Source: a virus. From it: a stretch of 50,030 bases of DNA. A program made the position numbers and the translations under genes. The notes beneath the pieces were generated by a model. That model worked only from the letters and a program-made list of their open reading frames with translations. It was not told the origin of the DNA and searched no databases. This document shows, piece by piece, positions 1 through 50,030 of this stretch (its first letter is position 1; the number at the start of each line of letters is the position of its first letter). The stretch lies in IMG/VR virus record IMGVR_UViG_3300042528_000536, positions 1-50,030 of that record; one strand, given 5' to 3'.

Positions 1-2302
1 AACCACAACGGGCGTTCCAACCACAAGCGGTCCAACTACCACCAGCGGACCAACCACAACGGGCGTTCCAACCACAAGCGGTCCAACTACCACCAGCGGA
101 CCAACCACAAGCGGTCCAACTACCACCAGCGGTCCAACCACAACGGGCGTTCCAACCACAAGCGGTCCAACTACCACCAGCGGTCCAACTACCACCAGCG
201 GTCCAACCACAACGGGCGTTCCAACCACAAGCGGTCCAACTACCACCAGCGGACCAACCACAACGGGCGTTCCAACCACAAGCGGTCCAACTACCACCAG
301 CGGTCCAACTACCACCAGCGGTCCAACCACAACGGGCGTTCCAACCACAAGCGGTCCAACCACTACGGGTGGTCCCACCACAACACTAGACCCGAGAAGC
401 GCCTGTTGTTATTTCAGCGTTAATCTAGGTACAGGACAAAGAACATTTATCGACTGCATAAACAATATAACAGAGCAGCAGTGCTATTCTCCGTTCCCAG
501 ATACCATAGAAACCAATTACATTAGAGGTGTTTCTTGTTCACAGTCTAATTGCAGCCAAGCTACCACCACGGTTGGCCCAACCACAACTATAGATCCACC
601 AGCTTGGTACTGCGTTAAATTAATAGAAACAACAAGCCAGCCCACAAGCGGACCAACAAGCCAGCCCACAAGCGGACCAACAAGCCAGCCCACAAGCGGA
701 CCAACAAGCCAGCCCACAAGCGGACCAACAAGCCAGCCCACAAGCAGTCCAACCACAACTAGTGGCCCAGCAACCACAGCAACGCCAACAACCACAACCA
801 CAGCAACGCCAACAACCACAACCACAGCAACGCCAACAACCACAGTAGCCCCGACCACCACTGTTCGTCCAACAACTACAACAACGATAGCACCAACTAC
901 AATTCCCCCAACAACCACCCCAAGTCCCACTCCTCAAAATCTAGTTTGGTCAACATCAAATCTTATCCCCAGCGGAGCAGCCTATCCAACACAAGCCAAA
1001 TTGACATTTAATTATCCTGTAAATCAGTCATATGCGTACAGCGGACCTCCAGACGTTGACATACAATACTACTATACTCCAGCTGTCGGAGAACAACCAA
1101 AACCCGGAGCTGTTGCTCTTGCATGGACAAGCCTGAATAATTTAGGTGGAATTATCCTTTATAGAGAGACTGATTTCAGTACAACATCGAATTGTTCTGG
1201 CGGGTACACTCTTTGTGTCACTCCAGGATCTCAAGGAACCATCTTTTTAGTAGGACTAACAGAATATATAGGATTTGGTAGTTTCAGTTTTAGAATCAGC
1301 GTTAACCGCATCGGAAATGGATATAGCCCATATTCAGCGGTAGCAATGCCTGGACAACTATTCTTATCCCGTCCAACAACAACAACCCCCGCACCCCCAC
1401 CTGCCCCGGCATTCAATACCGGCTCTTTTAGTCTCATTGCTAATACAACTATCAGAAACCAACTAACTCAAGCCGCAAACAGATGGATGCAGAACTTGCG
1501 TGTTTCTGGTGCAAATACAAACTATATTAGAAATTTTAGACCAGACTGGAATGGTATAGAATTAGTAGACTTTCAAGCGGTCAATAATCCCACAGACAAC
1601 TGGATAGCTTCTTGTGCTGTTGTTAGCGAAACAGGTCCTATCGGAAATAATCCAATAAAAAGAACCTCTGTGGAGTTTGATATATGGATAAATACGGCAT
1701 TCTGGAATAATTATAATAATGCTCAAAAAATAGTAATTCTTGTTCATGAACTAGGACATGCCATAGGCATAGGTACATTATGGACAAATATAGAGGTTAG
1801 TGAAAATGGGTTAATAGATAATCAATTCTTACTTAGAGAAACCCAGCCAAACACATACAATCTCTATGAAAAAGCAGTCAGAAAATATTGTCAATGTGCA
1901 TTTCCCAACGTTAATCTAAACATGGAGCCTTGGCCAAGAACAAAAATACCTTTAGAAAATACAGGAGGAGCTGGAACCCCATCAGGACACTGGGAAGACC
2001 TATTTAGGCCAGCCTCAACAGCACCATTTGGAGACCGCGATTCTTATCCAGGATTATCTAACGATATTATGGTTGGTTATTTTGACACCGCAATAAATTA
2101 TATAATATCATCAATAACAATTCAGAATTTAGTAGATATGGGGTATGAAGCTATAAACCCAGAAGGCGAGGGTTGTCCAACCTTTGCTAGAGGAGCACAG
2201 TTTTCTGTATCCAATATAGAAGACTCATCAAAAATAAAACTTAATTGCTCTAGACCAAACCACAGGCCTACAAAAATAATTACATTAGGACCAGAATCAT
2301 GA
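1..2302 (+). CDS. Leishmanolysin-like zinc metalloprotease on a Thr/Pro-repeat stalk (5' partial)
   Basis: The reading frame is open from base 2 (first whole codon) to the stop at 2302, so the gene begins before the window; the ATG at 1001 is internal. The first 320 or so residues are Thr/Ser/Pro/Gly repeats broken by a small Cys-containing segment (about 395-560). A second Pro/Thr linker lies near 1370-1410. The C-terminal domain has the zinc motif HELGHAIGIGTLW (HELGH at 1745-1759) and, downstream, GHW (1985-1993) followed by NDIMVGYF and ITIQNLVDMGY. This is the arrangement of bacterial M8/leishmanolysin-type metallopeptidases, with HExxH binding zinc and the later His as third ligand. I infer a secreted or virion-displayed protease or adhesin. 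It overlaps the next gene by four bases (ATGA). The protease-fold call is strong; the location is inferred. Confidence 0.8.
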   Translation, partial: TTTGVPTTSGPTTTSGPTTTGVPTTSGPTTTSGPTTSGPTTTSGPTTTGVPTTSGPTTTSGPTTTSGPTTTGVPTTSGPTTTSGPTTTGVPTTSGPTTTSGPTTTSGPTTTGVPTTSGPTTTGGPTTTLDPRSACCYFSVNLGTGQRTFIDCINNITEQQCYSPFPDTIETNYIRGVSCSQSNCSQATTTVGPTTTIDPPAWYCVKLIETTSQPTSGPTSQPTSGPTSQPTSGPTSQPTSGPTSQPTSSPTTTSGPATTATPTTTTTATPTTTTTATPTTTVAPTTTVRPTTTTTIAPTTIPPTTTPSPTPQNLVWSTSNLIPSGAAYPTQAKLTFNYPVNQSYAYSGPPDVDIQYYYTPAVGEQPKPGAVALAWTSLNNLGGIILYRETDFSTTSNCSGGYTLCVTPGSQGTIFLVGLTEYIGFGSFSFRISVNRIGNGYSPYSAVAMPGQLFLSRPTTTTPAPPPAPAFNTGSFSLIANTTIRNQLTQAANRWMQNLRVSGANTNYIRNFRPDWNGIELVDFQAVNNPTDNWIASCAVVSETGPIGNNPIKRTSVEFDIWINTAFWNNYNNAQKIVILVHELGHAIGIGTLWTNIEVSENGLIDNQFLLRETQPNTYNLYEKAVRKYCQCAFPNVNLNMEPWPRTKIPLENTGGAGTPSGHWEDLFRPASTAPFGDRDSYPGLSNDIMVGYFDTAINYIISSITIQNLVDMGYEAINPEGEGCPTFARGAQFSVSNIEDSSKIKLNCSRPNHRPTKIITLGPES
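2..375 (+). repeat. Thr/Pro-coding tandem repeat block
   Basis: Interleaved short units (agcggtccaactaccacc, 18 bases, and units containing acgggcgttccaacc) recur imperfectly with a composite period near 51 bases. They encode runs of TTSGP, TTTSGP and TTTGVP. The block sits inside the metalloprotease gene and forms a low-complexity stalk. Confidence 0.85.
631..750 (+). repeat. Five tandem 24-base repeats (SQPTSGPT stalk)
   Basis: Units start at 631, 655, 679, 703 and 727. The four downstream copies are essentially identical and only the last ends differently (agtcc). Each encodes the octapeptide SQPTSGPT in frame, so copy number could vary without frameshift. Confidence 0.9.
776..840 (+). 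repeat. 24-base repeat, about 2.7 copies (Thr-rich)
   Basis: The unit acagcaacgccaacaaccac plus four bases begins at 776, 800 and 824 and encodes ATPTTTTT-like octapeptides. It is a third, independent minisatellite in the same stalk, again with a 24-base period. Confidence 0.8.
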
Positions 2303-3639
2303 GTTGCCAAAACTGTATATATTCATCTGTTTCTTCTATAGATCAATCAATATATGATATTATTGGTGGACCATATTTAACTCAAGAAGAATGTATAGGA
2401 GTTACAACAACAACAACAACAACAACAACTTTTGGCCCAACCACCACTTTTGGCCCAACCACCACACCATTTAATATTGCATGGAAGTGTGACACTGATT
2501 TTTTTGGAGAAACAAGATGTATTCTGGCCGATGATGGTACATATGAAAACTATGATGATTGTTGTAGAGACTGTGGTTGTTCTAGCTCATCTGGAAGTGG
2601 TTCTAGCAGCTCGTCAAATAGCGGATCTGGATCAGGAAGTATTGGCAAATCCGGGGACGGCGAAGGTAAGTCCGGAAGCGGAAGCAGTTCTGGATCGGGT
2701 AGTGGCCCCAGTAAAAGCTCATCTGGCTCAGGAAGCGGCTCTGGAAGCGGCTTTCCTCCAGAAGAAGAGGACCCGTGGCCGGGCGCTGGTTGGGGAGGCG
2801 AAATAACACCACCTGGCTATGAAGACCCACCCGGAGATGGCGATGGTGGCGGAGGCCCAGGCGGTGGTGGAGGCGGAATTGGTGGCGGCGGCGGCGTACC
2901 ACTACCCAAACCACAGATACCTCCACCCCCACCACCCGGAGACTCATGGACTAAAGATTGCAAACTAGCTGGTGTTGCTATAGGTCCAGGCACACAATAT
3001 CCCTGGGAAGCCTTCGCAGTCGATGGTCGTATCTGGCCTGGAGCCTATAATGCTTGCAAGAGGGGTTTGTTATGCTCGGATTGTAGAGGAGCCGTAGTTA
3101 GAGTCACAAACTATAACGGAGACGGTACCATAGCCGGGTACGGCGGCTGGAAATGCTGCTGTGGACCACACGCAACCGCAGGCATTAATGAAAAGCCGTG
3201 CTGCAACACAGACTCTGACTGCCCGAACAATAAAGAATGCTGTGAACCATACGAAAACGACGACAGAGGCATATGCTTAGTTGATTGCCCCTCCAAAGTA
3301 TGTGATATTGTTAACCCCCAAAGTATAGGCTCACCGGAACAAGTGTCTATTCAATCATCCACCTATCAGGTTGCTCCCACGCTAGACATATACAGTGGGG
3401 CAGAATATATAGAATCTCAGCAGCAAATCAGATACACAATTAGTTTAATAACACATATACCAAACTCTTTTAGCAACATACCAGAAATTATTGCTGGTTT
3501 CAGACCCTCAAATCAAGGGGAGTGTTGCTCAGAAGCAGAATTTTTTGTCGAACAACGATGTTCGTACATAAACTTCGTGGTGGTATCAACTAGAGATGAA
3601 TATGTTTCTATCGATGCAGAAGAGCCAGCATGCTCTTAA
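2299..3639 (+). CDS. Ser/Gly/Pro-rich, Cys-rich surface protein
   Basis: Protein of 446 residues starting at an ATGA overlap with the metalloprotease gene, so the two are probably co-translated. Order along the chain: a short N-terminal Cys-containing segment, a Thr run with TFGPTTT repeats (about 35-57), a small Cys cluster (about 64-95), a long Ser/Gly linker (about 95-155), a Gly/Pro-rich stretch ending in a PPPPPP run (about 155-215), then a Cys-rich domain (about 218-335) and a beta-type C-terminal domain. The cysteine spacing looks like disulphide-bonded or metal-binding knots. I do not recognise a family. Composition and position suggest a fibrous adhesin or decoration protein working with the upstream gene. 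It could also be a secreted rather than a virion protein. Confidence 0.75.
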   Translation: MSCQNCIYSSVSSIDQSIYDIIGGPYLTQEECIGVTTTTTTTTTFGPTTTFGPTTTPFNIAWKCDTDFFGETRCILADDGTYENYDDCCRDCGCSSSSGSGSSSSSNSGSGSGSIGKSGDGEGKSGSGSSSGSGSGPSKSSSGSGSGSGSGFPPEEEDPWPGAGWGGEITPPGYEDPPGDGDGGGGPGGGGGGIGGGGGVPLPKPQIPPPPPPGDSWTKDCKLAGVAIGPGTQYPWEAFAVDGRIWPGAYNACKRGLLCSDCRGAVVRVTNYNGDGTIAGYGGWKCCCGPHATAGINEKPCCNTDSDCPNNKECCEPYENDDRGICLVDCPSKVCDIVNPQSIGSPEQVSIQSSTYQVAPTLDIYSGAEYIESQQQIRYTISLITHIPNSFSNIPEIIAGFRPSNQGECCSEAEFFVEQRCSYINFVVVSTRDEYVSIDAEEPACS

Positions 3640-3722
3640 AAAGAAAATAGATACATATTATTATAATCGTAAAATAGTGTTTTAGCTATAGTTCTAACAC
3701 CCTTACCCATAAGTCGTAGATC

Positions 3723-3751
3723 TTGACTAAGCTGCTGGCCTCTCCTATTAT
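3723..3751 (+). promoter_or_regulatory. Sigma70-like promoter
   Basis: TTGACT at 3723-3728, a 17-base spacer, then TATTAT at 3746-3751. Predicted transcription would start near 3758, just ahead of the ribosome-binding site GGAGAG and the ATG at 3773. Confidence 0.7.
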
Positions 3752-3772
3752 ATTTTGAAAACGGAGAGACTT

Positions 3773-4327
3773 ATGAAAAAAACGGCCTCTATACCACAGC
3801 ACACATTTTCAACTATAAAAGATGATATTTTTTTATCGTTAGACCGTTTAATATTATCTAGCTCTCACAGCACTACTATTATTGTTCCACACGTATGCAA
3901 TAATGTTGATGTTTTTGGTGGTGGTTTTACAGCAGGAATAGTACAGCATTATCCCATCGTTAGAGATAACTATCATATGCTAGGACCATCCTTTTTAAAG
4001 AAAAACCTCGGATACTCACAGTTTATACTTGCAAGAGAACATAAAAAGAATAATAATCAAATTATTTTTGCCAATATGATATCTCAAAATGGAACAATAT
4101 CTCCAAGAAATAAAAGGCCGTTAAACTATTTGGCCTTATGCAGATCCATGCTATCAGTATCCAAATATATTAAAGAAAAAATAAATACCGATCAGTCAGT
4201 ACAAATACATGCTCCAAAGTTTGGTAGCGGTCTTGCTGGTGGTAACTGGGGTTTTATTAGCGATCTAATAGATGATATCTGGAGTGATTTCCAAGTATTC
4301 ATCTACGACATAAACAAAAAGACTTGA
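3773..4327 (+). CDS. Macrodomain (ADP-ribose-binding) protein
   Basis: I chose the ATG at 3773 because GGAGAG lies directly upstream; a TTG at 3755 is in frame but overlaps that site. The 184-residue protein looks like a macrodomain: an early HVCNNVDVFGGGFTAGI segment corresponds to the ligand loop usually containing N-G-G/S-G, and the later HAPKFGSGLAGGNWGFISD matches the family's P-x-I/F-G-x-G-L-x-G-G-x-W signature. Macrodomains bind or hydrolyse ADP-ribose derivatives, removing ADP-ribose from proteins or nucleic acids or degrading ADP-ribose-1''-phosphate. In a phage this could serve NAD salvage or counter an ADP-ribose-based host defence; that role is inference. It has its own sigma70-like promoter. 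The fold call is fairly strong, the substrate unknown. Confidence 0.72.
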   Translation: MKKTASIPQHTFSTIKDDIFLSLDRLILSSSHSTTIIVPHVCNNVDVFGGGFTAGIVQHYPIVRDNYHMLGPSFLKKNLGYSQFILAREHKKNNNQIIFANMISQNGTISPRNKRPLNYLALCRSMLSVSKYIKEKINTDQSVQIHAPKFGSGLAGGNWGFISDLIDDIWSDFQVFIYDINKKT

Positions 4328-4352
4328 CACCAAAAGATCCATACGCTACACT
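4324..4352 (+). promoter_or_regulatory. Sigma70-like promoter
   Basis: TTGACA at 4324-4329 (perfect -35), a 17-base spacer, and TACACT at 4347-4352. The -35 overlaps the stop codon of the macrodomain gene. The start at 4377 follows after a Shine-Dalgarno-like GGAG at 4367. Confidence 0.7.
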
Positions 4353-4376
4353 AATGCAAGACTTTTGGAGCAAGAG

Positions 4377-4670
4377 ATGAACAATCAACAATGCAAAGAA
4401 TTTTTGGTATGGCTAATTAATAGGCTAGAACGCAAGTATGGTGAAACCCCCGAAGTTCTAGAAAAAATTAATCACCTAATATCACACAAAAAAATTATTG
4501 ATGAACGAATTAGTGTTAATTTTATTAATGGTCTTTGTAATAAATATTATCCAGGATTTTCTTTTGAAAAGACCGAAGACCTCTCATTAGGCTACACAAA
4601 TCATGAAAAGAAAGAAATTTATTCTTTAGTTTCGTCCATTATTATAGATACCATAAACCAACAACAATAA
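4377..4670 (+). CDS. Small hypothetical protein
   Basis: I preferred the ATG at 4377 to an in-frame TTG at 4365 because GGAG at 4367-4370 sits at ribosome-binding distance. The 97-residue protein is soluble and probably mostly helical (LVWLINRLERKYG, SLVSSIIIDTINQQQ). No family recognised. It is the first gene behind the promoter at 4324-4352 and probably the head of the operon running to 8053. Confidence 0.65.
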   Translation: MNNQQCKEFLVWLINRLERKYGETPEVLEKINHLISHKKIIDERISVNFINGLCNKYYPGFSFEKTEDLSLGYTNHEKKEIYSLVSSIIIDTINQQQ

Positions 4671-4685
4671 AGCAAAGGAGCATGA

Positions 4686-4919
4686 ATGTCAACTACCCTA
4701 AACCTTCTACTAAACAACTACACAGTATCAGTAACCACAGTATCAGAATCTTCTGCGGAGAGTGTTAACCAACTACTAGGTAGCCTACAAAATCTGACCA
4801 ATCCAAGAGAGATTGTTTCAATTATAGAATCAACAGCTGGAGTAGAACAAACAGTAGTTAAGAACCCACAAACAGAAGAAATTGTTCTTTCGTCCGGACT
4901 ACTATCTCCAGAAGAGTGA
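4686..4919 (+). CDS. Small hypothetical protein (77 residues)
   Basis: A clear ribosome-binding site, AAAGGAG, lies at 4674-4680, ahead of the ATG at 4686. The protein is Ser/Thr/Val/Asn-rich with an acidic C-terminus ending in SPEE and no cysteines or membrane segment. No family recognised. It is tightly spaced with its neighbours, so it belongs to the same transcription unit. Confidence 0.6.
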   Translation: MSTTLNLLLNNYTVSVTTVSESSAESVNQLLGSLQNLTNPREIVSIIESTAGVEQTVVKNPQTEEIVLSSGLLSPEE

Positions 4920-4922
4920 AGA

Positions 4923-5069
4923 ATGTTTTATATACTATTGATTGCTATGATAGTTGGCTGGTATGAGGGTGGAACCATGTTATCTAGAACCCATAATGGG
5001 TTGATCTCAGGAACAGAACCATCTTCAAACTTAGCGGGATTTCTTTTTCTAGATAAAAGGACACAATGA
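4923..5069 (+). CDS. 48-residue membrane-anchored microprotein
   Basis: ATG at 4923, stop TGA at 5067-5069, overlapping the ATG of the next gene at 5066 (ATGA). The N-terminus MFYILLIAMIVGW is one hydrophobic segment, followed by a polar tail of about 30 residues containing WYEGG. Coding is supported by the ATGA coupling and by its filling exactly the gap between two genes. Function unknown. The reading frame also carries AAAAGG, the ribosome-binding site of the next gene. Confidence 0.5.
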   Translation: MFYILLIAMIVGWYEGGTMLSRTHNGLISGTEPSSNLAGFLFLDKRTQ

Positions 5070-5596
5070 ATAGACTTAAAAATCAAAGAGTTTATTTGGC
5101 CGGTGCGATGGATAGGGTGCCGGATAGAGGAACCACATGGAGGGATAATATAACTCCATTCTTGGAAGATATGGGTGTGGTTGTTTTTAATCCCATTACA
5201 AAGCCTACCACAACCGGAATGGAAGACCACGATTCTCATATTATTAAAACCAAACTAAAGCAAAAAGAAAGATATGACGAACTAGCCGAAATGATGAAGG
5301 TGATTCGTAGAGTTGATCTTAGATTGGTTGACATAAGCGATTTTTTAGTGGTTAATTTAAATCTAGATATTCACCCATGCGGAACATATGAAGAAATTTT
5401 TTGGGCCAATCGTCAGAAGAAACCCATTATTGTTCATATGGAACAAGGCAAGATTAATGCTCCCGACTGGCTCTTTGGCACAATTCCTCACCAAACGATA
5501 TTCTCTTCATGGAACGACATAAAAGAGTATCTATCCCACATCAACTCTGCAGAAAACATAGATACCTATAAAAGATGGTATTTTTTTTCGGTTTAA
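5066..5596 (+). CDS. Nucleoside 2-deoxyribosyltransferase-like protein
   Basis: 176 residues. An N-terminal VYLAGAMD strand-loop (9-16), a GVVVFNP strand (37-43), then VDLRLVDISDFLVVNL (83-98) and GTYEEIFWA (106-114), followed by KKPIIVH. This order is that of the nucleoside 2-deoxyribosyltransferase family, where the glutamate of the G-T-x-x-E motif (here E110) is the nucleophile that exchanges bases on deoxyribose. A role in deoxynucleoside salvage or in making an unusual nucleotide is plausible. Some family members only hydrolyse nucleotides, so the exact activity is open. It overlaps the upstream microprotein and lies one gene before GMP reductase. Confidence 0.78.
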   Translation: MNRLKNQRVYLAGAMDRVPDRGTTWRDNITPFLEDMGVVVFNPITKPTTTGMEDHDSHIIKTKLKQKERYDELAEMMKVIRRVDLRLVDISDFLVVNLNLDIHPCGTYEEIFWANRQKKPIIVHMEQGKINAPDWLFGTIPHQTIFSSWNDIKEYLSHINSAENIDTYKRWYFFSV

Positions 5597-5597
5597 T

Positions 5598-5804
5598 ATG
5601 CCAAAATATTATGTTAAGTCTGGACAAATCAAATACATTATAGATTCTCCAGATCATGAGTCAGCTATACTAGCGGCATTGAAACACTATAAGGGCAGGG
5701 GTATTATGACCGGACCCAAAATATGCGTTAGTGAACAAGGTTTTGATGACCACAAAACATGGAAATGTTACGACACAGATAACTTTATGAAAAGAACTCA
5801 GTAA
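5598..5804 (+). CDS. Small hypothetical protein (68 residues)
   Basis: Starts immediately after the previous stop and ends one base before the GMP reductase start. It opens MPKYYVKSGQIKYIID and has a beta-alpha-beta feel with a DHESAILAALKHY helix. No catalytic motif or family recognised. Its position between two nucleotide enzymes suggests the same operon only. Confidence 0.6.
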   Translation: MPKYYVKSGQIKYIIDSPDHESAILAALKHYKGRGIMTGPKICVSEQGFDDHKTWKCYDTDNFMKRTQ

Positions 5805-5805
5805 T

Positions 5806-6942
5806 ATGCAAAAAATTATTAATGAACTAAAGCTTGATTTTGATGATGTTCTAATTAGACCAAAAAGATCCACACTATCTAGCAGATCCGAGGTTTGCTT
5901 AGTAAGAGACTTCAAGTTTTTGCACTCACCAAGAAGATTTTCTGCTATACCGGTTATTGTGGCAAATATGGATACAACTGGCACATTTGCTATGGCCGAT
6001 GTGGTATGTCATAATCAAGCCATGGTAGCACTACATAAACATTATAAACCAGAAACCTTAATAGATTACTATTGTAATAGTAAAAATGACCATAAAGAAC
6101 TAACCTTCTATTCCACCGGCACATCCGCAAGTGATATAGAAAAACTAACATTTGTTTTTAATAGTCTAAGAGATAGAGGTTGTCCTCTACCTAATTTGTG
6201 CGTTGATGTAGCAAATGGTTATAGTGAAAAATTTGTAAAAACAGTAGCCCACATTCGTCGGTTATACGAAGACATAGTTATAATGGCGGGTAATGTAGTA
6301 ACACCGGAAATGGTAGAGGAATTATTACTACATGGAAAAGTAGATATTATCAAGATAGGTATAGGCCCAGGATCTGTCTGCACAACAAGACTAAAAACAG
6401 GTGTCGGATATGGTCAAATCTCTGCTTGTTTAGAGTGTTCCGATGCGGCTCATGGTCTTGGAGGACATATCTGCGGGGATGGAGGCTGTAGATACGTAGG
6501 AGATATTTGTAAGGTTTTTGGTACTAACGCAGACTTTGTAATGTGTGGCAATTTTTTTGCAGGCTGCGAAGAGTGTGAAGGTGAGTGGTCTCATGAGTAT
6601 AGATGCTCTATTATTAATAATGATAAATCCGTACACAGTGAGTGGTGGCAATCGCATAACCCAGGATATAAAACAGAAAAACGTAAAAAGAATCTTAGGT
6701 TTTATGGTATGAGTTCAAAAGAAGCTATGGAAAAACACCACAACGGGGTGGCTAATTATAGAACCAGCGAAGGACGGTGCGTTACCATACCATACAAGGG
6801 ACCAGTACAAGAAATTTTATTAGATATTTTTGGTGGACTGAGAAGTGCATGTACATATATCGGTGCGTCCAAAATAAAAGATTTTGGCAAAAAAACTACA
6901 TTCATACAGGTAAATAACACACATAATAAAATCCATGAGTAA
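5806..6942 (+). CDS. guaC: GMP reductase
   Basis: The 378-residue TIM-barrel protein lacks the CBS domains of IMP dehydrogenase and carries GMP reductase signatures: FDDVLIRPKRSTLSSR (12-27), ANMDTTGTF (53-61), the active-site loop IGIGPGSVCTTR with Cys192, the run GQISACLECSDAAHGLGGH, and FYGMSSKEAMEKH followed by YRTSEG (the catalytic Glu region). Length is close to the E. coli enzyme (about 347), with a short basic/polar tail. The enzyme converts GMP to IMP with NADPH, releasing ammonia, thus diverting guanine nucleotides to inosine/adenine nucleotides. It sits in an operon with a deoxyribosyltransferase-like gene and overlaps the glycosyltransferase by eight bases. A phage-borne GuaC is unusual. 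Confidence 0.92.
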   Translation: MQKIINELKLDFDDVLIRPKRSTLSSRSEVCLVRDFKFLHSPRRFSAIPVIVANMDTTGTFAMADVVCHNQAMVALHKHYKPETLIDYYCNSKNDHKELTFYSTGTSASDIEKLTFVFNSLRDRGCPLPNLCVDVANGYSEKFVKTVAHIRRLYEDIVIMAGNVVTPEMVEELLLHGKVDIIKIGIGPGSVCTTRLKTGVGYGQISACLECSDAAHGLGGHICGDGGCRYVGDICKVFGTNADFVMCGNFFAGCEECEGEWSHEYRCSIINNDKSVHSEWWQSHNPGYKTEKRKKNLRFYGMSSKEAMEKHHNGVANYRTSEGRCVTIPYKGPVQEILLDIFGGLRSACTYIGASKIKDFGKKTTFIQVNNTHNKIHE

Positions 6943-8053
6943 AACTAAAATAAAAACCACTAAAAAACAACAACTAAACCTAATGTGTCCTATAGGCGGG
7001 GATAATTTAGGTTCTATTTCTATGAGCATCTTAAAGGGCTTTAGGGGCATAGATATAGACACCTCTTTATTTCCTATTCTTATAGACGGCAAGTTGTTAT
7101 TTAATAGCACAGAAGAAGCAGATATTTGCTCTGGGGCTATAAAATATAGTAGACAATTTAATTATAGAGCACCAGCACTTAAGATATGGCATCCCCATGA
7201 TCTGGCTACTAGACCAGGAAAAGGTAAGTATTACTCTTTAGTGATACCGGACACAGACTATCTAACGGCCTCAGAAGTGCATCACCTAAACTACACAGAC
7301 GGAATTTTTGTCAGCTCTGATTGGGCAAAAGATATACTGATTAAGAATCAGATAAAAGTTCCAATACACAAGATATCTCTAGGAGTTGATAGATCTATTT
7401 TCACTGTTCCAGAACAAGTAGCTGATAGATCTAATAATAACTATATATTCTACTCTACTGGTAAGTGGTCTCTGAGTAATGGTCATGATTTCTTGATTAA
7501 GGCATTTAGTCTTGCTTTCAAAAAGACAGATAATGTCGAACTTAGATTATTACCAACTAATGATTTTTTAACAGAAGAAGAAACAAATAAGTGGTTGTCT
7601 TTGGTAGATAATATACCACATAAGGAAAAAATATTTTTATACAATAGATTACAAACCCAATACGATATGGCTGATTTCATCCTATCAGCAGATTGTTTGT
7701 TATCCCCACAAAGAGTATGCTCTACCGGCACAAGCATATCTGAGGCTATGGTTATGAACAAGCCTGTAATAGCTACACAGTGCGGGGTTGTTGCTGAGTA
7801 TCCTGAAAGTGAACACCTTTATAGGGCCAATATAAGATCTCAAGAAAAAGCATACGATAACAGAATACTATATGGGGAGAGTAATTGGGCAAAGCTGGAC
7901 CAGTCGGTGCTAGACGAAACTATTGATTATATGAGACACGTTTATAAAAATGAAATTAGGTCTAATCCATCCGGAGTAGAAAAAATGACCAATAGAACGT
8001 GGCATAATACCTGTTTAGATATTCTACGGATAACCCATAAAAATAAAAAATAA
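6935..8053 (+). CDS. Glycosyltransferase, GT4-like (GT-B fold)
   Basis: 372 residues, ATG inside the end of guaC. Seen: an N-terminal Rossmann-like half with DGIFVSSDWAKDIL, the linker IHKISLGVDRSIF that begins the second domain in GT4 enzymes, FYSTGKWSLSNGHDFLIKAF (the usual R-K-G or K-G region is modified), and the donor-site segment DCLLSPQRVCSTGTSISEAMVMNKPVIAT, equivalent to the E-x7-E region, with only SEAM-type Glu retained. It probably transfers a sugar from an activated donor to DNA, a virion protein or a host glycan; the acceptor is unknown. Fold confidence is good. Confidence 0.8.
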   Translation: MSKTKIKTTKKQQLNLMCPIGGDNLGSISMSILKGFRGIDIDTSLFPILIDGKLLFNSTEEADICSGAIKYSRQFNYRAPALKIWHPHDLATRPGKGKYYSLVIPDTDYLTASEVHHLNYTDGIFVSSDWAKDILIKNQIKVPIHKISLGVDRSIFTVPEQVADRSNNNYIFYSTGKWSLSNGHDFLIKAFSLAFKKTDNVELRLLPTNDFLTEEETNKWLSLVDNIPHKEKIFLYNRLQTQYDMADFILSADCLLSPQRVCSTGTSISEAMVMNKPVIATQCGVVAEYPESEHLYRANIRSQEKAYDNRILYGESNWAKLDQSVLDETIDYMRHVYKNEIRSNPSGVEKMTNRTWHNTCLDILRITHKNKK

Positions 8054-8063
8054 GATCAAATTG

Positions 8064-8071
8064 CGGTGTAT
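8064..8071 (+). promoter_or_regulatory. GGTGTAT motif, candidate phage promoter element
   Basis: CGGTGTAT lies 10 bases after the glycosyltransferase stop and 22 bases before the ATG at 8094, with AAGGAG between. One of a recurrent intergenic set. Confidence 0.5.
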
Positions 8072-8093
8072 AATTACACTAAGGAGATACTAC

Positions 8094-8744
8094 ATGCCTA
8101 TTCCAAAACCAGAGAACAACGAAGACGAACAGAAATTTCTTTCTCGTTGCATGAGTGATGAAGCTATGAAAAAGGACTATGATGACTCTAAACAAAGAGT
8201 AGCTGTTTGTCTAGGTCAAACCAAAGCCTCTCTTGTAGAACAGGTATGCGAAATACTAGAACACGATCCTGATGTTGAGCTATTAACGGAGAGTAATGCT
8301 TATTTTCCAGCCGATAATGAATATATGGATGTTGGAGAAGCTTCTGAAGAATATATATTACCAATAATAGCTAGATATATTTATATGGATCCTTTAACGC
8401 AAGAACTTTATTATTTTCAAAACCCTGGAATAAAGAAAAAAGACGGCAGAGTTCTAGTTTTTATGTCTCAAGGATCAGAATATCAAGGCAGAAAGGTTCA
8501 ACTCAATAAACCCTTTAGAACCCCTGACGGTCCTAAAAAATTCAGCGTTTATGTAAAGAACGATAAGGGGAATGTTGTAAAGGTAAATTTTGGTGATCCA
8601 GAGCGATCTATAAAAAGAGATAGTCCTGAACGTCGTAAAAATTTTCGAGCCAGACACGGATGTGATAATCCTGGTCCAAGATATAAGGCCAAATATTGGT
8701 CCTGCAAATTTTGGTCAAATAAAAAAGTATCCGATTTAACCTAA
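8094..8744 (+). CDS. Phage packaging/virion-module protein
   Basis: The ATG at 8094 is preceded by AAGGAG at 8081-8086; the longer TTG frame at 8061 would start inside the GGTGTAT motif. The 216-residue protein has two sequence modules familiar from tailed-phage structural genes: N-terminal IPKPENNEDEQKFLSRCMSD followed by QRVAVCLGQ, and C-terminal KFSVYVKNDKGNVVKVNFGDP followed by PERRKNFRARHGCDNPGP and YWSCKFW. These modules recur on phage head-assembly proteins such as prohead proteases and portal-associated proteins. The middle (about 50-130) is acidic, and no catalytic motif is visible. The conserved Cys in RHGCDNPGP and YWSCKFW may bind metal. Role in head assembly is inferred from the modules. 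Confidence 0.6.
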   Translation: MPIPKPENNEDEQKFLSRCMSDEAMKKDYDDSKQRVAVCLGQTKASLVEQVCEILEHDPDVELLTESNAYFPADNEYMDVGEASEEYILPIIARYIYMDPLTQELYYFQNPGIKKKDGRVLVFMSQGSEYQGRKVQLNKPFRTPDGPKKFSVYVKNDKGNVVKVNFGDPERSIKRDSPERRKNFRARHGCDNPGPRYKAKYWSCKFWSNKKVSDLT

Positions 8745-8771
8745 ATATAATTTTGGAGATCCTATTTTTAT

Positions 8772-8778
8772 GGTGTAT
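8772..8778 (+). promoter_or_regulatory. GGTGTAT motif, candidate phage promoter element
   Basis: TGGTGTAT ends 23 bases before the ATG at 8802. Same motif and geometry as at 8064. Confidence 0.45.
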
Positions 8779-8801
8779 TTCTCTTATGGAGCATCACCAT
8801 T

Positions 8802-9542
8802 ATGTACTACGTATACGCACTATACAAGAAAAACACAAAGTATAAAACTGGTTTTTTGGAAGAAAATTTATTTTATATAGGAATTTCTTCTTCAGATAAA
8901 AATTTCTATTTTAGAATGCAGAATCATCAAAAAGAAAAGAGCAACCCCTATAAGCTGAATACAATTGCAAAGTATGATTTTTTTGTTAAAGTTCTTTGGC
9001 AAATCAAGACTAAAGAGGAGGCAGAGAGTAGAGAAGAATTCTTAATAAGATGGTTTGGAAGAAAAGTCAATAAAACCGGATTCTTAACCAATATTTTATC
9101 TAGCTCAACTGACTATTCTTATATACATAAAAAAAGAACAAAATCTACTAGAAATAAAATATCAAAAGCCCTTAAGAGAATAAACAAAGATAAAAATAAA
9201 ATTATTGCCAATAGAGATAGAAACTTAACGATTCCATATAATAGAGTTATAGAATTAATAGAAGATTGGGCAACCAACCCCCTAGAAACACAACAGGATT
9301 TTGCAACAAGACATAGTATTAACAGGTCAAAATTTAAAGATTGGTTGAGACTATATAAACCAGAATATATTGGATTAACAAAACAAAAACAATTAGAAAT
9401 TTTTAATCGGGTCTACGACAAAAATAAAACTCCTAAAAGAATCATAGAAGACTATGCTAAAATAAGTGGATATGATCATAGTAAAGCTAAAGCAGTGTAC
9501 TATAGACTACTTAAAACCATTCAAAAAGAAAACAATAGTTAA
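8802..9542 (+). CDS. GIY-YIG endonuclease (free-standing, probably homing)
   Basis: 246 residues. The GIY-YIG core opens with YYVYALY (2-8) and FYIGIS (24-29), followed by FYFRMQNH with Arg38 and His42, and SREEFLIRWFG containing the metal-binding Glu. The C-terminal half is basic and has helix-turn-helix-like segments (TQQDFATRHSINRSKFKDWL; KTPKRIIEDYAK), as expected for DNA-recognition modules of homing endonucleases. It lies between two virion-module genes, as mobile nucleases often do in phage genomes. Very Lys/Asn-rich and AT-rich. No intron boundaries were seen around it. Confidence 0.82.
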   Translation: MYYVYALYKKNTKYKTGFLEENLFYIGISSSDKNFYFRMQNHQKEKSNPYKLNTIAKYDFFVKVLWQIKTKEEAESREEFLIRWFGRKVNKTGFLTNILSSSTDYSYIHKKRTKSTRNKISKALKRINKDKNKIIANRDRNLTIPYNRVIELIEDWATNPLETQQDFATRHSINRSKFKDWLRLYKPEYIGLTKQKQLEIFNRVYDKNKTPKRIIEDYAKISGYDHSKAKAVYYRLLKTIQKENNS

Positions 9543-9588
9543 CAACCATAAAATAATTTCTGAACTGAACCAATAAAAAGGATCAAAC

Positions 9589-10056
9589 ATGTCACGATTT
9601 AATGAAATACTGAACAATATCAAGCAATACTTTTCTTCTGCTGAAGAATCTGAAGACTTTATGTCTATGGAAGAAATAGAAACAACAGAACAAGAAATGA
9701 TGGAATATAAGAAAGACTTCTATGAAATGAGTGTTGGGTCGATCAGGGCGATTATGAATCATAGCAAATCTATTCTCGATTCTTTAGAAAACCCAACGGT
9801 GCGAGACAACCTAACAGAAAGCTGGCTACAAGGGAAAATAGCCATAACAGAAGACTATATGAGAACTATACATGATTTTATTATGTATGTTTCTGAAGCT
9901 CAACACAATGTAGCAAAGAAAGATCTTCCGGGATTATGGGAGAATATTCGTAAAAAGAAGCAAAGAGAAGGAAAGAAATATAAGCCAGCTAAACGAGGAG
10001 ATAAGGATAGGCCCGACCCAGACCAGTGGAACAAGTTGACAAAGAAGACTAGTTGA
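9589..10056 (+). CDS. Phage protein with C-terminal GLWENIRKKK module
   Basis: 155 residues behind AAAAAGGA. The first 110 residues are acidic and helical. The tail LPGLWENIRKKKQREGKKY followed by KPAKRGDKDRPDP is a short basic module seen at the end of many phage virion proteins (G-L-W-x-N-I-x-x-K-R/K). It probably belongs with the 8094 gene in head assembly or packaging; this rests on the shared class of module. The sigma70-like promoter for the next gene overlaps its last codons. Confidence 0.55.
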   Translation: MSRFNEILNNIKQYFSSAEESEDFMSMEEIETTEQEMMEYKKDFYEMSVGSIRAIMNHSKSILDSLENPTVRDNLTESWLQGKIAITEDYMRTIHDFIMYVSEAQHNVAKKDLPGLWENIRKKKQREGKKYKPAKRGDKDRPDPDQWNKLTKKTS

Positions 10057-10080
10057 CTTTTGGAATACATCAGGTATTCT
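10053..10080 (+). promoter_or_regulatory. Sigma70-like promoter before the sigma-factor gene
   Basis: TTGACT at 10053-10058, a 16-base spacer, TATTCT at 10075-10080. A leader of about 70 bases would precede the sigma-factor ATG at 10156. Host-type recognition would let the phage sigma factor be made before phage-specific transcription. Confidence 0.6.
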
Positions 10081-10155
10081 CACTAAAGTCTGAGTCGCCC
10101 ACGGTCGATTCAAGACATAAGGACACAAACCCCAAGGATTACACAAAGGAAACCA

Positions 10156-10803
10156 ATGCTATTACAGATTAATGGAATCGGCGATCAAAAAATCGAATAC
10201 AAAGACCACAACACCATAAAGTTTGACGATCTAAAAACTTATATACTACTAGCAAAAAAGGCCATATCTAAGTTTGGTCCAAAATTTTATAGTGGACTAT
10301 CAGCAAAAATGCTTAAGGACGAGGACGCGGTATCCTCAATAGCTAATGCTATCATGATGGCGGATTGGAGATGGGATGATAATAGGCTTGGACTAAATGG
10401 AGCAAAGAAAACCAAGTACTCTTACAGAAATCAGTGTGCTTTGTGGGCCATAAAAACATATGTTTCAAAGGAACATAAGCACACCAAGAGAACAAAGGCT
10501 TATTCTCTAGATTATGTAACAGATGAAAATGATAGCGGCTATCATTCACTGTCTGCCGATGCTAGATGTGAGCAACCCGATGATATAGCTATGAAAAATG
10601 AAGAATCAGAAAATTTATCATCTCTTATAGAACAGCTTCTTTCACTAAATAGTTTGACAGATAAACAAAAAGACTATATCAAATTATATTACTTTGAATC
10701 TTATACATTCGAACAAATTGGAAGCAAGTACGGGGTCACTAGAGAGGCTGTCAGACAAGGCCTAAATAAAGCCCTCGACACAATCAGAGGAGTTCTAACT
10801 TGA
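10156..10803 (+). CDS. RNA polymerase sigma factor, sigma70 family
   Basis: 215 residues. A region-2-like segment contains FSYR-type text (TKYSYRNQCALWAIKTYVSK, about 91-110). A typical region 4 occupies about 163-212: LTDKQKDYIKLYYFESYTF, then EQIGSKYGVTREAVRQGLNKAL, the helix-turn-helix that reads the -35 element. It is short, with no region 1.1, like alternative or phage sigma factors. It should redirect host RNA polymerase to phage promoters; GGTGTAT sites in this window are candidate targets. Its own promoter looks sigma70-like. The stop overlaps the TTG start of the next gene. Confidence 0.88.
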   Translation: MLLQINGIGDQKIEYKDHNTIKFDDLKTYILLAKKAISKFGPKFYSGLSAKMLKDEDAVSSIANAIMMADWRWDDNRLGLNGAKKTKYSYRNQCALWAIKTYVSKEHKHTKRTKAYSLDYVTDENDSGYHSLSADARCEQPDDIAMKNEESENLSSLIEQLLSLNSLTDKQKDYIKLYYFESYTFEQIGSKYGVTREAVRQGLNKALDTIRGVLT

Positions 10804-11189
10804 GCAAATTTAATATAGATGCCTACTGTGTGGCTATCACAACAAACTTAGAAGAAAATAAGACGTATATTCTCTCTACAACAGAAAACTCAATAGAGTT
10901 TCCAGTGCTAGAAATTGATACTAAGAATGCTAACTCTATAGATAATAGCCTGATAGACCACATGCGAAAGTTTTTAATGACCAGTCAGTTTGAGTTAAGT
11001 CCTCAAATAGTCTCTGCTAACTCAACAATAATTAAACCAAGAAAAAAGAATACAATTAATTTAGTTTATTCTTTCCTAATAAAAGAAAACGTTAAGAATT
11101 TTGATTCGCACTGGATCAGTTTTAATTTCCAGAATCCTTCAACAGAGTATGCTGGCTTAATTTTTGAGGTTATACAAAAGCTAAAATGA
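10800..11189 (+). CDS. Hypothetical protein with TTG start
   Basis: 129 residues. TTG at 10800 forms a TTGA overlap with the sigma-factor stop and is preceded by GAGGAG at about 10787; the next in-frame ATG is 56 codons later, so TTG is the likely start. The protein has alternating strands (AYCVAITTNLEENKTYIL; INLVYSFLIKENVKNFDSHW), loosely Nudix-like in order, but no Nudix box was found. No family assigned. It overlaps the next gene by four bases. Confidence 0.55.
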   Translation: MSKFNIDAYCVAITTNLEENKTYILSTTENSIEFPVLEIDTKNANSIDNSLIDHMRKFLMTSQFELSPQIVSANSTIIKPRKKNTINLVYSFLIKENVKNFDSHWISFNFQNPSTEYAGLIFEVIQKLK

Positions 11190-11593
11190 ATATATTCTCA
11201 TCTCTTAAAAACTTATTTATCAATAAAAGTTCTACTGCCGAACCACAAACAACAAAGCAGTCAGACAAAAACAGTATAACTTTTTCTATTGATGGTTTTG
11301 GTAGGTCATGGGTTGCTTTGGAACTAAATAATAAGGATACAAAGTCCTGTGAGGATTTTGCTAAGATGCTATTTGATATCAATAATAGTAATTATGAACA
11401 AGCTACCCTCGATTTGATAGTTAGTTTGTCAAAGCAGAAACCATTAATGGCACCAACACTAGAAACTATTCTTATCTCTTGGGGCATGATGTTGGCCACA
11501 GGACCAATTAATGACGAGCATAAAGTGGCTAAAAATACTGAGAATAGGCCTTTTATACGCCCAAGAAATGTTTTTCTTGGTACGGATAAATAG
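11186..11593 (+). CDS. Hypothetical protein
   Basis: 135 residues, start in an ATGA overlap with the previous gene. N-terminal MNIFSSLKNLFINK is amphipathic; the rest appears soluble and helical (DFAKMLFDINNSNYEQATLDL, split by loops). No recognised motif. Translational coupling places it downstream of the sigma factor in one transcription unit. Confidence 0.55.
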   Translation: MNIFSSLKNLFINKSSTAEPQTTKQSDKNSITFSIDGFGRSWVALELNNKDTKSCEDFAKMLFDINNSNYEQATLDLIVSLSKQKPLMAPTLETILISWGMMLATGPINDEHKVAKNTENRPFIRPRNVFLGTDK

Positions 11594-11597
11594 ACTC

Positions 11598-11636
11598 CTA
11601 CTATAACAATAGCCTTGCGGGGTATATTGATAGTAG
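11598..11636 (+). ncRNA. Predicted stem-loop in the intergenic leader
   Basis: CTACTAT (11598-11604) pairs with ATAGTAG (11630-11636) and CAAT (11607-11610) with ATTG (11626-11629), leaving a two-base bulge and a 15-base loop. No T-tract follows, so a simple terminator is unlikely. It lies just before the ATG at 11668. Confidence 0.4.
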
Positions 11637-11667
11637 TAATTCTCGTGTATTCTTCTTAAGAAACTAT

Positions 11668-12117
11668 ATGACATCAAAAAAACCACTAATAGTTTGGCAA
11701 AAATGGATTGATCCTTTTGGCAAGGATACCGATCAAAGCCGATGGACAGACTACGATAACGAGAGTCTCGATATAGACTTGTATAGAAATCAAGACTCCG
11801 ATACCGAAGATCAACCAATACCAAAGCAGGCTGGGGAAAGTATTAAAGTTATAGCTTCTCCTATGGGTATTATTCCATATAATGAACACACCGCTTCTGG
11901 AAAGATCTTTAATTTCTGGACAGGCCACACCAACTTTGATATTACCAAAGAAATCATAGATATATTAGAGAGCGTTGATGGTGTTGAAACCTTAGATGTA
12001 TTTACTAGATATAGATTTAGAATCGCCACAGGCAAATGCTTCGATGACGCATTGGTTATGAATGCTATAAATAAGACCGTATATAAATTCTTAGATAATA
12101 AATATGAATACCCATAA
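11668..12117 (+). CDS. Hypothetical phage protein
   Basis: 149 residues. The central part reads KVIASPMGIIPYNEHTASGK, followed by IFNFWTGHTNFDI; the C-terminus has VDGVETLDVFTRYRFRIATG. It has a beta-alpha-beta look and no known catalytic motif. A start at 11668 is likely, though upstream Shine-Dalgarno content is weak (CTTAAGAAAC). The 3' end overlaps the ClpP-like gene by 14 bases. Confidence 0.55.
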   Translation: MTSKKPLIVWQKWIDPFGKDTDQSRWTDYDNESLDIDLYRNQDSDTEDQPIPKQAGESIKVIASPMGIIPYNEHTASGKIFNFWTGHTNFDITKEIIDILESVDGVETLDVFTRYRFRIATGKCFDDALVMNAINKTVYKFLDNKYEYP

Positions 12118-12772
12118 CACTATCAATGATATACACACTAATAATATCGACATAGAAAATAGAGAGATATACCTCCATGCTCCTTTGGATAATATCGAAG
12201 AAAGCAATCTAGATTATAGGTCTGCTGTAATTTTTGAAAAAAATCTAAGATATCTGAATCTTATATCTTTAGACCCTATTTTTATACATATGCATTTGCC
12301 AGGAGGAGAATGGCAAGACTGCTTAGGGATGTATGACGCCATCAAGGCATCCAAAGCAAAAACTATAATTTTAGCATATGCAAGAGCCGAGTCCTCTAGC
12401 AGCGTCTTATTACAGTCTGCTGATCTCAGGATATTAATGCCTAATACTAATGTTCTGATTCATTATGGGTCATTTAGCTTAGATGGCGAACACTCAAAAG
12501 CAGCAGCGAGTTCTATTAAATGGAACGAACAAGAATGCGATAAAATGGTGGACATATTCACAGATAGGTGTATGCAGAGTAGTATGGCGAAAGAAAAAAA
12601 TTGGAAAAGAATGATGGCAAAAAAACATATTGTGTCGCAATTAGCCAATAAATGCGATTGGATATTAACAGCTGAAGAAGCGGTTAATTATGGTTTCGCT
12701 GACGGTATTCTTGGTAGCAAGAAATATCCAAATATTGACTATATAAAAAACTATACGAAAAAACAAAAATAA
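12104..12772 (+). CDS. ClpP-like serine protease (possible prohead protease)
   Basis: 222 residues. ClpP-family landmarks are in order: HLPGGEWQDCLGMYDAI (64-80, usually S-P-G-G), ARAESSSSVLLQSAD (93-107) aligned with the nucleophile elbow so that Ser97 is catalytic, PNTNVLIHYG with His120 (usual P-N-x-x-x-x-I-H-Q), and CDWILTAEEAVNYGFADGI with Asp185. The nucleophile context A-E-S-S-S-S replaces the usual A-S-M-G/A-S-A-G. ClpP-fold enzymes serve as prohead maturation proteases in many phages, which is my favoured role, but none of the head genes is adjacent. It could be an independent peptidase. Confidence 0.8.
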   Translation: MNTHNTINDIHTNNIDIENREIYLHAPLDNIEESNLDYRSAVIFEKNLRYLNLISLDPIFIHMHLPGGEWQDCLGMYDAIKASKAKTIILAYARAESSSSVLLQSADLRILMPNTNVLIHYGSFSLDGEHSKAAASSIKWNEQECDKMVDIFTDRCMQSSMAKEKNWKRMMAKKHIVSQLANKCDWILTAEEAVNYGFADGILGSKKYPNIDYIKNYTKKQK

Positions 12773-13452
12773 TGCACATAGATTTTGCCATAATAGACAC
12801 AGACAAAAATGAAGCAGAAGTAAAAGATTTGGTCAATGGCATTATTTCAGAGCCAATAAAAATAAACTCTATAACTTGCTCACATTATTATCTAAGAATA
12901 ATCAAGTCTCTGGTCGATAAATCCGCAACATCTCTTTCTTGTCTTGTGGATTTTCCTTGTGGCACATCTGATCTATTGAGCAGAAAAACGGCCATAGAGC
13001 AAGCCTTTAAGGCGGGCGCTACCTCTATAGATATTGTAATGCCGCAAAATCTTGTTTCTAATAGAAAATATGACAAGATCAGAGAAGATATTAGAACAAT
13101 ATCAGAATATTGTAATGAGCATGGTCTAAAAACTAGATATATCTTAGAGTATAGGGTATTCGATCATCAATGCCTGAAAAAGCTTTGTGAAATACTAGAT
13201 AGCTTTAATATTAGAGAAGTTTTTCCTTCTACTGGGTATTTTTTAGATAATTTGGCTGATAATCTTATAGCCTCTGTGTTTTTACACGAAAACTCTAAAG
13301 ACATTAATGTGTATTGTACCGGCAACAGTTGGACAGAAAATCACTTCAATATTATAGAAAAAACTGGCCTATATGGGGTCAGAGTATTCTCTCGTCCTGC
13401 TTTACAGAGCCTTATAAAAATTTTACTAGAAAAACAAAAGAATACACAATAG
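12772..13452 (+). CDS. Deoxyribose-phosphate-aldolase-like protein lacking the Schiff-base Lys
   Basis: 226 residues, TAATG overlap with the ClpP-like gene. The TIM-barrel signature of DeoC is visible: SLSCLVDFPCG (54-64), AIEQAFKAGATSIDIVM (74-90, with the conserved Asp at 87), YDKIREDIRTISEYC, TRYILEYRVF, and VFPSTGYF (150-157). In active DeoC the last motif is K-T-S-T-G with the Schiff-base lysine; here it is F151-P-S-T-G, and the second conserved lysine region near the C-terminus reads GVRVFSRP. The aldolase reaction is therefore unlikely in its classical form. It may bind a deoxyribose phosphate, have a new chemistry, or be structural. No frameshift or decay is seen otherwise. Confidence 0.72.
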   Translation: MHIDFAIIDTDKNEAEVKDLVNGIISEPIKINSITCSHYYLRIIKSLVDKSATSLSCLVDFPCGTSDLLSRKTAIEQAFKAGATSIDIVMPQNLVSNRKYDKIREDIRTISEYCNEHGLKTRYILEYRVFDHQCLKKLCEILDSFNIREVFPSTGYFLDNLADNLIASVFLHENSKDINVYCTGNSWTENHFNIIEKTGLYGVRVFSRPALQSLIKILLEKQKNTQ

Positions 13453-13460
13453 TGGTGTAT
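13453..13460 (+). promoter_or_regulatory. GGTGTAT motif, candidate phage promoter element
   Basis: TGGTGTAT starts at the base after the stop of the aldolase-like gene and ends 46 bases before the ATG at 13507, the first gene of the virion block. Confidence 0.5.
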
Positions 13461-13506
13461 CAAATATTGACTATTTAACCAAACTAATATATAGAGGGTT
13501 TAAACT

Positions 13507-14331
13507 ATGCCAACTCTTACTGGCCCATCAAGCACATCACAAGATATCACAATGGCCTCTGCTGGGGCCGACACACTAACATATACAACAGTTGCTTCTG
13601 GATCAATGCTTCCGGAAACCATGCAGCTATTTGTTGATGGAGTAGAAGCAGCTGGAGTCACACTACCAGCAAAATATATCGGTCAATCCTTTACCTTTAC
13701 TAAAGTTGGCGGATCACCCCTTTCTGGTGTTTTCGCTTCCGGCGTTGTAAACTTAGTATCATCAGGCACAACAACCACTCCAACAACAGCCGCCCCAGCA
13801 ACAACAGCGGGCAGTGTTTATTATATCAGTGGTAATAAAGCAACAAATGATGGTGGCACAATCAAAGCTGGCGGCAACATTGCTGATGCACGAGTAGAAT
13901 CCGCTGACAAAGTCTATGGTGGCGAAAGACAAGTTGTTGGCTCGGTCGTTGTTGATGGAGTTAACACAGACAAGGGCGTAAGCTCTGGTGTTTTTGCATA
14001 TAACAACCAGTCACCAGTTGGTAAGAAGGTCACCGTAACTCTTGGCGGCGTTAGCAACACCGTACTAAGAAGCGGCGCTGCTCAGCCACAACTTGTTCAA
14101 AGCATTAACAAGCTTAATGTTCTAAGAACAAGACGCTTCACCACAGCCATAAGAGAGAACAAATACAACAAATATACTGGTCGTTTCGAGGCTGGATATC
14201 CTGTTGTAGCAGTCGATACTCTTGCAACAGATAATGCTGCTAATCCAACAAGAACACTCCCCGGTCAACTAGTTTACAAGATCGGAGCAAATGTTCCTGT
14301 AACATCAGATTATAAGGCAAAGACCAACTAA
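13507..14331 (+). CDS. Virion structural protein (putative)
   Basis: 274 residues rich in Gly, Ala, Thr, Val and Ser, without cysteine. A Thr/Pro/Ala linker (TTTTPTTAAPATTAG, about 88-102) joins an N-terminal beta-type domain to a larger domain with KVYGGERQVVGSVVVDGV and a basic INKLNVLRTRRFTTAIREN segment. Composition fits a decoration, sheath or tail protein. It follows a GGTGTAT motif, suggesting high late expression. No family recognised. Confidence 0.55.
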   Translation: MPTLTGPSSTSQDITMASAGADTLTYTTVASGSMLPETMQLFVDGVEAAGVTLPAKYIGQSFTFTKVGGSPLSGVFASGVVNLVSSGTTTTPTTAAPATTAGSVYYISGNKATNDGGTIKAGGNIADARVESADKVYGGERQVVGSVVVDGVNTDKGVSSGVFAYNNQSPVGKKVTVTLGGVSNTVLRSGAAQPQLVQSINKLNVLRTRRFTTAIRENKYNKYTGRFEAGYPVVAVDTLATDNAANPTRTLPGQLVYKIGANVPVTSDYKAKTN

Positions 14332-14350
14332 TTAATATAACGTAATAATT

Positions 14351-14394
14351 AACGATACAACTAAAGCCAATGATGCCTCGTGTATCGTTGGCTT
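14351..14394 (+). ncRNA. Predicted H-type RNA pseudoknot
   Basis: AACGATACA (14351-14359) is exactly complementary to TGTATCGTT (14381-14389). AAGCC (14364-14368) inside that loop pairs with GGCTT (14390-14394) directly after the first stem. The A-B-A'-B' order is an H-type pseudoknot with 9-bp and 5-bp stems (7 bp if the second competes for two bases). It lies between stop 14331 and ATG 14423. Confidence 0.5.
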
Positions 14395-14422
14395 ATAGTT
14401 TTAATATAGAAAGACCTAAGCT

Positions 14423-14743
14423 ATGAGTGATACCATAATACATTTTTGGGAAAATATTGCCACAACGAGTATTGGTATTATAGTGACAATGGTGGGGTTT
14501 TGGGTGGCTATAGGTCGAAACATGGCCACTAAGGCAGAGGTGTTAGTTATGATAGAAACCCAATCCCCATATGTTCATGACAGACAGTTTATTCTAGAGA
14601 GATTAAATACTAACAAGGAAACACAAGCTGCTTTTGCAGCAGCCTTGCAAAGAAATACCGAAGTCATGAATGAACTTAAGGTTCAAATAGTTATGTTGGG
14701 AAAAACTCTGGAAGCCCTAGAAGAAAGAATAGAAAGAAGCTAA
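14423..14743 (+). CDS. Small membrane protein with coiled-coil tail
   Basis: 106 residues. One transmembrane segment (about 14-30: TSIGIIVTMVGFWVAIG), then a polar helical domain with heptad-like pattern from about 60 to 106 (VMNELKVQIVMLGKTLEAL). It could be a tail-associated or inner-membrane protein; the N-in/N-out topology cannot be decided. Its leader contains the predicted pseudoknot. No family assigned. Confidence 0.6.
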   Translation: MSDTIIHFWENIATTSIGIIVTMVGFWVAIGRNMATKAEVLVMIETQSPYVHDRQFILERLNTNKETQAAFAAALQRNTEVMNELKVQIVMLGKTLEALEERIERS

Positions 14744-14746
14744 AAT

Positions 14747-15151
14747 ATGGCAGCTAGCAAATACGACTTCTCTATAGAACAGGGTTCCTCTTTTAGACTA
14801 TCCATAGTCCATCGTAACGATTCTGGTAATCCTATAAATATGACAGGATATTGTGCTAGGGTAATATGGAAAACCAGCAGCGGTGAAAGTATGATATTTA
14901 GCTCGGAAAATACAAATTATTCACAATATAAGTTTACTATTGATCCTCTAAACGGGAAAATAACACTACTTATCCCCGCTGGTGTCACAAATAATTATGC
15001 TTTTAGCAATGCTAAATATGATCTAGAAATACAAACACCGCAAGACCTTTATCTTGGGGGTGGAAAAAATGTTGAAAGAGTTCTTTATGGCACAGTTACA
15101 ATACTAAAACGATTTAGCCAATCAACAGAACAACTGAGCTGCTCAACATGA
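14747..15151 (+). CDS. Phage baseplate/fibre-attachment domain protein (BppU-like)
   Basis: 134 residues. The opening KYDFSIEQGSSFRLSI followed by NPINMTGYCARVIWK is the common phage beta-sandwich module (D-F-x-I-E-Q-G ... L-T-G-Y-x-A-R) found in fibre and baseplate upper proteins. A Gly-rich loop (LGGGKNVERVLYGTVTIL) closes the domain. It overlaps the long fibre gene by four bases, supporting a joint structural role, probably linking the fibre to the tail. Confidence 0.65.
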   Translation: MAASKYDFSIEQGSSFRLSIVHRNDSGNPINMTGYCARVIWKTSSGESMIFSSENTNYSQYKFTIDPLNGKITLLIPAGVTNNYAFSNAKYDLEIQTPQDLYLGGGKNVERVLYGTVTILKRFSQSTEQLSCST

Positions 15152-17751
15152 GTATATTTACTGTTGAAATTTCTCCATCCCAGGTTACCAGCGTTGAAAT
15201 AGAAACGACGGTGGGACAAAATCCATCTAATATAGATATTATAACTTCTTCAGCTGTTAATTTAGAGATAACCAATAGTGTTGCTTTACTACCATCAGAT
15301 TTTAATTCTAATATAGACTCTAGACTATTCTCTGTTATTAATGCTGGATCCGGAATAGATATAGAATATGATATTAATCAGCCATCAATAACAATATCCT
15401 CTACCGGAGACTATGCTAATAAAACTCATAGCCATAATCCAGAAGATATAAACAATTTATCTACATTTATAAATAATAATATATCATCTACAATAAGTGG
15501 TCTACAAAGTCAAATTGATAATAAACAGCCGGTAGGTAACTATGCCACTTTAATTAATGGATTGATACCTCCGTCTCAACTACCAAGTTATGTTGACGAT
15601 ATCCTAGAATATAATAATTTATCATCTTTTCCTATAAGCGGTGAGAGTGGTAAAATTTATGTATCTTTAGATAATAGTAAAGTCTATCGTTGGGGTGGTA
15701 CAGGATACATAGAGATTAGTGCTTCACCAGGATCATCAGACTCTGTACCAGAAGGCAATACTAATAAGTATTATACAGATGCTAGGGCAAGCGCAGCAGC
15801 ACCAGTACAAAGCGTATCCGGCAAGACTGGTGCGGTCACACTCAATAAAAACGACGTTAATCTAGGTAATGTTGACAACACTAGCGATGCTAACAAGCCC
15901 ATTAGCACAGCGGTTCAAACTGCACTAGACAGCAAACAGCCCGCTGGGAATTATGCTGCTGCTACCCATAACCACGCTATCAGCGAAGTAAGTGGATTGC
16001 AGACCGGTCTAGACAGCAAAGCTCCTCTTGCTAATCCCACGTTTACCGGTACTGTGAATGGCATAACCAAAAGCATGGTTGGCCTAGGCAATGTTGATAA
16101 CACTAGCGATACCAATAAGCCGGTTAGCACATCACAGCAAAGTGCTTTAGATCTTAAGGCTCCACTTGCTAGCCCAACTTTTACTGGCACTGTTAACGGT
16201 ATAACTAAAAGCATGGTCGGTTTAGGCAATGTTGATAACATCAGCGATATAAATAAACCAGTTAGTGTTCCACAGGCTTCAGCAGATGCGGCTGTACAAG
16301 CAAACGCCGCCATAGACGCCTCAACAAAAGCAAACTCTGCTCAAGCACATTCTATACAAAGAGCCAATCATACTGGTACCCAAGATATTGCCACAATTAA
16401 TGGCTTACAAACAGCACTAGATAATAAAGCTGCTCTGGCTCATGGCCACAACATATCAGATATAAGTAATCTGCAGAATACACTAGACAATAAACAACCT
16501 GTTGGTAATTATGCTACATTGATTAATGGGCTTGTACCAGCGGTTCAATTACCAAGCTATATAGATGATGTTTTAGAGTACTTAAACCTCTCCACATTTC
16601 CTGTCGTTGGCGAAACTGGAAAAATTTATATATCCTTGGATAACAATAAAACATACCGTTGGGGTGGAAGCTCGTACATAGAGATTACTGCTTCCCCAGG
16701 TAGTACGGATAGCATAGCAGAAGGCGGTGTCAATAAATACTATACCGACGCCAGAGCTAGTGCTGCTGCTCCCGTACAAAGCGTGGCTGGTAAAATCGGT
16801 AATATTAGTCTAGTCAAAAATGATGTTGGATTAGGCAACGTTGACAACACCAGTGACGCTAACAAGCCAGTTAGCACAGCACAGCAAAGTGCTTTAGACC
16901 TTAAAGCTCCTCTTGCTAACCCGACCTTTACGGGAACTGTGGCTGGCATTACCAAAAGCATGGTTGGTCTAGGTAGTGTCGATAACACTAGCGATGCTAA
17001 TAAACCAATCAGTAGTGCGACCCAAACAGCATTAGACCTTAAGTCTTCAGTTGGGCATAATCATACATATTCTGACATTTCTAACTTCAATACTGGCGTA
17101 GAGTCAATTGTTAGCACATCATTAATAGCTGGTAGTAATATAGTTTTAACTTATAATACATCAGCAGACACCCTAAGTATATCAACTTCTGGTTTGCAGC
17201 CAGCCGGAAATTATGCCAATGCCACACATACCCACATTATTGATAATATTACTGGACTACAAACTGCTCTAGACAATAAACAAGCCACTGGCGACTATGC
17301 AACTAATACCGATATTAGCAACCTACAAACACAGATAAATAATAAACAAGCATCTGGTGACTACTCTTTAGTTGGCCATCAGCATATTAGTACAGATATT
17401 AGCGATTTTGAAAATAGGGTGGTTTCTATTGTTGCAACAGGAGTACCACTTGAGTATTTGGCAACGTCCGTGTTGGTTCATGATGATCCCATCGATATTA
17501 CTGGTGATTTTAGTAGCATCACAAAAGAATACGTATATATTTTTAAAGATAGTGCTGTGGGATACAAACTAATATTACCAACTGCGATTAATAACAAAGC
17601 TCAATATACTCTTAAAAATAAGACATCAGATACCATATATTTATATCCACATTCATCTCAAACGATAGACGGTTATGATTCTATAGGTCTTAACAGAATG
17701 GATATGTCTATATCTGTGATTAGCGATGGGTCGAACTGGATTATGGTGTAA
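15148..17751 (+). CDS. Long tail fibre with LGNVDN repeats
   Basis: 867 residues. The repeat LGNVDNTSDANKPVST(A)QQSALDLKAPLA is present five times with PTFTGTV-type links, a hallmark of phage tail fibres. A segment of about 125 residues is duplicated (15520-15900 and 16487-16870; QPVGNYATLINGL ... YRWGG ... KYYTDARASAAAPVQSV). His-x-His motifs (THSHNP, ATHNHAIS, GHGHNIS) recur, as in trimeric fibre shafts. The C-terminal 100 residues (from about VHDDPIDITGDFS) form a separate knob-like tip that could bind the receptor. No chaperone-domain signature is visible. Confidence 0.85.
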   Translation: MSIFTVEISPSQVTSVEIETTVGQNPSNIDIITSSAVNLEITNSVALLPSDFNSNIDSRLFSVINAGSGIDIEYDINQPSITISSTGDYANKTHSHNPEDINNLSTFINNNISSTISGLQSQIDNKQPVGNYATLINGLIPPSQLPSYVDDILEYNNLSSFPISGESGKIYVSLDNSKVYRWGGTGYIEISASPGSSDSVPEGNTNKYYTDARASAAAPVQSVSGKTGAVTLNKNDVNLGNVDNTSDANKPISTAVQTALDSKQPAGNYAAATHNHAISEVSGLQTGLDSKAPLANPTFTGTVNGITKSMVGLGNVDNTSDTNKPVSTSQQSALDLKAPLASPTFTGTVNGITKSMVGLGNVDNISDINKPVSVPQASADAAVQANAAIDASTKANSAQAHSIQRANHTGTQDIATINGLQTALDNKAALAHGHNISDISNLQNTLDNKQPVGNYATLINGLVPAVQLPSYIDDVLEYLNLSTFPVVGETGKIYISLDNNKTYRWGGSSYIEITASPGSTDSIAEGGVNKYYTDARASAAAPVQSVAGKIGNISLVKNDVGLGNVDNTSDANKPVSTAQQSALDLKAPLANPTFTGTVAGITKSMVGLGSVDNTSDANKPISSATQTALDLKSSVGHNHTYSDISNFNTGVESIVSTSLIAGSNIVLTYNTSADTLSISTSGLQPAGNYANATHTHIIDNITGLQTALDNKQATGDYATNTDISNLQTQINNKQASGDYSLVGHQHISTDISDFENRVVSIVATGVPLEYLATSVLVHDDPIDITGDFSSITKEYVYIFKDSAVGYKLILPTAINNKAQYTLKNKTSDTIYLYPHSSQTIDGYDSIGLNRMDMSISVISDGSNWIMV
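15862..17045 (+). repeat. Tail-fibre repeat units (LGNVDN, five copies)
   Basis: Copies of a unit containing ggtaatgttgacaacac or close variants begin near 15862, 16087, 16222, 16834 and 16969. They encode LGNVDN(T/I)SD(A/T/I)NKP. Synonymous divergence among copies shows the array is not very recent. Confidence 0.75.
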
Positions 17752-17752
17752 T

Positions 17753-17760
17753 GGGTGTAT
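17753..17760 (+). promoter_or_regulatory. GGTGTAT motif, candidate phage promoter element
   Basis: GGGTGTAT lies directly after the fibre stop codon and 32 bases before the ATG at 17793. A partial copy (GGTGTAA) overlaps the fibre stop just upstream. Confidence 0.45.
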
Positions 17761-17792
17761 ATTATATAGAATAATCAAAAACAGAGGCTACA

Positions 17793-18122
17793 ATGACCTA
17801 TTTTCCACAAAATCAAAACGGCCAAGCTAACAATAGCAATAGTTCTCCCGTAACTATTAGTAGTGATCAAATTGGCGCTAATCAATTAGCCTCGGAAGAA
17901 GCAAATATTCTTTTGAGACGAATAGTTAAACTATTAGAAAGTAATGCGGTAGTTGACAGTGCAAATAGACAAAGAGTTACGATAGAAGGTATATCTGGTA
18001 CTGCAAATCTTGGCAACTTAAGCAACGTCACTACTATTTCTAATATGGATCATAGACAATTTATAGATATTTCTCGCAACACATATGCAAACTGTATTCG
18101 CAGCAAACTTAATTTTTCTTAA
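17793..18122 (+). CDS. Small virion-region protein
   Basis: 109 residues behind CAGAGG. The N-terminus is Asn/Ser/Gln-rich (MTYFPQNQNGQANNSNSS), followed by EEANILLRRIVKLLES, a likely coiled coil, and a beta-type tail. Its place between two large structural genes and downstream of a GGTGTAT motif suggests a tail or fibre accessory. No family recognised. Confidence 0.55.
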   Translation: MTYFPQNQNGQANNSNSSPVTISSDQIGANQLASEEANILLRRIVKLLESNAVVDSANRQRVTIEGISGTANLGNLSNVTTISNMDHRQFIDISRNTYANCIRSKLNFS

Positions 18123-18142
18123 TACAATAGGACAAATAAATT

Positions 18143-20746
18143 ATGGCTTTAACTAATACCCTAAGAACCCAAGTAGACCTTCCGGTATGGGAGTGGCTAA
18201 GATTTGCTCCCGCAGTATCCTCTGCTGTGAGTTCAGCCTGCTCTGCGGACAATAGTTTATACCACGTTAATCACGGAAGATATATTTATTATTTAATTGC
18301 TAATGCTAGTTTTTGGAGATATGACACATACACCGATACATATTTACAACTTGCGAGTCCGGTTGTGACCCCAACAACATTTAGCAGCATGAAATTTGCT
18401 GGTGCTGCTGGCCATAATGGTAGGGTCATTAGTGCTACTGCTAACACTATTACCACAGATACTATATATGATAAAATTTTAAAGGGATTTGATATTAAGA
18501 TAGTGGGCGGCACTGGTGCTGGTCAACAAAGAACCATAATAAATGTTTCAGATGTTGTTGTTGCTGACACCGGCGTATCAACCGCTGTAACAAGTAGCAC
18601 ATCGTTAGTTAGAATCACCGACACTACTAAAAACTGGACCATCAACCAGTGGGTAGGATACCAAGTAAGAATTTTATTTGGTTCTGGTATCTCTCAAATT
18701 AGAAAAGTTTTATATAATGATGCCACAACTATAACCCTGGCAGATATTAATCAGTTAGCACAAAACGTTGATGCGATGGCGCCGATGGCCACAGCTATTT
18801 CTGTCACAGCAGGCTCTCAATCAATATATACCATAGAGTCTGGTACTCTTACAGTAGACTCCAACTGGACCACTCAGCCGGATGAAACCTCAAGATTTGT
18901 TATTCAGTCTGGTGGTATATACCTATATACAAATGCATCACCAAACTTAACATATTATGACATTGCTGCTGATATTTGGTATTATCGAACAGCACAGGGT
19001 AGTGTTCTTAGTAATATCACCATAACAGATGGAACCGTAGAAAGAACAACAGAAAATTCATCTATATGGTCAAAGGGTACAGCAACTTCTGGAACAACAA
19101 CCTCCTTGGTTGATACGTCGAAAAGCTGGACGCCTAATCAGTATGCTGGTTACTGGGTTCGTATTTTTAGCGGAACTGGTGTTGGACAACTTAGACAAAT
19201 AGTTTCTAATACTAGTAATACATTAACATGGAGCAACGCCGGTACTGCACCAAATTCAACATCACAATATATGATAGAAGGTTTTGATGCTGGTACAGCA
19301 TCCTCTGGAACAAGCACATCCATCACCGACTCGTCAAAAAGTTGGTCAACCAACAGGTGGGCTAATTATGTAGTGCTTATTACTGGTGGCACCGGCGCGG
19401 GTCAACAAAGAATAGTATTAAGTAATACCTCTACTAGCATAACTGTTGCGACACCTTTTGATGTCACTCCAGATAATACATCAACCTTTAAAATCCAAGG
19501 AGATACTGATCTTTTATATCTGGCTCTTGGCGCACACTCTAGTATCTATACTTATTGCGTAGAAGAAGATATGATTGTTGGTAATAAAAAAATAGACGGC
19601 GGTGTTGCAAGAAGCGGCGCGGCAGCATATGGGTCGCATAAGCCCATAGCAATATCCTCAACAACAAGGTCTGGAACAACAGCTACTGTAACAACGGTAC
19701 AGAGTCACAACTTTAAAACAGGATACTCTGTCACTCATTCTGGTGCAACAGGGGCTGATGCCTCTTTGTATAATATAACAGCAACAATTACTGTTACTGG
19801 CGCTACAACTTATACCTATACTATTAGCGGAACTCCTTCGGCCAATGCCACATTTACTGCTCATAGTGCCACAGTATTGGTTGACTCTACAAAGAATTGG
19901 ACCACTAATCAGTGGGCTGGTTATGTTTGCTATATGACAACATCATTAAGCGCATCAGCCACAGGACAATCTTTTAGAATAGCATCTAATACTGCTAACT
20001 CATTAACCTTTACTACGTCTGTAACTACGCCAGTTAACGCCACAACGAAGTATGTTATTTCAAAACCAAATGCTTTTGGAGCATTAGACAATGGCATCGC
20101 AACCGGCACACATTCCACAACAACACTTCAGGACACATCCAAAAACTGGGTTACAAATATTTGGGCCGGTCGCAGGGTAAAGTTTACTGGTGGTGCGGGT
20201 GTTTCGCAAGAGGCTACTGTATCATCTAATACTAGCAACACATTAACTTTTTCAGCCGCTGTAACCACAGCAGCAACAAGCAATAGTACAACCTATTCAA
20301 TTCTAGCACCTGTTGCCAAAGGTGCGGGTCTTAATTTCACATGGAACTTTGGTGTCTCAGACGCTAACAAGAGAGGAAATCATCTAATTATATCTAGGGG
20401 TGGTGGCTCTCTTGGTTTTGAAAGATATAATATTAATACTGACTCTTGGGATTTGGTTTCAACCACGCCACAAACGGAAACTCTCGGCAGTAGTTCACAG
20501 TATGCTTATGATGGCAATGACCGTATTTATTTTAGTAAAGATTTAACACAAAGATGTTATTATCTGGACTTGGATACTTATACGATGCATGGCGCTGGAC
20601 TCTTTCCTTATACTCAAGCTACTACAAATACAGGTCTTGGCATTAGTAATAGAATGGAAATATTCGAAACACCCGACCACTTAAAGTATTTGTGGATAAA
20701 TAGACAGCTAGGTGCAGAGTGTTTTAGAGCTCTGTTATTTTATTAA
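18143..20746 (+). CDS. Large virion protein with DTSKNW repeats
   Basis: 867 residues. About six imperfect repeats follow the pattern D-(T/S)-(S/T)-K-(N/S)-W-x-x-N-(Q/R)-W-A-G-Y-x-V-x-I-x-x-G-T-G-x-G-Q-x-R-x-I-x-S-N-T (for example near residues 155, 310, 390, 575 and 650). This beta-repeat occurs in structural proteins of many large phages. The N-terminal 120 residues (VDLPVWEWLRFAP) are likely the attachment domain. The C-terminal 160 residues (GAGLNFTWNFGVSDANKRGN onward) resemble a beta-propeller-like cap. Role: baseplate or fibre component, by repeat type and position. Confidence 0.7.
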   Translation: MALTNTLRTQVDLPVWEWLRFAPAVSSAVSSACSADNSLYHVNHGRYIYYLIANASFWRYDTYTDTYLQLASPVVTPTTFSSMKFAGAAGHNGRVISATANTITTDTIYDKILKGFDIKIVGGTGAGQQRTIINVSDVVVADTGVSTAVTSSTSLVRITDTTKNWTINQWVGYQVRILFGSGISQIRKVLYNDATTITLADINQLAQNVDAMAPMATAISVTAGSQSIYTIESGTLTVDSNWTTQPDETSRFVIQSGGIYLYTNASPNLTYYDIAADIWYYRTAQGSVLSNITITDGTVERTTENSSIWSKGTATSGTTTSLVDTSKSWTPNQYAGYWVRIFSGTGVGQLRQIVSNTSNTLTWSNAGTAPNSTSQYMIEGFDAGTASSGTSTSITDSSKSWSTNRWANYVVLITGGTGAGQQRIVLSNTSTSITVATPFDVTPDNTSTFKIQGDTDLLYLALGAHSSIYTYCVEEDMIVGNKKIDGGVARSGAAAYGSHKPIAISSTTRSGTTATVTTVQSHNFKTGYSVTHSGATGADASLYNITATITVTGATTYTYTISGTPSANATFTAHSATVLVDSTKNWTTNQWAGYVCYMTTSLSASATGQSFRIASNTANSLTFTTSVTTPVNATTKYVISKPNAFGALDNGIATGTHSTTTLQDTSKNWVTNIWAGRRVKFTGGAGVSQEATVSSNTSNTLTFSAAVTTAATSNSTTYSILAPVAKGAGLNFTWNFGVSDANKRGNHLIISRGGGSLGFERYNINTDSWDLVSTTPQTETLGSSSQYAYDGNDRIYFSKDLTQRCYYLDLDTYTMHGAGLFPYTQATTNTGLGISNRMEIFETPDHLKYLWINRQLGAECFRALLFY

Positions 20747-20753
20747 AAGTTTT

Positions 20754-20760
20754 GGTGTAA
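20754..20760 (+). promoter_or_regulatory. GGTGTAA, variant of the GGTGTAT motif
   Basis: One mismatch to the motif. It is placed seven bases after the stop at 20746 and 36 bases before the ATG at 20797, the same geometry as the exact copies. Confidence 0.35.
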
Positions 20761-20796
20761 ATATTGTTAGATAATTTTTACCTATAGGATAATACT

Positions 20797-22041
20797 ATGA
20801 CCCAAATTAAAATTTCACAATTACCAGTTGGTGTTGCAGAAAATGACGCTGTTGTTCCGGCCACAAATGCTGCTGGTACTCAAACAAACAAAATAAAACT
20901 AACAGACATAGTTAATTTGCCTCATAATCATGATAATAGATATTATACTGAAGCCGAGATAAACTCAATATTATCAAATTATGCTGTTCTTGGTAGCAAC
21001 GGTTCTTTAACATTACCCAACGGTAGTATACTAAGTGAAACAAATAATGCTGTTGCACTATCACCACCCACAGCAGTCGCTGGACAAAGCTTAGTAATTC
21101 GTCCAACCGCAGCTATTTGGGCAATCAGTTCTAGTAATTATATTGAATATGGTAATCCCATCACAATTGTAGTTACTTTACAAAACTGGGCTTATTTTGG
21201 AACAGTAAACTATACAATCTCTGGTCCTGGAGTTACCCCACAATCATTGGGTCGAGCACTAACTGGTAAACTAACTTTCGTAAGTACAACCGGTCCAGAC
21301 GCAGAAAGTATTACTTGGACTATACCAGCTAATAGCAATATCTCTGAATTTACTCTAACATTAACAAGTGTGGATGGAACAAGATCAACCAATTATCAGA
21401 CACAAAATGATCCAACACTATATTATAATTTTGAAGAATCTAATGGTATGCCAACTGGTCAATTTGTTACTGTAACTAATAATGGGATATCTAGTTCAGA
21501 ACATAGTCATGTTCATCTTATCTCAGGAGATCCTTCAACGGTTGATATTTATTTAGGAGATGATGATCAATATGTTAAGATTGAAAAAAATGGTGGAGAT
21601 GTTATTGTTGGTACAGACAATAATAATAATCACTGGACTTTTGGTACAGATGGTAGGTTAACACTACCAATAGACGGTGACATCCTAGACAGTAACGGAA
21701 CATCCGTATTGGGCGGTTCAACAACCGTTATTAGTTCATCATACTCTTCAACAATAAACACCGACGCCGCTACTGGTGACATATTCGATATAACCCTTAC
21801 AGGCAACACCACACTAGCCAACCCAACCAATCCCGTTAACGGTAAAACACTCCGCTGGAGAATCTCCCAAGACTCTACTGGCGGCAGAACCATCACTCTG
21901 GGCAACAAATTTAACATTCCTAGCAGCGCCACCTCACCACTACCTTGGAGTACAGCAGCGAATAAGATGGACATTTTAGCTGCCACATATCATGCTGGAA
22001 GAGACAAATGGGATGTAATTGCTTTTGTTCCCGGCTACTAA
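20797..22041 (+). CDS. Tail fibre/collar protein (putative)
   Basis: 414 residues. Opens TQIKISQLPVGVAENDAVVPA, the typical phage fibre head (I-S-x-L-P). Then a NHDNRYYTEAEINSIL segment as in fibre shafts, an Ig-like region (about 100-190), and repeated DGRLTLP/GSLTLPNG strands. The last 100 residues (FDITLTGNTTLANPTNPVNGK) resemble the conserved tip found on many marine-type phage fibres. Receptor binding or decoration is inferred. Codon use matches neighbouring AT-rich structural genes. Confidence 0.7.
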   Translation: MTQIKISQLPVGVAENDAVVPATNAAGTQTNKIKLTDIVNLPHNHDNRYYTEAEINSILSNYAVLGSNGSLTLPNGSILSETNNAVALSPPTAVAGQSLVIRPTAAIWAISSSNYIEYGNPITIVVTLQNWAYFGTVNYTISGPGVTPQSLGRALTGKLTFVSTTGPDAESITWTIPANSNISEFTLTLTSVDGTRSTNYQTQNDPTLYYNFEESNGMPTGQFVTVTNNGISSSEHSHVHLISGDPSTVDIYLGDDDQYVKIEKNGGDVIVGTDNNNNHWTFGTDGRLTLPIDGDILDSNGTSVLGGSTTVISSSYSSTINTDAATGDIFDITLTGNTTLANPTNPVNGKTLRWRISQDSTGGRTITLGNKFNIPSSATSPLPWSTAANKMDILAATYHAGRDKWDVIAFVPGY

Positions 22042-22072
22042 CATTACGATCAATTTTAAAAAGGAGAAAATT

Positions 22073-22387
22073 ATGAATTTACCCAATCCCGTTACTATTC
22101 AACCACCTACTATTACCAGAGCTAATGGTGAAGTAAGAGTTCAAAAGCCCATTACTCTCTCATCATTAGATGTTACTATTATTGATAATGCTACTAGAAA
22201 GAGTGTTGTGGCTCAAATTCGTCCATGCCCAAGACCACTAGTTCTTTGGGAAGGTGATGCTTATGCGGCCGCTGGCGATTATACTCAGGTCCAAGTTGAA
22301 GCAAGAGTTCTTGAGTTGCTTGGCTCTGATGTTAAAACTAGTCTTGAAGGCTTATTTTTACCACCAGTTCCTCCGGTTAAAAAGTAA
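22073..22387 (+). CDS. Small virion-region protein
   Basis: The ATG at 22073 has AAAAAGGAG upstream; the TTG at 22019 lies inside the preceding gene. The 104-residue protein, starting MNLPNPVTIQPPTITR, is beta-rich with one central strand pair (TLSSLDVTIIDNATRKSVVA) and a helix (QVQVEARVLELLG). It resembles small tail-adaptor proteins in shape only. No family recognised. It precedes the GC-rich repeat gene by 17 bases. Confidence 0.55.
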   Translation: MNLPNPVTIQPPTITRANGEVRVQKPITLSSLDVTIIDNATRKSVVAQIRPCPRPLVLWEGDAYAAAGDYTQVQVEARVLELLGSDVKTSLEGLFLPPVPPVKK

Positions 22388-22404
22388 TTATTAGGAGAAA
22401 ATAA

Positions 22405-23442
22405 ATGGCAACATTTTACTTCAACGGTGCGGCAGACGTCGCGGCTGAACTGCCTGGCGACTGGCAGACTCTCGGCAACTGGTGGACGGACTCTGCCCAC
22501 ACCGTTGCCGCGTCTGCCCTGCCCACCAGCAGCGATAGTGTCGTTTTGAGTGCCAGCGTGGCGATCAACAGCGGCAGTGCGCCAACTGTGGTGAACCTGA
22601 CGCTCGTCCGGCCCGGCGATGTGTCTGTGTCTCTCTTGGTCGCAATCACCGTCACCGGCCAAGCGGCGATCAATATGGGTACGCAAAACGGCAGTACCGG
22701 CACCATCAACGGCAACGCGACGTTTAACGACGGCGCGCTCAACATCGGCACCGTCAACGGCAACGCGACGTTTAACGACGGCACGCAAAACTACGGCACC
22801 GTCACCGGAGACGCGACGTTTAACGACGGCACGTACAACATCGGCACCGTCACCGGAGACGCGACGTTCAACAACAGCACGCAAAACTACGGCACCGTAA
22901 CCGGAGACCCGACGTTTAATGACAGTTCGATCAACAGCGGCACCGTCACCGGCAACGCGACGTTCAACGATTATTCGGTCAACAACGATGGCTGCACCAT
23001 CAACGGCAACGCGACGTTCAACTACAGTTCGCGCAACTACGGCACCGTCACCGGAGACGCGACGTTTAATGTCAGTTCGTTCAACGCAGGCACCGGCACC
23101 GTCACCGGAGACGCGACGTTTAACGACAGTTCGACCAACTACGGCACCGTCAGCGGCGATGCGACATTCAACGACAGTTCGCTCAACGGCAGCGATGTCT
23201 ACGGCGATGCGACGTTTAATGATTCTGCGTACAACGGCGCCTTTGGGCCGGGATACACTTTCTACGGTCGCGTTCATGGCAATGCGACATTCAACGACAG
23301 TTCGTACGTCAACGACGGCGGCACAGTCGATGGCGATGCGACGTTTCGCGGCGCGTCTTACAACCGACGCGGGATCATCGGCAATGTGATTATCGCCTAC
23401 GACAAAGGCATCAACGGTTCCTCTATCCTTGGAATAGTATAA
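22405..23442 (+). CDS. GC-rich beta-solenoid repeat protein, probable recent acquisition
   Basis: 345 residues behind TTAGGAGAAAATA. The N-terminal 90 residues (MATFYFNGAADVAAELPGDW, then LGNWWTDSAHTVAA) resemble bacterial surface-protein starts. Then about 13 units of roughly 16 residues with core G-(D/N)-A-T-F-N-D-x-S/T-x-N-x-G-T-V follow, a right-handed solenoid pattern that recalls bactofilin-like or secreted beta-helix repeats. Base composition is obviously GC-rich with C/G third positions, unlike the AT-rich genes on both sides, and the shift coincides with the gene boundaries. I infer transfer from a GC-rich bacterium, probably the host. Function: surface mimicry or receptor binding is possible but unproven. 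Confidence 0.78.
   Translation: MATFYFNGAADVAAELPGDWQTLGNWWTDSAHTVAASALPTSSDSVVLSASVAINSGSAPTVVNLTLVRPGDVSVSLLVAITVTGQAAINMGTQNGSTGTINGNATFNDGALNIGTVNGNATFNDGTQNYGTVTGDATFNDGTYNIGTVTGDATFNNSTQNYGTVTGDPTFNDSSINSGTVTGNATFNDYSVNNDGCTINGNATFNYSSRNYGTVTGDATFNVSSFNAGTGTVTGDATFNDSSTNYGTVSGDATFNDSSLNGSDVYGDATFNDSAYNGAFGPGYTFYGRVHGNATFNDSSYVNDGGTVDGDATFRGASYNRRGIIGNVIIAYDKGINGSSILGIV
22699..23360 (+). repeat. 48-base GC-rich coding repeat, about 13 units
   Basis: Units share ggcaccgtcaccggagacgc and gacgtttaacgac-like segments at roughly 48-base spacing, with two longer units near 23190 and 23250. They encode the solenoid of the GC-rich gene. Not palindromic and without unique spacers. Confidence 0.8.
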
Positions 23443-23446
23443 TGCT

Positions 23447-25351
23447 ATGCCAATCTACCTTAAAGACAATAAATTATTAACAAGTAATATGCCTAGTCTT
23501 ATAGATAAGACTATAATAGCAAATCATATAAACTCCTCAACAGCTTCTAGATTATCTGGTAAAAATCCCTCTACCGACCGTTTTGTATACTCATCACAAA
23601 ATCCTTATGGCGGCGTGGGCGATGCGGGAATTTGGGTTCGCAATTCCAACTGTTGGATAAATGGAGTAAGCAATATTAGTTGCTTTAGCCCAGCGCAAAG
23701 AAGCGGAGCATCTTGGAATACCAGAGGTGGCACACTCATAACTCGCAAACACGTTCTATTTGCCAAACACTATAAAACCAGCATTCTTCCTAACGGTGGA
23801 ACCCCGTTAATCTTTGTTGATGAAAATAATAACGCCATAAGGCGAAACATAATACAATATGGCGACGATATTTCTGATATAACAATAGCTCTATTAGATA
23901 GTGAAGTTCCATCTAATATAAAGATAGCCAAAGTTTTACCTAAAAACTATCAAGACTATATGGTTTTAGGGTGGCCGACCGGTGGCGATTTGGACTATGG
24001 ATTATTAGGCATCTTGGGTGTTGGCTTAGATCAAGAAGAAAAAGCTCATGTAAAAACATCTACAACTGTAGACTATAATAGTCTATATCATATAATTGCT
24101 TTTGATAATTTTTCCGGTCCCCAAGGTAGCATTAATCCATATCCACAGTGGACAGAAGATATTGTTGTTGGAGACAGTGGAAACCCAGTTTTTTATATCA
24201 TAGATAACGAATTGGTAGTTTTAACCACTTGGTGGACTCCTACTAATGGTCCTTTTATTACCAAGAGATATGATCAAGTTAATGCTATAATAGAAGAATT
24301 AAGTCCCGGACAAGGATATTCTTTAACCCCAATAGACCTACAAGCAGTCTATGATAAATATTATCCTAGATCATTTAGATGCATACGTAAACAAAGCACT
24401 AGTAAAAACATTATACCACAACACATTAACTCTGGTACAGCAAGTAGGCTGGTTGGTAAAAATCCAGCTACTGATTGCCTAGTCTATTCTTCTCAGAATC
24501 CATACGGTGGCGTTGGTGATGCTGGAATATGGGTCCGAAACCCCAGCTGCTGGATAAATGGAGTAAGTAATATTAGCTGCTTTAGTCCAGCACAGCGTAG
24601 CGGTGCGGCGTGGAATACTCGCGGTGGTACTCTCATAACCAGAAAACACGTTTTATTCGCTAAACACTTTGTTACCAGCATATTGCCAAATGGTGGGACG
24701 CCAATAATATTTGTTGATGAGAATAATAATGCTATTCGTAGAAATATTATACAGTATGGTGATGAGAGTACCGATATTGCAGTAGCTCTTTTAGATAGCG
24801 AAGTGCCTAGTAATATAAAAATAGCAAAAGTATTACCAACTAATTTTATGGATTATCTTAGTAGTAGTATTTTGGCCTCAGTATATGATAGTCTTGGATT
24901 GCAGATTAGCTCTTTTAGTATGAATCCTTGGCTTTATGCTGTAGCCCTAGATCAAGAAGAAAAAGCCATATTAAAACTTTGGTCTGGAGCCAATTTGTTC
25001 GGAATTGGAACCTCGCCAAACATCGAGTACTACCAAATGGCCAGTGTCAGTAATATAAACCCCAACGCTTCATATAGTACTCCAATAGTACCATCTCCGA
25101 ATCAATTCGCTTCATGGACCGAAGACATAATAGTAGGCGACAGTGGAAATCCAGTATTTTTAATTATAGATAACGAGCTGGTTGTTTTAACAACTTGGTG
25201 GACACCTACCGGCGGACCATTTATCACTAATAGATACTCTATAGTTAATAGTATTATACAAAGCTTAAGCCCCGGCGAGAACTATAGCTTAACACCAATA
25301 GATTTACAAGCGGTTCAAAACAAATACGAATTCTCTAATTTTAGTAGCTAA
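23447..25351 (+). CDS. Tandemly duplicated chymotrypsin-fold serine protease
   Basis: 634 residues in two homologous halves, about 22-305 and 321-623. Each has a full catalytic triad in S1-family order: first half His108 (LFAKH), Asp144 (SDITIALL), Ser244 (VGDSGNPVF); second half His407 (LFAKH), Asp443 (TDIAVALL), Ser566 (VGDSGNPVF). The motif GDSGNP replaces GDSGGP. The repeated region SCFSPAQRSGA(S/A)WNTRGGTLITR is nearly identical between halves. The second half carries an extra insert of about 40 residues (470-550). The gene starts five bases after the GC-rich gene and lies at the end of the virion block, so a tail-borne or released protease acting on host surface protein is my inference. 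I expect both halves active. Confidence 0.85.
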   Translation: MPIYLKDNKLLTSNMPSLIDKTIIANHINSSTASRLSGKNPSTDRFVYSSQNPYGGVGDAGIWVRNSNCWINGVSNISCFSPAQRSGASWNTRGGTLITRKHVLFAKHYKTSILPNGGTPLIFVDENNNAIRRNIIQYGDDISDITIALLDSEVPSNIKIAKVLPKNYQDYMVLGWPTGGDLDYGLLGILGVGLDQEEKAHVKTSTTVDYNSLYHIIAFDNFSGPQGSINPYPQWTEDIVVGDSGNPVFYIIDNELVVLTTWWTPTNGPFITKRYDQVNAIIEELSPGQGYSLTPIDLQAVYDKYYPRSFRCIRKQSTSKNIIPQHINSGTASRLVGKNPATDCLVYSSQNPYGGVGDAGIWVRNPSCWINGVSNISCFSPAQRSGAAWNTRGGTLITRKHVLFAKHFVTSILPNGGTPIIFVDENNNAIRRNIIQYGDESTDIAVALLDSEVPSNIKIAKVLPTNFMDYLSSSILASVYDSLGLQISSFSMNPWLYAVALDQEEKAILKLWSGANLFGIGTSPNIEYYQMASVSNINPNASYSTPIVPSPNQFASWTEDIIVGDSGNPVFLIIDNELVVLTTWWTPTGGPFITNRYSIVNSIIQSLSPGENYSLTPIDLQAVQNKYEFSNFSS

Positions 25352-25352
25352 C

Positions 25353-25360
25353 CGGTGTAT
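25353..25360 (+). promoter_or_regulatory. GGTGTAT motif, candidate phage promoter element
   Basis: CGGTGTAT two bases after the double-protease stop and 46 bases before the ATG at 25407; opens the small membrane-protein cassette. Confidence 0.45.
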
Positions 25361-25406
25361 ATCAAATTAACCTTAAAATTAAAAGCTTAACCAAAAGGTA
25401 TAAATT

Positions 25407-25619
25407 ATGGCCAATAATATTCAAAAGGCTGTTTCTGCCAACCAAATTAAAAACGGAACATCTGTTGTTTCAACTACTGCCACAGGTAATAGTTCACTAT
25501 TAAACACCTATGTGAAAAACACACCAGATATGCCTTCTATTGAAACAAAATATAGCAATAGATTTACTAATGGCATATTGGTTACTCTAGTTGATGGCGG
25601 CTCTATAGTTGCACCATAA
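25407..25619 (+). CDS. Small hypothetical protein (70 residues)
   Basis: Behind AAAAGG. Asn/Ser/Thr-rich with no membrane segment, ending VTLVDGGSIVAP. It might be a small virion or cassette-opening protein. No family recognised. Confidence 0.5.
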   Translation: MANNIQKAVSANQIKNGTSVVSTTATGNSSLLNTYVKNTPDMPSIETKYSNRFTNGILVTLVDGGSIVAP

Positions 25620-25640
25620 CACTAATAGCGGGACTAATCT

Positions 25641-25952
25641 ATGATTAAGCCTGGATATAGAACCAGTGAATTCTGGTTCACTCTGGTTAGTTTTTTGTTT
25701 AGCGGTCTATACTTATGTGGTTTACTTGAAGATAATCAGCAAAAAGAAGATTTGATTCAAGAAACTAGCAAGGGATTAGAAGCTACTATACTAATAATAG
25801 GACAATTAACAGTCTTATTTAAGTATATTAATGGACGAACTAATCTAAAGCAAACTTGGTGGAGTACTGCCACAGAGCAAGAAAGAAAAGAAGCCAATAA
25901 GGCAAATGCTCGTAAAAAAAGAAAGCCTCGCAGCAAAACCAAAAGCGTTTAA
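25641..25952 (+). CDS. Holin-like small membrane protein (putative)
   Basis: 103 residues. Two transmembrane segments (about 10-28 FWFTLVSFLFSGLYLCGLL; about 48-64 ATILIIGQLTVLFKYI) separated by an acidic loop, then a strongly basic tail (KKRKPRSKTKS). The short length, two helices and a charged C-terminus fit a class II holin. Other small phage membrane proteins share this shape, so the call rests on topology and on the neighbouring protease gene. The start has a weak site (GCGGGA). Confidence 0.55.
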   Translation: MIKPGYRTSEFWFTLVSFLFSGLYLCGLLEDNQQKEDLIQETSKGLEATILIIGQLTVLFKYINGRTNLKQTWWSTATEQERKEANKANARKKRKPRSKTKSV

Positions 25953-25965
25953 TCATTTTCCTGTG

Positions 25966-25973
25966 CGGTGTAT
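25966..25973 (+). promoter_or_regulatory. GGTGTAT motif, candidate phage promoter element
   Basis: CGGTGTAT ends 24 bases before the ATG at 25998, with AGGAG-like sequence between; nearly the same spacing as the copies at 8064 and 8772. Confidence 0.5.
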
Positions 25974-25997
25974 ATACTCGATATAGGAGCACTATGT

Positions 25998-26420
25998 ATG
26001 ACCACATCTATTCAAAATCAGATACTTAGTATAGAACTCTCTTCTTCGTTAGAAGCACTAATTGATAAAGTTAAAAAGTCTCTATCTGGCTCAAAGTCTG
26101 TGGCTATGTCTCAGGCTTGGGGAATATTACAGATCGCTATAGCAGAAACAATAAAGATCATAGAGACATCAAACCCGTCATTAAAGGGGTCTAATAAAAA
26201 GACTATAGCATTAGCCATGCTTAGTATGTTTTATGATAAGGTATTTTTAGTTGTAACCGTCCCCTATGTTCCAGTTGTACTACAGCCTATTATAAGTAAA
26301 TATACAAAAGCTCTTTTGATGTTGCTCGTGAGTTCAGCTATAGACTCTATGGTTGAAATTTTTAGAAAGAGCGGAATTTTTACAGATCCAAATAGTGTAC
26401 CAGAGGTCTCAGACAAATAA
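25998..26420 (+). CDS. Membrane-associated hypothetical protein
   Basis: ATG at 25998 chosen over GTG 25968 because ATAGGAGC lies upstream and the GTG overlaps the GGTGTAT motif. 140 residues; a polar N-terminal half, then a strongly hydrophobic stretch (about 82-120: KVFLVVTVPYVPVVLQ, then ALLMLLVSSAIDSM) that may be one or two membrane helices. No family recognised. Part of the envelope cassette. Confidence 0.55.
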   Translation: MTTSIQNQILSIELSSSLEALIDKVKKSLSGSKSVAMSQAWGILQIAIAETIKIIETSNPSLKGSNKKTIALAMLSMFYDKVFLVVTVPYVPVVLQPIISKYTKALLMLLVSSAIDSMVEIFRKSGIFTDPNSVPEVSDK

Positions 26421-26431
26421 GAGGAAACGCC

Positions 26432-26815
26432 ATGAATTTTACAGAGAGTTTTGATCAATTTGCTAGCAAACTATCCACAATGGATTTGGCTCTTTATGCT
26501 GGCGTGGGTTTGGTTTTATGGGTTTTATTTAAGGATAAGTTAAGCCCCGTGCAAAAATTAGTTCTAAATTTAACAGAAAAGGTCAAAGGGGTTTTAAATC
26601 CCGGCGCACCGGTACTACCAGTAGTAGCCAAGCCAGTGGTGAGTGTTGAGACTAAGAACAATGAAGATGTTTTCTTTAAGTTAATTGTTAGCTGGAAACA
26701 AACTAGAGATTTGGCCGTACAAAGTGGTTGTGTTGAGGCGGTAAAGGTGGCCGATCAAATGTTTCCCTTTTTATCCCCAAATGTGTGCGCAAAAAAGCAG
26801 GATACCTTATCATGA
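26432..26815 (+). CDS. Single-span membrane protein
   Basis: 127 residues behind AAGAGGAAAC. One transmembrane segment (about 17-33: MDLALYAGVGLVLWVLF), a basic-rich link, a Pro/Val-rich linker (PGAPVLPVVAKPVV) and a helical C-terminal domain with two cysteines. Overlaps the next gene by ATGA, so the two are probably co-translated and may interact, as spanin or holin-antiholin pairs do; that is inference. Confidence 0.55.
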   Translation: MNFTESFDQFASKLSTMDLALYAGVGLVLWVLFKDKLSPVQKLVLNLTEKVKGVLNPGAPVLPVVAKPVVSVETKNNEDVFFKLIVSWKQTRDLAVQSGCVEAVKVADQMFPFLSPNVCAKKQDTLS

Positions 26816-27315
26816 CTTTGAATACAAAAAATTTAGTATTGGTCGTTGGTGCGATACTAATAATTATTGGTCTAATTAAACCAGACCTCTCAAACCTATT
26901 AGTTCTGCCCAACAGACCCGTAGCAATAGATGTTCTAGAGCTACCAGCCCCAACAGAAGCCAATCTTAAAAAAGAGGCAGAAGAAGTAGTATCTCTATTA
27001 AAGTCTTATAGTGCTGCTAAGTCAGACCTCAAGAGATTGAGAGATCTAATGTTGGATTTGGGCAGACTAGTGGAGTTGGATGGTGAGGATACTGTTATTA
27101 AAAATACCGAAGAAATTCGTCAGGCTAATAGTTTGTCGGGGGTTATGTTGCGTTTAGATATTAAGGGTAAATATCCCGACTTGGCTAAAGAGTCCAAAGA
27201 GGTGGTTGTGGCTGCTGTTGGTGATGATAATATTAATCTATCACCAGAATTAAGAGTAAAAGCTGTAGAAGGTTTTAATGCTCTTGCGTGGGCATATAAT
27301 GAGGCTAGTAAATAA
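26812..27315 (+). CDS. Membrane-anchored protein with soluble helical domain
   Basis: ATG at 26812 in an ATGA overlap, preceded by AGGATA; an in-frame GTG at 26785 would add nine residues. 167 residues: N-terminal membrane anchor (about 7-24 NLVLVVGAILIIIGLI), a Pro-rich link and a helical soluble domain (about 46-160). An anchor plus an external domain next to a protease suggests a periplasmic partner; no signal-peptidase II lipobox is present. No family recognised. Confidence 0.55.
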   Translation: MTLNTKNLVLVVGAILIIIGLIKPDLSNLLVLPNRPVAIDVLELPAPTEANLKKEAEEVVSLLKSYSAAKSDLKRLRDLMLDLGRLVELDGEDTVIKNTEEIRQANSLSGVMLRLDIKGKYPDLAKESKEVVVAAVGDDNINLSPELRVKAVEGFNALAWAYNEASK

Positions 27316-28241
27316 TGCCAAGACTAACACCCCAAGAATGGTATAATAAATATAGACAGGGATACGAAGGCGCATTGTGGAATCAAAAAGAGTTTGACCA
27401 CTTGATGGAAACTTTAAAGTATCCATTGTTTGGTGATGCTAGTAAAAGAATTACTAATACTGGAAAAAACAAATTAAGCCTACCATACAAATCTGTATAT
27501 CAGTTTGATAAAAAACCATACGAAGAAAGACAAGTTACTGGGGATTGCGTAAGCCATGGAACGAGAAACGCCTGCGACATTAGCAGAGCTGTAGAAATAC
27601 ATGTTGGGGGAGAAAGAGAAGCATGGATAGCGAGAGGTGCTACTGAAGCAATCTATGGTAGTAGAGGATGGAGTGGCGAAGGCATGACCGGCAGTAAGGC
27701 TGCTGAGTTTGTTAGTAAAATTGGCGGTATTCTTGTTAGACAAAATTATAAGGGCGTTGTGGATCTAACTAAATATAATGGTATGCTGGGAGCTGGTTGG
27801 GGCGGTCGAGGCGTTCCAGATGCGGTAATAGATCTGGCTAATGACCACCAAATTAAAACAGCTTCGTTGGTAAGAACAGTAGAAGAAGCTCGCGACGCCC
27901 TAGCTAATGGATATGGAATAGCTGTTTGTTCTAATTATGGCTTTAGTAATAAGAGAGATAGCAAGGGCTACTCTAGAACTAGCGGAAGTTGGGCTCATTG
28001 TATGGCTTTTATTGCTTGTGACGACACCAAAGGTGATACAAGCTTTTTAGTACAAAATAGCTGGGGTAAATGGAATGATGGTGGACATCCAGAGTGGGGT
28101 CCAATACCAGACGGCTCTTTCCTAATCCATTCTGATGTGGCCGAAGGCATGTTGAAACAAAACGGGTCATACTCATTCTCTAGTTTCAACGGCTTTCCTC
28201 TGCAAAAACTACCAGACTACGGTTTTGATAGCTATCTATAA
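27315..28241 (+). CDS. Papain-like cysteine protease
   Basis: 308 residues, TAATG overlap with the previous gene. Catalytic layout of the C1A peptidase family: RQVTGDCVSHGTRNACD with Cys78 (and Gln73 in the oxyanion position), SWAHCMAF with His228, and FLVQNSWGKWNDGG with Asn248. The Q-x-x-x-x-C spacing is one shorter than papain's. No signal peptide. No chain of cell-wall binding repeats. It sits amid small membrane proteins in a cassette with lysis-like architecture, so a proteolytic endolysin or an envelope protease is a reasonable inference; alternatively it processes virion proteins. The triad is clear. Confidence 0.85.
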   Translation: MPRLTPQEWYNKYRQGYEGALWNQKEFDHLMETLKYPLFGDASKRITNTGKNKLSLPYKSVYQFDKKPYEERQVTGDCVSHGTRNACDISRAVEIHVGGEREAWIARGATEAIYGSRGWSGEGMTGSKAAEFVSKIGGILVRQNYKGVVDLTKYNGMLGAGWGGRGVPDAVIDLANDHQIKTASLVRTVEEARDALANGYGIAVCSNYGFSNKRDSKGYSRTSGSWAHCMAFIACDDTKGDTSFLVQNSWGKWNDGGHPEWGPIPDGSFLIHSDVAEGMLKQNGSYSFSSFNGFPLQKLPDYGFDSYL

Positions 28242-28244
28242 AAT

Positions 28245-28252
28245 CGGTGTAT
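28245..28252 (+). promoter_or_regulatory. GGTGTAT motif, candidate phage promoter element
   Basis: CGGTGTAT four bases after the cysteine-protease stop and 41 bases before the ATG at 28294. Confidence 0.5.
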
Positions 28253-28293
28253 CTAAATATTATTAGAGAAGTCCTTTTTAAAAGGGTTGACCG

Positions 28294-28470
28294 ATGAGAC
28301 TTATTGATAAAATCGCTTTAAATAGGCTAATTTCTATTATAGCCGATCTTGTAATTCGTTTAGCTAAAATTTTTGCGGATAAATCACCCGTAAACAATCC
28401 CTCTAAACCCGTTAGACCAAAACCTCTTAAGAGATTAATAGATATTGTTCCACTCCCTTGGAGAAAATAA
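28294..28470 (+). CDS. 58-residue amphipathic microprotein
   Basis: ATG at 28294 behind AAAAGGG, stop TAA 28468-28470 overlapping the ATG of the next gene. N-terminal half is an amphipathic or weakly hydrophobic helix (LNRLISIIADLVIRLAKIF); the C-terminal half is basic and Pro-rich (KPVRPKPLKRLIDIVPLP). The coding call rests on the ribosome-binding site, the TAATG coupling and the upstream motif. It could act on membranes. No family recognised. Confidence 0.6.
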   Translation: MRLIDKIALNRLISIIADLVIRLAKIFADKSPVNNPSKPVRPKPLKRLIDIVPLPWRK

Positions 28471-28760
28471 TGAATAAATTAATTTCTGGTTTGGTAATTT
28501 ATACTATGTTATTTGGTTCATCTTATTATGGATCAACAACAGCAGTAGTAACTTTATCTGGCGCCATAATCAAAGCAAAAAGCATTGAGAATACAAAAAA
28601 ATACAAAAGAAAAGACTGCCCAGTTTGCAAAGGCAAAGGTTGGTATATGAGCGGAGACAACATTAAAAAAGTTGACTGCGGATATTGCGAACCAGAAGAA
28701 GGTGCGAGTCAGTCGGAGTGCGAAGATGGTCAGTGCAAAACCAAGGTGAGTAAAAAATAA
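28470..28760 (+). CDS. Membrane-anchored zinc-ribbon protein
   Basis: ATG at 28470 (TAATG) with TTGGAGAAA upstream. 96 residues: N-terminal hydrophobic segment (LISGLVIYTMLFGSSYY and STTAVVTLSGAII), a basic stretch, then CPVCKGKGWYMSGDNIKKVD and CGYC, a DnaJ-like C-x-x-C-x-G-x-G pair, with two further Cys near the end. It may be a metal-binding or redox protein at the membrane. Function unknown. Confidence 0.6.
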   Translation: MNKLISGLVIYTMLFGSSYYGSTTAVVTLSGAIIKAKSIENTKKYKRKDCPVCKGKGWYMSGDNIKKVDCGYCEPEEGASQSECEDGQCKTKVSKK

Positions 28761-28762
28761 TT

Positions 28763-29170
28763 ATGCATAAGCCAAATAAACAAGACTCTGAGAAACTAGA
28801 GGCGATAGCTAAAAAGGTTCTGGTAGACGCGGGTTTGGCTGGTGATGAAAAATTTGGTAGTGTAATAGCTATACTAATGATTATTAGTGTTATTTTGACC
28901 TCTATTCGTATATTACAGGAATGCAATAAAAATAGAACTCAGTATATGACACATGACGAAAAATGTGCAGCATACGGAGAAGAGATAAAAGAATTTAGCA
29001 ATAAAAGAGGCTGGTTCACTCGCCTAAGAATAAAAAGAGTACTAAAGAGAGAAATGACCAAAGAAGAGTACGAACAATACGGATTTAAGCTTATAGAATC
29101 AATATTAAGTATAGGAGAAACCCTCACGGACGATGAAATTAAAACCTTAGTGGAGAATGCAAATGTTTAA
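28763..29170 (+). CDS. Membrane protein, hypothetical
   Basis: 135 residues, two bases after the previous stop. Central transmembrane segment (about 33-50: SVIAILMIISVILTSIRI), then a charged helical domain (about 60-135) rich in Lys/Glu/Arg. No family recognised. Overlaps the GlsB-like gene by eight bases. Confidence 0.55.
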   Translation: MHKPNKQDSEKLEAIAKKVLVDAGLAGDEKFGSVIAILMIISVILTSIRILQECNKNRTQYMTHDEKCAAYGEEIKEFSNKRGWFTRLRIKRVLKREMTKEEYEQYGFKLIESILSIGETLTDDEIKTLVENANV

Positions 29171-29411
29171 TATTTTAGTATGGTGTGTTTATGGTTTATT
29201 TGTTGGTTCCATAGCCAAAAGCTTGGTGCCGGGCGATGAGAATTTCAATATGACCAAAACAATTGCCCTAGGGGTTGCTGGCTCATATATGGGCGGCGCT
29301 GTTTTATATCTATTAGGAACATACCAAAGTCTTAGTCCAGCTGGTATTTTTATGGGAGTTGCTGGCGGCGTATTAAGTTTGCTCCTATATAATAAACTTG
29401 TCTCCAAGTAA
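29163..29411 (+). CDS. GlsB/YeaQ/YmgE-family membrane protein
   Basis: ATG at 29163 preferred over 29157 because GGAG lies at 29152. About 82 residues, three predicted membrane helices: NILVWCVYGLFVGSIAKSL, TIALGVAGSYMGGAVLYLL, and GIFMGVAGGVLSLLLY. The pattern I-x-G-L-x-A-x-x-I-A-K-x-x-x-P-G, here VYGLFVGSIAKSLVPG, with Gly-rich second and third helices, matches the transglycosylase-associated (GlsB/YeaQ) family, small inner-membrane proteins of stress regulons, biochemical role unclear. Last gene of the cassette. Confidence 0.7.
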   Translation: MFNILVWCVYGLFVGSIAKSLVPGDENFNMTKTIALGVAGSYMGGAVLYLLGTYQSLSPAGIFMGVAGGVLSLLLYNKLVSK

Positions 29412-29420
29412 AATACACGC

Positions 29421-29448
29421 TTGACTACGAACTGATCCTTGATACAAT
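29421..29448 (+). promoter_or_regulatory. Sigma70-like promoter (tentative)
   Basis: TTGACT at 29421-29426, a 16-base spacer, TACAAT at 29443-29448. The predicted start point falls at the AGGGATC before ATG 29457, so this transcript would be nearly leaderless; this lowers confidence. It heads the nucleotide-metabolism block. Confidence 0.5.
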
Positions 29449-29456
29449 AAGGGATC

Positions 29457-29933
29457 ATGAAGCACCAACGACCACAATGGACTGACTATTTCTTGGGATT
29501 GGCCAAGGTTGTATCTCAACGTAGCCACGATATACACACAAAACACGGCTGCGTAATTACTGACCAGAATCATAGAATTCTTGGTGTGGGATACAATGGA
29601 TTTCCAAGAGGATTGGACGATGAAAAATTACCAACATCTAGGCCAGAAAAATATCCATGGATGGTACACTCTGAAAGAAACGCATTATCTAATTGCGTAG
29701 TTAGGCCGGATAATGGAATTGCTTATGTAACCGGTCAATGCTGTAATGATTGCATTATGGCTCTTTGGCAAGAGGGCGTGGGTACTGTTTATATGATAGA
29801 TGATCATGGAACTCACTTATTTGATTCTGATGCACAGCAAAGATTTGATACTTTTGTTACCATGAGTGGTATAAAAATATTCAAAGTCAATCCGGATCTT
29901 TCGTGGTTGAAAGATTTGTCTGGTGTAATATGA
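29457..29933 (+). CDS. dCMP/deoxycytidylate deaminase
   Basis: 158 residues. Zinc-dependent cytidine-deaminase fold: GCVITDQNHRILGVGYNGFP (31-50), then HSERNAL with His71 and Glu73, and GQCCNDCIMAL with Cys96 and Cys99 as ligands. The GYNGFP loop is typical of dCMP deaminases. The enzyme makes dUMP from dCMP for thymidylate synthesis; a thymidylate synthase was not seen in the window. A C-terminal extension of about 40 residues follows. It is coupled to a microprotein and then the ribonucleotide reductase. Confidence 0.88.
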   Translation: MKHQRPQWTDYFLGLAKVVSQRSHDIHTKHGCVITDQNHRILGVGYNGFPRGLDDEKLPTSRPEKYPWMVHSERNALSNCVVRPDNGIAYVTGQCCNDCIMALWQEGVGTVYMIDDHGTHLFDSDAQQRFDTFVTMSGIKIFKVNPDLSWLKDLSGVI

Positions 29934-30064
29934 CAATATGTTTTTATATATCTATTGGTTTATATGTATATGCGCTTATTTATAATGATCGCACAATGCA
30001 AGAAAATAGTTTTCGTGCGATAATAGTGCTAGGTTTACTTTCAATAATTTTAAACAGGAGATGA
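29930..30064 (+). CDS. 44-residue membrane microprotein
   Basis: ATG at 29930 in an ATGA overlap with the dCMP deaminase stop, TGA at 30062-30064, one base before ATG 30066. Two hydrophobic helices (TICFYISIGLYVYALIY; AIIVLGLLSIIL) with a charged loop. Its 3' end carries AACAGGAG, the ribosome-binding site of the reductase gene. The overlaps on both sides argue for coding. Function unknown. Confidence 0.5.
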   Translation: MTICFYISIGLYVYALIYNDRTMQENSFRAIIVLGLLSIILNRR

Positions 30065-30065
30065 G

Positions 30066-32258
30066 ATGTCTGCTCTACAAGAACTACAGAATTATACATT
30101 TGTTAGTAAATATGCCAGATGGATCGAAGACAAGAATCGTAGAGAGACATGGAAAGAAGCGGTTGAGCGCGTCAAAAACATGATGCATTCTAAGTATGAT
30201 TCCTACGGGATTTCGGAAGAAATCAACTGGGCATACGATATGATGTATAAGAAGAAGGTTCTAGGTAGTCAAAGAGCGCTACAGTTTGGCGGAGATCCCA
30301 TTCTAAAGAGACACGCCAAGATCTATAATTGCACAAGTTCATACTGTGACAGGTTGAGGTTTTTTCAGGAATGTTTTTGGCTACTGCTCTGCGGGAGCGG
30401 GACGGGCTTTAGCGTACAAAAACACCATGTCGCCAAGCTGCCAACACTAGAACATGAAGTAGAGCAGGATATCGGTACAAAATACGTTATAGAAGATAGT
30501 ATAGAAGGCTGGGCGGACGCTTTGGGAGTTCTGCTAAGTTCTTACTTTAGTAAGCCAGTAGACGAGTTTAAAGAATACAAAAATTGCCACATTGTTTTTG
30601 ATTACTCAAATATTAGAACTAAGGGGTCTTCGTTAAGTTCTGGCGTTGGTAAAGCCCCAGGCTTTGAACCGCTGCAAAAGGGTCTAGAAAAAATTCGAGC
30701 CTTATTAGACAGATGCGTGGCCAATGGTCAAAAAAGACTTCGACCAATTGATGCATATGATATCGTAATGCATAGTAGCGATGCTGTTCTATCTGGCGGT
30801 GTACGCAGAAGCGCATCCTTGGCTCTCTTTAGTCCTGATGATGAAGAAATGGCCAAGGCCAAGACCGGAAACTGGTATGTAGAAAATCCGCAAAGGGCAA
30901 GAAGTAACAACTCGGCCCTACTTCTTAAGAATGAGACTACGTTCGAAGAATTTAATACTCTCATGCAATCTGTGAAAGAGTTTGGCGAGCCAGGATTTAT
31001 TTGGAGCGAATCAACAGAAATGATTTTTAATCCATGCGTAGAAATAGGCATGTGGCCAATTGATGAACAAACCGGAAAAAGTGGTTGGCAGGGCTGTAAC
31101 CTATCGACTATTAATTGCTCTAGCGTTGTTGACGAAGAAGACTTTTATGAGAGATGCAAGGCAGCAGCCATTATCGGCACTTTACAAGCTGGTTTTACTA
31201 AGCTAGACTATCTTGGCAAGATTAGTGAAAATATTTTTAATAGAGAAGCACTGCTTGGTGTTTCGCTAACCGGCACTATGGAAAAGCACGATTTGGTATT
31301 ATCCGAAAACGTATTAACCAAGGGTGCAAAAATTGCCGTAGACACCAATAAGCAAATATCCAAAAAGATTAGTATTAATCAAGCCGCTAGAGTGACCTGT
31401 TTAAAGCCAGAGGGTACTAGTAGTAGTATGTTGGGTACAAGCTCGGGTATCCACCCACACCACGCTAAACGCTATATCAGGCACGTACAGGCGAACGTTT
31501 TAGAAGCACCATACCAACACTTCAAGAAACTAAACCCGCAAGCCTGCGAAAAATCCTCGTGGTCGGCCAATAATACAGACGAAGTAATCAAGTTTCCTAT
31601 TGAGGTTCCGGACGGGGCAAAATTAAAGAATCAATTACCAGCAGTAGAGATGCTACAGGTGGTAAAGGAAACACAAAAAAATTGGGTTAATTCTGGTAAA
31701 AATAGAGCACTGTGTACTCAAGAGTATTTGAGTCATAATGTTAGCAATACTGTTACGGTTAAACCGGATGAGTGGGACGATGTAACAAGATACATCTATG
31801 ATAATAGAAAGTATTTTGCTGGCATATCGCTTATTCCACAAAGCGGTGATAAGGATTATCCACAAGCCCCATTCACTACCGTTTATACTAGTAGAGAAAT
31901 TGTAAAAGAATATGGTGATGCGGCTCTGTGGTGTTCTGGTCTAATAGAGTTAGGACTAAATGCTTTTAACAATAACCTTTGGGCCGCTTGTGACTATATT
32001 ATTATGTCTCAGAACAAGATTGATGACGAAGAAAATAAGTTATTATTCTTAACCAAGATGAGAAGGTTCGCAAGTAAGTACTTTGAGGACGACCTTAAGA
32101 GACTAACCTATTGCATGAAGGACGTTTATAATTGGAAAATATATTGTGATTTATTTGATAGTTTTAAGAAGGTTGATTATACGCAGCTTTCTGAAACAGA
32201 AGATAATACGGCCGGAATAGAAGAGGTTAGCTGCGCTGGAGGGGCATGTTTACTATAA
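30066..32258 (+). CDS. nrdJ: Adenosylcobalamin-dependent ribonucleoside-triphosphate reductase (class II)
   Basis: 730 residues, close to the 739 of the monomeric Lactobacillus leichmannii enzyme. Seen: NCTSSYC (88-94), LLCGSGTGFSVQ (108-118), the radical-site N-P-C-V-E at 322-326 (Cys324 as thiyl, Asn322 and Glu326 as helpers), GCNLSTIN (343-350), the phosphate loop CLKPEGTSSSMLGTSSGIHP (about 450-470) and the C-terminal redox pair SCAGGAC (Cys723/Cys728). It reduces ribonucleoside triphosphates to deoxy forms using coenzyme B12 and needs no second subunit, supplying DNA precursors with or without oxygen. Also called rtpR. No cobalamin riboswitch was seen ahead of it. Confidence 0.92.
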   Translation: MSALQELQNYTFVSKYARWIEDKNRRETWKEAVERVKNMMHSKYDSYGISEEINWAYDMMYKKKVLGSQRALQFGGDPILKRHAKIYNCTSSYCDRLRFFQECFWLLLCGSGTGFSVQKHHVAKLPTLEHEVEQDIGTKYVIEDSIEGWADALGVLLSSYFSKPVDEFKEYKNCHIVFDYSNIRTKGSSLSSGVGKAPGFEPLQKGLEKIRALLDRCVANGQKRLRPIDAYDIVMHSSDAVLSGGVRRSASLALFSPDDEEMAKAKTGNWYVENPQRARSNNSALLLKNETTFEEFNTLMQSVKEFGEPGFIWSESTEMIFNPCVEIGMWPIDEQTGKSGWQGCNLSTINCSSVVDEEDFYERCKAAAIIGTLQAGFTKLDYLGKISENIFNREALLGVSLTGTMEKHDLVLSENVLTKGAKIAVDTNKQISKKISINQAARVTCLKPEGTSSSMLGTSSGIHPHHAKRYIRHVQANVLEAPYQHFKKLNPQACEKSSWSANNTDEVIKFPIEVPDGAKLKNQLPAVEMLQVVKETQKNWVNSGKNRALCTQEYLSHNVSNTVTVKPDEWDDVTRYIYDNRKYFAGISLIPQSGDKDYPQAPFTTVYTSREIVKEYGDAALWCSGLIELGLNAFNNNLWAACDYIIMSQNKIDDEENKLLFLTKMRRFASKYFEDDLKRLTYCMKDVYNWKIYCDLFDSFKKVDYTQLSETEDNTAGIEEVSCAGGACLL

Positions 32259-32283
32259 ATATATCCATATATAAATGATTAAA

Positions 32284-32291
32284 GGGTGTAT
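32284..32291 (+). promoter_or_regulatory. GGTGTAT motif, candidate phage promoter element
   Basis: GGGTGTAT in the 82-base AT-rich gap after the reductase, 49 bases before the TTG start of phoH. It is the only exact copy in front of a replication-region gene. Confidence 0.4.
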
Positions 32292-32340
32292 AAGTATAGC
32301 GTATTTTTAATATATCATATCTCATAATAAAGGACACACC

Positions 32341-33069
32341 TTGAGAAAAAACAATAAAGGGTCCAAGAAGAAGTCTAAGGTCATAGACTTAACAAATGAA
32401 ATAAACAGTAATGGATATGCTTATAGAAACAGACTGAAACCAAGAACAGAAAATCAAAGAGACTACATTAGGAACATAGCGGAAAATACCATAACCTTTT
32501 GTCAGGGCCTTGCTGGTTCTGGTAAAACACATATCGCTATAGGTATGGCTATAGAGTACCTATTAGATGAAAAAGTCAAAAAGATTATTATTACCAGACC
32601 AGTAATAGAAGCAGGAGAAAAGATTGGATATCTTCCCGGAACAGCAGAAGAAAAACTGCACCCCTATCTATTACCCATTATAGACGAGATAAACCACTTC
32701 ATATCATCTGCACAATATGCTTCACTAAGACTTAATAATAAGATAGAGGTGGTGCCTCTTGGTCTTATGAGAGGACGTAACTTCCATAACTCTTTTATCG
32801 TAGCGGATGAGTGTCAGAACGCATCATACGATCAACTGAAAATGCTCTTGACTAGAACCGGACAAGAGAGTAAAATGGTATTGACTGGCGACGTTGGACA
32901 ATCAGATTTAAGCAGACATCTTCAAGGTGGGTTTATTGATCTGATTAGAACTCTTGATGGTTTAGAAGGAATCGGCGTTTCTCAACTGGAAGCCAGTGAT
33001 ATCGTGAGAAACCCAATTATAGCAAAGATTTTGGGACGCTTAGAATCTTATGAAAATAGAAAACAGTAA
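32341..33069 (+). CDS. phoH: PhoH-family ATPase (TTG start)
   Basis: 242 residues. Start TTG behind AAAGGA; no ATG precedes the conserved core. Walker A G-L-A-G-S-G-K-T at 56-63, ITRPVIEAGEKIGYLPG (about 84-100), then Walker B SFIVADECQNAS and MVLTGDVGQSDL. PhoH-like ATPases are common in large phages; their role is not settled (RNA-related helicase or nuclease partner functions have been proposed). The basic N-terminal 15 residues are an extension. The last 20 bases overlap the HNH gene. Confidence 0.9.
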   Translation: MRKNNKGSKKKSKVIDLTNEINSNGYAYRNRLKPRTENQRDYIRNIAENTITFCQGLAGSGKTHIAIGMAIEYLLDEKVKKIIITRPVIEAGEKIGYLPGTAEEKLHPYLLPIIDEINHFISSAQYASLRLNNKIEVVPLGLMRGRNFHNSFIVADECQNASYDQLKMLLTRTGQESKMVLTGDVGQSDLSRHLQGGFIDLIRTLDGLEGIGVSQLEASDIVRNPIIAKILGRLESYENRKQ

Positions 33070-33631
33070 ATGTTTAATTCTTAATGCAGATTATTCGGCT
33101 TTGGGTATTATTGGGTGGAAAAAAGCTTTAATATGGTCGATGCAAAACGAAGCGGATGAAAAGCCGAGGGTGGAGATTATAGATTTCTATAAAAATGATT
33201 TTATTCAGGGTGTTAATAATAAAAAATACCCTATCCCAGCGGTTGTAAAAACTTCTAAATATTTTAGGATTCATGATCAAAGGGTTAATTTTTCTCGTAA
33301 GAATTTATTTATACGAGATAATTATAGCTGTCAATATTGTGGGATTAGACAAGAGCTTAATAAGCTAACCTATGATCATGTTATACCCAAATCCTCATGG
33401 AAAGATAGGTCGGGGTCTCCGACTAATTGGACCAACATAGTAACCGCGTGTGTTGAGTGCAATAGGAAAAAGGGAAATAGAACGCCAAAACAAGCTAATA
33501 TGCCACTACATAATCTCCCAATAGCACCAAAGAAGAGTTCCAAATACTTGCCTATCACACACTTCCTGTTTAAGATAAGGAAAGAATTGCCAGAAGAGTG
33601 GTCTGCCTATCTACCGGAATCATACTTATAA
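33050..33631 (+). CDS. HNH endonuclease
   Basis: 193 residues. HNH core: CQYC (94-97), LTYDHVIPKS with Asp109-His110, TNWTNIVTACVECNRKKGNR with the Cys pair 134/137 and Asn138. Two Cys pairs bind a structural zinc, as in bacterial HNH_5-type nucleases. The first 80 residues (ILNADYSALGIIGWKKALIW) form a separate domain seen in stand-alone HNH proteins of bacteria and phages. The 20-base overlap with phoH is long for a translated pair and may mark an old insertion. Could be a homing nuclease or a packaging helper. Confidence 0.83.
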   Translation: MKIENSKCLILNADYSALGIIGWKKALIWSMQNEADEKPRVEIIDFYKNDFIQGVNNKKYPIPAVVKTSKYFRIHDQRVNFSRKNLFIRDNYSCQYCGIRQELNKLTYDHVIPKSSWKDRSGSPTNWTNIVTACVECNRKKGNRTPKQANMPLHNLPIAPKKSSKYLPITHFLFKIRKELPEEWSAYLPESYL

Positions 33632-33981
33632 TGCCTGCATATACATTTTTTTGCGAAGCCTGTAATAAGAAGTACGAAGTAGTTTGTTCGATTAAAGATT
33701 ATCACGACAAGCTTCCTTGTGAATTTTGTGAATCTAATGTTTCTGTTCATAGAATGTATACAGAGGATGCTGCTACTCTTAGTTCTTCCGTTAAAAAATC
33801 CGACTCTGAATTAAAGACCGTTGGTGATTTAGCTAAAAGAAACACCGACAGAATGAGCAATGACGAAAAGCAGTATCTTAAGACAAAACACAACGAATAC
33901 AAAGAGAATAAGCCGGATGCACCTCTTCCAAAGGGTATGTCTAGAATGACTAGGCAAAAAACAAAAACAAAGTGGGTATAA
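33631..33981 (+). CDS. FmdB-type zinc-ribbon protein
   Basis: I place the start at ATG 33631 (TAATG with the HNH stop); the longer frame from 33598 lies inside the HNH gene. 116 residues beginning MPAYTFFCEACNKKYEVVCS, then LPCEFC: the FmdB-type C-x-x-C pair ribbon, followed by a Lys/Asp-rich disordered tail with repeated TKTK. Ribbons of this type recur in phage regulators and packaging proteins. Specific role unknown. Confidence 0.65.
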   Translation: MPAYTFFCEACNKKYEVVCSIKDYHDKLPCEFCESNVSVHRMYTEDAATLSSSVKKSDSELKTVGDLAKRNTDRMSNDEKQYLKTKHNEYKENKPDAPLPKGMSRMTRQKTKTKWV

Positions 33982-33984
33982 ACT

Positions 33985-34377
33985 ATGAAAAATGAAAAAG
34001 ACTTTATTTTCACACCTAACGCTAATAAGTCCTACAATACAGAAAGAAAAGAGACACTGTATTGCTTTTTGGGAGAACATGAATTTCTAGACGAAAACAA
34101 TAATCCCAGGGTTTTGAAAGATAGCTCAAAGGTATTAGCAAAGAGCGTGAGCACAGCGGCTTCGAGTAGGTATTTTATTAAAACCGGAACCCACGGCAGA
34201 ATATACAACCCTATTGGTATGTATACGGAAGGTACGTCTGGAAAGTTTTTAGCAAAAATAGGAAAGAATGAGTGGAATTTTACAGAGGTTAATAAGGGTA
34301 TCTTTGACCAGTACGTTAACTTTTTAAGAACAAAAAACATAGCATGGCTTAACAATGCGGAAAGGGAGCTGATCTAA
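33985..34377 (+). CDS. Hypothetical protein
   Basis: 130 residues, three bases after the previous stop. Sequence segments FIKTGTHGRIYNPIGMY and GKFLAKIGKNEWNFTEVNK look like a small mixed alpha/beta domain. No motif recognised. Tightly placed in the replication operon ahead of a helix-turn-helix protein. Confidence 0.55.
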   Translation: MKNEKDFIFTPNANKSYNTERKETLYCFLGEHEFLDENNNPRVLKDSSKVLAKSVSTAASSRYFIKTGTHGRIYNPIGMYTEGTSGKFLAKIGKNEWNFTEVNKGIFDQYVNFLRTKNIAWLNNAERELI

Positions 34378-34713
34378 ATGGGAGCTGTTACGAAAACACA
34401 CGAGTATGCTGCTAGATATCTTCATGTTACTATTCAAATGGACATAAAGAATATAGCAAAGGAGATAGGGCTGACCCAAAAGCAGGTCGAAAAAATACTT
34501 AATATCAATACTAAGAAGGCAAACATTCCCACAACCACATCCAGCACTGATAATAGGGATCCTGAGCTTATGATAACTAAAACTCAGGGCAATAGGGGTG
34601 GAGTTAGTATTATGACAGCTGCGGCATCTACCAAGGCAGAAGAAGTTAATAAATCAGCAGAACCTATTATTTCTAGAACAGCCAGAAACGCTATATTTCG
34701 ACCCAAGAACTAA
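34378..34713 (+). CDS. Small helix-turn-helix protein
   Basis: 111 residues directly abutting the previous stop. IKNIAKEIGLTQKQVEKIL (about 22-40) is a convincing helix-turn-helix. A polar linker leads to ELMITKTQGNRGGVSIMTAA, a conserved-looking segment found in small phage regulators, then a basic tail. Probably a DNA-binding regulator or packaging adaptor; target unknown. Confidence 0.6.
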   Translation: MGAVTKTHEYAARYLHVTIQMDIKNIAKEIGLTQKQVEKILNINTKKANIPTTTSSTDNRDPELMITKTQGNRGGVSIMTAAASTKAEEVNKSAEPIISRTARNAIFRPKN

Positions 34714-34719
34714 GACAAA

Positions 34720-35145
34720 ATGTCTGCTAATAAATATCCGTCCAAGTATTCCAATGGGAAGACTGTATCGGCTGCTCAGTATATTACCGAGATAATATGT
34801 GAAAGAAAAGCTAAAATAAATAAGCAGGATCTTCACTATAGATTTTGGGTAACAAAAACATGGGCGGCTTATTACCGTAATCAAATAGCTTCAGCACATA
34901 AGTTATTAAAAACCTATTCTGATACTTCAATAGTAAAAGCCTTGAATAGCAAGAAGGCAGAAAAAATTTACTCTCTGCGAGCGCCTCATCTTATACCTAT
35001 CATAGAACAAGAAGAAAATGCGTTAGCACAAAGGAACCAGGAACTTTCTTTGGAACTAGACAGAACAGAAAAAACTGTATTTAGAAAAGAAAGAACTACT
35101 AATAATATCATATCGAAACTAAAGGGGCTAGATGATGAGTCTTAA
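34720..35145 (+). CDS. Coiled-coil hypothetical protein
   Basis: 141 residues. A KYPSKYSNGKTVSAAQYITE start, a WAAYYRNQIASAHKLLK helix (about 49-66) and a long charged coiled coil from about 95 to 135 (QEENALAQRNQELSLELDR). Overlaps the RecA-like gene by 14 bases. Might be a recombination or replication accessory, by position only. Confidence 0.55.
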   Translation: MSANKYPSKYSNGKTVSAAQYITEIICERKAKINKQDLHYRFWVTKTWAAYYRNQIASAHKLLKTYSDTSIVKALNSKKAEKIYSLRAPHLIPIIEQEENALAQRNQELSLELDRTEKTVFRKERTTNNIISKLKGLDDES

Positions 35146-36154
35146 AGAAGATGTAAAGAAGAATTTTGGTGATAATGTAATGTTAACAGCCAATGCTGTT
35201 ATTGATAAAACTCTAGTAACGATACCGGTAAGTCCAGCACTAGATGTAGTTTTGAACGGCGGAATACCAGAAGGTTCTTTCGTTATTTTTACCGGTCAAC
35301 CCAAGTGTGGTAAAACCACAACATCACTAGACTTTTGCGCAACCGCACAGAAAAAGGAATATGCTCACGGGTCATTTAAGGATGGGAGAGAAGTGTACTA
35401 CCTGAACATAGAAGGTAGATTGAAAAAGCGAGATCTAGAAGGTATACCCGGACTTAATCTAGAAAAATTTAATATCATAGGATCCCAAGAAGGTAAAATC
35501 TTACATGCAGAGGAATACCTACAAATAGCCGAAAGAATTATTAATGAAGTGCCGGGATCTGTTGTTATCATAGACTCATATTCTGCTCTATGTACCGAGA
35601 CAGAAATTACAAGCGATATGAATAAGATGCAAAGAGCGGATGGTGCAAAGTTACTCGCTAAGTTTTGTAGAAAAGTCGCTAATGTGATTCCTGTAAATAG
35701 GAATATAGTGATTGGTATTACTCATCAAATGGGTAATCCAGGTATGGGTCATAGTGAATGGAAAGAAAAGAGCGGTCAGGCTATCGCATATCAAACAGAT
35801 ATTAAGATCAAGGCCAACTACTTTAGTCCATGGAACCTTACCACAGATAGTCCACAAATTGGGCAAGAGGTTCACTGGCAAGTTGTCTGTTCTGCTCTAG
35901 GAGCGCCGGGTGGAAAGATTACTAGTTATTTAAGGTACGGGCAGGGTATAGATAAACAAATGGAACTGCTCACGCTCGCTGTAGACCTTGGGTTAATATC
36001 TAAGGGTGGTGCGTGGTATACTATTTCTTCGGTGGAAGAAAAGCCAAAGTTTCAGGGTCTTGAGAAAACAAGACAGTATCTATTAGACCATCCTGAAGTC
36101 TATAATGATTTATGGACAAAGGTTAAGGAGACCATGGGAATACAATGCAAGTAA
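35132..36154 (+). CDS. RecA/UvsX-family recombinase
   Basis: 340 residues; ATG codons at 35132 and 35135 are both possible. Walker A G-Q-P-K-C-G-K-T (55-62), Walker B VVIIDSYSAL (about 144-153), ISDMNKMQRADGAKLLAKF-like region and THQMGNPGMG loop L2 follow the RecA/UvsX order. It forms filaments on single-stranded DNA for strand exchange, here probably for recombination-dependent replication. A C-terminal helical extension (about 310-340) is present. Closely followed by a Vsr-like nuclease. Confidence 0.88.
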   Translation: MMSLKEDVKKNFGDNVMLTANAVIDKTLVTIPVSPALDVVLNGGIPEGSFVIFTGQPKCGKTTTSLDFCATAQKKEYAHGSFKDGREVYYLNIEGRLKKRDLEGIPGLNLEKFNIIGSQEGKILHAEEYLQIAERIINEVPGSVVIIDSYSALCTETEITSDMNKMQRADGAKLLAKFCRKVANVIPVNRNIVIGITHQMGNPGMGHSEWKEKSGQAIAYQTDIKIKANYFSPWNLTTDSPQIGQEVHWQVVCSALGAPGGKITSYLRYGQGIDKQMELLTLAVDLGLISKGGAWYTISSVEEKPKFQGLEKTRQYLLDHPEVYNDLWTKVKETMGIQCK

Positions 36155-36552
36155 AAGATTTAGATGGCAATACCCATAATTGGCAATTAATAGGTAATAT
36201 AGCACATGGATCTATACAGAATAAGTCTAGTTTGCATTTGCAGGCTAGGGACTTAATACGCGAGTGTTTTCCAACCCTACAGATACTAGAAGAAGTTCCA
36301 ATTAATCCTAGGCGTTCGGAAACTCTTTATTTAGACTTTTACTTACCACTTATAAAAAAATGCATAGAAGTTCATGGGGAACAACATTATAAATTTAGTC
36401 GGTTTTTTCACAATACCCCTCTTGGATTTATTAGACACAAAAAAAGAGACCAAGAAAAAAAAGATTGGTGTGAATTAAATGGCATAGAATACATAGAGCT
36501 TCCCTTTGACGAAACAAACCAATGGATATCAAGGATAAAAAATGAACACTAA
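36145..36552 (+). CDS. Vsr-fold PD-(D/E)XK nuclease
   Basis: 135 residues, ATG inside the end of the recombinase gene. LYLDFYLPLIKKCIEVHGEQH holds Asp64, Glu75 and the E-x-H-G-E-Q-H segment with His81, then HKKRDQEKKDWCELNGIEYI, a layout like Vsr-type and EDxHD nucleases. It is small and lacks an extra DNA-reading domain. Could cut or process recombination intermediates or be a mini homing nuclease. Translational coupling to the RecA-like gene hints at a recombination role. Confidence 0.62.
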   Translation: MQVKDLDGNTHNWQLIGNIAHGSIQNKSSLHLQARDLIRECFPTLQILEEVPINPRRSETLYLDFYLPLIKKCIEVHGEQHYKFSRFFHNTPLGFIRHKKRDQEKKDWCELNGIEYIELPFDETNQWISRIKNEH

Positions 36553-37024
36553 AGAACAAGTTAACGAATGGGATCGGGTGCTTGATGAGTATGAAAAAAG
36601 CATCGGCATGGGGTCTTATAAACCAGACTCTTTCTCAGAGGAAGAACTTAATGGCTATTTTCAGATGAGTCGAGACGAATTGGAAAAAACCACACCAGAA
36701 GTTTGTGGTGAGATAGCATATAGGCTGGGTCAGTTTGCGTTCCATATTCAGCGTAGTATTAATAGAGAAATATCAAGATTGAATTGGGCAGATGAGACGA
36801 TAAAAGAGATTATAGCCGATGAGATAAATAATTATAAGGGATATGGTTATATTGAGAAGTCTTTACAAGCTATAAAGCATAATGACAAAGCCCTATCATT
36901 AAATAAGATAAAGAAATATGCGAAACAAAGAAGTGATAGGCTTCAGTATTTAGCAAATAGTGTGAAGCATCTATCTGATATTATGTTATCTATTCAAAAA
37001 ACAAAGGTGAAACATGGGTCTTAA
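36542..37024 (+). CDS. Conserved-looking helical protein, possible recombination mediator
   Basis: 160 residues, overlapping the previous gene by 11 bases. Almost entirely helical: FSEEELNGYFQMSRDELEK, VCGEIAYRLGQFAFHIQRSI, INREISRLNWADETIKEIIAD, SLNKIKKYAKQRSDRLQYL. UvsY of T4 is a similarly small helical mediator that sits beside UvsX; the similarity is in size, helicity and context, not in a motif I can name. Treat as hypothetical. Confidence 0.5.
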   Translation: MNTKEQVNEWDRVLDEYEKSIGMGSYKPDSFSEEELNGYFQMSRDELEKTTPEVCGEIAYRLGQFAFHIQRSINREISRLNWADETIKEIIADEINNYKGYGYIEKSLQAIKHNDKALSLNKIKKYAKQRSDRLQYLANSVKHLSDIMLSIQKTKVKHGS

Positions 37025-37385
37025 TAACGACGACATTAAACAACTAATAGCCATATTGCAAAGAGGGTTGACTCAGGACGAGGCAGATCCTGTTGAGACA
37101 ACAACCCCAAAAAAGACCAAAAGCAGAAAAAAGTCGGCCGATACCACACCAAAGAAGCCGACTAGAGTTAATATGTTTGATCAAATGGCAGAAAGCAGAA
37201 TGCACAAAGAAGACGTAGCCATAGACAAAAAACTAAATAAATCTCCCCCAACACCTAGAAGAGATGAGTTCAAGCCTTTGAAACTCGCTTGTAGAGTTTG
37301 CGGCAAGACAGAGGCGGTCGATCCATCTATCATAGAGTCCGCAGACAGATACAAATGCAACAAATGCGCCATATCAGCAGGGTAA
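37014..37385 (+). CDS. Zinc-ribbon protein with disordered N-terminus
   Basis: 123 residues, overlapping its neighbour by 11 bases. Residues 20-85 are Lys/Thr/Pro/Ser-rich and disordered; the C-terminus carries CRVCGKTEAV and YKCNKCAIS, a four-cysteine zinc ribbon of about 25 residues. It lies just ahead of the replicative helicase, so a helicase-loading or DNA-binding role is possible. Confidence 0.6.
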   Translation: MGLNNDDIKQLIAILQRGLTQDEADPVETTTPKKTKSRKKSADTTPKKPTRVNMFDQMAESRMHKEDVAIDKKLNKSPPTPRRDEFKPLKLACRVCGKTEAVDPSIIESADRYKCNKCAISAG

Positions 37386-37397
37386 TAGAGGATAAAT

Positions 37398-38855
37398 ATG
37401 ATTTTGTGTGATCCAGCAGCAGAGAGGGCCGTCTTGGCCGGTATCTGCAAATACGGAGAAGATGCTTACTTAGATGTTGCCGATATACTACAGCCAACAT
37501 CTTTTACTATAGATAGTAATGGTATTATATTTAAGTGTATCAAGACTATCTGTGAAAAAGAACATAAGCCTACTATTGATATAGCCTCAATATATTCTAT
37601 AGCTCAGGAAATTGGTGTCTCTAATATTCTATCCAAAAAAGAAGAGGCCCAGCACCTAAAGGCTATCATGGATTTTCCTGTTAGTCTGGAAAATGTCAGA
37701 AAGTTTGCTGCTAAAATCAGGAAACTTGAAATAGCTAGACTACTAAGAACTCAGCTAGAAGGGGCAAAAGATAAGATCCTAGAGGTTAACGGATCAGAAC
37801 CCATAACCTCTATACTAGCCATAGCAGAAGATGCTATTTTCAACTTCTCGTCTCTGCTTAATGATGGAAACGATAATAATCCAGAAACAATGGGGCAGGG
37901 GTTGGACGAGTACATCAAATATCTGGAGGAAAACAAGGTTGATCAGGTTGGTATTTCTACAGGGTTTCCTGTTTATGATCAAGCTATTGGTGGTGGTCTA
38001 AGAAAGGGTACTGTTAATGTAATTGCAGCAAGACCGAAAACTGGTAAAACACTATTATCTGATAATATGGGCTATAATGTTGCTAAGTTAAATATTCCTG
38101 TATTAAACATGGATACAGAAATGACAAAGCAAGACCATATTAATAGAGTTCTTGCTATGATGACTGAAACGGAGATAAACTCTATTGAAACCGGCAAGTT
38201 TAGCCAAACGCCAGCGGCCAGAAATAAAATCATGGACGCTGTGGAACAACTAAAGTCCATAAAGCTCTATCACAAATCCATTGCCGGAAAACCATTTGAA
38301 GAACAATTGGCTATCATGCGTAGATGGATTATGAAGGACGTTGGCCTAAATGATGATGGAACCGCAAAAGACTGCGTTATATTTTATGACTATCTAAAGC
38401 TTATGGATAGTACCGGTATCTCTCAAGATATGAAAGAGTATCAGGTATTAGGCTTTATGATGACCAGCCTGCATAACTTTGCAGTCAGGTACAAGGTTCC
38501 AATTGTTGCATTTATCCAGCTTAATAGAGACGGCATAACCAAAGAAAGTACGGATACTGCCTCTGGTTCAGATAGAATTATTTGGCTGTGCAGTAATTTT
38601 AGTATTTTCAAGCGCAAGTCTGATGAAGAAATTGCTGAGGATGGTCCGGATAGTGGTAATCGTAAATTGGTGCCTTTAATTAGTCGTCATGGCGGAGGAT
38701 TGGATGATAACGACTATATTAATTGTCATATGAAGGGGTGGTGTGCAAAAATTTCGGAAGGACGCACAAGACTCGAAATATTGAATAATGTTAACAAACC
38801 TAAAGACGGATTTATAGTAGATAATGAAAACGATGAATCGATCCCATTCGAATGA
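37398..38855 (+). CDS. DnaB-type replicative DNA helicase
   Basis: 485 residues, typical for DnaB. N-terminal domain (about 1-150: AERAVLAGICKYGEDAYLDV), linker, then RecA-like motor with STGFPVYDQAIGGGLRKGTV, Walker A A-R-P-K-T-G-K-T (211-218), NMDTEMTKQDHINRVLAM, CVIFYDYLKLM (Walker B, about 325-335) and VAFIQLNRDG. It unwinds DNA at the fork; the adjacent primase shares the operon. The C-terminal 40 residues are acidic and extended. Overlaps the primase gene by 32 bases. Confidence 0.9.
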   Translation: MILCDPAAERAVLAGICKYGEDAYLDVADILQPTSFTIDSNGIIFKCIKTICEKEHKPTIDIASIYSIAQEIGVSNILSKKEEAQHLKAIMDFPVSLENVRKFAAKIRKLEIARLLRTQLEGAKDKILEVNGSEPITSILAIAEDAIFNFSSLLNDGNDNNPETMGQGLDEYIKYLEENKVDQVGISTGFPVYDQAIGGGLRKGTVNVIAARPKTGKTLLSDNMGYNVAKLNIPVLNMDTEMTKQDHINRVLAMMTETEINSIETGKFSQTPAARNKIMDAVEQLKSIKLYHKSIAGKPFEEQLAIMRRWIMKDVGLNDDGTAKDCVIFYDYLKLMDSTGISQDMKEYQVLGFMMTSLHNFAVRYKVPIVAFIQLNRDGITKESTDTASGSDRIIWLCSNFSIFKRKSDEEIAEDGPDSGNRKLVPLISRHGGGLDDNDYINCHMKGWCAKISEGRTRLEILNNVNKPKDGFIVDNENDESIPFE

Positions 38856-39981
38856 TCAGGCTAAGCTCAAAGTTGTTGGAGATTCTGTTTGTGATAATAT
38901 TGAAAGTCTATTAGAGCTTTTCAATATCGAATACAAAACAAATCCTAAGATGATCTCCATGGCATGCCCAATACATGGTGGAGATAACATATCTGCCGTT
39001 AACATATATCCAGACGGCGAACGATATAGGGGCAACTGGACTTGTAGAACCCACGGATGCGAAAAGGTATTCAGGGGTTCTATAATAGGATTTATACGAG
39101 GAGTTTTATCTCACCAGCAACACGGGTGGACTAAAAACGGAGACGATACATGCTCTTTTCAAGAAGCGATTGATTTTGCATTGTCTTTTACGAAACAAGA
39201 CCTTAAGAATATCAAGATATCCAGAGCAGATACAGAAAAAAAGAACTTTTCTAGTGTTGTACACTACATAAATCCATCAATCGAAAAAAACACACAAAGC
39301 GGTATTTTAAGAGAAACGGTTAGAAAATCTCTATCCGTTCCCGCACAATACTATATTGATAGAGGATACAGCAAAGAAATACTTGATAAGTATGATGTTG
39401 GCCTATGCTCCAATCCCAATAAAGAAATGTATAATAGGGTTGTGGTGCCCATATACAATAATGATCACACCCATATGATTGGCTGCACAGGAAGAAGCAT
39501 CTTTGAAAAATGCTATAACTGCAAAGGTTTTCATAGTTCTGACGCTGGTTGTCCTAACGAGGAAAGCGTTTGGAAATATCCAAAATGGAAGCACAATGTT
39601 GACTTTAAGAGTCAAAACCACCTGTACAACCTATGGTTTGCGAAAGACTATATTCTAAAGACAGGCACAGCCATTGTTGTGGAAAGTCCAGGGAATGTAT
39701 GGAGACTAGAAGAAAACGGCATACATAATAGTGTGGCCATTTTCGGGTCTTCAATGAGCGACAGACAAAAGTTTTATCTTGATTCTTCCGGAGCCATGAA
39801 TTTAGTTATTCTAACAGATAATGACGAGGCCGGTAGATTAGCAGCAGAAAAAATTAAACAAAAATGTCAACAAGCCTATAGGATTTATATACCCACCATT
39901 AGCAAGCCCGATGTTGGGGAAATGACCAAAGAAGAAATAGAAACAGAAATTAAACCCATACTCAAAGGACTATATGACTAA
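38824..39981 (+). CDS. DnaG-type DNA primase
   Basis: 385 residues, short for a primase. CHC2-like zinc-binding segment CPIHGGDN (Cys48, His51) and WTCRTHGC (Cys74, Cys79), then a TOPRIM region with IVVESPGNVWRLEENG and VILTDNDEAGRLAAEKI (about 280-345), carrying the E and D-x-D metal residues. It also has an extra Cys cluster (about 235-250). The helicase-interaction domain of bacterial DnaG appears absent. It makes RNA primers at the phage fork. ATG 38824 and 38833 are both plausible. Confidence 0.85.
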   Translation: MKTMNRSHSNDQAKLKVVGDSVCDNIESLLELFNIEYKTNPKMISMACPIHGGDNISAVNIYPDGERYRGNWTCRTHGCEKVFRGSIIGFIRGVLSHQQHGWTKNGDDTCSFQEAIDFALSFTKQDLKNIKISRADTEKKNFSSVVHYINPSIEKNTQSGILRETVRKSLSVPAQYYIDRGYSKEILDKYDVGLCSNPNKEMYNRVVVPIYNNDHTHMIGCTGRSIFEKCYNCKGFHSSDAGCPNEESVWKYPKWKHNVDFKSQNHLYNLWFAKDYILKTGTAIVVESPGNVWRLEENGIHNSVAIFGSSMSDRQKFYLDSSGAMNLVILTDNDEAGRLAAEKIKQKCQQAYRIYIPTISKPDVGEMTKEEIETEIKPILKGLYD

Positions 39982-40561
39982 GATTATAGCGTTTTCTGGT
40001 AGAAAACAATCTGGTAAGAGTACCGCTGGCGAATTTATTAGCTCTTTTATTCAAGCCAGCGGTATTGAGACATCCCATAAAATCTATAGCTTTGCTGACC
40101 CTCTTAAGCAAGATATTTGTATGAATATTTTGGGTATGAGCCACTCTCAATGCTATGGTTCAGATGACGATAAGAATACCATGACAGACTTGGAATGGAA
40201 CGGGGAGAAGCTAACCGCCAGAAGGGCTATGGAGGTTATTGGCACAAATATATTTAGGCAGATAAAGAGACAGGTTTGGGTTGAGGCCACTATCAATAAA
40301 ATTCTAAGGGAGAATCTGGACTTAGCCATTATTGTTGACTGTAGGTTTCCTAATGAGGTTGACGCTATACTAGATATTAAGGGACATGTGATTAGATTAG
40401 ACCTAGACCCTTTTCATTCGGATTCGGATAGTGAAAAAGCATTAGATCCAGAATACTATGACTGGAATAGATTCAGTTGCGTTATAAACAATAGCGCCAT
40501 GACTGCCGAAGGTAAAAACCACGAGATTTTAAAGTTTATAAGGGCAAAGAATCTCCTATGA
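39974..40561 (+). CDS. Deoxynucleoside monophosphate kinase (T4 gp1-like)
   Basis: 195 residues. Walker A G-R-K-Q-S-G-K-S-T near the N-terminus (9-17), FADPLKQDI, ARRAMEVIGTNIFRQI and VDCRFPNEVDAI, a set that matches T4 gp1-type kinases, which phosphorylate several dNMPs. It probably works with dCMP deaminase and the reductase to fill the dNTP pool. Starts inside the primase gene end. Confidence 0.82.
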   Translation: MTKIIAFSGRKQSGKSTAGEFISSFIQASGIETSHKIYSFADPLKQDICMNILGMSHSQCYGSDDDKNTMTDLEWNGEKLTARRAMEVIGTNIFRQIKRQVWVEATINKILRENLDLAIIVDCRFPNEVDAILDIKGHVIRLDLDPFHSDSDSEKALDPEYYDWNRFSCVINNSAMTAEGKNHEILKFIRAKNLL

Positions 40562-41601
40562 TTATAACGTATCTAAGGTCTTCTAGTTATGGTACTCATT
40601 CTATGTGTGAGCACCAGTATTTTCTTGAATATGTACTGGGATATAGATCTCCATCCAATAAAAAGGCTGATAAGGGCACAATTTTCCACAAGGTGATGGA
40701 AATCTTGGCCTATATTAAGCTTACTCAGCAAAACAATGAGAAGTCATTTGTGGATGACATTGTGGGAGAGGTTAAAGTAGATAAATATAATCTTAATACT
40801 CTTATAGAAAAGGTTTATAATTATTATACTAGTCGATTTACTCATCACGAATGGGATATCAAAGACTACAAAGACTGCCACGCATGGGTTCACAAGGCTC
40901 TAGCATACAACGAGGGCATGTTTGATCCAAGAAACAGTGATATTCTACAACCAGAGCAACATTTTGATATTGAGATAATCAAGCCTTGGTCAAAATATAA
41001 GTTTGATACTCCAGAAGGTGTGCTAGAAGGACACCTTGCTATCAAGGGTACTATAGACTTAATTACCAAGGTGAACGATAACACTATAGAAATTGTGGAC
41101 TATAAAACTGGTCGTAGACTAGACTGGGCGACTGGGCAGGAGAAGACTCTGGAAAAACTACAAAACGATCCACAGTTAAGAATATACCACTATGCCATTA
41201 GTCATTTATATCCAAAGATGGATCATTGTATGGTGTCTATATATTTCGTAAATGACGGCGGCGCCTTTTCTGTGTGTTTCGATAAGTCAGACCTTGCCCA
41301 AACCGAAAATATGCTAAGGCAAAAGTTCGAAGTTATAAAGAATAGTCAAAGACCAAAACTAAATAAAACATGGAAATGCAATAAGCTATGTCATTTTGGC
41401 AAAAACACATTTGAGAACTCTAATATACTGCCTATTCTCGAATATAGAGACGGGCAGGTTTGTGGTAAAGATAAAACAATGACCAAGTGTGAACAGGTTA
41501 AACACGATATCGAACTCAAGGGCATGAAGAACGTTGTTGACGAATACACTGTCCCTGGGTATACTGTTGGAAAATACAAGGCGCCTGGAAGTGCAGAATG
41601 A
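40558..41601 (+). CDS. Cas4/RecB-like PD-(D/E)XK nuclease
   Basis: 347 residues, ATGA overlap. KGTIFHKVME with His44, GTIDLI with Asp167, IEIVDYKTGR with Asp181 and Lys183, and the QLRIYHYA motif with Gln206 follow the RecB/Cas4 nuclease fold. Cys17 near the N-terminus and Cys274, Cys278 and a later Cys (302 or 311) suggest an iron-sulphur cluster as in Cas4 and AddB. Expected to be a DNA exonuclease in replication or recombination. No CRISPR array or other cas gene was seen. Confidence 0.82.
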   Translation: MIITYLRSSSYGTHSMCEHQYFLEYVLGYRSPSNKKADKGTIFHKVMEILAYIKLTQQNNEKSFVDDIVGEVKVDKYNLNTLIEKVYNYYTSRFTHHEWDIKDYKDCHAWVHKALAYNEGMFDPRNSDILQPEQHFDIEIIKPWSKYKFDTPEGVLEGHLAIKGTIDLITKVNDNTIEIVDYKTGRRLDWATGQEKTLEKLQNDPQLRIYHYAISHLYPKMDHCMVSIYFVNDGGAFSVCFDKSDLAQTENMLRQKFEVIKNSQRPKLNKTWKCNKLCHFGKNTFENSNILPILEYRDGQVCGKDKTMTKCEQVKHDIELKGMKNVVDEYTVPGYTVGKYKAPGSAE

Positions 41602-43478
41602 AAAAATATGTTCCTCTCCATTGCCATTCAATGTATTCACTATTGGATGGCTTGAGTAAGCCTAAAAATATAGCTAAAAGATGTATAGATATTGGTGCTA
41701 CGTCTTGTGCATTAACAGACCATGGCAATATAGCCGGAGCTGTTAAGTTTTATACAGAGATGAAGCAGAATGGTATAAAGCCCTTGTTGGGTTGCGAGAT
41801 CTATCTATGCGATAAGGATCCCTCCATTCAAGATCCTTCTAATAGAAACTTGACCCATTTCTTGTTGTTGGCCAAAAACCTCAAGGGGTGGAAAAATTTA
41901 ATACGTTTGGTATCTGAATCCAACAGACCCGACTTTTATTATCACAAGCCACGGCTCAATCTGGAGGCTTTGGGAGCCTTTTGTGACGGTAATCTGATTG
42001 GTATGTGTGGTCACCTAGGATCTCTATTAGCCGATAAAATCTTACCAGAGAATAAACCGTCTAAGGATTGGCTATCGGTGGGTACGGAAACTATTGGCAA
42101 ATTAAAGGGTATTTTTGGTCAAGAAAACCTGTTTCTAGAATCCCAACTAATGGATGTGCATAATACTCCAATTCAAAAAGATCTGTCGGATATGATTCGT
42201 GAACTTGGAAAAAAGACTAACACAAAAGTAGTCTGCACACCCGACGCTCATTATTGTGAAAAATCTGATGCTGTTGATCAAAGAATCTTGCTTTGTAATA
42301 ATCTAAAAACAACTCTACCAGATATTAGTCGTAAGGTTAGTAATAATGAAGAAGTACCAATGTCATGCTTCTTTACCTCCGATAATTTTCATATTTTATC
42401 TCAAGAAGAAATAGCAGAGCTTCATACTGAAGAAGAAATAGAGAACACTAATTTAGTAGCGGATATGTGCGAGGAATATAGTATTCTTAATAATCCTTTG
42501 CTGCCACCATTCCCTTGTCCTAACGGACTAAACCCAGATGAATACTTAAGACATCTTTGTCGTGGTGGATGGAAAGGTAAGATAGCCAATAAGATATCAG
42601 AAGATAGTCAGCCTGAGTATGTTGATAGAATCAAATACGAACTTGAGGTATTACAGGGGGCTGGGCTTTCCAGTTACTTCTTAATTGTGCAAGATATCGT
42701 GAATTATGTTCGTCAAAATGGCTGGCTTCCCGGTCCCGGACGAGGTTCTGCTGCTGGGTGTTTGGTTTCATACCTTGTGGGCATTACCAGTATAGACCCC
42801 ATAAAATATAACCTAATGTTTGATCGATTTTATAATGCTGGTAGAAATTCTAAGGATCATATTTCAATGCCAGATATCGATGTGGACGTACCTATCAATA
42901 AGAGAGAAGATATTATTGAGTATATTAAAAACCAGTATGGTCAAGACAAGGTATCTCAAATGATTACCTTCAATACTATTAAGGGTAGAGGGGCGTTAAA
43001 AGACGTATTGAGAGTTTACGGAAATATCTCTTTCGAAGAAATGAATAAGATTACTAAGAACATACCAGACGAAGCAAAGATTGCTGACGAACTACAAGAG
43101 ATGAAAGAAGAGACCGGAGAGTCTTCCATTATTAGATGGGCTCTGGAAAACAACCCAGATAAGCTCAGAGAATGGTGTTTCATAGATGAGAAAAACGAAC
43201 TACAAGGACCTCTTGCTAAAAGGTTCGAACAAGCTATAAGATTAGAGGGCACAAAGTCCAATCAGTCTAAACATGCCGCTGGTATCGCTATCAGTTCTCA
43301 CCCACTAAAAGAATCTTGTCCAATGGTTTATGACAGCAAAAACGATCAGCTAATAGCTGGTATGGAAATGCAAGATCTAGAATCTATTGGAATTATCAAG
43401 TTTGATATTTTGGGTGTGGCAATGTTGGATAAGGTGATGACTATAACAGATCTTCTCAAATCAGGAGTTACAGTATGA
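41598..43478 (+). CDS. DNA polymerase III alpha, N-terminal part (PHP and palm)
   Basis: 626 residues. PHP domain begins LHCHSMYSLLDGLSKPKNI (His8, His10) and runs to about 290 with CTPDAHY (217-218). The palm has GPGRGSAAGCLVSYL (379-393), PDIDVDV (Asp426, Asp428; the E. coli D401/D403 pair) and IKFDILGVAML (Asp603, the D555 equivalent). The protein stops about 23 residues after that third aspartate, where a bacterial alpha would continue into the fingers. So the fingers, beta-binding and OB domains are in the gene at 44335. ATGA overlap with the next gene. Replicative polymerase of the C family. Confidence 0.92.
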   Translation: MKKYVPLHCHSMYSLLDGLSKPKNIAKRCIDIGATSCALTDHGNIAGAVKFYTEMKQNGIKPLLGCEIYLCDKDPSIQDPSNRNLTHFLLLAKNLKGWKNLIRLVSESNRPDFYYHKPRLNLEALGAFCDGNLIGMCGHLGSLLADKILPENKPSKDWLSVGTETIGKLKGIFGQENLFLESQLMDVHNTPIQKDLSDMIRELGKKTNTKVVCTPDAHYCEKSDAVDQRILLCNNLKTTLPDISRKVSNNEEVPMSCFFTSDNFHILSQEEIAELHTEEEIENTNLVADMCEEYSILNNPLLPPFPCPNGLNPDEYLRHLCRGGWKGKIANKISEDSQPEYVDRIKYELEVLQGAGLSSYFLIVQDIVNYVRQNGWLPGPGRGSAAGCLVSYLVGITSIDPIKYNLMFDRFYNAGRNSKDHISMPDIDVDVPINKREDIIEYIKNQYGQDKVSQMITFNTIKGRGALKDVLRVYGNISFEEMNKITKNIPDEAKIADELQEMKEETGESSIIRWALENNPDKLREWCFIDEKNELQGPLAKRFEQAIRLEGTKSNQSKHAAGIAISSHPLKESCPMVYDSKNDQLIAGMEMQDLESIGIIKFDILGVAMLDKVMTITDLLKSGVTV

Positions 43479-43663
43479 TTACAAAGCAATTTAAAGACCT
43501 AGGCGTTGGCGATACTTTTATCTTCAATAATGTAGAATATGTTAGGATCGCTGATGAAAAAATTAGTTGTTGCAGAAGTAACAACGCTGCGTTAACCGAT
43601 GAAACAAAGACAAAAACATTTATTCAGCCACTATCGGAAGTACAGGTAAATGATCAACTATAA
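43475..43663 (+). CDS. Small hypothetical protein between polymerase parts
   Basis: 62 residues, ATGA overlap with the polymerase N-part and a 14-base overlap with the exonuclease gene. FKDLGVGDTFIFNNVEYVRI resembles small phage beta-barrel proteins that begin F-x-D-L-x-x-G-D-x-F. No known function. It could be a bridging or processivity adaptor, but this is position only. Confidence 0.6.
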   Translation: MITKQFKDLGVGDTFIFNNVEYVRIADEKISCCRSNNAALTDETKTKTFIQPLSEVQVNDQL

Positions 43664-44342
43664 TAAAATTTGCGTATTTGATTTAGAAACAGACGGATCG
43701 GATCCTAGGATTTGTAGCCCTGTTCAGATAGCCGCTGTTATGATTGATCCTATTAAGCTGGAGCTTATCAAGGACTCTGAGTTTAATATAAACATCAAAC
43801 CAGAGGTTATGGAGAAAGACGATAAGTATGAGTATACTACAGATATTCTAGATTTTCACGCTAGGGTCAAGGGGTCTTCTAAGGAAAAGGTATATGCCGA
43901 ATGGCAAACATATCCTAAGCAGGAGCACTCTTGGAAGATGTTTACCAGTTATCTAGAACAGTATCACACAAGAAGTTCCAAGAAGAGTCAGTTTTCAGCT
44001 CCGATAGCCGCTGGGTATAATATAAATAGATTTGATCTTCCTATTATCGGTAGACTGAGCGAGAAGTTCGGTAATGTTAATAAAGAAGGACGTACCGATA
44101 TTTTTTATCCTAGAGACGTAGTAGATATTATGAACATGATTTTTTACTGGTTTGAGAACAGTAATGATCTAAAAAACTATACCTTAGACGCGCTAAGAGA
44201 TTATTTTGGAATATCTAAAGAGGGTGCTCACGACGCACTTAAGGACGTAAAGGATAGTGCCGATATACTGATTAGGTTTTTGCGACTTCATAGAAACTTA
44301 AGCAAGAAAATCAAATTCCAGGGTGCGTTCACAAATGCCTAA
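43650..44342 (+). CDS. DnaQ-like 3'-5' exonuclease (proofreading)
   Basis: 230 residues with the DEDDh motifs: Exo I CVFDLETDG (Asp11, Glu13), Exo II AGYNINRFDLPII (Asp129) and Exo III AHDALKDV (His194, Asp199). It has a longer loop (50-115) than epsilon. It sits between the two halves of polymerase III alpha, so a proofreading role beside this polymerase is the natural inference. Overlaps the C-part by eight bases. Confidence 0.88.
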   Translation: MINYNKICVFDLETDGSDPRICSPVQIAAVMIDPIKLELIKDSEFNINIKPEVMEKDDKYEYTTDILDFHARVKGSSKEKVYAEWQTYPKQEHSWKMFTSYLEQYHTRSSKKSQFSAPIAAGYNINRFDLPIIGRLSEKFGNVNKEGRTDIFYPRDVVDIMNMIFYWFENSNDLKNYTLDALRDYFGISKEGAHDALKDVKDSADILIRFLRLHRNLSKKIKFQGAFTNA

Positions 44343-45954
44343 GACCTTTCAGTATCCTTGTGGCTGTTCTTTCCCCACCACAGAAGACGGCAATATAAGA
44401 CATATTGATTTTGATCCAACTATAGAAAATATAGATCTAGATTGTCAGAGAACATGGGATCTGATTTCTGATGGGAATACAAAGGGTTGCTTTCAGTTAG
44501 AGTCTAGACTTGGTAGGTCTATGGCTAAAAAGCTAAAACCCACCAATATAGAGCAGCTTTCCGCTTTGATTGCGATTCTCAGACCCGGTTGCTTGGAGGC
44601 TATGAGAGACGGCAAAAGTGTGAGTAATCATTATATTGATAAAAAAAATGGGCAAGAGTCTGTAGACTATTTTCATCCCGCTCTTGAGCCAATTCTTAAA
44701 ACCACTTATGGAGAGATGATTTATCAAGAACAGGCTATGGAAATTGCCAAGGTTATTGCTGGATTCAATCTCCAAGAAGCGGATATGTTAAGAAAGGCTA
44801 TTGGTAAGAAAAAGCCAGAAGAAATGGCAAAGGTTAAAGAAAAGTTTTTAACGGGCAGTAAGGGTCTCGGGATAGTTAATGTGGACGAAGCAGAGCAGAT
44901 ATTCGGATGGATTGAAAAGAGTCAAAGATATTCATTTAATAAGTCTCATTCTGTAAGTTATGCTATCAACGCATACTTATCAGCGTATGCCAAGGCGCAT
45001 TTCCCCAAAATATTCTTTGCTTCATACCTACGTTTTGCTAAAGATAAAATAGACCCACAAGCAGAGATCAAAGAATTAACACAGAATGCTAATGAAATGG
45101 ATATTACGGTATCTGTTCCAGACTTCAGAAATCTAAACCAATATTTTATTCTTAATGATAATAAGATCTTTTTTGGACTAACAGACATAAAGGGGGTAGG
45201 CCAGTCTGTTTTTAATAAGCTCTTGGAGCTTAAAGAAAAGAATCTTGATCTAAACAGCACAAGCTGGTTGTACATAGCTATTAATGTGCTTATGAATATT
45301 AATTCAACAGCAGCCAAAGCATTAATACAAAGTGGCGCTTTGTCCTATGTGAAAAAGACCAGAAATAGTATGCTGTTTGAATATGAGCTACTATCAGAAC
45401 TAACTAAGAAAGAAATAGAGTTTATCAAAGGTGGTATAGATAAGTATTCTTGTATTGAGCAGGCTTTAAAGGATCTCGTAGCTTTTGGTAAGGCTAATAA
45501 GAACCGTAAAGCCATAATCTCTACGGTATTATCTACCGCTATGAACCCACCAAGATCCCTAGTAGATAGTCCCGAATGGCTATCTGATGCGGAATATGCG
45601 GCCCTTGGATGCTCTATAACTTGTTCCAAGGTTGATATGTATGATATTAGTATGACTAATGCTACATGTAAAGACTTTAAGAATGGTATAGTTAGAGAAA
45701 ATATTATTGTTGGTGGTGAAATAGACTATATAAACGTTACAAAAACAAAAACAGGGAAAACCCCAGGATTAGAGATGGCGTTTGTAACGCTGGTTGACAG
45801 TACTGGATCTATGGATTCTGTAGTATTCTTTCCTGATCAATACAGAGAATACAGAAATGTATTATTTCAGGGAAATGTAGTAATAGTCAAGGGGTCTAGG
45901 TCGAGGTCGGGAGATGCCTTTGTGGTAGAAAAGTGTTATATTCCCAGGTCTTGA
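44335..45954 (+). CDS. DNA polymerase III alpha, C-terminal part (fingers onward)
   Basis: I chose ATG 44335 over GTG 44323. 539 residues. A short Cys-containing start (TFQYPCGCSFPTTEDG) leads to LDCQRTWDLISDGNTKGCFQL, then ESRLGRSM and ALIAILRPG (fingers), EMIYQEQAMEIAKVIAGF, LRKAIGKKKPEEM, FNKSHSVSYAINAYLSAYAK, then an HhH segment (FFGLTDIKGVGQSV) and an OB-like domain (IVGGEIDYINVTKTKTGKT, VDSTGSMDSVVFFP). This matches the part of bacterial DnaE after the third catalytic Asp. No intein sequence is present at either end, so it is a real gene fission, with subunits presumably assembling. Confidence 0.9.
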   Translation: MPKTFQYPCGCSFPTTEDGNIRHIDFDPTIENIDLDCQRTWDLISDGNTKGCFQLESRLGRSMAKKLKPTNIEQLSALIAILRPGCLEAMRDGKSVSNHYIDKKNGQESVDYFHPALEPILKTTYGEMIYQEQAMEIAKVIAGFNLQEADMLRKAIGKKKPEEMAKVKEKFLTGSKGLGIVNVDEAEQIFGWIEKSQRYSFNKSHSVSYAINAYLSAYAKAHFPKIFFASYLRFAKDKIDPQAEIKELTQNANEMDITVSVPDFRNLNQYFILNDNKIFFGLTDIKGVGQSVFNKLLELKEKNLDLNSTSWLYIAINVLMNINSTAAKALIQSGALSYVKKTRNSMLFEYELLSELTKKEIEFIKGGIDKYSCIEQALKDLVAFGKANKNRKAIISTVLSTAMNPPRSLVDSPEWLSDAEYAALGCSITCSKVDMYDISMTNATCKDFKNGIVRENIIVGGEIDYINVTKTKTGKTPGLEMAFVTLVDSTGSMDSVVFFPDQYREYRNVLFQGNVVIVKGSRSRSGDAFVVEKCYIPRS

Positions 45955-45978
45955 CCAAGTACGGGCCACAACTACTAT
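45951..45978 (+). promoter_or_regulatory. Sigma70-like promoter before ssb
   Basis: TTGACC at 45951-45956 overlapping the polymerase stop, a 16-base spacer, TACTAT at 45973-45978. It gives ssb an independent start about 40 bases upstream of its ATG. Confidence 0.6.
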
Positions 45979-46022
45979 ATGGTGTTGGTATTGGTTTTTA
46001 ATCATTTTTTAGGAGACTTTGA

Positions 46023-46400
46023 ATGAATATTACGATTCTAAAGGGTAATTTGGCAAGAGATCCTGAGCTACGCGTGGTAGGCTCTGGCGATAGACAGACT
46101 TCTGTGGTCAACTTCACGGTTGCTGTTTCTCGTGAGTTTACTAAGGCTAATGGATCACAGGACAAGATTACTTCTTTTATTCCGTGCGAAGCATGGGATA
46201 GCGGTGCGGAGGCTATTGCGTCTACATTTAAGAAGGGCGATCTTGTTATGATCGAAGGATCTCTCAGGAACGATAGCTGGGAGAAGGATGGCGTTAAGCA
46301 TAGCACTCTTAAGATCCGAGTGAATAACTTCAGTAAGATCTTTAAGACTAAGAAGAACGACCAGACATCGGATCAAGAATCAGAGACGGTCGCGTTTTAA
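46023..46400 (+). CDS. ssb: Single-stranded DNA-binding protein
   Basis: 125 residues behind TTAGGAG. OB-fold opening NITILKGNLARDPELR, then SVVNFTVAVSREF, FIPCEAWDSGAEAIASTFKKGD and VMIEGSLRNDSWE are standard bacterial SSB motifs. The tail is short and acidic (QTSDQESETVAF), ending hydrophobic like the D-D-I-P-F tip that recruits partners. It coats single-stranded DNA at the fork. It has its own promoter and is followed by a strong hairpin. Confidence 0.93.
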   Translation: MNITILKGNLARDPELRVVGSGDRQTSVVNFTVAVSREFTKANGSQDKITSFIPCEAWDSGAEAIASTFKKGDLVMIEGSLRNDSWEKDGVKHSTLKIRVNNFSKIFKTKKNDQTSDQESETVAF

Positions 46401-46422
46401 TTATATATCTATACAATGGGAT

Positions 46423-46452
46423 ACGTCTAGGGTGAGAAATCGCCCTAGGCGT
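46423..46452 (+). terminator. Stem-loop after ssb, possible terminator
   Basis: ACGTCTAGGGTG (46423-46434) pairs with CGCCCTAGGCGT (46441-46452): twelve pairs including two G-U, loop AGAAAT. Only AATTCTAT follows rather than a clean T-run, so termination could be weak, or the stem may be an mRNA-stabilising element. Confidence 0.5.
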
Positions 46453-46475
46453 AATTCTATCATTAGGGATAAACT

Positions 46476-47243
46476 ATGGAACACCAACTAAGCATCGTAC
46501 ACACACCATGTAAAAGCTGCGTATTCGCTGAATACGATGAAAATACTCAAACGGGTTGTCGCCTAAACTATATCGAAAAATATAAAGAAAATGGCGAACA
46601 GATACTAGAAGCATATGATGATAATAAAGAATTCTATATCATTAATGGTAAGAAATGCGTAGGGTATAGAGAAAATCAATGGTTCGCACAATATGGACTA
46701 GAGAACGCAAGCCTAGAAGAAAAAGAGAAGAAGTTCAGGGAATCTAATCATATAGATTATGTACTAGTTGTTAATTTTATAGAAATTGGCGACTCCGATC
46801 AAGATATCGCAAATATCAAGAGGGCTTTCTCTTCTCTAGGTATACATCCAGCTAAAATAGTATTTGTTAGAGGTCCGGAAGGGTCAAAAACAACCATATA
46901 TGCCTCTATACAAAAACTAATGGCAGACTCAAAAATAGACTGCAAATGGCGTATTCAAACAATGGTGGATGATTCTATCTCTAATGAGAATATCCTTCAT
47001 GGAGTAATAACTGAGAATAAGTCTTATAGATTTGTTTGCCATATGAAAAAGTCGAGTTGTAATAATCTAAACAACGTAGTGGAAGCTGCTAATGATATAG
47101 TTTATAGCCAACTCAATAAGTTTATAGTATTAACAGATCCGGACAACTCTTGTGTGTTATTTGGTTCCGGAGTATATAGGTTCTCTTTGGCTGAACATGG
47201 TAAGGATATCCTTGCAGACACGGGTGGTTTTAAAATAGTATGA
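46476..47243 (+). CDS. Cys-cluster protein with GT-A-like domain (putative)
   Basis: 255 residues. N-terminal cluster CKSCVFA, TGCRL and KKCVGYR (Cys12, 15, 28, 61), then IDYVLVVNFIEIGDSDQDIANIKRAF-like Rossmann-type strand (about 94-120) with the rest of the chain alpha/beta (KIVFVRGPEG; KFIVLTDPDNSCVLF). It resembles a nucleotide-sugar transferase in strand order only; no D-x-D motif is confirmed. The cysteines could bind an iron-sulphur cluster or zinc. It is coupled to the next gene. Confidence 0.5.
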   Translation: MEHQLSIVHTPCKSCVFAEYDENTQTGCRLNYIEKYKENGEQILEAYDDNKEFYIINGKKCVGYRENQWFAQYGLENASLEEKEKKFRESNHIDYVLVVNFIEIGDSDQDIANIKRAFSSLGIHPAKIVFVRGPEGSKTTIYASIQKLMADSKIDCKWRIQTMVDDSISNENILHGVITENKSYRFVCHMKKSSCNNLNNVVEAANDIVYSQLNKFIVLTDPDNSCVLFGSGVYRFSLAEHGKDILADTGGFKIV

Positions 47244-47866
47244 TTACTATTATCATAGCTGATGGCTTTAAAAAAGGTATGAAGTCTCGTGGTTGTGTTG
47301 GATTATTGCCGTATAATAAGAAGAACAATCTATTTGAGCAGCAAAGAGACTCTATTCGTGGTGTGTTTCCCAGGTCCGATATAGTTTATATTTATGGGTT
47401 TGATGCAAAAAGATTTAGCGGATTTATAGAAGACACTGGCGAAACAAGTAGTACACAATATATTCTGAATAGTGAATACTCTGAGTATAACCATGGTCAT
47501 AGTTTATATTTGGCTAAAGACAGAATCGCACAATCAGACGAATGTTTAATATTATTAGGATATGAACCGATATCTACCAAAATAATAAAGGCTGCCAAGA
47601 AAACAAAAAAGTCTTCGGTGTTACTAGATACAAAAAACCAATCAAAGCTTGGTTGTGTGCTAGATAATAATACTAAAATGATTAGTCATATCTTTTTTGA
47701 TTTAGACAATCATATATCAGATATATACCTGCTCAAAAAACCCGAAATAAACATCTTAATAGAATGTCTAGAACATGAGAAAATTCATAATATGTTTTTG
47801 TTTGAAATTATGAATAATATTATTGCCCGTAAAGGAAAACTGGAGGCTCTTCAAACAGCAAAGTAA
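47240..47866 (+). CDS. Nucleotidyltransferase-like protein (NTP-transferase fold)
   Basis: 208 residues, ATGA overlap. IIIADGFKKGMKSRGCVGLLP (N-terminus, residues 4-24, aligned to G-x-x-x-R-M/L-x-x-x-x-P-K-x-L-x-P) then LFEQQRDSIRGVFPRSDIVYIYG, the start of a sugar-phosphate nucleotidyltransferase. The catalytic Lys after P is not conserved. It may load a sugar onto a nucleotide or act as an inactive homologue. The pair with the upstream gene suggests one pathway. Confidence 0.55.
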   Translation: MITIIIADGFKKGMKSRGCVGLLPYNKKNNLFEQQRDSIRGVFPRSDIVYIYGFDAKRFSGFIEDTGETSSTQYILNSEYSEYNHGHSLYLAKDRIAQSDECLILLGYEPISTKIIKAAKKTKKSSVLLDTKNQSKLGCVLDNNTKMISHIFFDLDNHISDIYLLKKPEINILIECLEHEKIHNMFLFEIMNNIIARKGKLEALQTAK

Positions 47867-47868
47867 TT

Positions 47869-48657
47869 ATGTACTCTAAACTTAACGATGAAGAAAAAAA
47901 GAAGTTGATTTCTAGTCTATATACAGAACAAAATAAAAGTTTCCAGGATATAGCAGCTATGTATGATACATATGCTAATAAGGTAAGGAGAGATGCTAAG
48001 AAATTTAATATAGCAATTAGAGATAAGAGCGAAGCACAGAAAAACGCCCTTAAGACAGGAAAACATAAACACCCCACAAAAGGAACCCAAAGAGATGAAG
48101 CTACTAAAAATAAAATAGGTGCTTCTGTAATGGGATTTTGGGATAGTTTAACAGAAAGTGAGTTGGATCAAAGAAGGCAAATTGCTAAAGACAATTGGAA
48201 TAATATGTCCGAGGAGCAGAGAGAACATATTAGACAACAAGCGAATGTTGCTGTAAGAGCTTCCAGTAAGGAGGGATCTAAGCTTGAGAAGTTTTTATTG
48301 GAAAAACTATTAGGCGATGGATATAGGGTAGATTTTCACAAAGAGCAAAGCTTAAGCAACACAAAACTACAAATAGACCTTTTCCTACCACAACTAAACG
48401 TGGCTATAGAGGTGGATGGCCCTTCTCATTTTTTACCAGTGTGGGGAGACCATGTTCTAGATAAAAATATCAAATACGATAACAAGAAGACCGGCTTGAT
48501 ACTCGGCAAGGGTCTGGTTCTGATTAGAATAAAGCAAACGCGAGAGTTCTCAAAAGCTCGTTCTTTAGTCATTTATGACCAACTAATAGATCATCTAAAA
48601 AGTATAAAGAATAAATACCCAGACAGTGATAACAGAAATATAGAAATAGGAGAATAA
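47869..48657 (+). CDS. Vsr/EDxHD-fold endonuclease with DNA-reading domain
   Basis: 262 residues. N-terminal helix-turn-helix (FQDIAAMYDTYANKVRRDAKK, about 25-45), a basic linker with KTGKHKHPTKGTQRDEATKNK like NUMOD-type DNA-binding modules, then the nuclease: KLQIDLFLPQLNVAIEVDG, with Asp170, Glu181, Asp183 and PSHF His187, followed by KGLVLIRIKQ. E-V-D-G-P-S-H is the EDxHD/Vsr signature, as in phage homing nucleases related to I-Bth0305I. A free-standing homing nuclease in the phage is likely. Confidence 0.75.
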   Translation: MYSKLNDEEKKKLISSLYTEQNKSFQDIAAMYDTYANKVRRDAKKFNIAIRDKSEAQKNALKTGKHKHPTKGTQRDEATKNKIGASVMGFWDSLTESELDQRRQIAKDNWNNMSEEQREHIRQQANVAVRASSKEGSKLEKFLLEKLLGDGYRVDFHKEQSLSNTKLQIDLFLPQLNVAIEVDGPSHFLPVWGDHVLDKNIKYDNKKTGLILGKGLVLIRIKQTREFSKARSLVIYDQLIDHLKSIKNKYPDSDNRNIEIGE

Positions 48658-48658
48658 T

Positions 48659-49378
48659 ATGGCAAAAGCCAAGAAGGAAGATGTCGAGACAACAACCACA
48701 AACACCCCAACCAAGACTGTCACACCTAATGATATCGAGTGGACCGACCATGTTCTAAGTTTACTGTCAGATGATGAGAAAATAAGTGGTAATCCCACCA
48801 CAGATGGACTCAGAAGAATTTTCGAAATTGCTCTTAATTGTGATATCGTAGAATCATCGAGTAATGTGGTTCAGAGTCCTAGTCCAGACAATGAAAAACG
48901 AGCCACCGTGGTTCATACCATATCTTATTTTTTAAAGGATGGGTCTGTGCCAGTAGAATCTAAACATAGGGTTGTTACGGGCGCTGCTGACGTTTATTGG
49001 GGCAACTGCGACAAGGTGTTTCGAAACCACGCTGTTGCTGTTGCAGATACACGAGCAGAAGGAAGAGCATTAAGACGAGCTCTTAAGCTGCGTAAGGTAG
49101 TAGCAGCAGAAGAATTAGCAAAAGATATTGAGGATCATCCAGATGCTAATACCGTATCTAAAATTAGCAATAATCAAATTAATTTTATAGATGTGTTGGC
49201 TAAAAGATTAAATATTAATGTGGTAAATTTACTAGACAGTTTAGATATTAAGGTTACTAGTATATATGATATGTCCCATGATGATGGTGTCAAAACTATC
49301 AAAGAATTATCCACACTTCAAACCAACCTAGATTCTGTTCCGGAAAAGATTAAAGGATACGACGCTGGTTGGAAATAA
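48659..49378 (+). CDS. Possible single-strand annealing protein (hypothetical)
   Basis: 239 residues, one base after the previous stop. The core TDGLRRIFEIALNCDIVE, then ATVVHTISYFLKDGS, and TRAEGRALRRALKLRKVVAAEEL resembles the A-x-x-x-T-R-A-x-x-R-A-L-R pattern seen in Rad52/ERF-like annealing proteins. A long C-terminal tail (about 160-239) is helical. The call is by pattern only. With RecA-like and SSB genes nearby, a recombination role is plausible. Confidence 0.45.
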   Translation: MAKAKKEDVETTTTNTPTKTVTPNDIEWTDHVLSLLSDDEKISGNPTTDGLRRIFEIALNCDIVESSSNVVQSPSPDNEKRATVVHTISYFLKDGSVPVESKHRVVTGAADVYWGNCDKVFRNHAVAVADTRAEGRALRRALKLRKVVAAEELAKDIEDHPDANTVSKISNNQINFIDVLAKRLNINVVNLLDSLDIKVTSIYDMSHDDGVKTIKELSTLQTNLDSVPEKIKGYDAGWK

Positions 49379-49389
49379 GGAGAAAAGTT

Positions 49390-49710
49390 ATGTTGGCCAA
49401 ATATAAAATTAGTGATAAATTAGAGTTTACCATAGAGGGCGAAGGTCAAAAAGAGATCTTCAAGGAACTAGCCTCTGTGCAAGAGATATTCGGAGAAGAT
49501 AAGTGTGGATTATGCTCTAAAAACAACATAAAGTTCGTTGTTAGAAACGTAGAAGGTAACGACTTTTACGAACTAAGGTGTATGGATTGTGGTGGGATTC
49601 TCTCTTTTGGTCAACATAAAAAGGGAGGAACCTTATTTCCAAAGCGCAAGGACGATAGCGGCGAATACTTACCCAACAAGGGATGGCACAAATATTCTAA
49701 AGAAAAGTGA
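49390..49710 (+). CDS. Zinc-ribbon protein
   Basis: ATG at 49390 with AAGGAG upstream; the TTG at 49369 is inside the preceding gene. 106 residues: KYKISDKLEFTIEGEGQKEI, then CGLCSKNNIKFVVR and LRCMDCGG, a four-Cys zinc ribbon with about 30 residues between pairs, then GTLFPKRKDDSGEYLP and GWHKYSK. It may be a DNA- or RNA-binding helper; family unknown. Confidence 0.6.
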   Translation: MLAKYKISDKLEFTIEGEGQKEIFKELASVQEIFGEDKCGLCSKNNIKFVVRNVEGNDFYELRCMDCGGILSFGQHKKGGTLFPKRKDDSGEYLPNKGWHKYSKEK

Positions 49711-49716
49711 TAAATT

Positions 49717-50030
49717 ATGTCTCTATTTTTAGCAGAGAACGGTACACTATATTTATTAGATGGAAAATTGGTTATGCATTCTGGGGAAGGACCCCCTTCT
49801 TGTTGCTGTCCTACCACTACCACTACACCGCCACCGTGTGAAGGCCCGTGCGACACCAGTTGCTATGTCGCCTATTGCTGCTCGCCTGACGGCCAGTGCG
49901 GCTTCAATGGCGACGGTTGCGCCGATGCCCTTGGCTGCCAAGAACGATGGAACGCGCCTGCGTTTTTCGCGACAGGTGCGGAAGCTCAGGAGTTTGCCGA
50001 CAACTTCAACGCCGACAATCCCTTATGGCA
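49717..50030 (+). CDS. Cys/Thr-rich surface protein (3' partial), chimaeric composition
   Basis: ATG at 49717; the frame stays open past the window end (104 whole codons seen). It starts AT-rich, encoding MSLFLAENGTLYLLDGKLVM, then SCCCPTTTTTPPPCEGPC, and from about 49800 turns clearly GC-rich (GQCGFNGDGCADALGCQERW, WNAPAFFATGAEAQEFAD). The Cys-Thr linker resembles that of the genes at 1-3639. I infer a surface protein assembled from a phage-type start and a body acquired from a GC-rich bacterium. Family not recognised. Confidence 0.65.
   Translation, partial: MSLFLAENGTLYLLDGKLVMHSGEGPPSCCCPTTTTTPPPCEGPCDTSCYVAYCCSPDGQCGFNGDGCADALGCQERWNAPAFFATGAEAQEFADNFNADNPLW

What the first reader, a model, noticed from the sequence alone, without database searches (positions are those of the whole stretch)
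25407..29411. Envelope cassette of small membrane proteins around a papain-like protease
Seven or eight small genes with membrane segments (25641, 25998, 26432, 26812, 28294, 28470, 28763, 29163) flank a cysteine protease with an intact Cys78/His228/Asn248 triad. The arrangement is like a lysis cassette, but no lysozyme, amidase or transglycosylase was recognised. If the protease is the lytic enzyme, lysis here would be protein-directed, a design I cannot match to a known system.
Basis: partly seen in the sequence, partly recalled or inferred. Interest (0 to 1): 0.78.

Follow-up and report, generated by a model that had tools for sequence, protein, structure and literature searches.

The report
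Conserved protease cassette in uncultured phages
A large group of uncultured bacterial viruses carries a papain-like protein-cutting enzyme in a fixed row of small membrane proteins and shows no recognisable cell-wall-cutting enzyme, so these viruses may break out of their host by cutting protein; this is not yet shown.

Summary
A 308-aa protease (27315-28241; Cys78/His228/Asn248) sits in a row of small genes, mostly with membrane segments. The row is a real unit: of 80 related IMG/VR loci, 67 carry all nine genes (25641-29411), always in one order; none breaks the order, though 2 of the other 13 clearly carry different DNA where neighbours belong. In a diverged clade (~50% identity) the protease keeps four partners in a rearranged row, with different multi-pass (holin-like) genes. 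AlphaFold2 on a 97-sequence alignment (pLDDT 88.6) gives a C1A papain fold (xylellain, Z 20.5), although no Pfam or PHROGs family matches. A 152.7-kb record contains the whole window. No lysozyme, SLT, Amidase_2, CHAP, M23, NlpC/P60 or M15_4 domain passed its cut-off in 19-38 records per search. A separate ClpP-like protease is the better head-maturation candidate. Best reading (0.45): a lysis/egress module whose effector is a protease. Lysis, substrate and host are not shown. Planctomycete-like motifs on phage subtilases hint at a host, but planctomycetes do have peptidoglycan, so a hidden muralytic enzyme remains possible.

The parts
25641..25952 (+). 103-aa protein, two hydrophobic segments, basic tail; holin-like candidate of the near clade
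   Evidence: in 73 of 80 near loci; no far-clade counterpart by hhalign
25998..26420 (+). 140-aa protein, two C-terminal hydrophobic segments; holin-like candidate
   Evidence: weak match to a PHROGs holin, E 0.0034; 76 of 80 near loci; hhalign gave 92.9% to the far 26432-like family but over 52 columns at 2% identity, not counted as homology
26432..26815 (+). 127-aa protein with N-terminal membrane segment; flanking charges favour a cytoplasmic C-terminus
   Evidence: 77 of 80 near loci; far-clade homologue, hhalign 98.2% probability; charges
26812..27315 (+). 167-aa protein with N-terminal anchor; charges predict N-in/C-out, the topology of an inner-membrane spanin; start overlaps the end of 26432
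   Evidence: 78 of 80 near loci; far homologue 99.8%; C-flank not more positive than N-flank in 64 of 64 near and 36 of 37 far
27315..28241 (+). 308-aa C1A papain-fold cysteine protease, Cys78/His228/Asn248, Gln73 conserved; no membrane segment by hydropathy and no signal peptide by eye
28294..28470 (+). 58-aa protein, moderately hydrophobic N-terminal half
   Evidence: 76 of 80 near loci; hydropathy peak 1.59; no far counterpart
28470..28760 (+). 96-aa protein, signal-like N-terminus plus CxxCxGxG zinc-finger-like motif; far-clade relatives sometimes lipoprotein-like or fused to thioredoxin
   Evidence: 76 of 80 near loci; far homologue 98.0%; lipobox pattern in 6 of 38 far and 1 of 61 near; three far fusions to thioredoxin, two of them scanned and matched by Pfam
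28763..29170 (+). 135-aa protein with one membrane segment
   Evidence: 74 of 80 near loci; far homologue 98.9%
29163..29411 (+). 82-aa protein with three membrane segments, similar to the Transgly_assoc family
   Evidence: PF04226 E 4.6e-05, 24.0 bits, just below cut-off 25.3; 74 of 80 near loci
12104..12772 (+). ClpP-like (S14) protease; Ser, His and Asp kept in 8 of 8 genomes by eye; head-maturation candidate, separate from the cassette
   Evidence: phrog_94 head maturation protease E 3.2e-18; PF00574 E 1.8e-14; alignment
10156..10803 (+). Sigma-70 region 4 protein, points to a bacterial host
   Evidence: PF04545 E 2.9e-13

Best explanation
The genes 25641-29411 form a host-exit (lysis) module of a large uncultured phage group. 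Small multi-pass proteins (25641, 25998, 29163 here; unrelated 60-75-aa two-pass proteins in the far clade) act as holins that open the inner membrane. This lets the signal-less C1A protease 27315-28241 reach the envelope, where it cleaves proteins that hold the envelope together rather than glycan. The N-in/C-out anchored protein 26812 and the exported Cys-rich protein 28470 take the place of the two spanins, and the Cys-rich or thioredoxin-fused partner may help keep the catalytic cysteine reduced. Shown: the gene unit, the conserved triad, the fold prediction, the shared partners across two clades, and the absence of the searched peptidoglycan hydrolase families. Inferred: holin and spanin roles, export of the protease, its substrate, and lysis itself.
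For: Order kept in 67 of 67 loci that have all nine genes, none of 80 breaks it. In 56 loci with at least 5.5 kb upstream, 25641-26812 are all found (56 of 56) while 22019, 22405 and 23447 further upstream are found in only 7-8. The far clade keeps the protease with homologues of 26432, 26812, 28470 and 28763 but has different multi-pass genes. Model pLDDT 88.6 matches C1A proteases, Z about 17-20 in the 50 entries shown. In G001, which holds the whole window at 99.9-100% identity, Pfam scans showed no peptidoglycan hydrolase (limits under Tried and rejected). No match over cut-off: PF00959 0 of 36 and 0 of 19, PF01464 0 of 35 and 0 of 19, PF01510 0 of 35 and 0 of 19, PF05257 0 of 38, PF01551 0 of 38, PF00877 0 of 38, PF13539 0 of 38. 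26812 topology; lipobox and thioredoxin variants of the 28470 partner. Of the G001 proteins listed, the protease is one of five above 50% identity in both far genomes.
Against: Holin matches are weak (E 0.003-0.006). A lipobox is the exception (6 of 38 far, 1 of 61 near) and thioredoxin lies near the protease in only 5 of 65 far and 0 of 31 near loci. 26432 looks cytoplasmic at its C-terminus, which has no role in this scheme. In L014 and L060 the row is incomplete although DNA continues. Finding no peptidoglycan hydrolase is not the same as there being none: 15 of 40 weaker Pfam families of one scan were not displayed, several proteins and short ORFs were not scanned, CHAP and M23 were not searched in the far clade, and novel lysins escape. 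If the host is a planctomycete it has lysozyme-sensitive peptidoglycan sacculi (PMC4432640, abstract and passages). Conservation close to that of capsid proteins would also suit a virion-linked enzyme.
Confidence: 0.45

Rival explanations
1. The protease is a virion-assembly or virion-associated enzyme (processing capsid, tail fibre or ejected proteins), and the membrane genes beside it are late genes of other function.
For: Conservation close to that of capsid and terminase proteins; a gene related to G001 14177 (weak Hoc-like decoration match, E 0.0075) lies near the module in the far clade (hhalign 97.8%); tail-fibre genes lie upstream in the window; no signal peptide seen.
Against: It is not in the head module (terminase, portal, a structural gene and the putative major capsid gene at G001 79-86 kb, opposite strand). 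A ClpP-like protease with a head-maturation PHROG exists in 8 of 8 genomes. The fixed partners are mostly membrane proteins.
Confidence: 0.2
2. A peptidoglycan hydrolase of an unrecognised family, here or elsewhere in the genome, is the true endolysin; the protease is an accessory that removes protein cross-links such as outer-membrane anchors.
For: Profile searches miss novel families; several core structural proteins had no PHROGs match (5 of 10 scanned); planctomycetes, a possible host, have peptidoglycan.
Against: No match over cut-off for the seven families searched; the other genes of the conserved row are short (58-167 aa).
Confidence: 0.22
3. The module remodels the host envelope during infection (superinfection exclusion, takeover of membrane proteins, regulation) rather than ending it.
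For: A membrane-anchored PAS-like protein sits upstream of the protease in 29 of 65 far loci; 26432 looks cytoplasmic; subtilase and exported trypsin-like genes elsewhere suggest wide use of proteases.
Against: Superinfection genes are usually variable (recalled), whereas this unit is strongly conserved.
Confidence: 0.13

Closest known systems
C1A (papain) peptidases, nearest solved structure xylellain of Xylella fastidiosa (3ois)
   Same: Fold over residues 14-292, Z 20.5, rmsd 3.0, 233 residues aligned; Cys/His/Asn triad; NSWG motif; residues from about 5 onward fall in the range aligned to pro-forms of several procathepsins.
   Different: 14% identity; no Pfam or PHROGs family for the protein and no significant PDB sequence match.
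Holin-endolysin-spanin lysis cassettes of tailed phages
   Same: Compact row: small membrane proteins, one soluble signal-less enzyme, an N-in/C-out anchored protein, an exported and sometimes lipoprotein-like partner.
   Different: The enzyme is a C1A-fold protease with no recognised wall-binding or glycan-cutting domain; more membrane genes than usual (recalled).
Papain-family N5 domain of mycobacteriophage Lysin A (PMC3314691, passages seen)
   Same: A papain-superfamily cysteine peptidase in a phage lysin.
   Different: There a domain of endolysins that mostly have three domains, best HHpred match C39-like; here a free-standing C1A-fold enzyme.
Predicted C1-fold proteins of uncultured Caudovirales and other phages in BFVD
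   Same: Foldseek E from 9e-7 to about 1e-9 for rows named as phage among the first 15; one row is named 'Peptidoglycan binding-like' and one 'N acetylmuramidase'.
   Different: 13-18% identity; names come from the library; gene neighbourhoods not examined.

Membership tests
C1A papain peptidases | Cys-His-Asn triad with oxyanion Gln | tested here: met
   C78, H228, N248, Q73 in 250 of 250 extracted proteins (extraction required the Cys and NSWG motifs, so only His and Gln are unbiased; 4 of 253 loci not extracted). All four also invariant among 63 proteins taken by match range.
C1A papain peptidases | papain fold | tested here: met
   AF2 pLDDT 88.6; xylellain Z 20.5, procathepsins and papain Z about 17-19; a prediction, not a solved structure.
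C1A papain peptidases | match to a curated Pfam family model | tested here: not met
   No Pfam family up to E 1.
C1A papain peptidases | proteolytic activity blocked by E-64 | not testable with these tools
   Needs purified protein.
Phage lysis cassette | holin | tested here: inconclusive
   Multi-pass small genes beside the protease; PHROGs holin matches only E 0.0034 and 0.0062.
Phage lysis cassette | endolysin of a known muralytic family | tested here: not met
   None in the cassette and none of seven families over cut-off in the related records searched.
Phage lysis cassette | inner-membrane spanin plus outer-membrane lipoprotein spanin | tested here: inconclusive
   26812 topology fits in 64 of 64 near sequences; lipobox in 6 of 38 far and 1 of 61 near 28470 relatives.
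Prohead maturation protease | lies among the head genes, near portal and major capsid genes | tested here: not met
   Head genes are on the other strand at G001 79-86 kb, the protease at 27,985.
Prohead maturation protease | cleaves capsid proteins during assembly | not testable with these tools
   Needs virion proteomics.
CHAP or NlpC/P60 hydrolases | closest structural relatives are CHAP/NlpC | tested here: inconclusive
   The 50 PDB entries shown are papain-family proteases; absence of others from a top list does not exclude kinship.

The most novel reading that the evidence does not exclude
A large uncultured phage lineage leaves its host by protein-directed lysis: holin-like proteins release a C1A cysteine protease that dissolves a protein-reinforced envelope, with exported Cys-rich or thioredoxin partners keeping it active in the periplasm, a membrane PAS protein (far clade) sensing the moment, and no need for a peptidoglycan hydrolase; the host is a planctomycete or a relative.
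Probability: 0.22. Interest if true: 0.88.

Novelty: new variant of a known kind. Interest (0 to 1): 0.62.

Why it matters
Tailed phages are expected to cut peptidoglycan to escape. A widespread lineage (518 and 525 confirmed stretches in two capped IMG/VR scans that overlap) with no recognised muralytic enzyme but a strongly conserved papain-type protease in a membrane cassette makes protein-directed lysis directly testable, gives a handle on phages of hosts with unusual envelopes, and offers a protein family that the Pfam and PHROGs libraries used here miss.

Tried and rejected
Single-protein and profile searches of the PDB by sequence found no significant match. tblastn of three protease variants and of two partner proteins against 50,697 phage records gave no significant match; the weak phiCbK hit (E 3) lies on the strand opposite the annotated genes and was dropped. 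The first structure model (63 similar rows) was poor, pLDDT 46, and was not used. Archaeal host: considered because two relatives sit in a Lokiarchaeota MAG; set aside because the phage carries sigma-factor domains, RecA and SSB matches and a polymerase that I take by eye for DnaE-like (no family search). The four MAG relatives carry labels of three phyla and were not used as host evidence. Sub-threshold hits: the M15_4 one lies in that DnaE-like protein; both NlpC ones lie in repetitive fibre-like proteins, by eye; the M23 one in G032 was not looked at. Fold list: no CHAP/NlpC chain in the 50 rows shown; this does not exclude kinship. Trypsin-like reading of 23447-25351 was not confirmed by Pfam or PDB sequence search. 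Thioredoxin as a general neighbour: rejected, 5 of 65 far and 0 of 31 near loci.

Limits: Pfam scans of G001 covered proteins of at least about 90-100 aa outside the window and most window proteins. Not scanned by Pfam: window 18143-20746, 29457, 30066, the genes within 37398-45954, 49717, G001 58720, and short ORFs. In one search, 15 of 40 families were not displayed (E above about 1.4e-6); one search rescanned 29 of those 59 members with all families shown. PF05257 and PF01551 were searched in near-clade records only; PF00877 and PF13539 in 21 near and 17 far. No control was run on comparable cultured phages, so the rate at which these searches miss real endolysins is unknown.

Papers: searches showed no paper, among the rows listed, whose title or abstract start describes a free-standing C1A protease as a phage lysin; most subscription-journal papers are outside that library. 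Seen: passages of PMC10318531, PMC3314691 and PMC3422733, abstract and passages of PMC4432640; the rest only as search listings.
Full report
Observation. The window is a 50,030-base virus record with phage genes along it. The genes at 25641-29411 are present as described, and the 308-aa protein 27315-28241 has Cys78, His228 and Asn248. Seven of the eight small genes named have a hydrophobic segment; 28470 has only a signal-like N-terminus. Gene 25407 has no membrane segment and no fixed place in relatives.

Is it a unit? A scan of viral contigs kept 80 of 122 confirmed loci, encoding the protease at 71-100% identity. All nine genes were found in 67, always in the same order and strand, and none of 80 breaks the order. 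Of the other 13, nine simply run out of DNA near the missing genes, two (L013, L058) end 0.4 kb beyond the protease, and two (L014, L060) carry other genes where neighbours belong. Median gaps are 50 bases or less, with inserts of over 500 bases after the protease in 7 of 76 loci and after 28470 in 5 of 74. The region further upstream is much less conserved: in 56 loci with at least 5.5 kb upstream, genes 25641-26812 are each found in 56, but 23447 and 22405 in 8 and 22019 in 7. The protease is under strong purifying selection (dN/dS 0.027-0.044 in three comparisons).

A second, diverged clade. Scans seeded with 52%-identical proteins found in MAG contigs gave a far clade. Profile searches on 83 far loci, many of them short, found 26812 relatives in 57, 28763 relatives in 26, 26432 relatives in 18 and 28470 relatives in 5; one of the 83 (L212) has the near-type row. 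Clustering of 65 dereplicated far loci gave a 26432-like family in 46, a 26812-like one in 37 and a 28470-like one in 36. hhalign between near and far families supports homology of 26432 (98.2%), 26812 (99.8%), 28470 (98.0%) and 28763 (98.9%). No far counterpart was found for 25641, 28294 or 29163; 25998 aligned to the 26432-like family at 92.9% but over 52 columns with 2% identity, which I do not count. Far loci carry a 73-aa protein upstream (33 of 65) and a 60-aa protein downstream (31 of 65). A membrane-anchored protein sits upstream in 29 of 65; of two members scanned, one passes the Pfam PAS cut-off (25.5 against 22.6 bits) and one does not (18.6).

What the enzyme is. No Pfam or PHROGs family gave a usable match, nor any PDB sequence. 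With a 97-sequence alignment AlphaFold2 gave pLDDT 88.6 and pTM 0.91. The best solved match is xylellain, Z 20.5, then procathepsins and papain at Z about 17-19: a C1A papain fold. Cys, His, Asn and an upstream Gln are invariant in 63 aligned proteins and in 250 extracted ones (where Cys and Asn were part of the extraction pattern). There is no membrane segment by hydropathy and no signal peptide by eye, as in holin-dependent endolysins, but also as in cytoplasmic or virion enzymes.

Other lytic enzymes. Record G001 (152,676 bases) contains the whole window at 99.9-100% identity; its two ends carry related repeats, so it is probably near complete, but no completeness estimate was given. Pfam scans of its proteins showed no peptidoglycan hydrolase (15 weaker families were not displayed, and some proteins were not scanned). 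Searches of related records of 84-244 kb found no match over cut-off for PF00959 (0 of 36, one of them a bacterial MAG, and 0 of 19), PF01464 (0 of 35, 0 of 19), PF01510 (0 of 35, 0 of 19), PF05257 (0 of 38), PF01551 (0 of 38), PF00877 (0 of 38) and PF13539 (0 of 38). Controls rang in 1 to 11 of 14 genomes, the least for PF13539. Four sub-threshold hits were seen; three look false by eye, one was not examined. No comparable cultured phages were run as a control.

Virion role? Terminase and portal were identified by PHROGs, with a structural gene and the putative major capsid gene next to them, on the opposite strand at G001 79-86 kb. The putative capsid protein matches phage G's major head protein at 22% identity, E 5e-7. 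A ClpP-like protease at 12104-12772 best matches a head-maturation PHROG and, by eye on the alignment, keeps Ser, His and Asp in 8 of 8 genomes, although it too lies far from the head genes. The C1A enzyme is therefore not needed to explain head maturation, but a virion role is not excluded. Of the G001 proteins listed it is one of five above 50% identity in both far genomes, beside the putative capsid protein, cement, terminase and a 113-aa protein.

Partners. Flanking charges put the C-terminal domain of 26812 outside the cytoplasm (64 of 64 near, 36 of 37 far) and that of 26432 inside in most (54 of 63 near, 29 of 46 far). 28470 and its relatives have an N-terminal signal-like segment and a Cys/Gly-rich motif; a lipobox pattern occurs in 6 of 38 far and 1 of 61 near; three far ones are fused to thioredoxin, two of which were scanned and matched. 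Thioredoxin within the fetched flank was found in 5 of 65 far and 0 of 31 near loci; four of eight genomes have one elsewhere, by motif. Holin matches are weak.

Host. Sigma-factor domains and RecA and SSB matches point to a bacterium. Near-clade records carry subtilases (19 of 21; far 0 of 17; phiCbK 0 of 1). In all eight near-clade records where I read a second subtilase type, it begins with a motif of the form E-x-L-E-x-[RK]-x-[LV]-L (G001 and G003; G002, G007, G037, G038, G039; G004). In eight genomes 2 of 1262 ORFs of at least 100 aa have the stricter pattern near the N-terminus, both subtilases, and 200 shuffles gave none. I recall this as the LEPR-XLL motif of planctomycete exported proteins; no tool call tested that. 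Planctomycetes were long held to have a proteinaceous wall (PMC3422733, passages) but do have lysozyme-sensitive peptidoglycan (PMC4432640). A planctomycete host would suit envelope proteases but would not remove the need to breach peptidoglycan. No close cultured relative was found.

Verdict. The cassette is real, conserved and unusual. The reading that it is a lysis module with a protease as effector is the best of several (0.45); a pure protein-directed lysis without any muralytic enzyme is possible but less likely (0.22). Function remains unshown.

Noticed in passing
G001 92062-93381, G003 15008-16216, L341, L342, L343, L344, L345, L346: Phage subtilases with an N-terminal E-x-L-E-x-[RK]-x-[LV]-L motif resembling the planctomycete LEPR-XLL motif (recalled), a possible host marker.
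   Followed up: partly
G001 146435-147181 and 147162-148106: Overlapping genes for an exported trypsin-like protease (family in 6 of 8 genomes) and a subtilase (this type in 5 of 8, a longer type in G003); S8 in 19 of 21 near-clade records.
   Followed up: partly
far clade, e.g. L196:5096-5686 and L083:5194-5766: Membrane-anchored PAS-like protein just upstream of the 73-aa two-pass gene and protease; possible sensor.
   Followed up: partly
window 23447-25351: 634-aa protein of two tandem copies with GDSGNP motifs; looks like paired trypsin-like domains but no family search confirmed it.
   Followed up: partly
window 22405-23442: Bactofilin-like match below cut-off with a 48-base tandem repeat in a stretch of higher G+C.
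   Followed up: no
window 1-861: Short-period tandem repeat arrays (about 9-120 bases) at the record's left end; related repeats lie at both ends of G001.
   Followed up: no
G001 60393-71294: Very long protein, 3634 aa (5209 aa in G014); its group of proteins gave a phage minor tail protein match, so perhaps the tape measure.
   Followed up: no
loci L007, L022, L038, L039, L045, L047, L054, L062, L063, L076 and others: Extra DNA of roughly 0.5-3 kb inserted after the protease (7 of 76) or after 28470 (5 of 74) in near-clade loci; contents not examined.
   Followed up: no
L014 and L060: Two near-clade loci with other genes where cassette neighbours would be expected: a 471-aa repeat-rich ORF after the protease (L014), an unrelated ORF upstream (L060).
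   Followed up: partly
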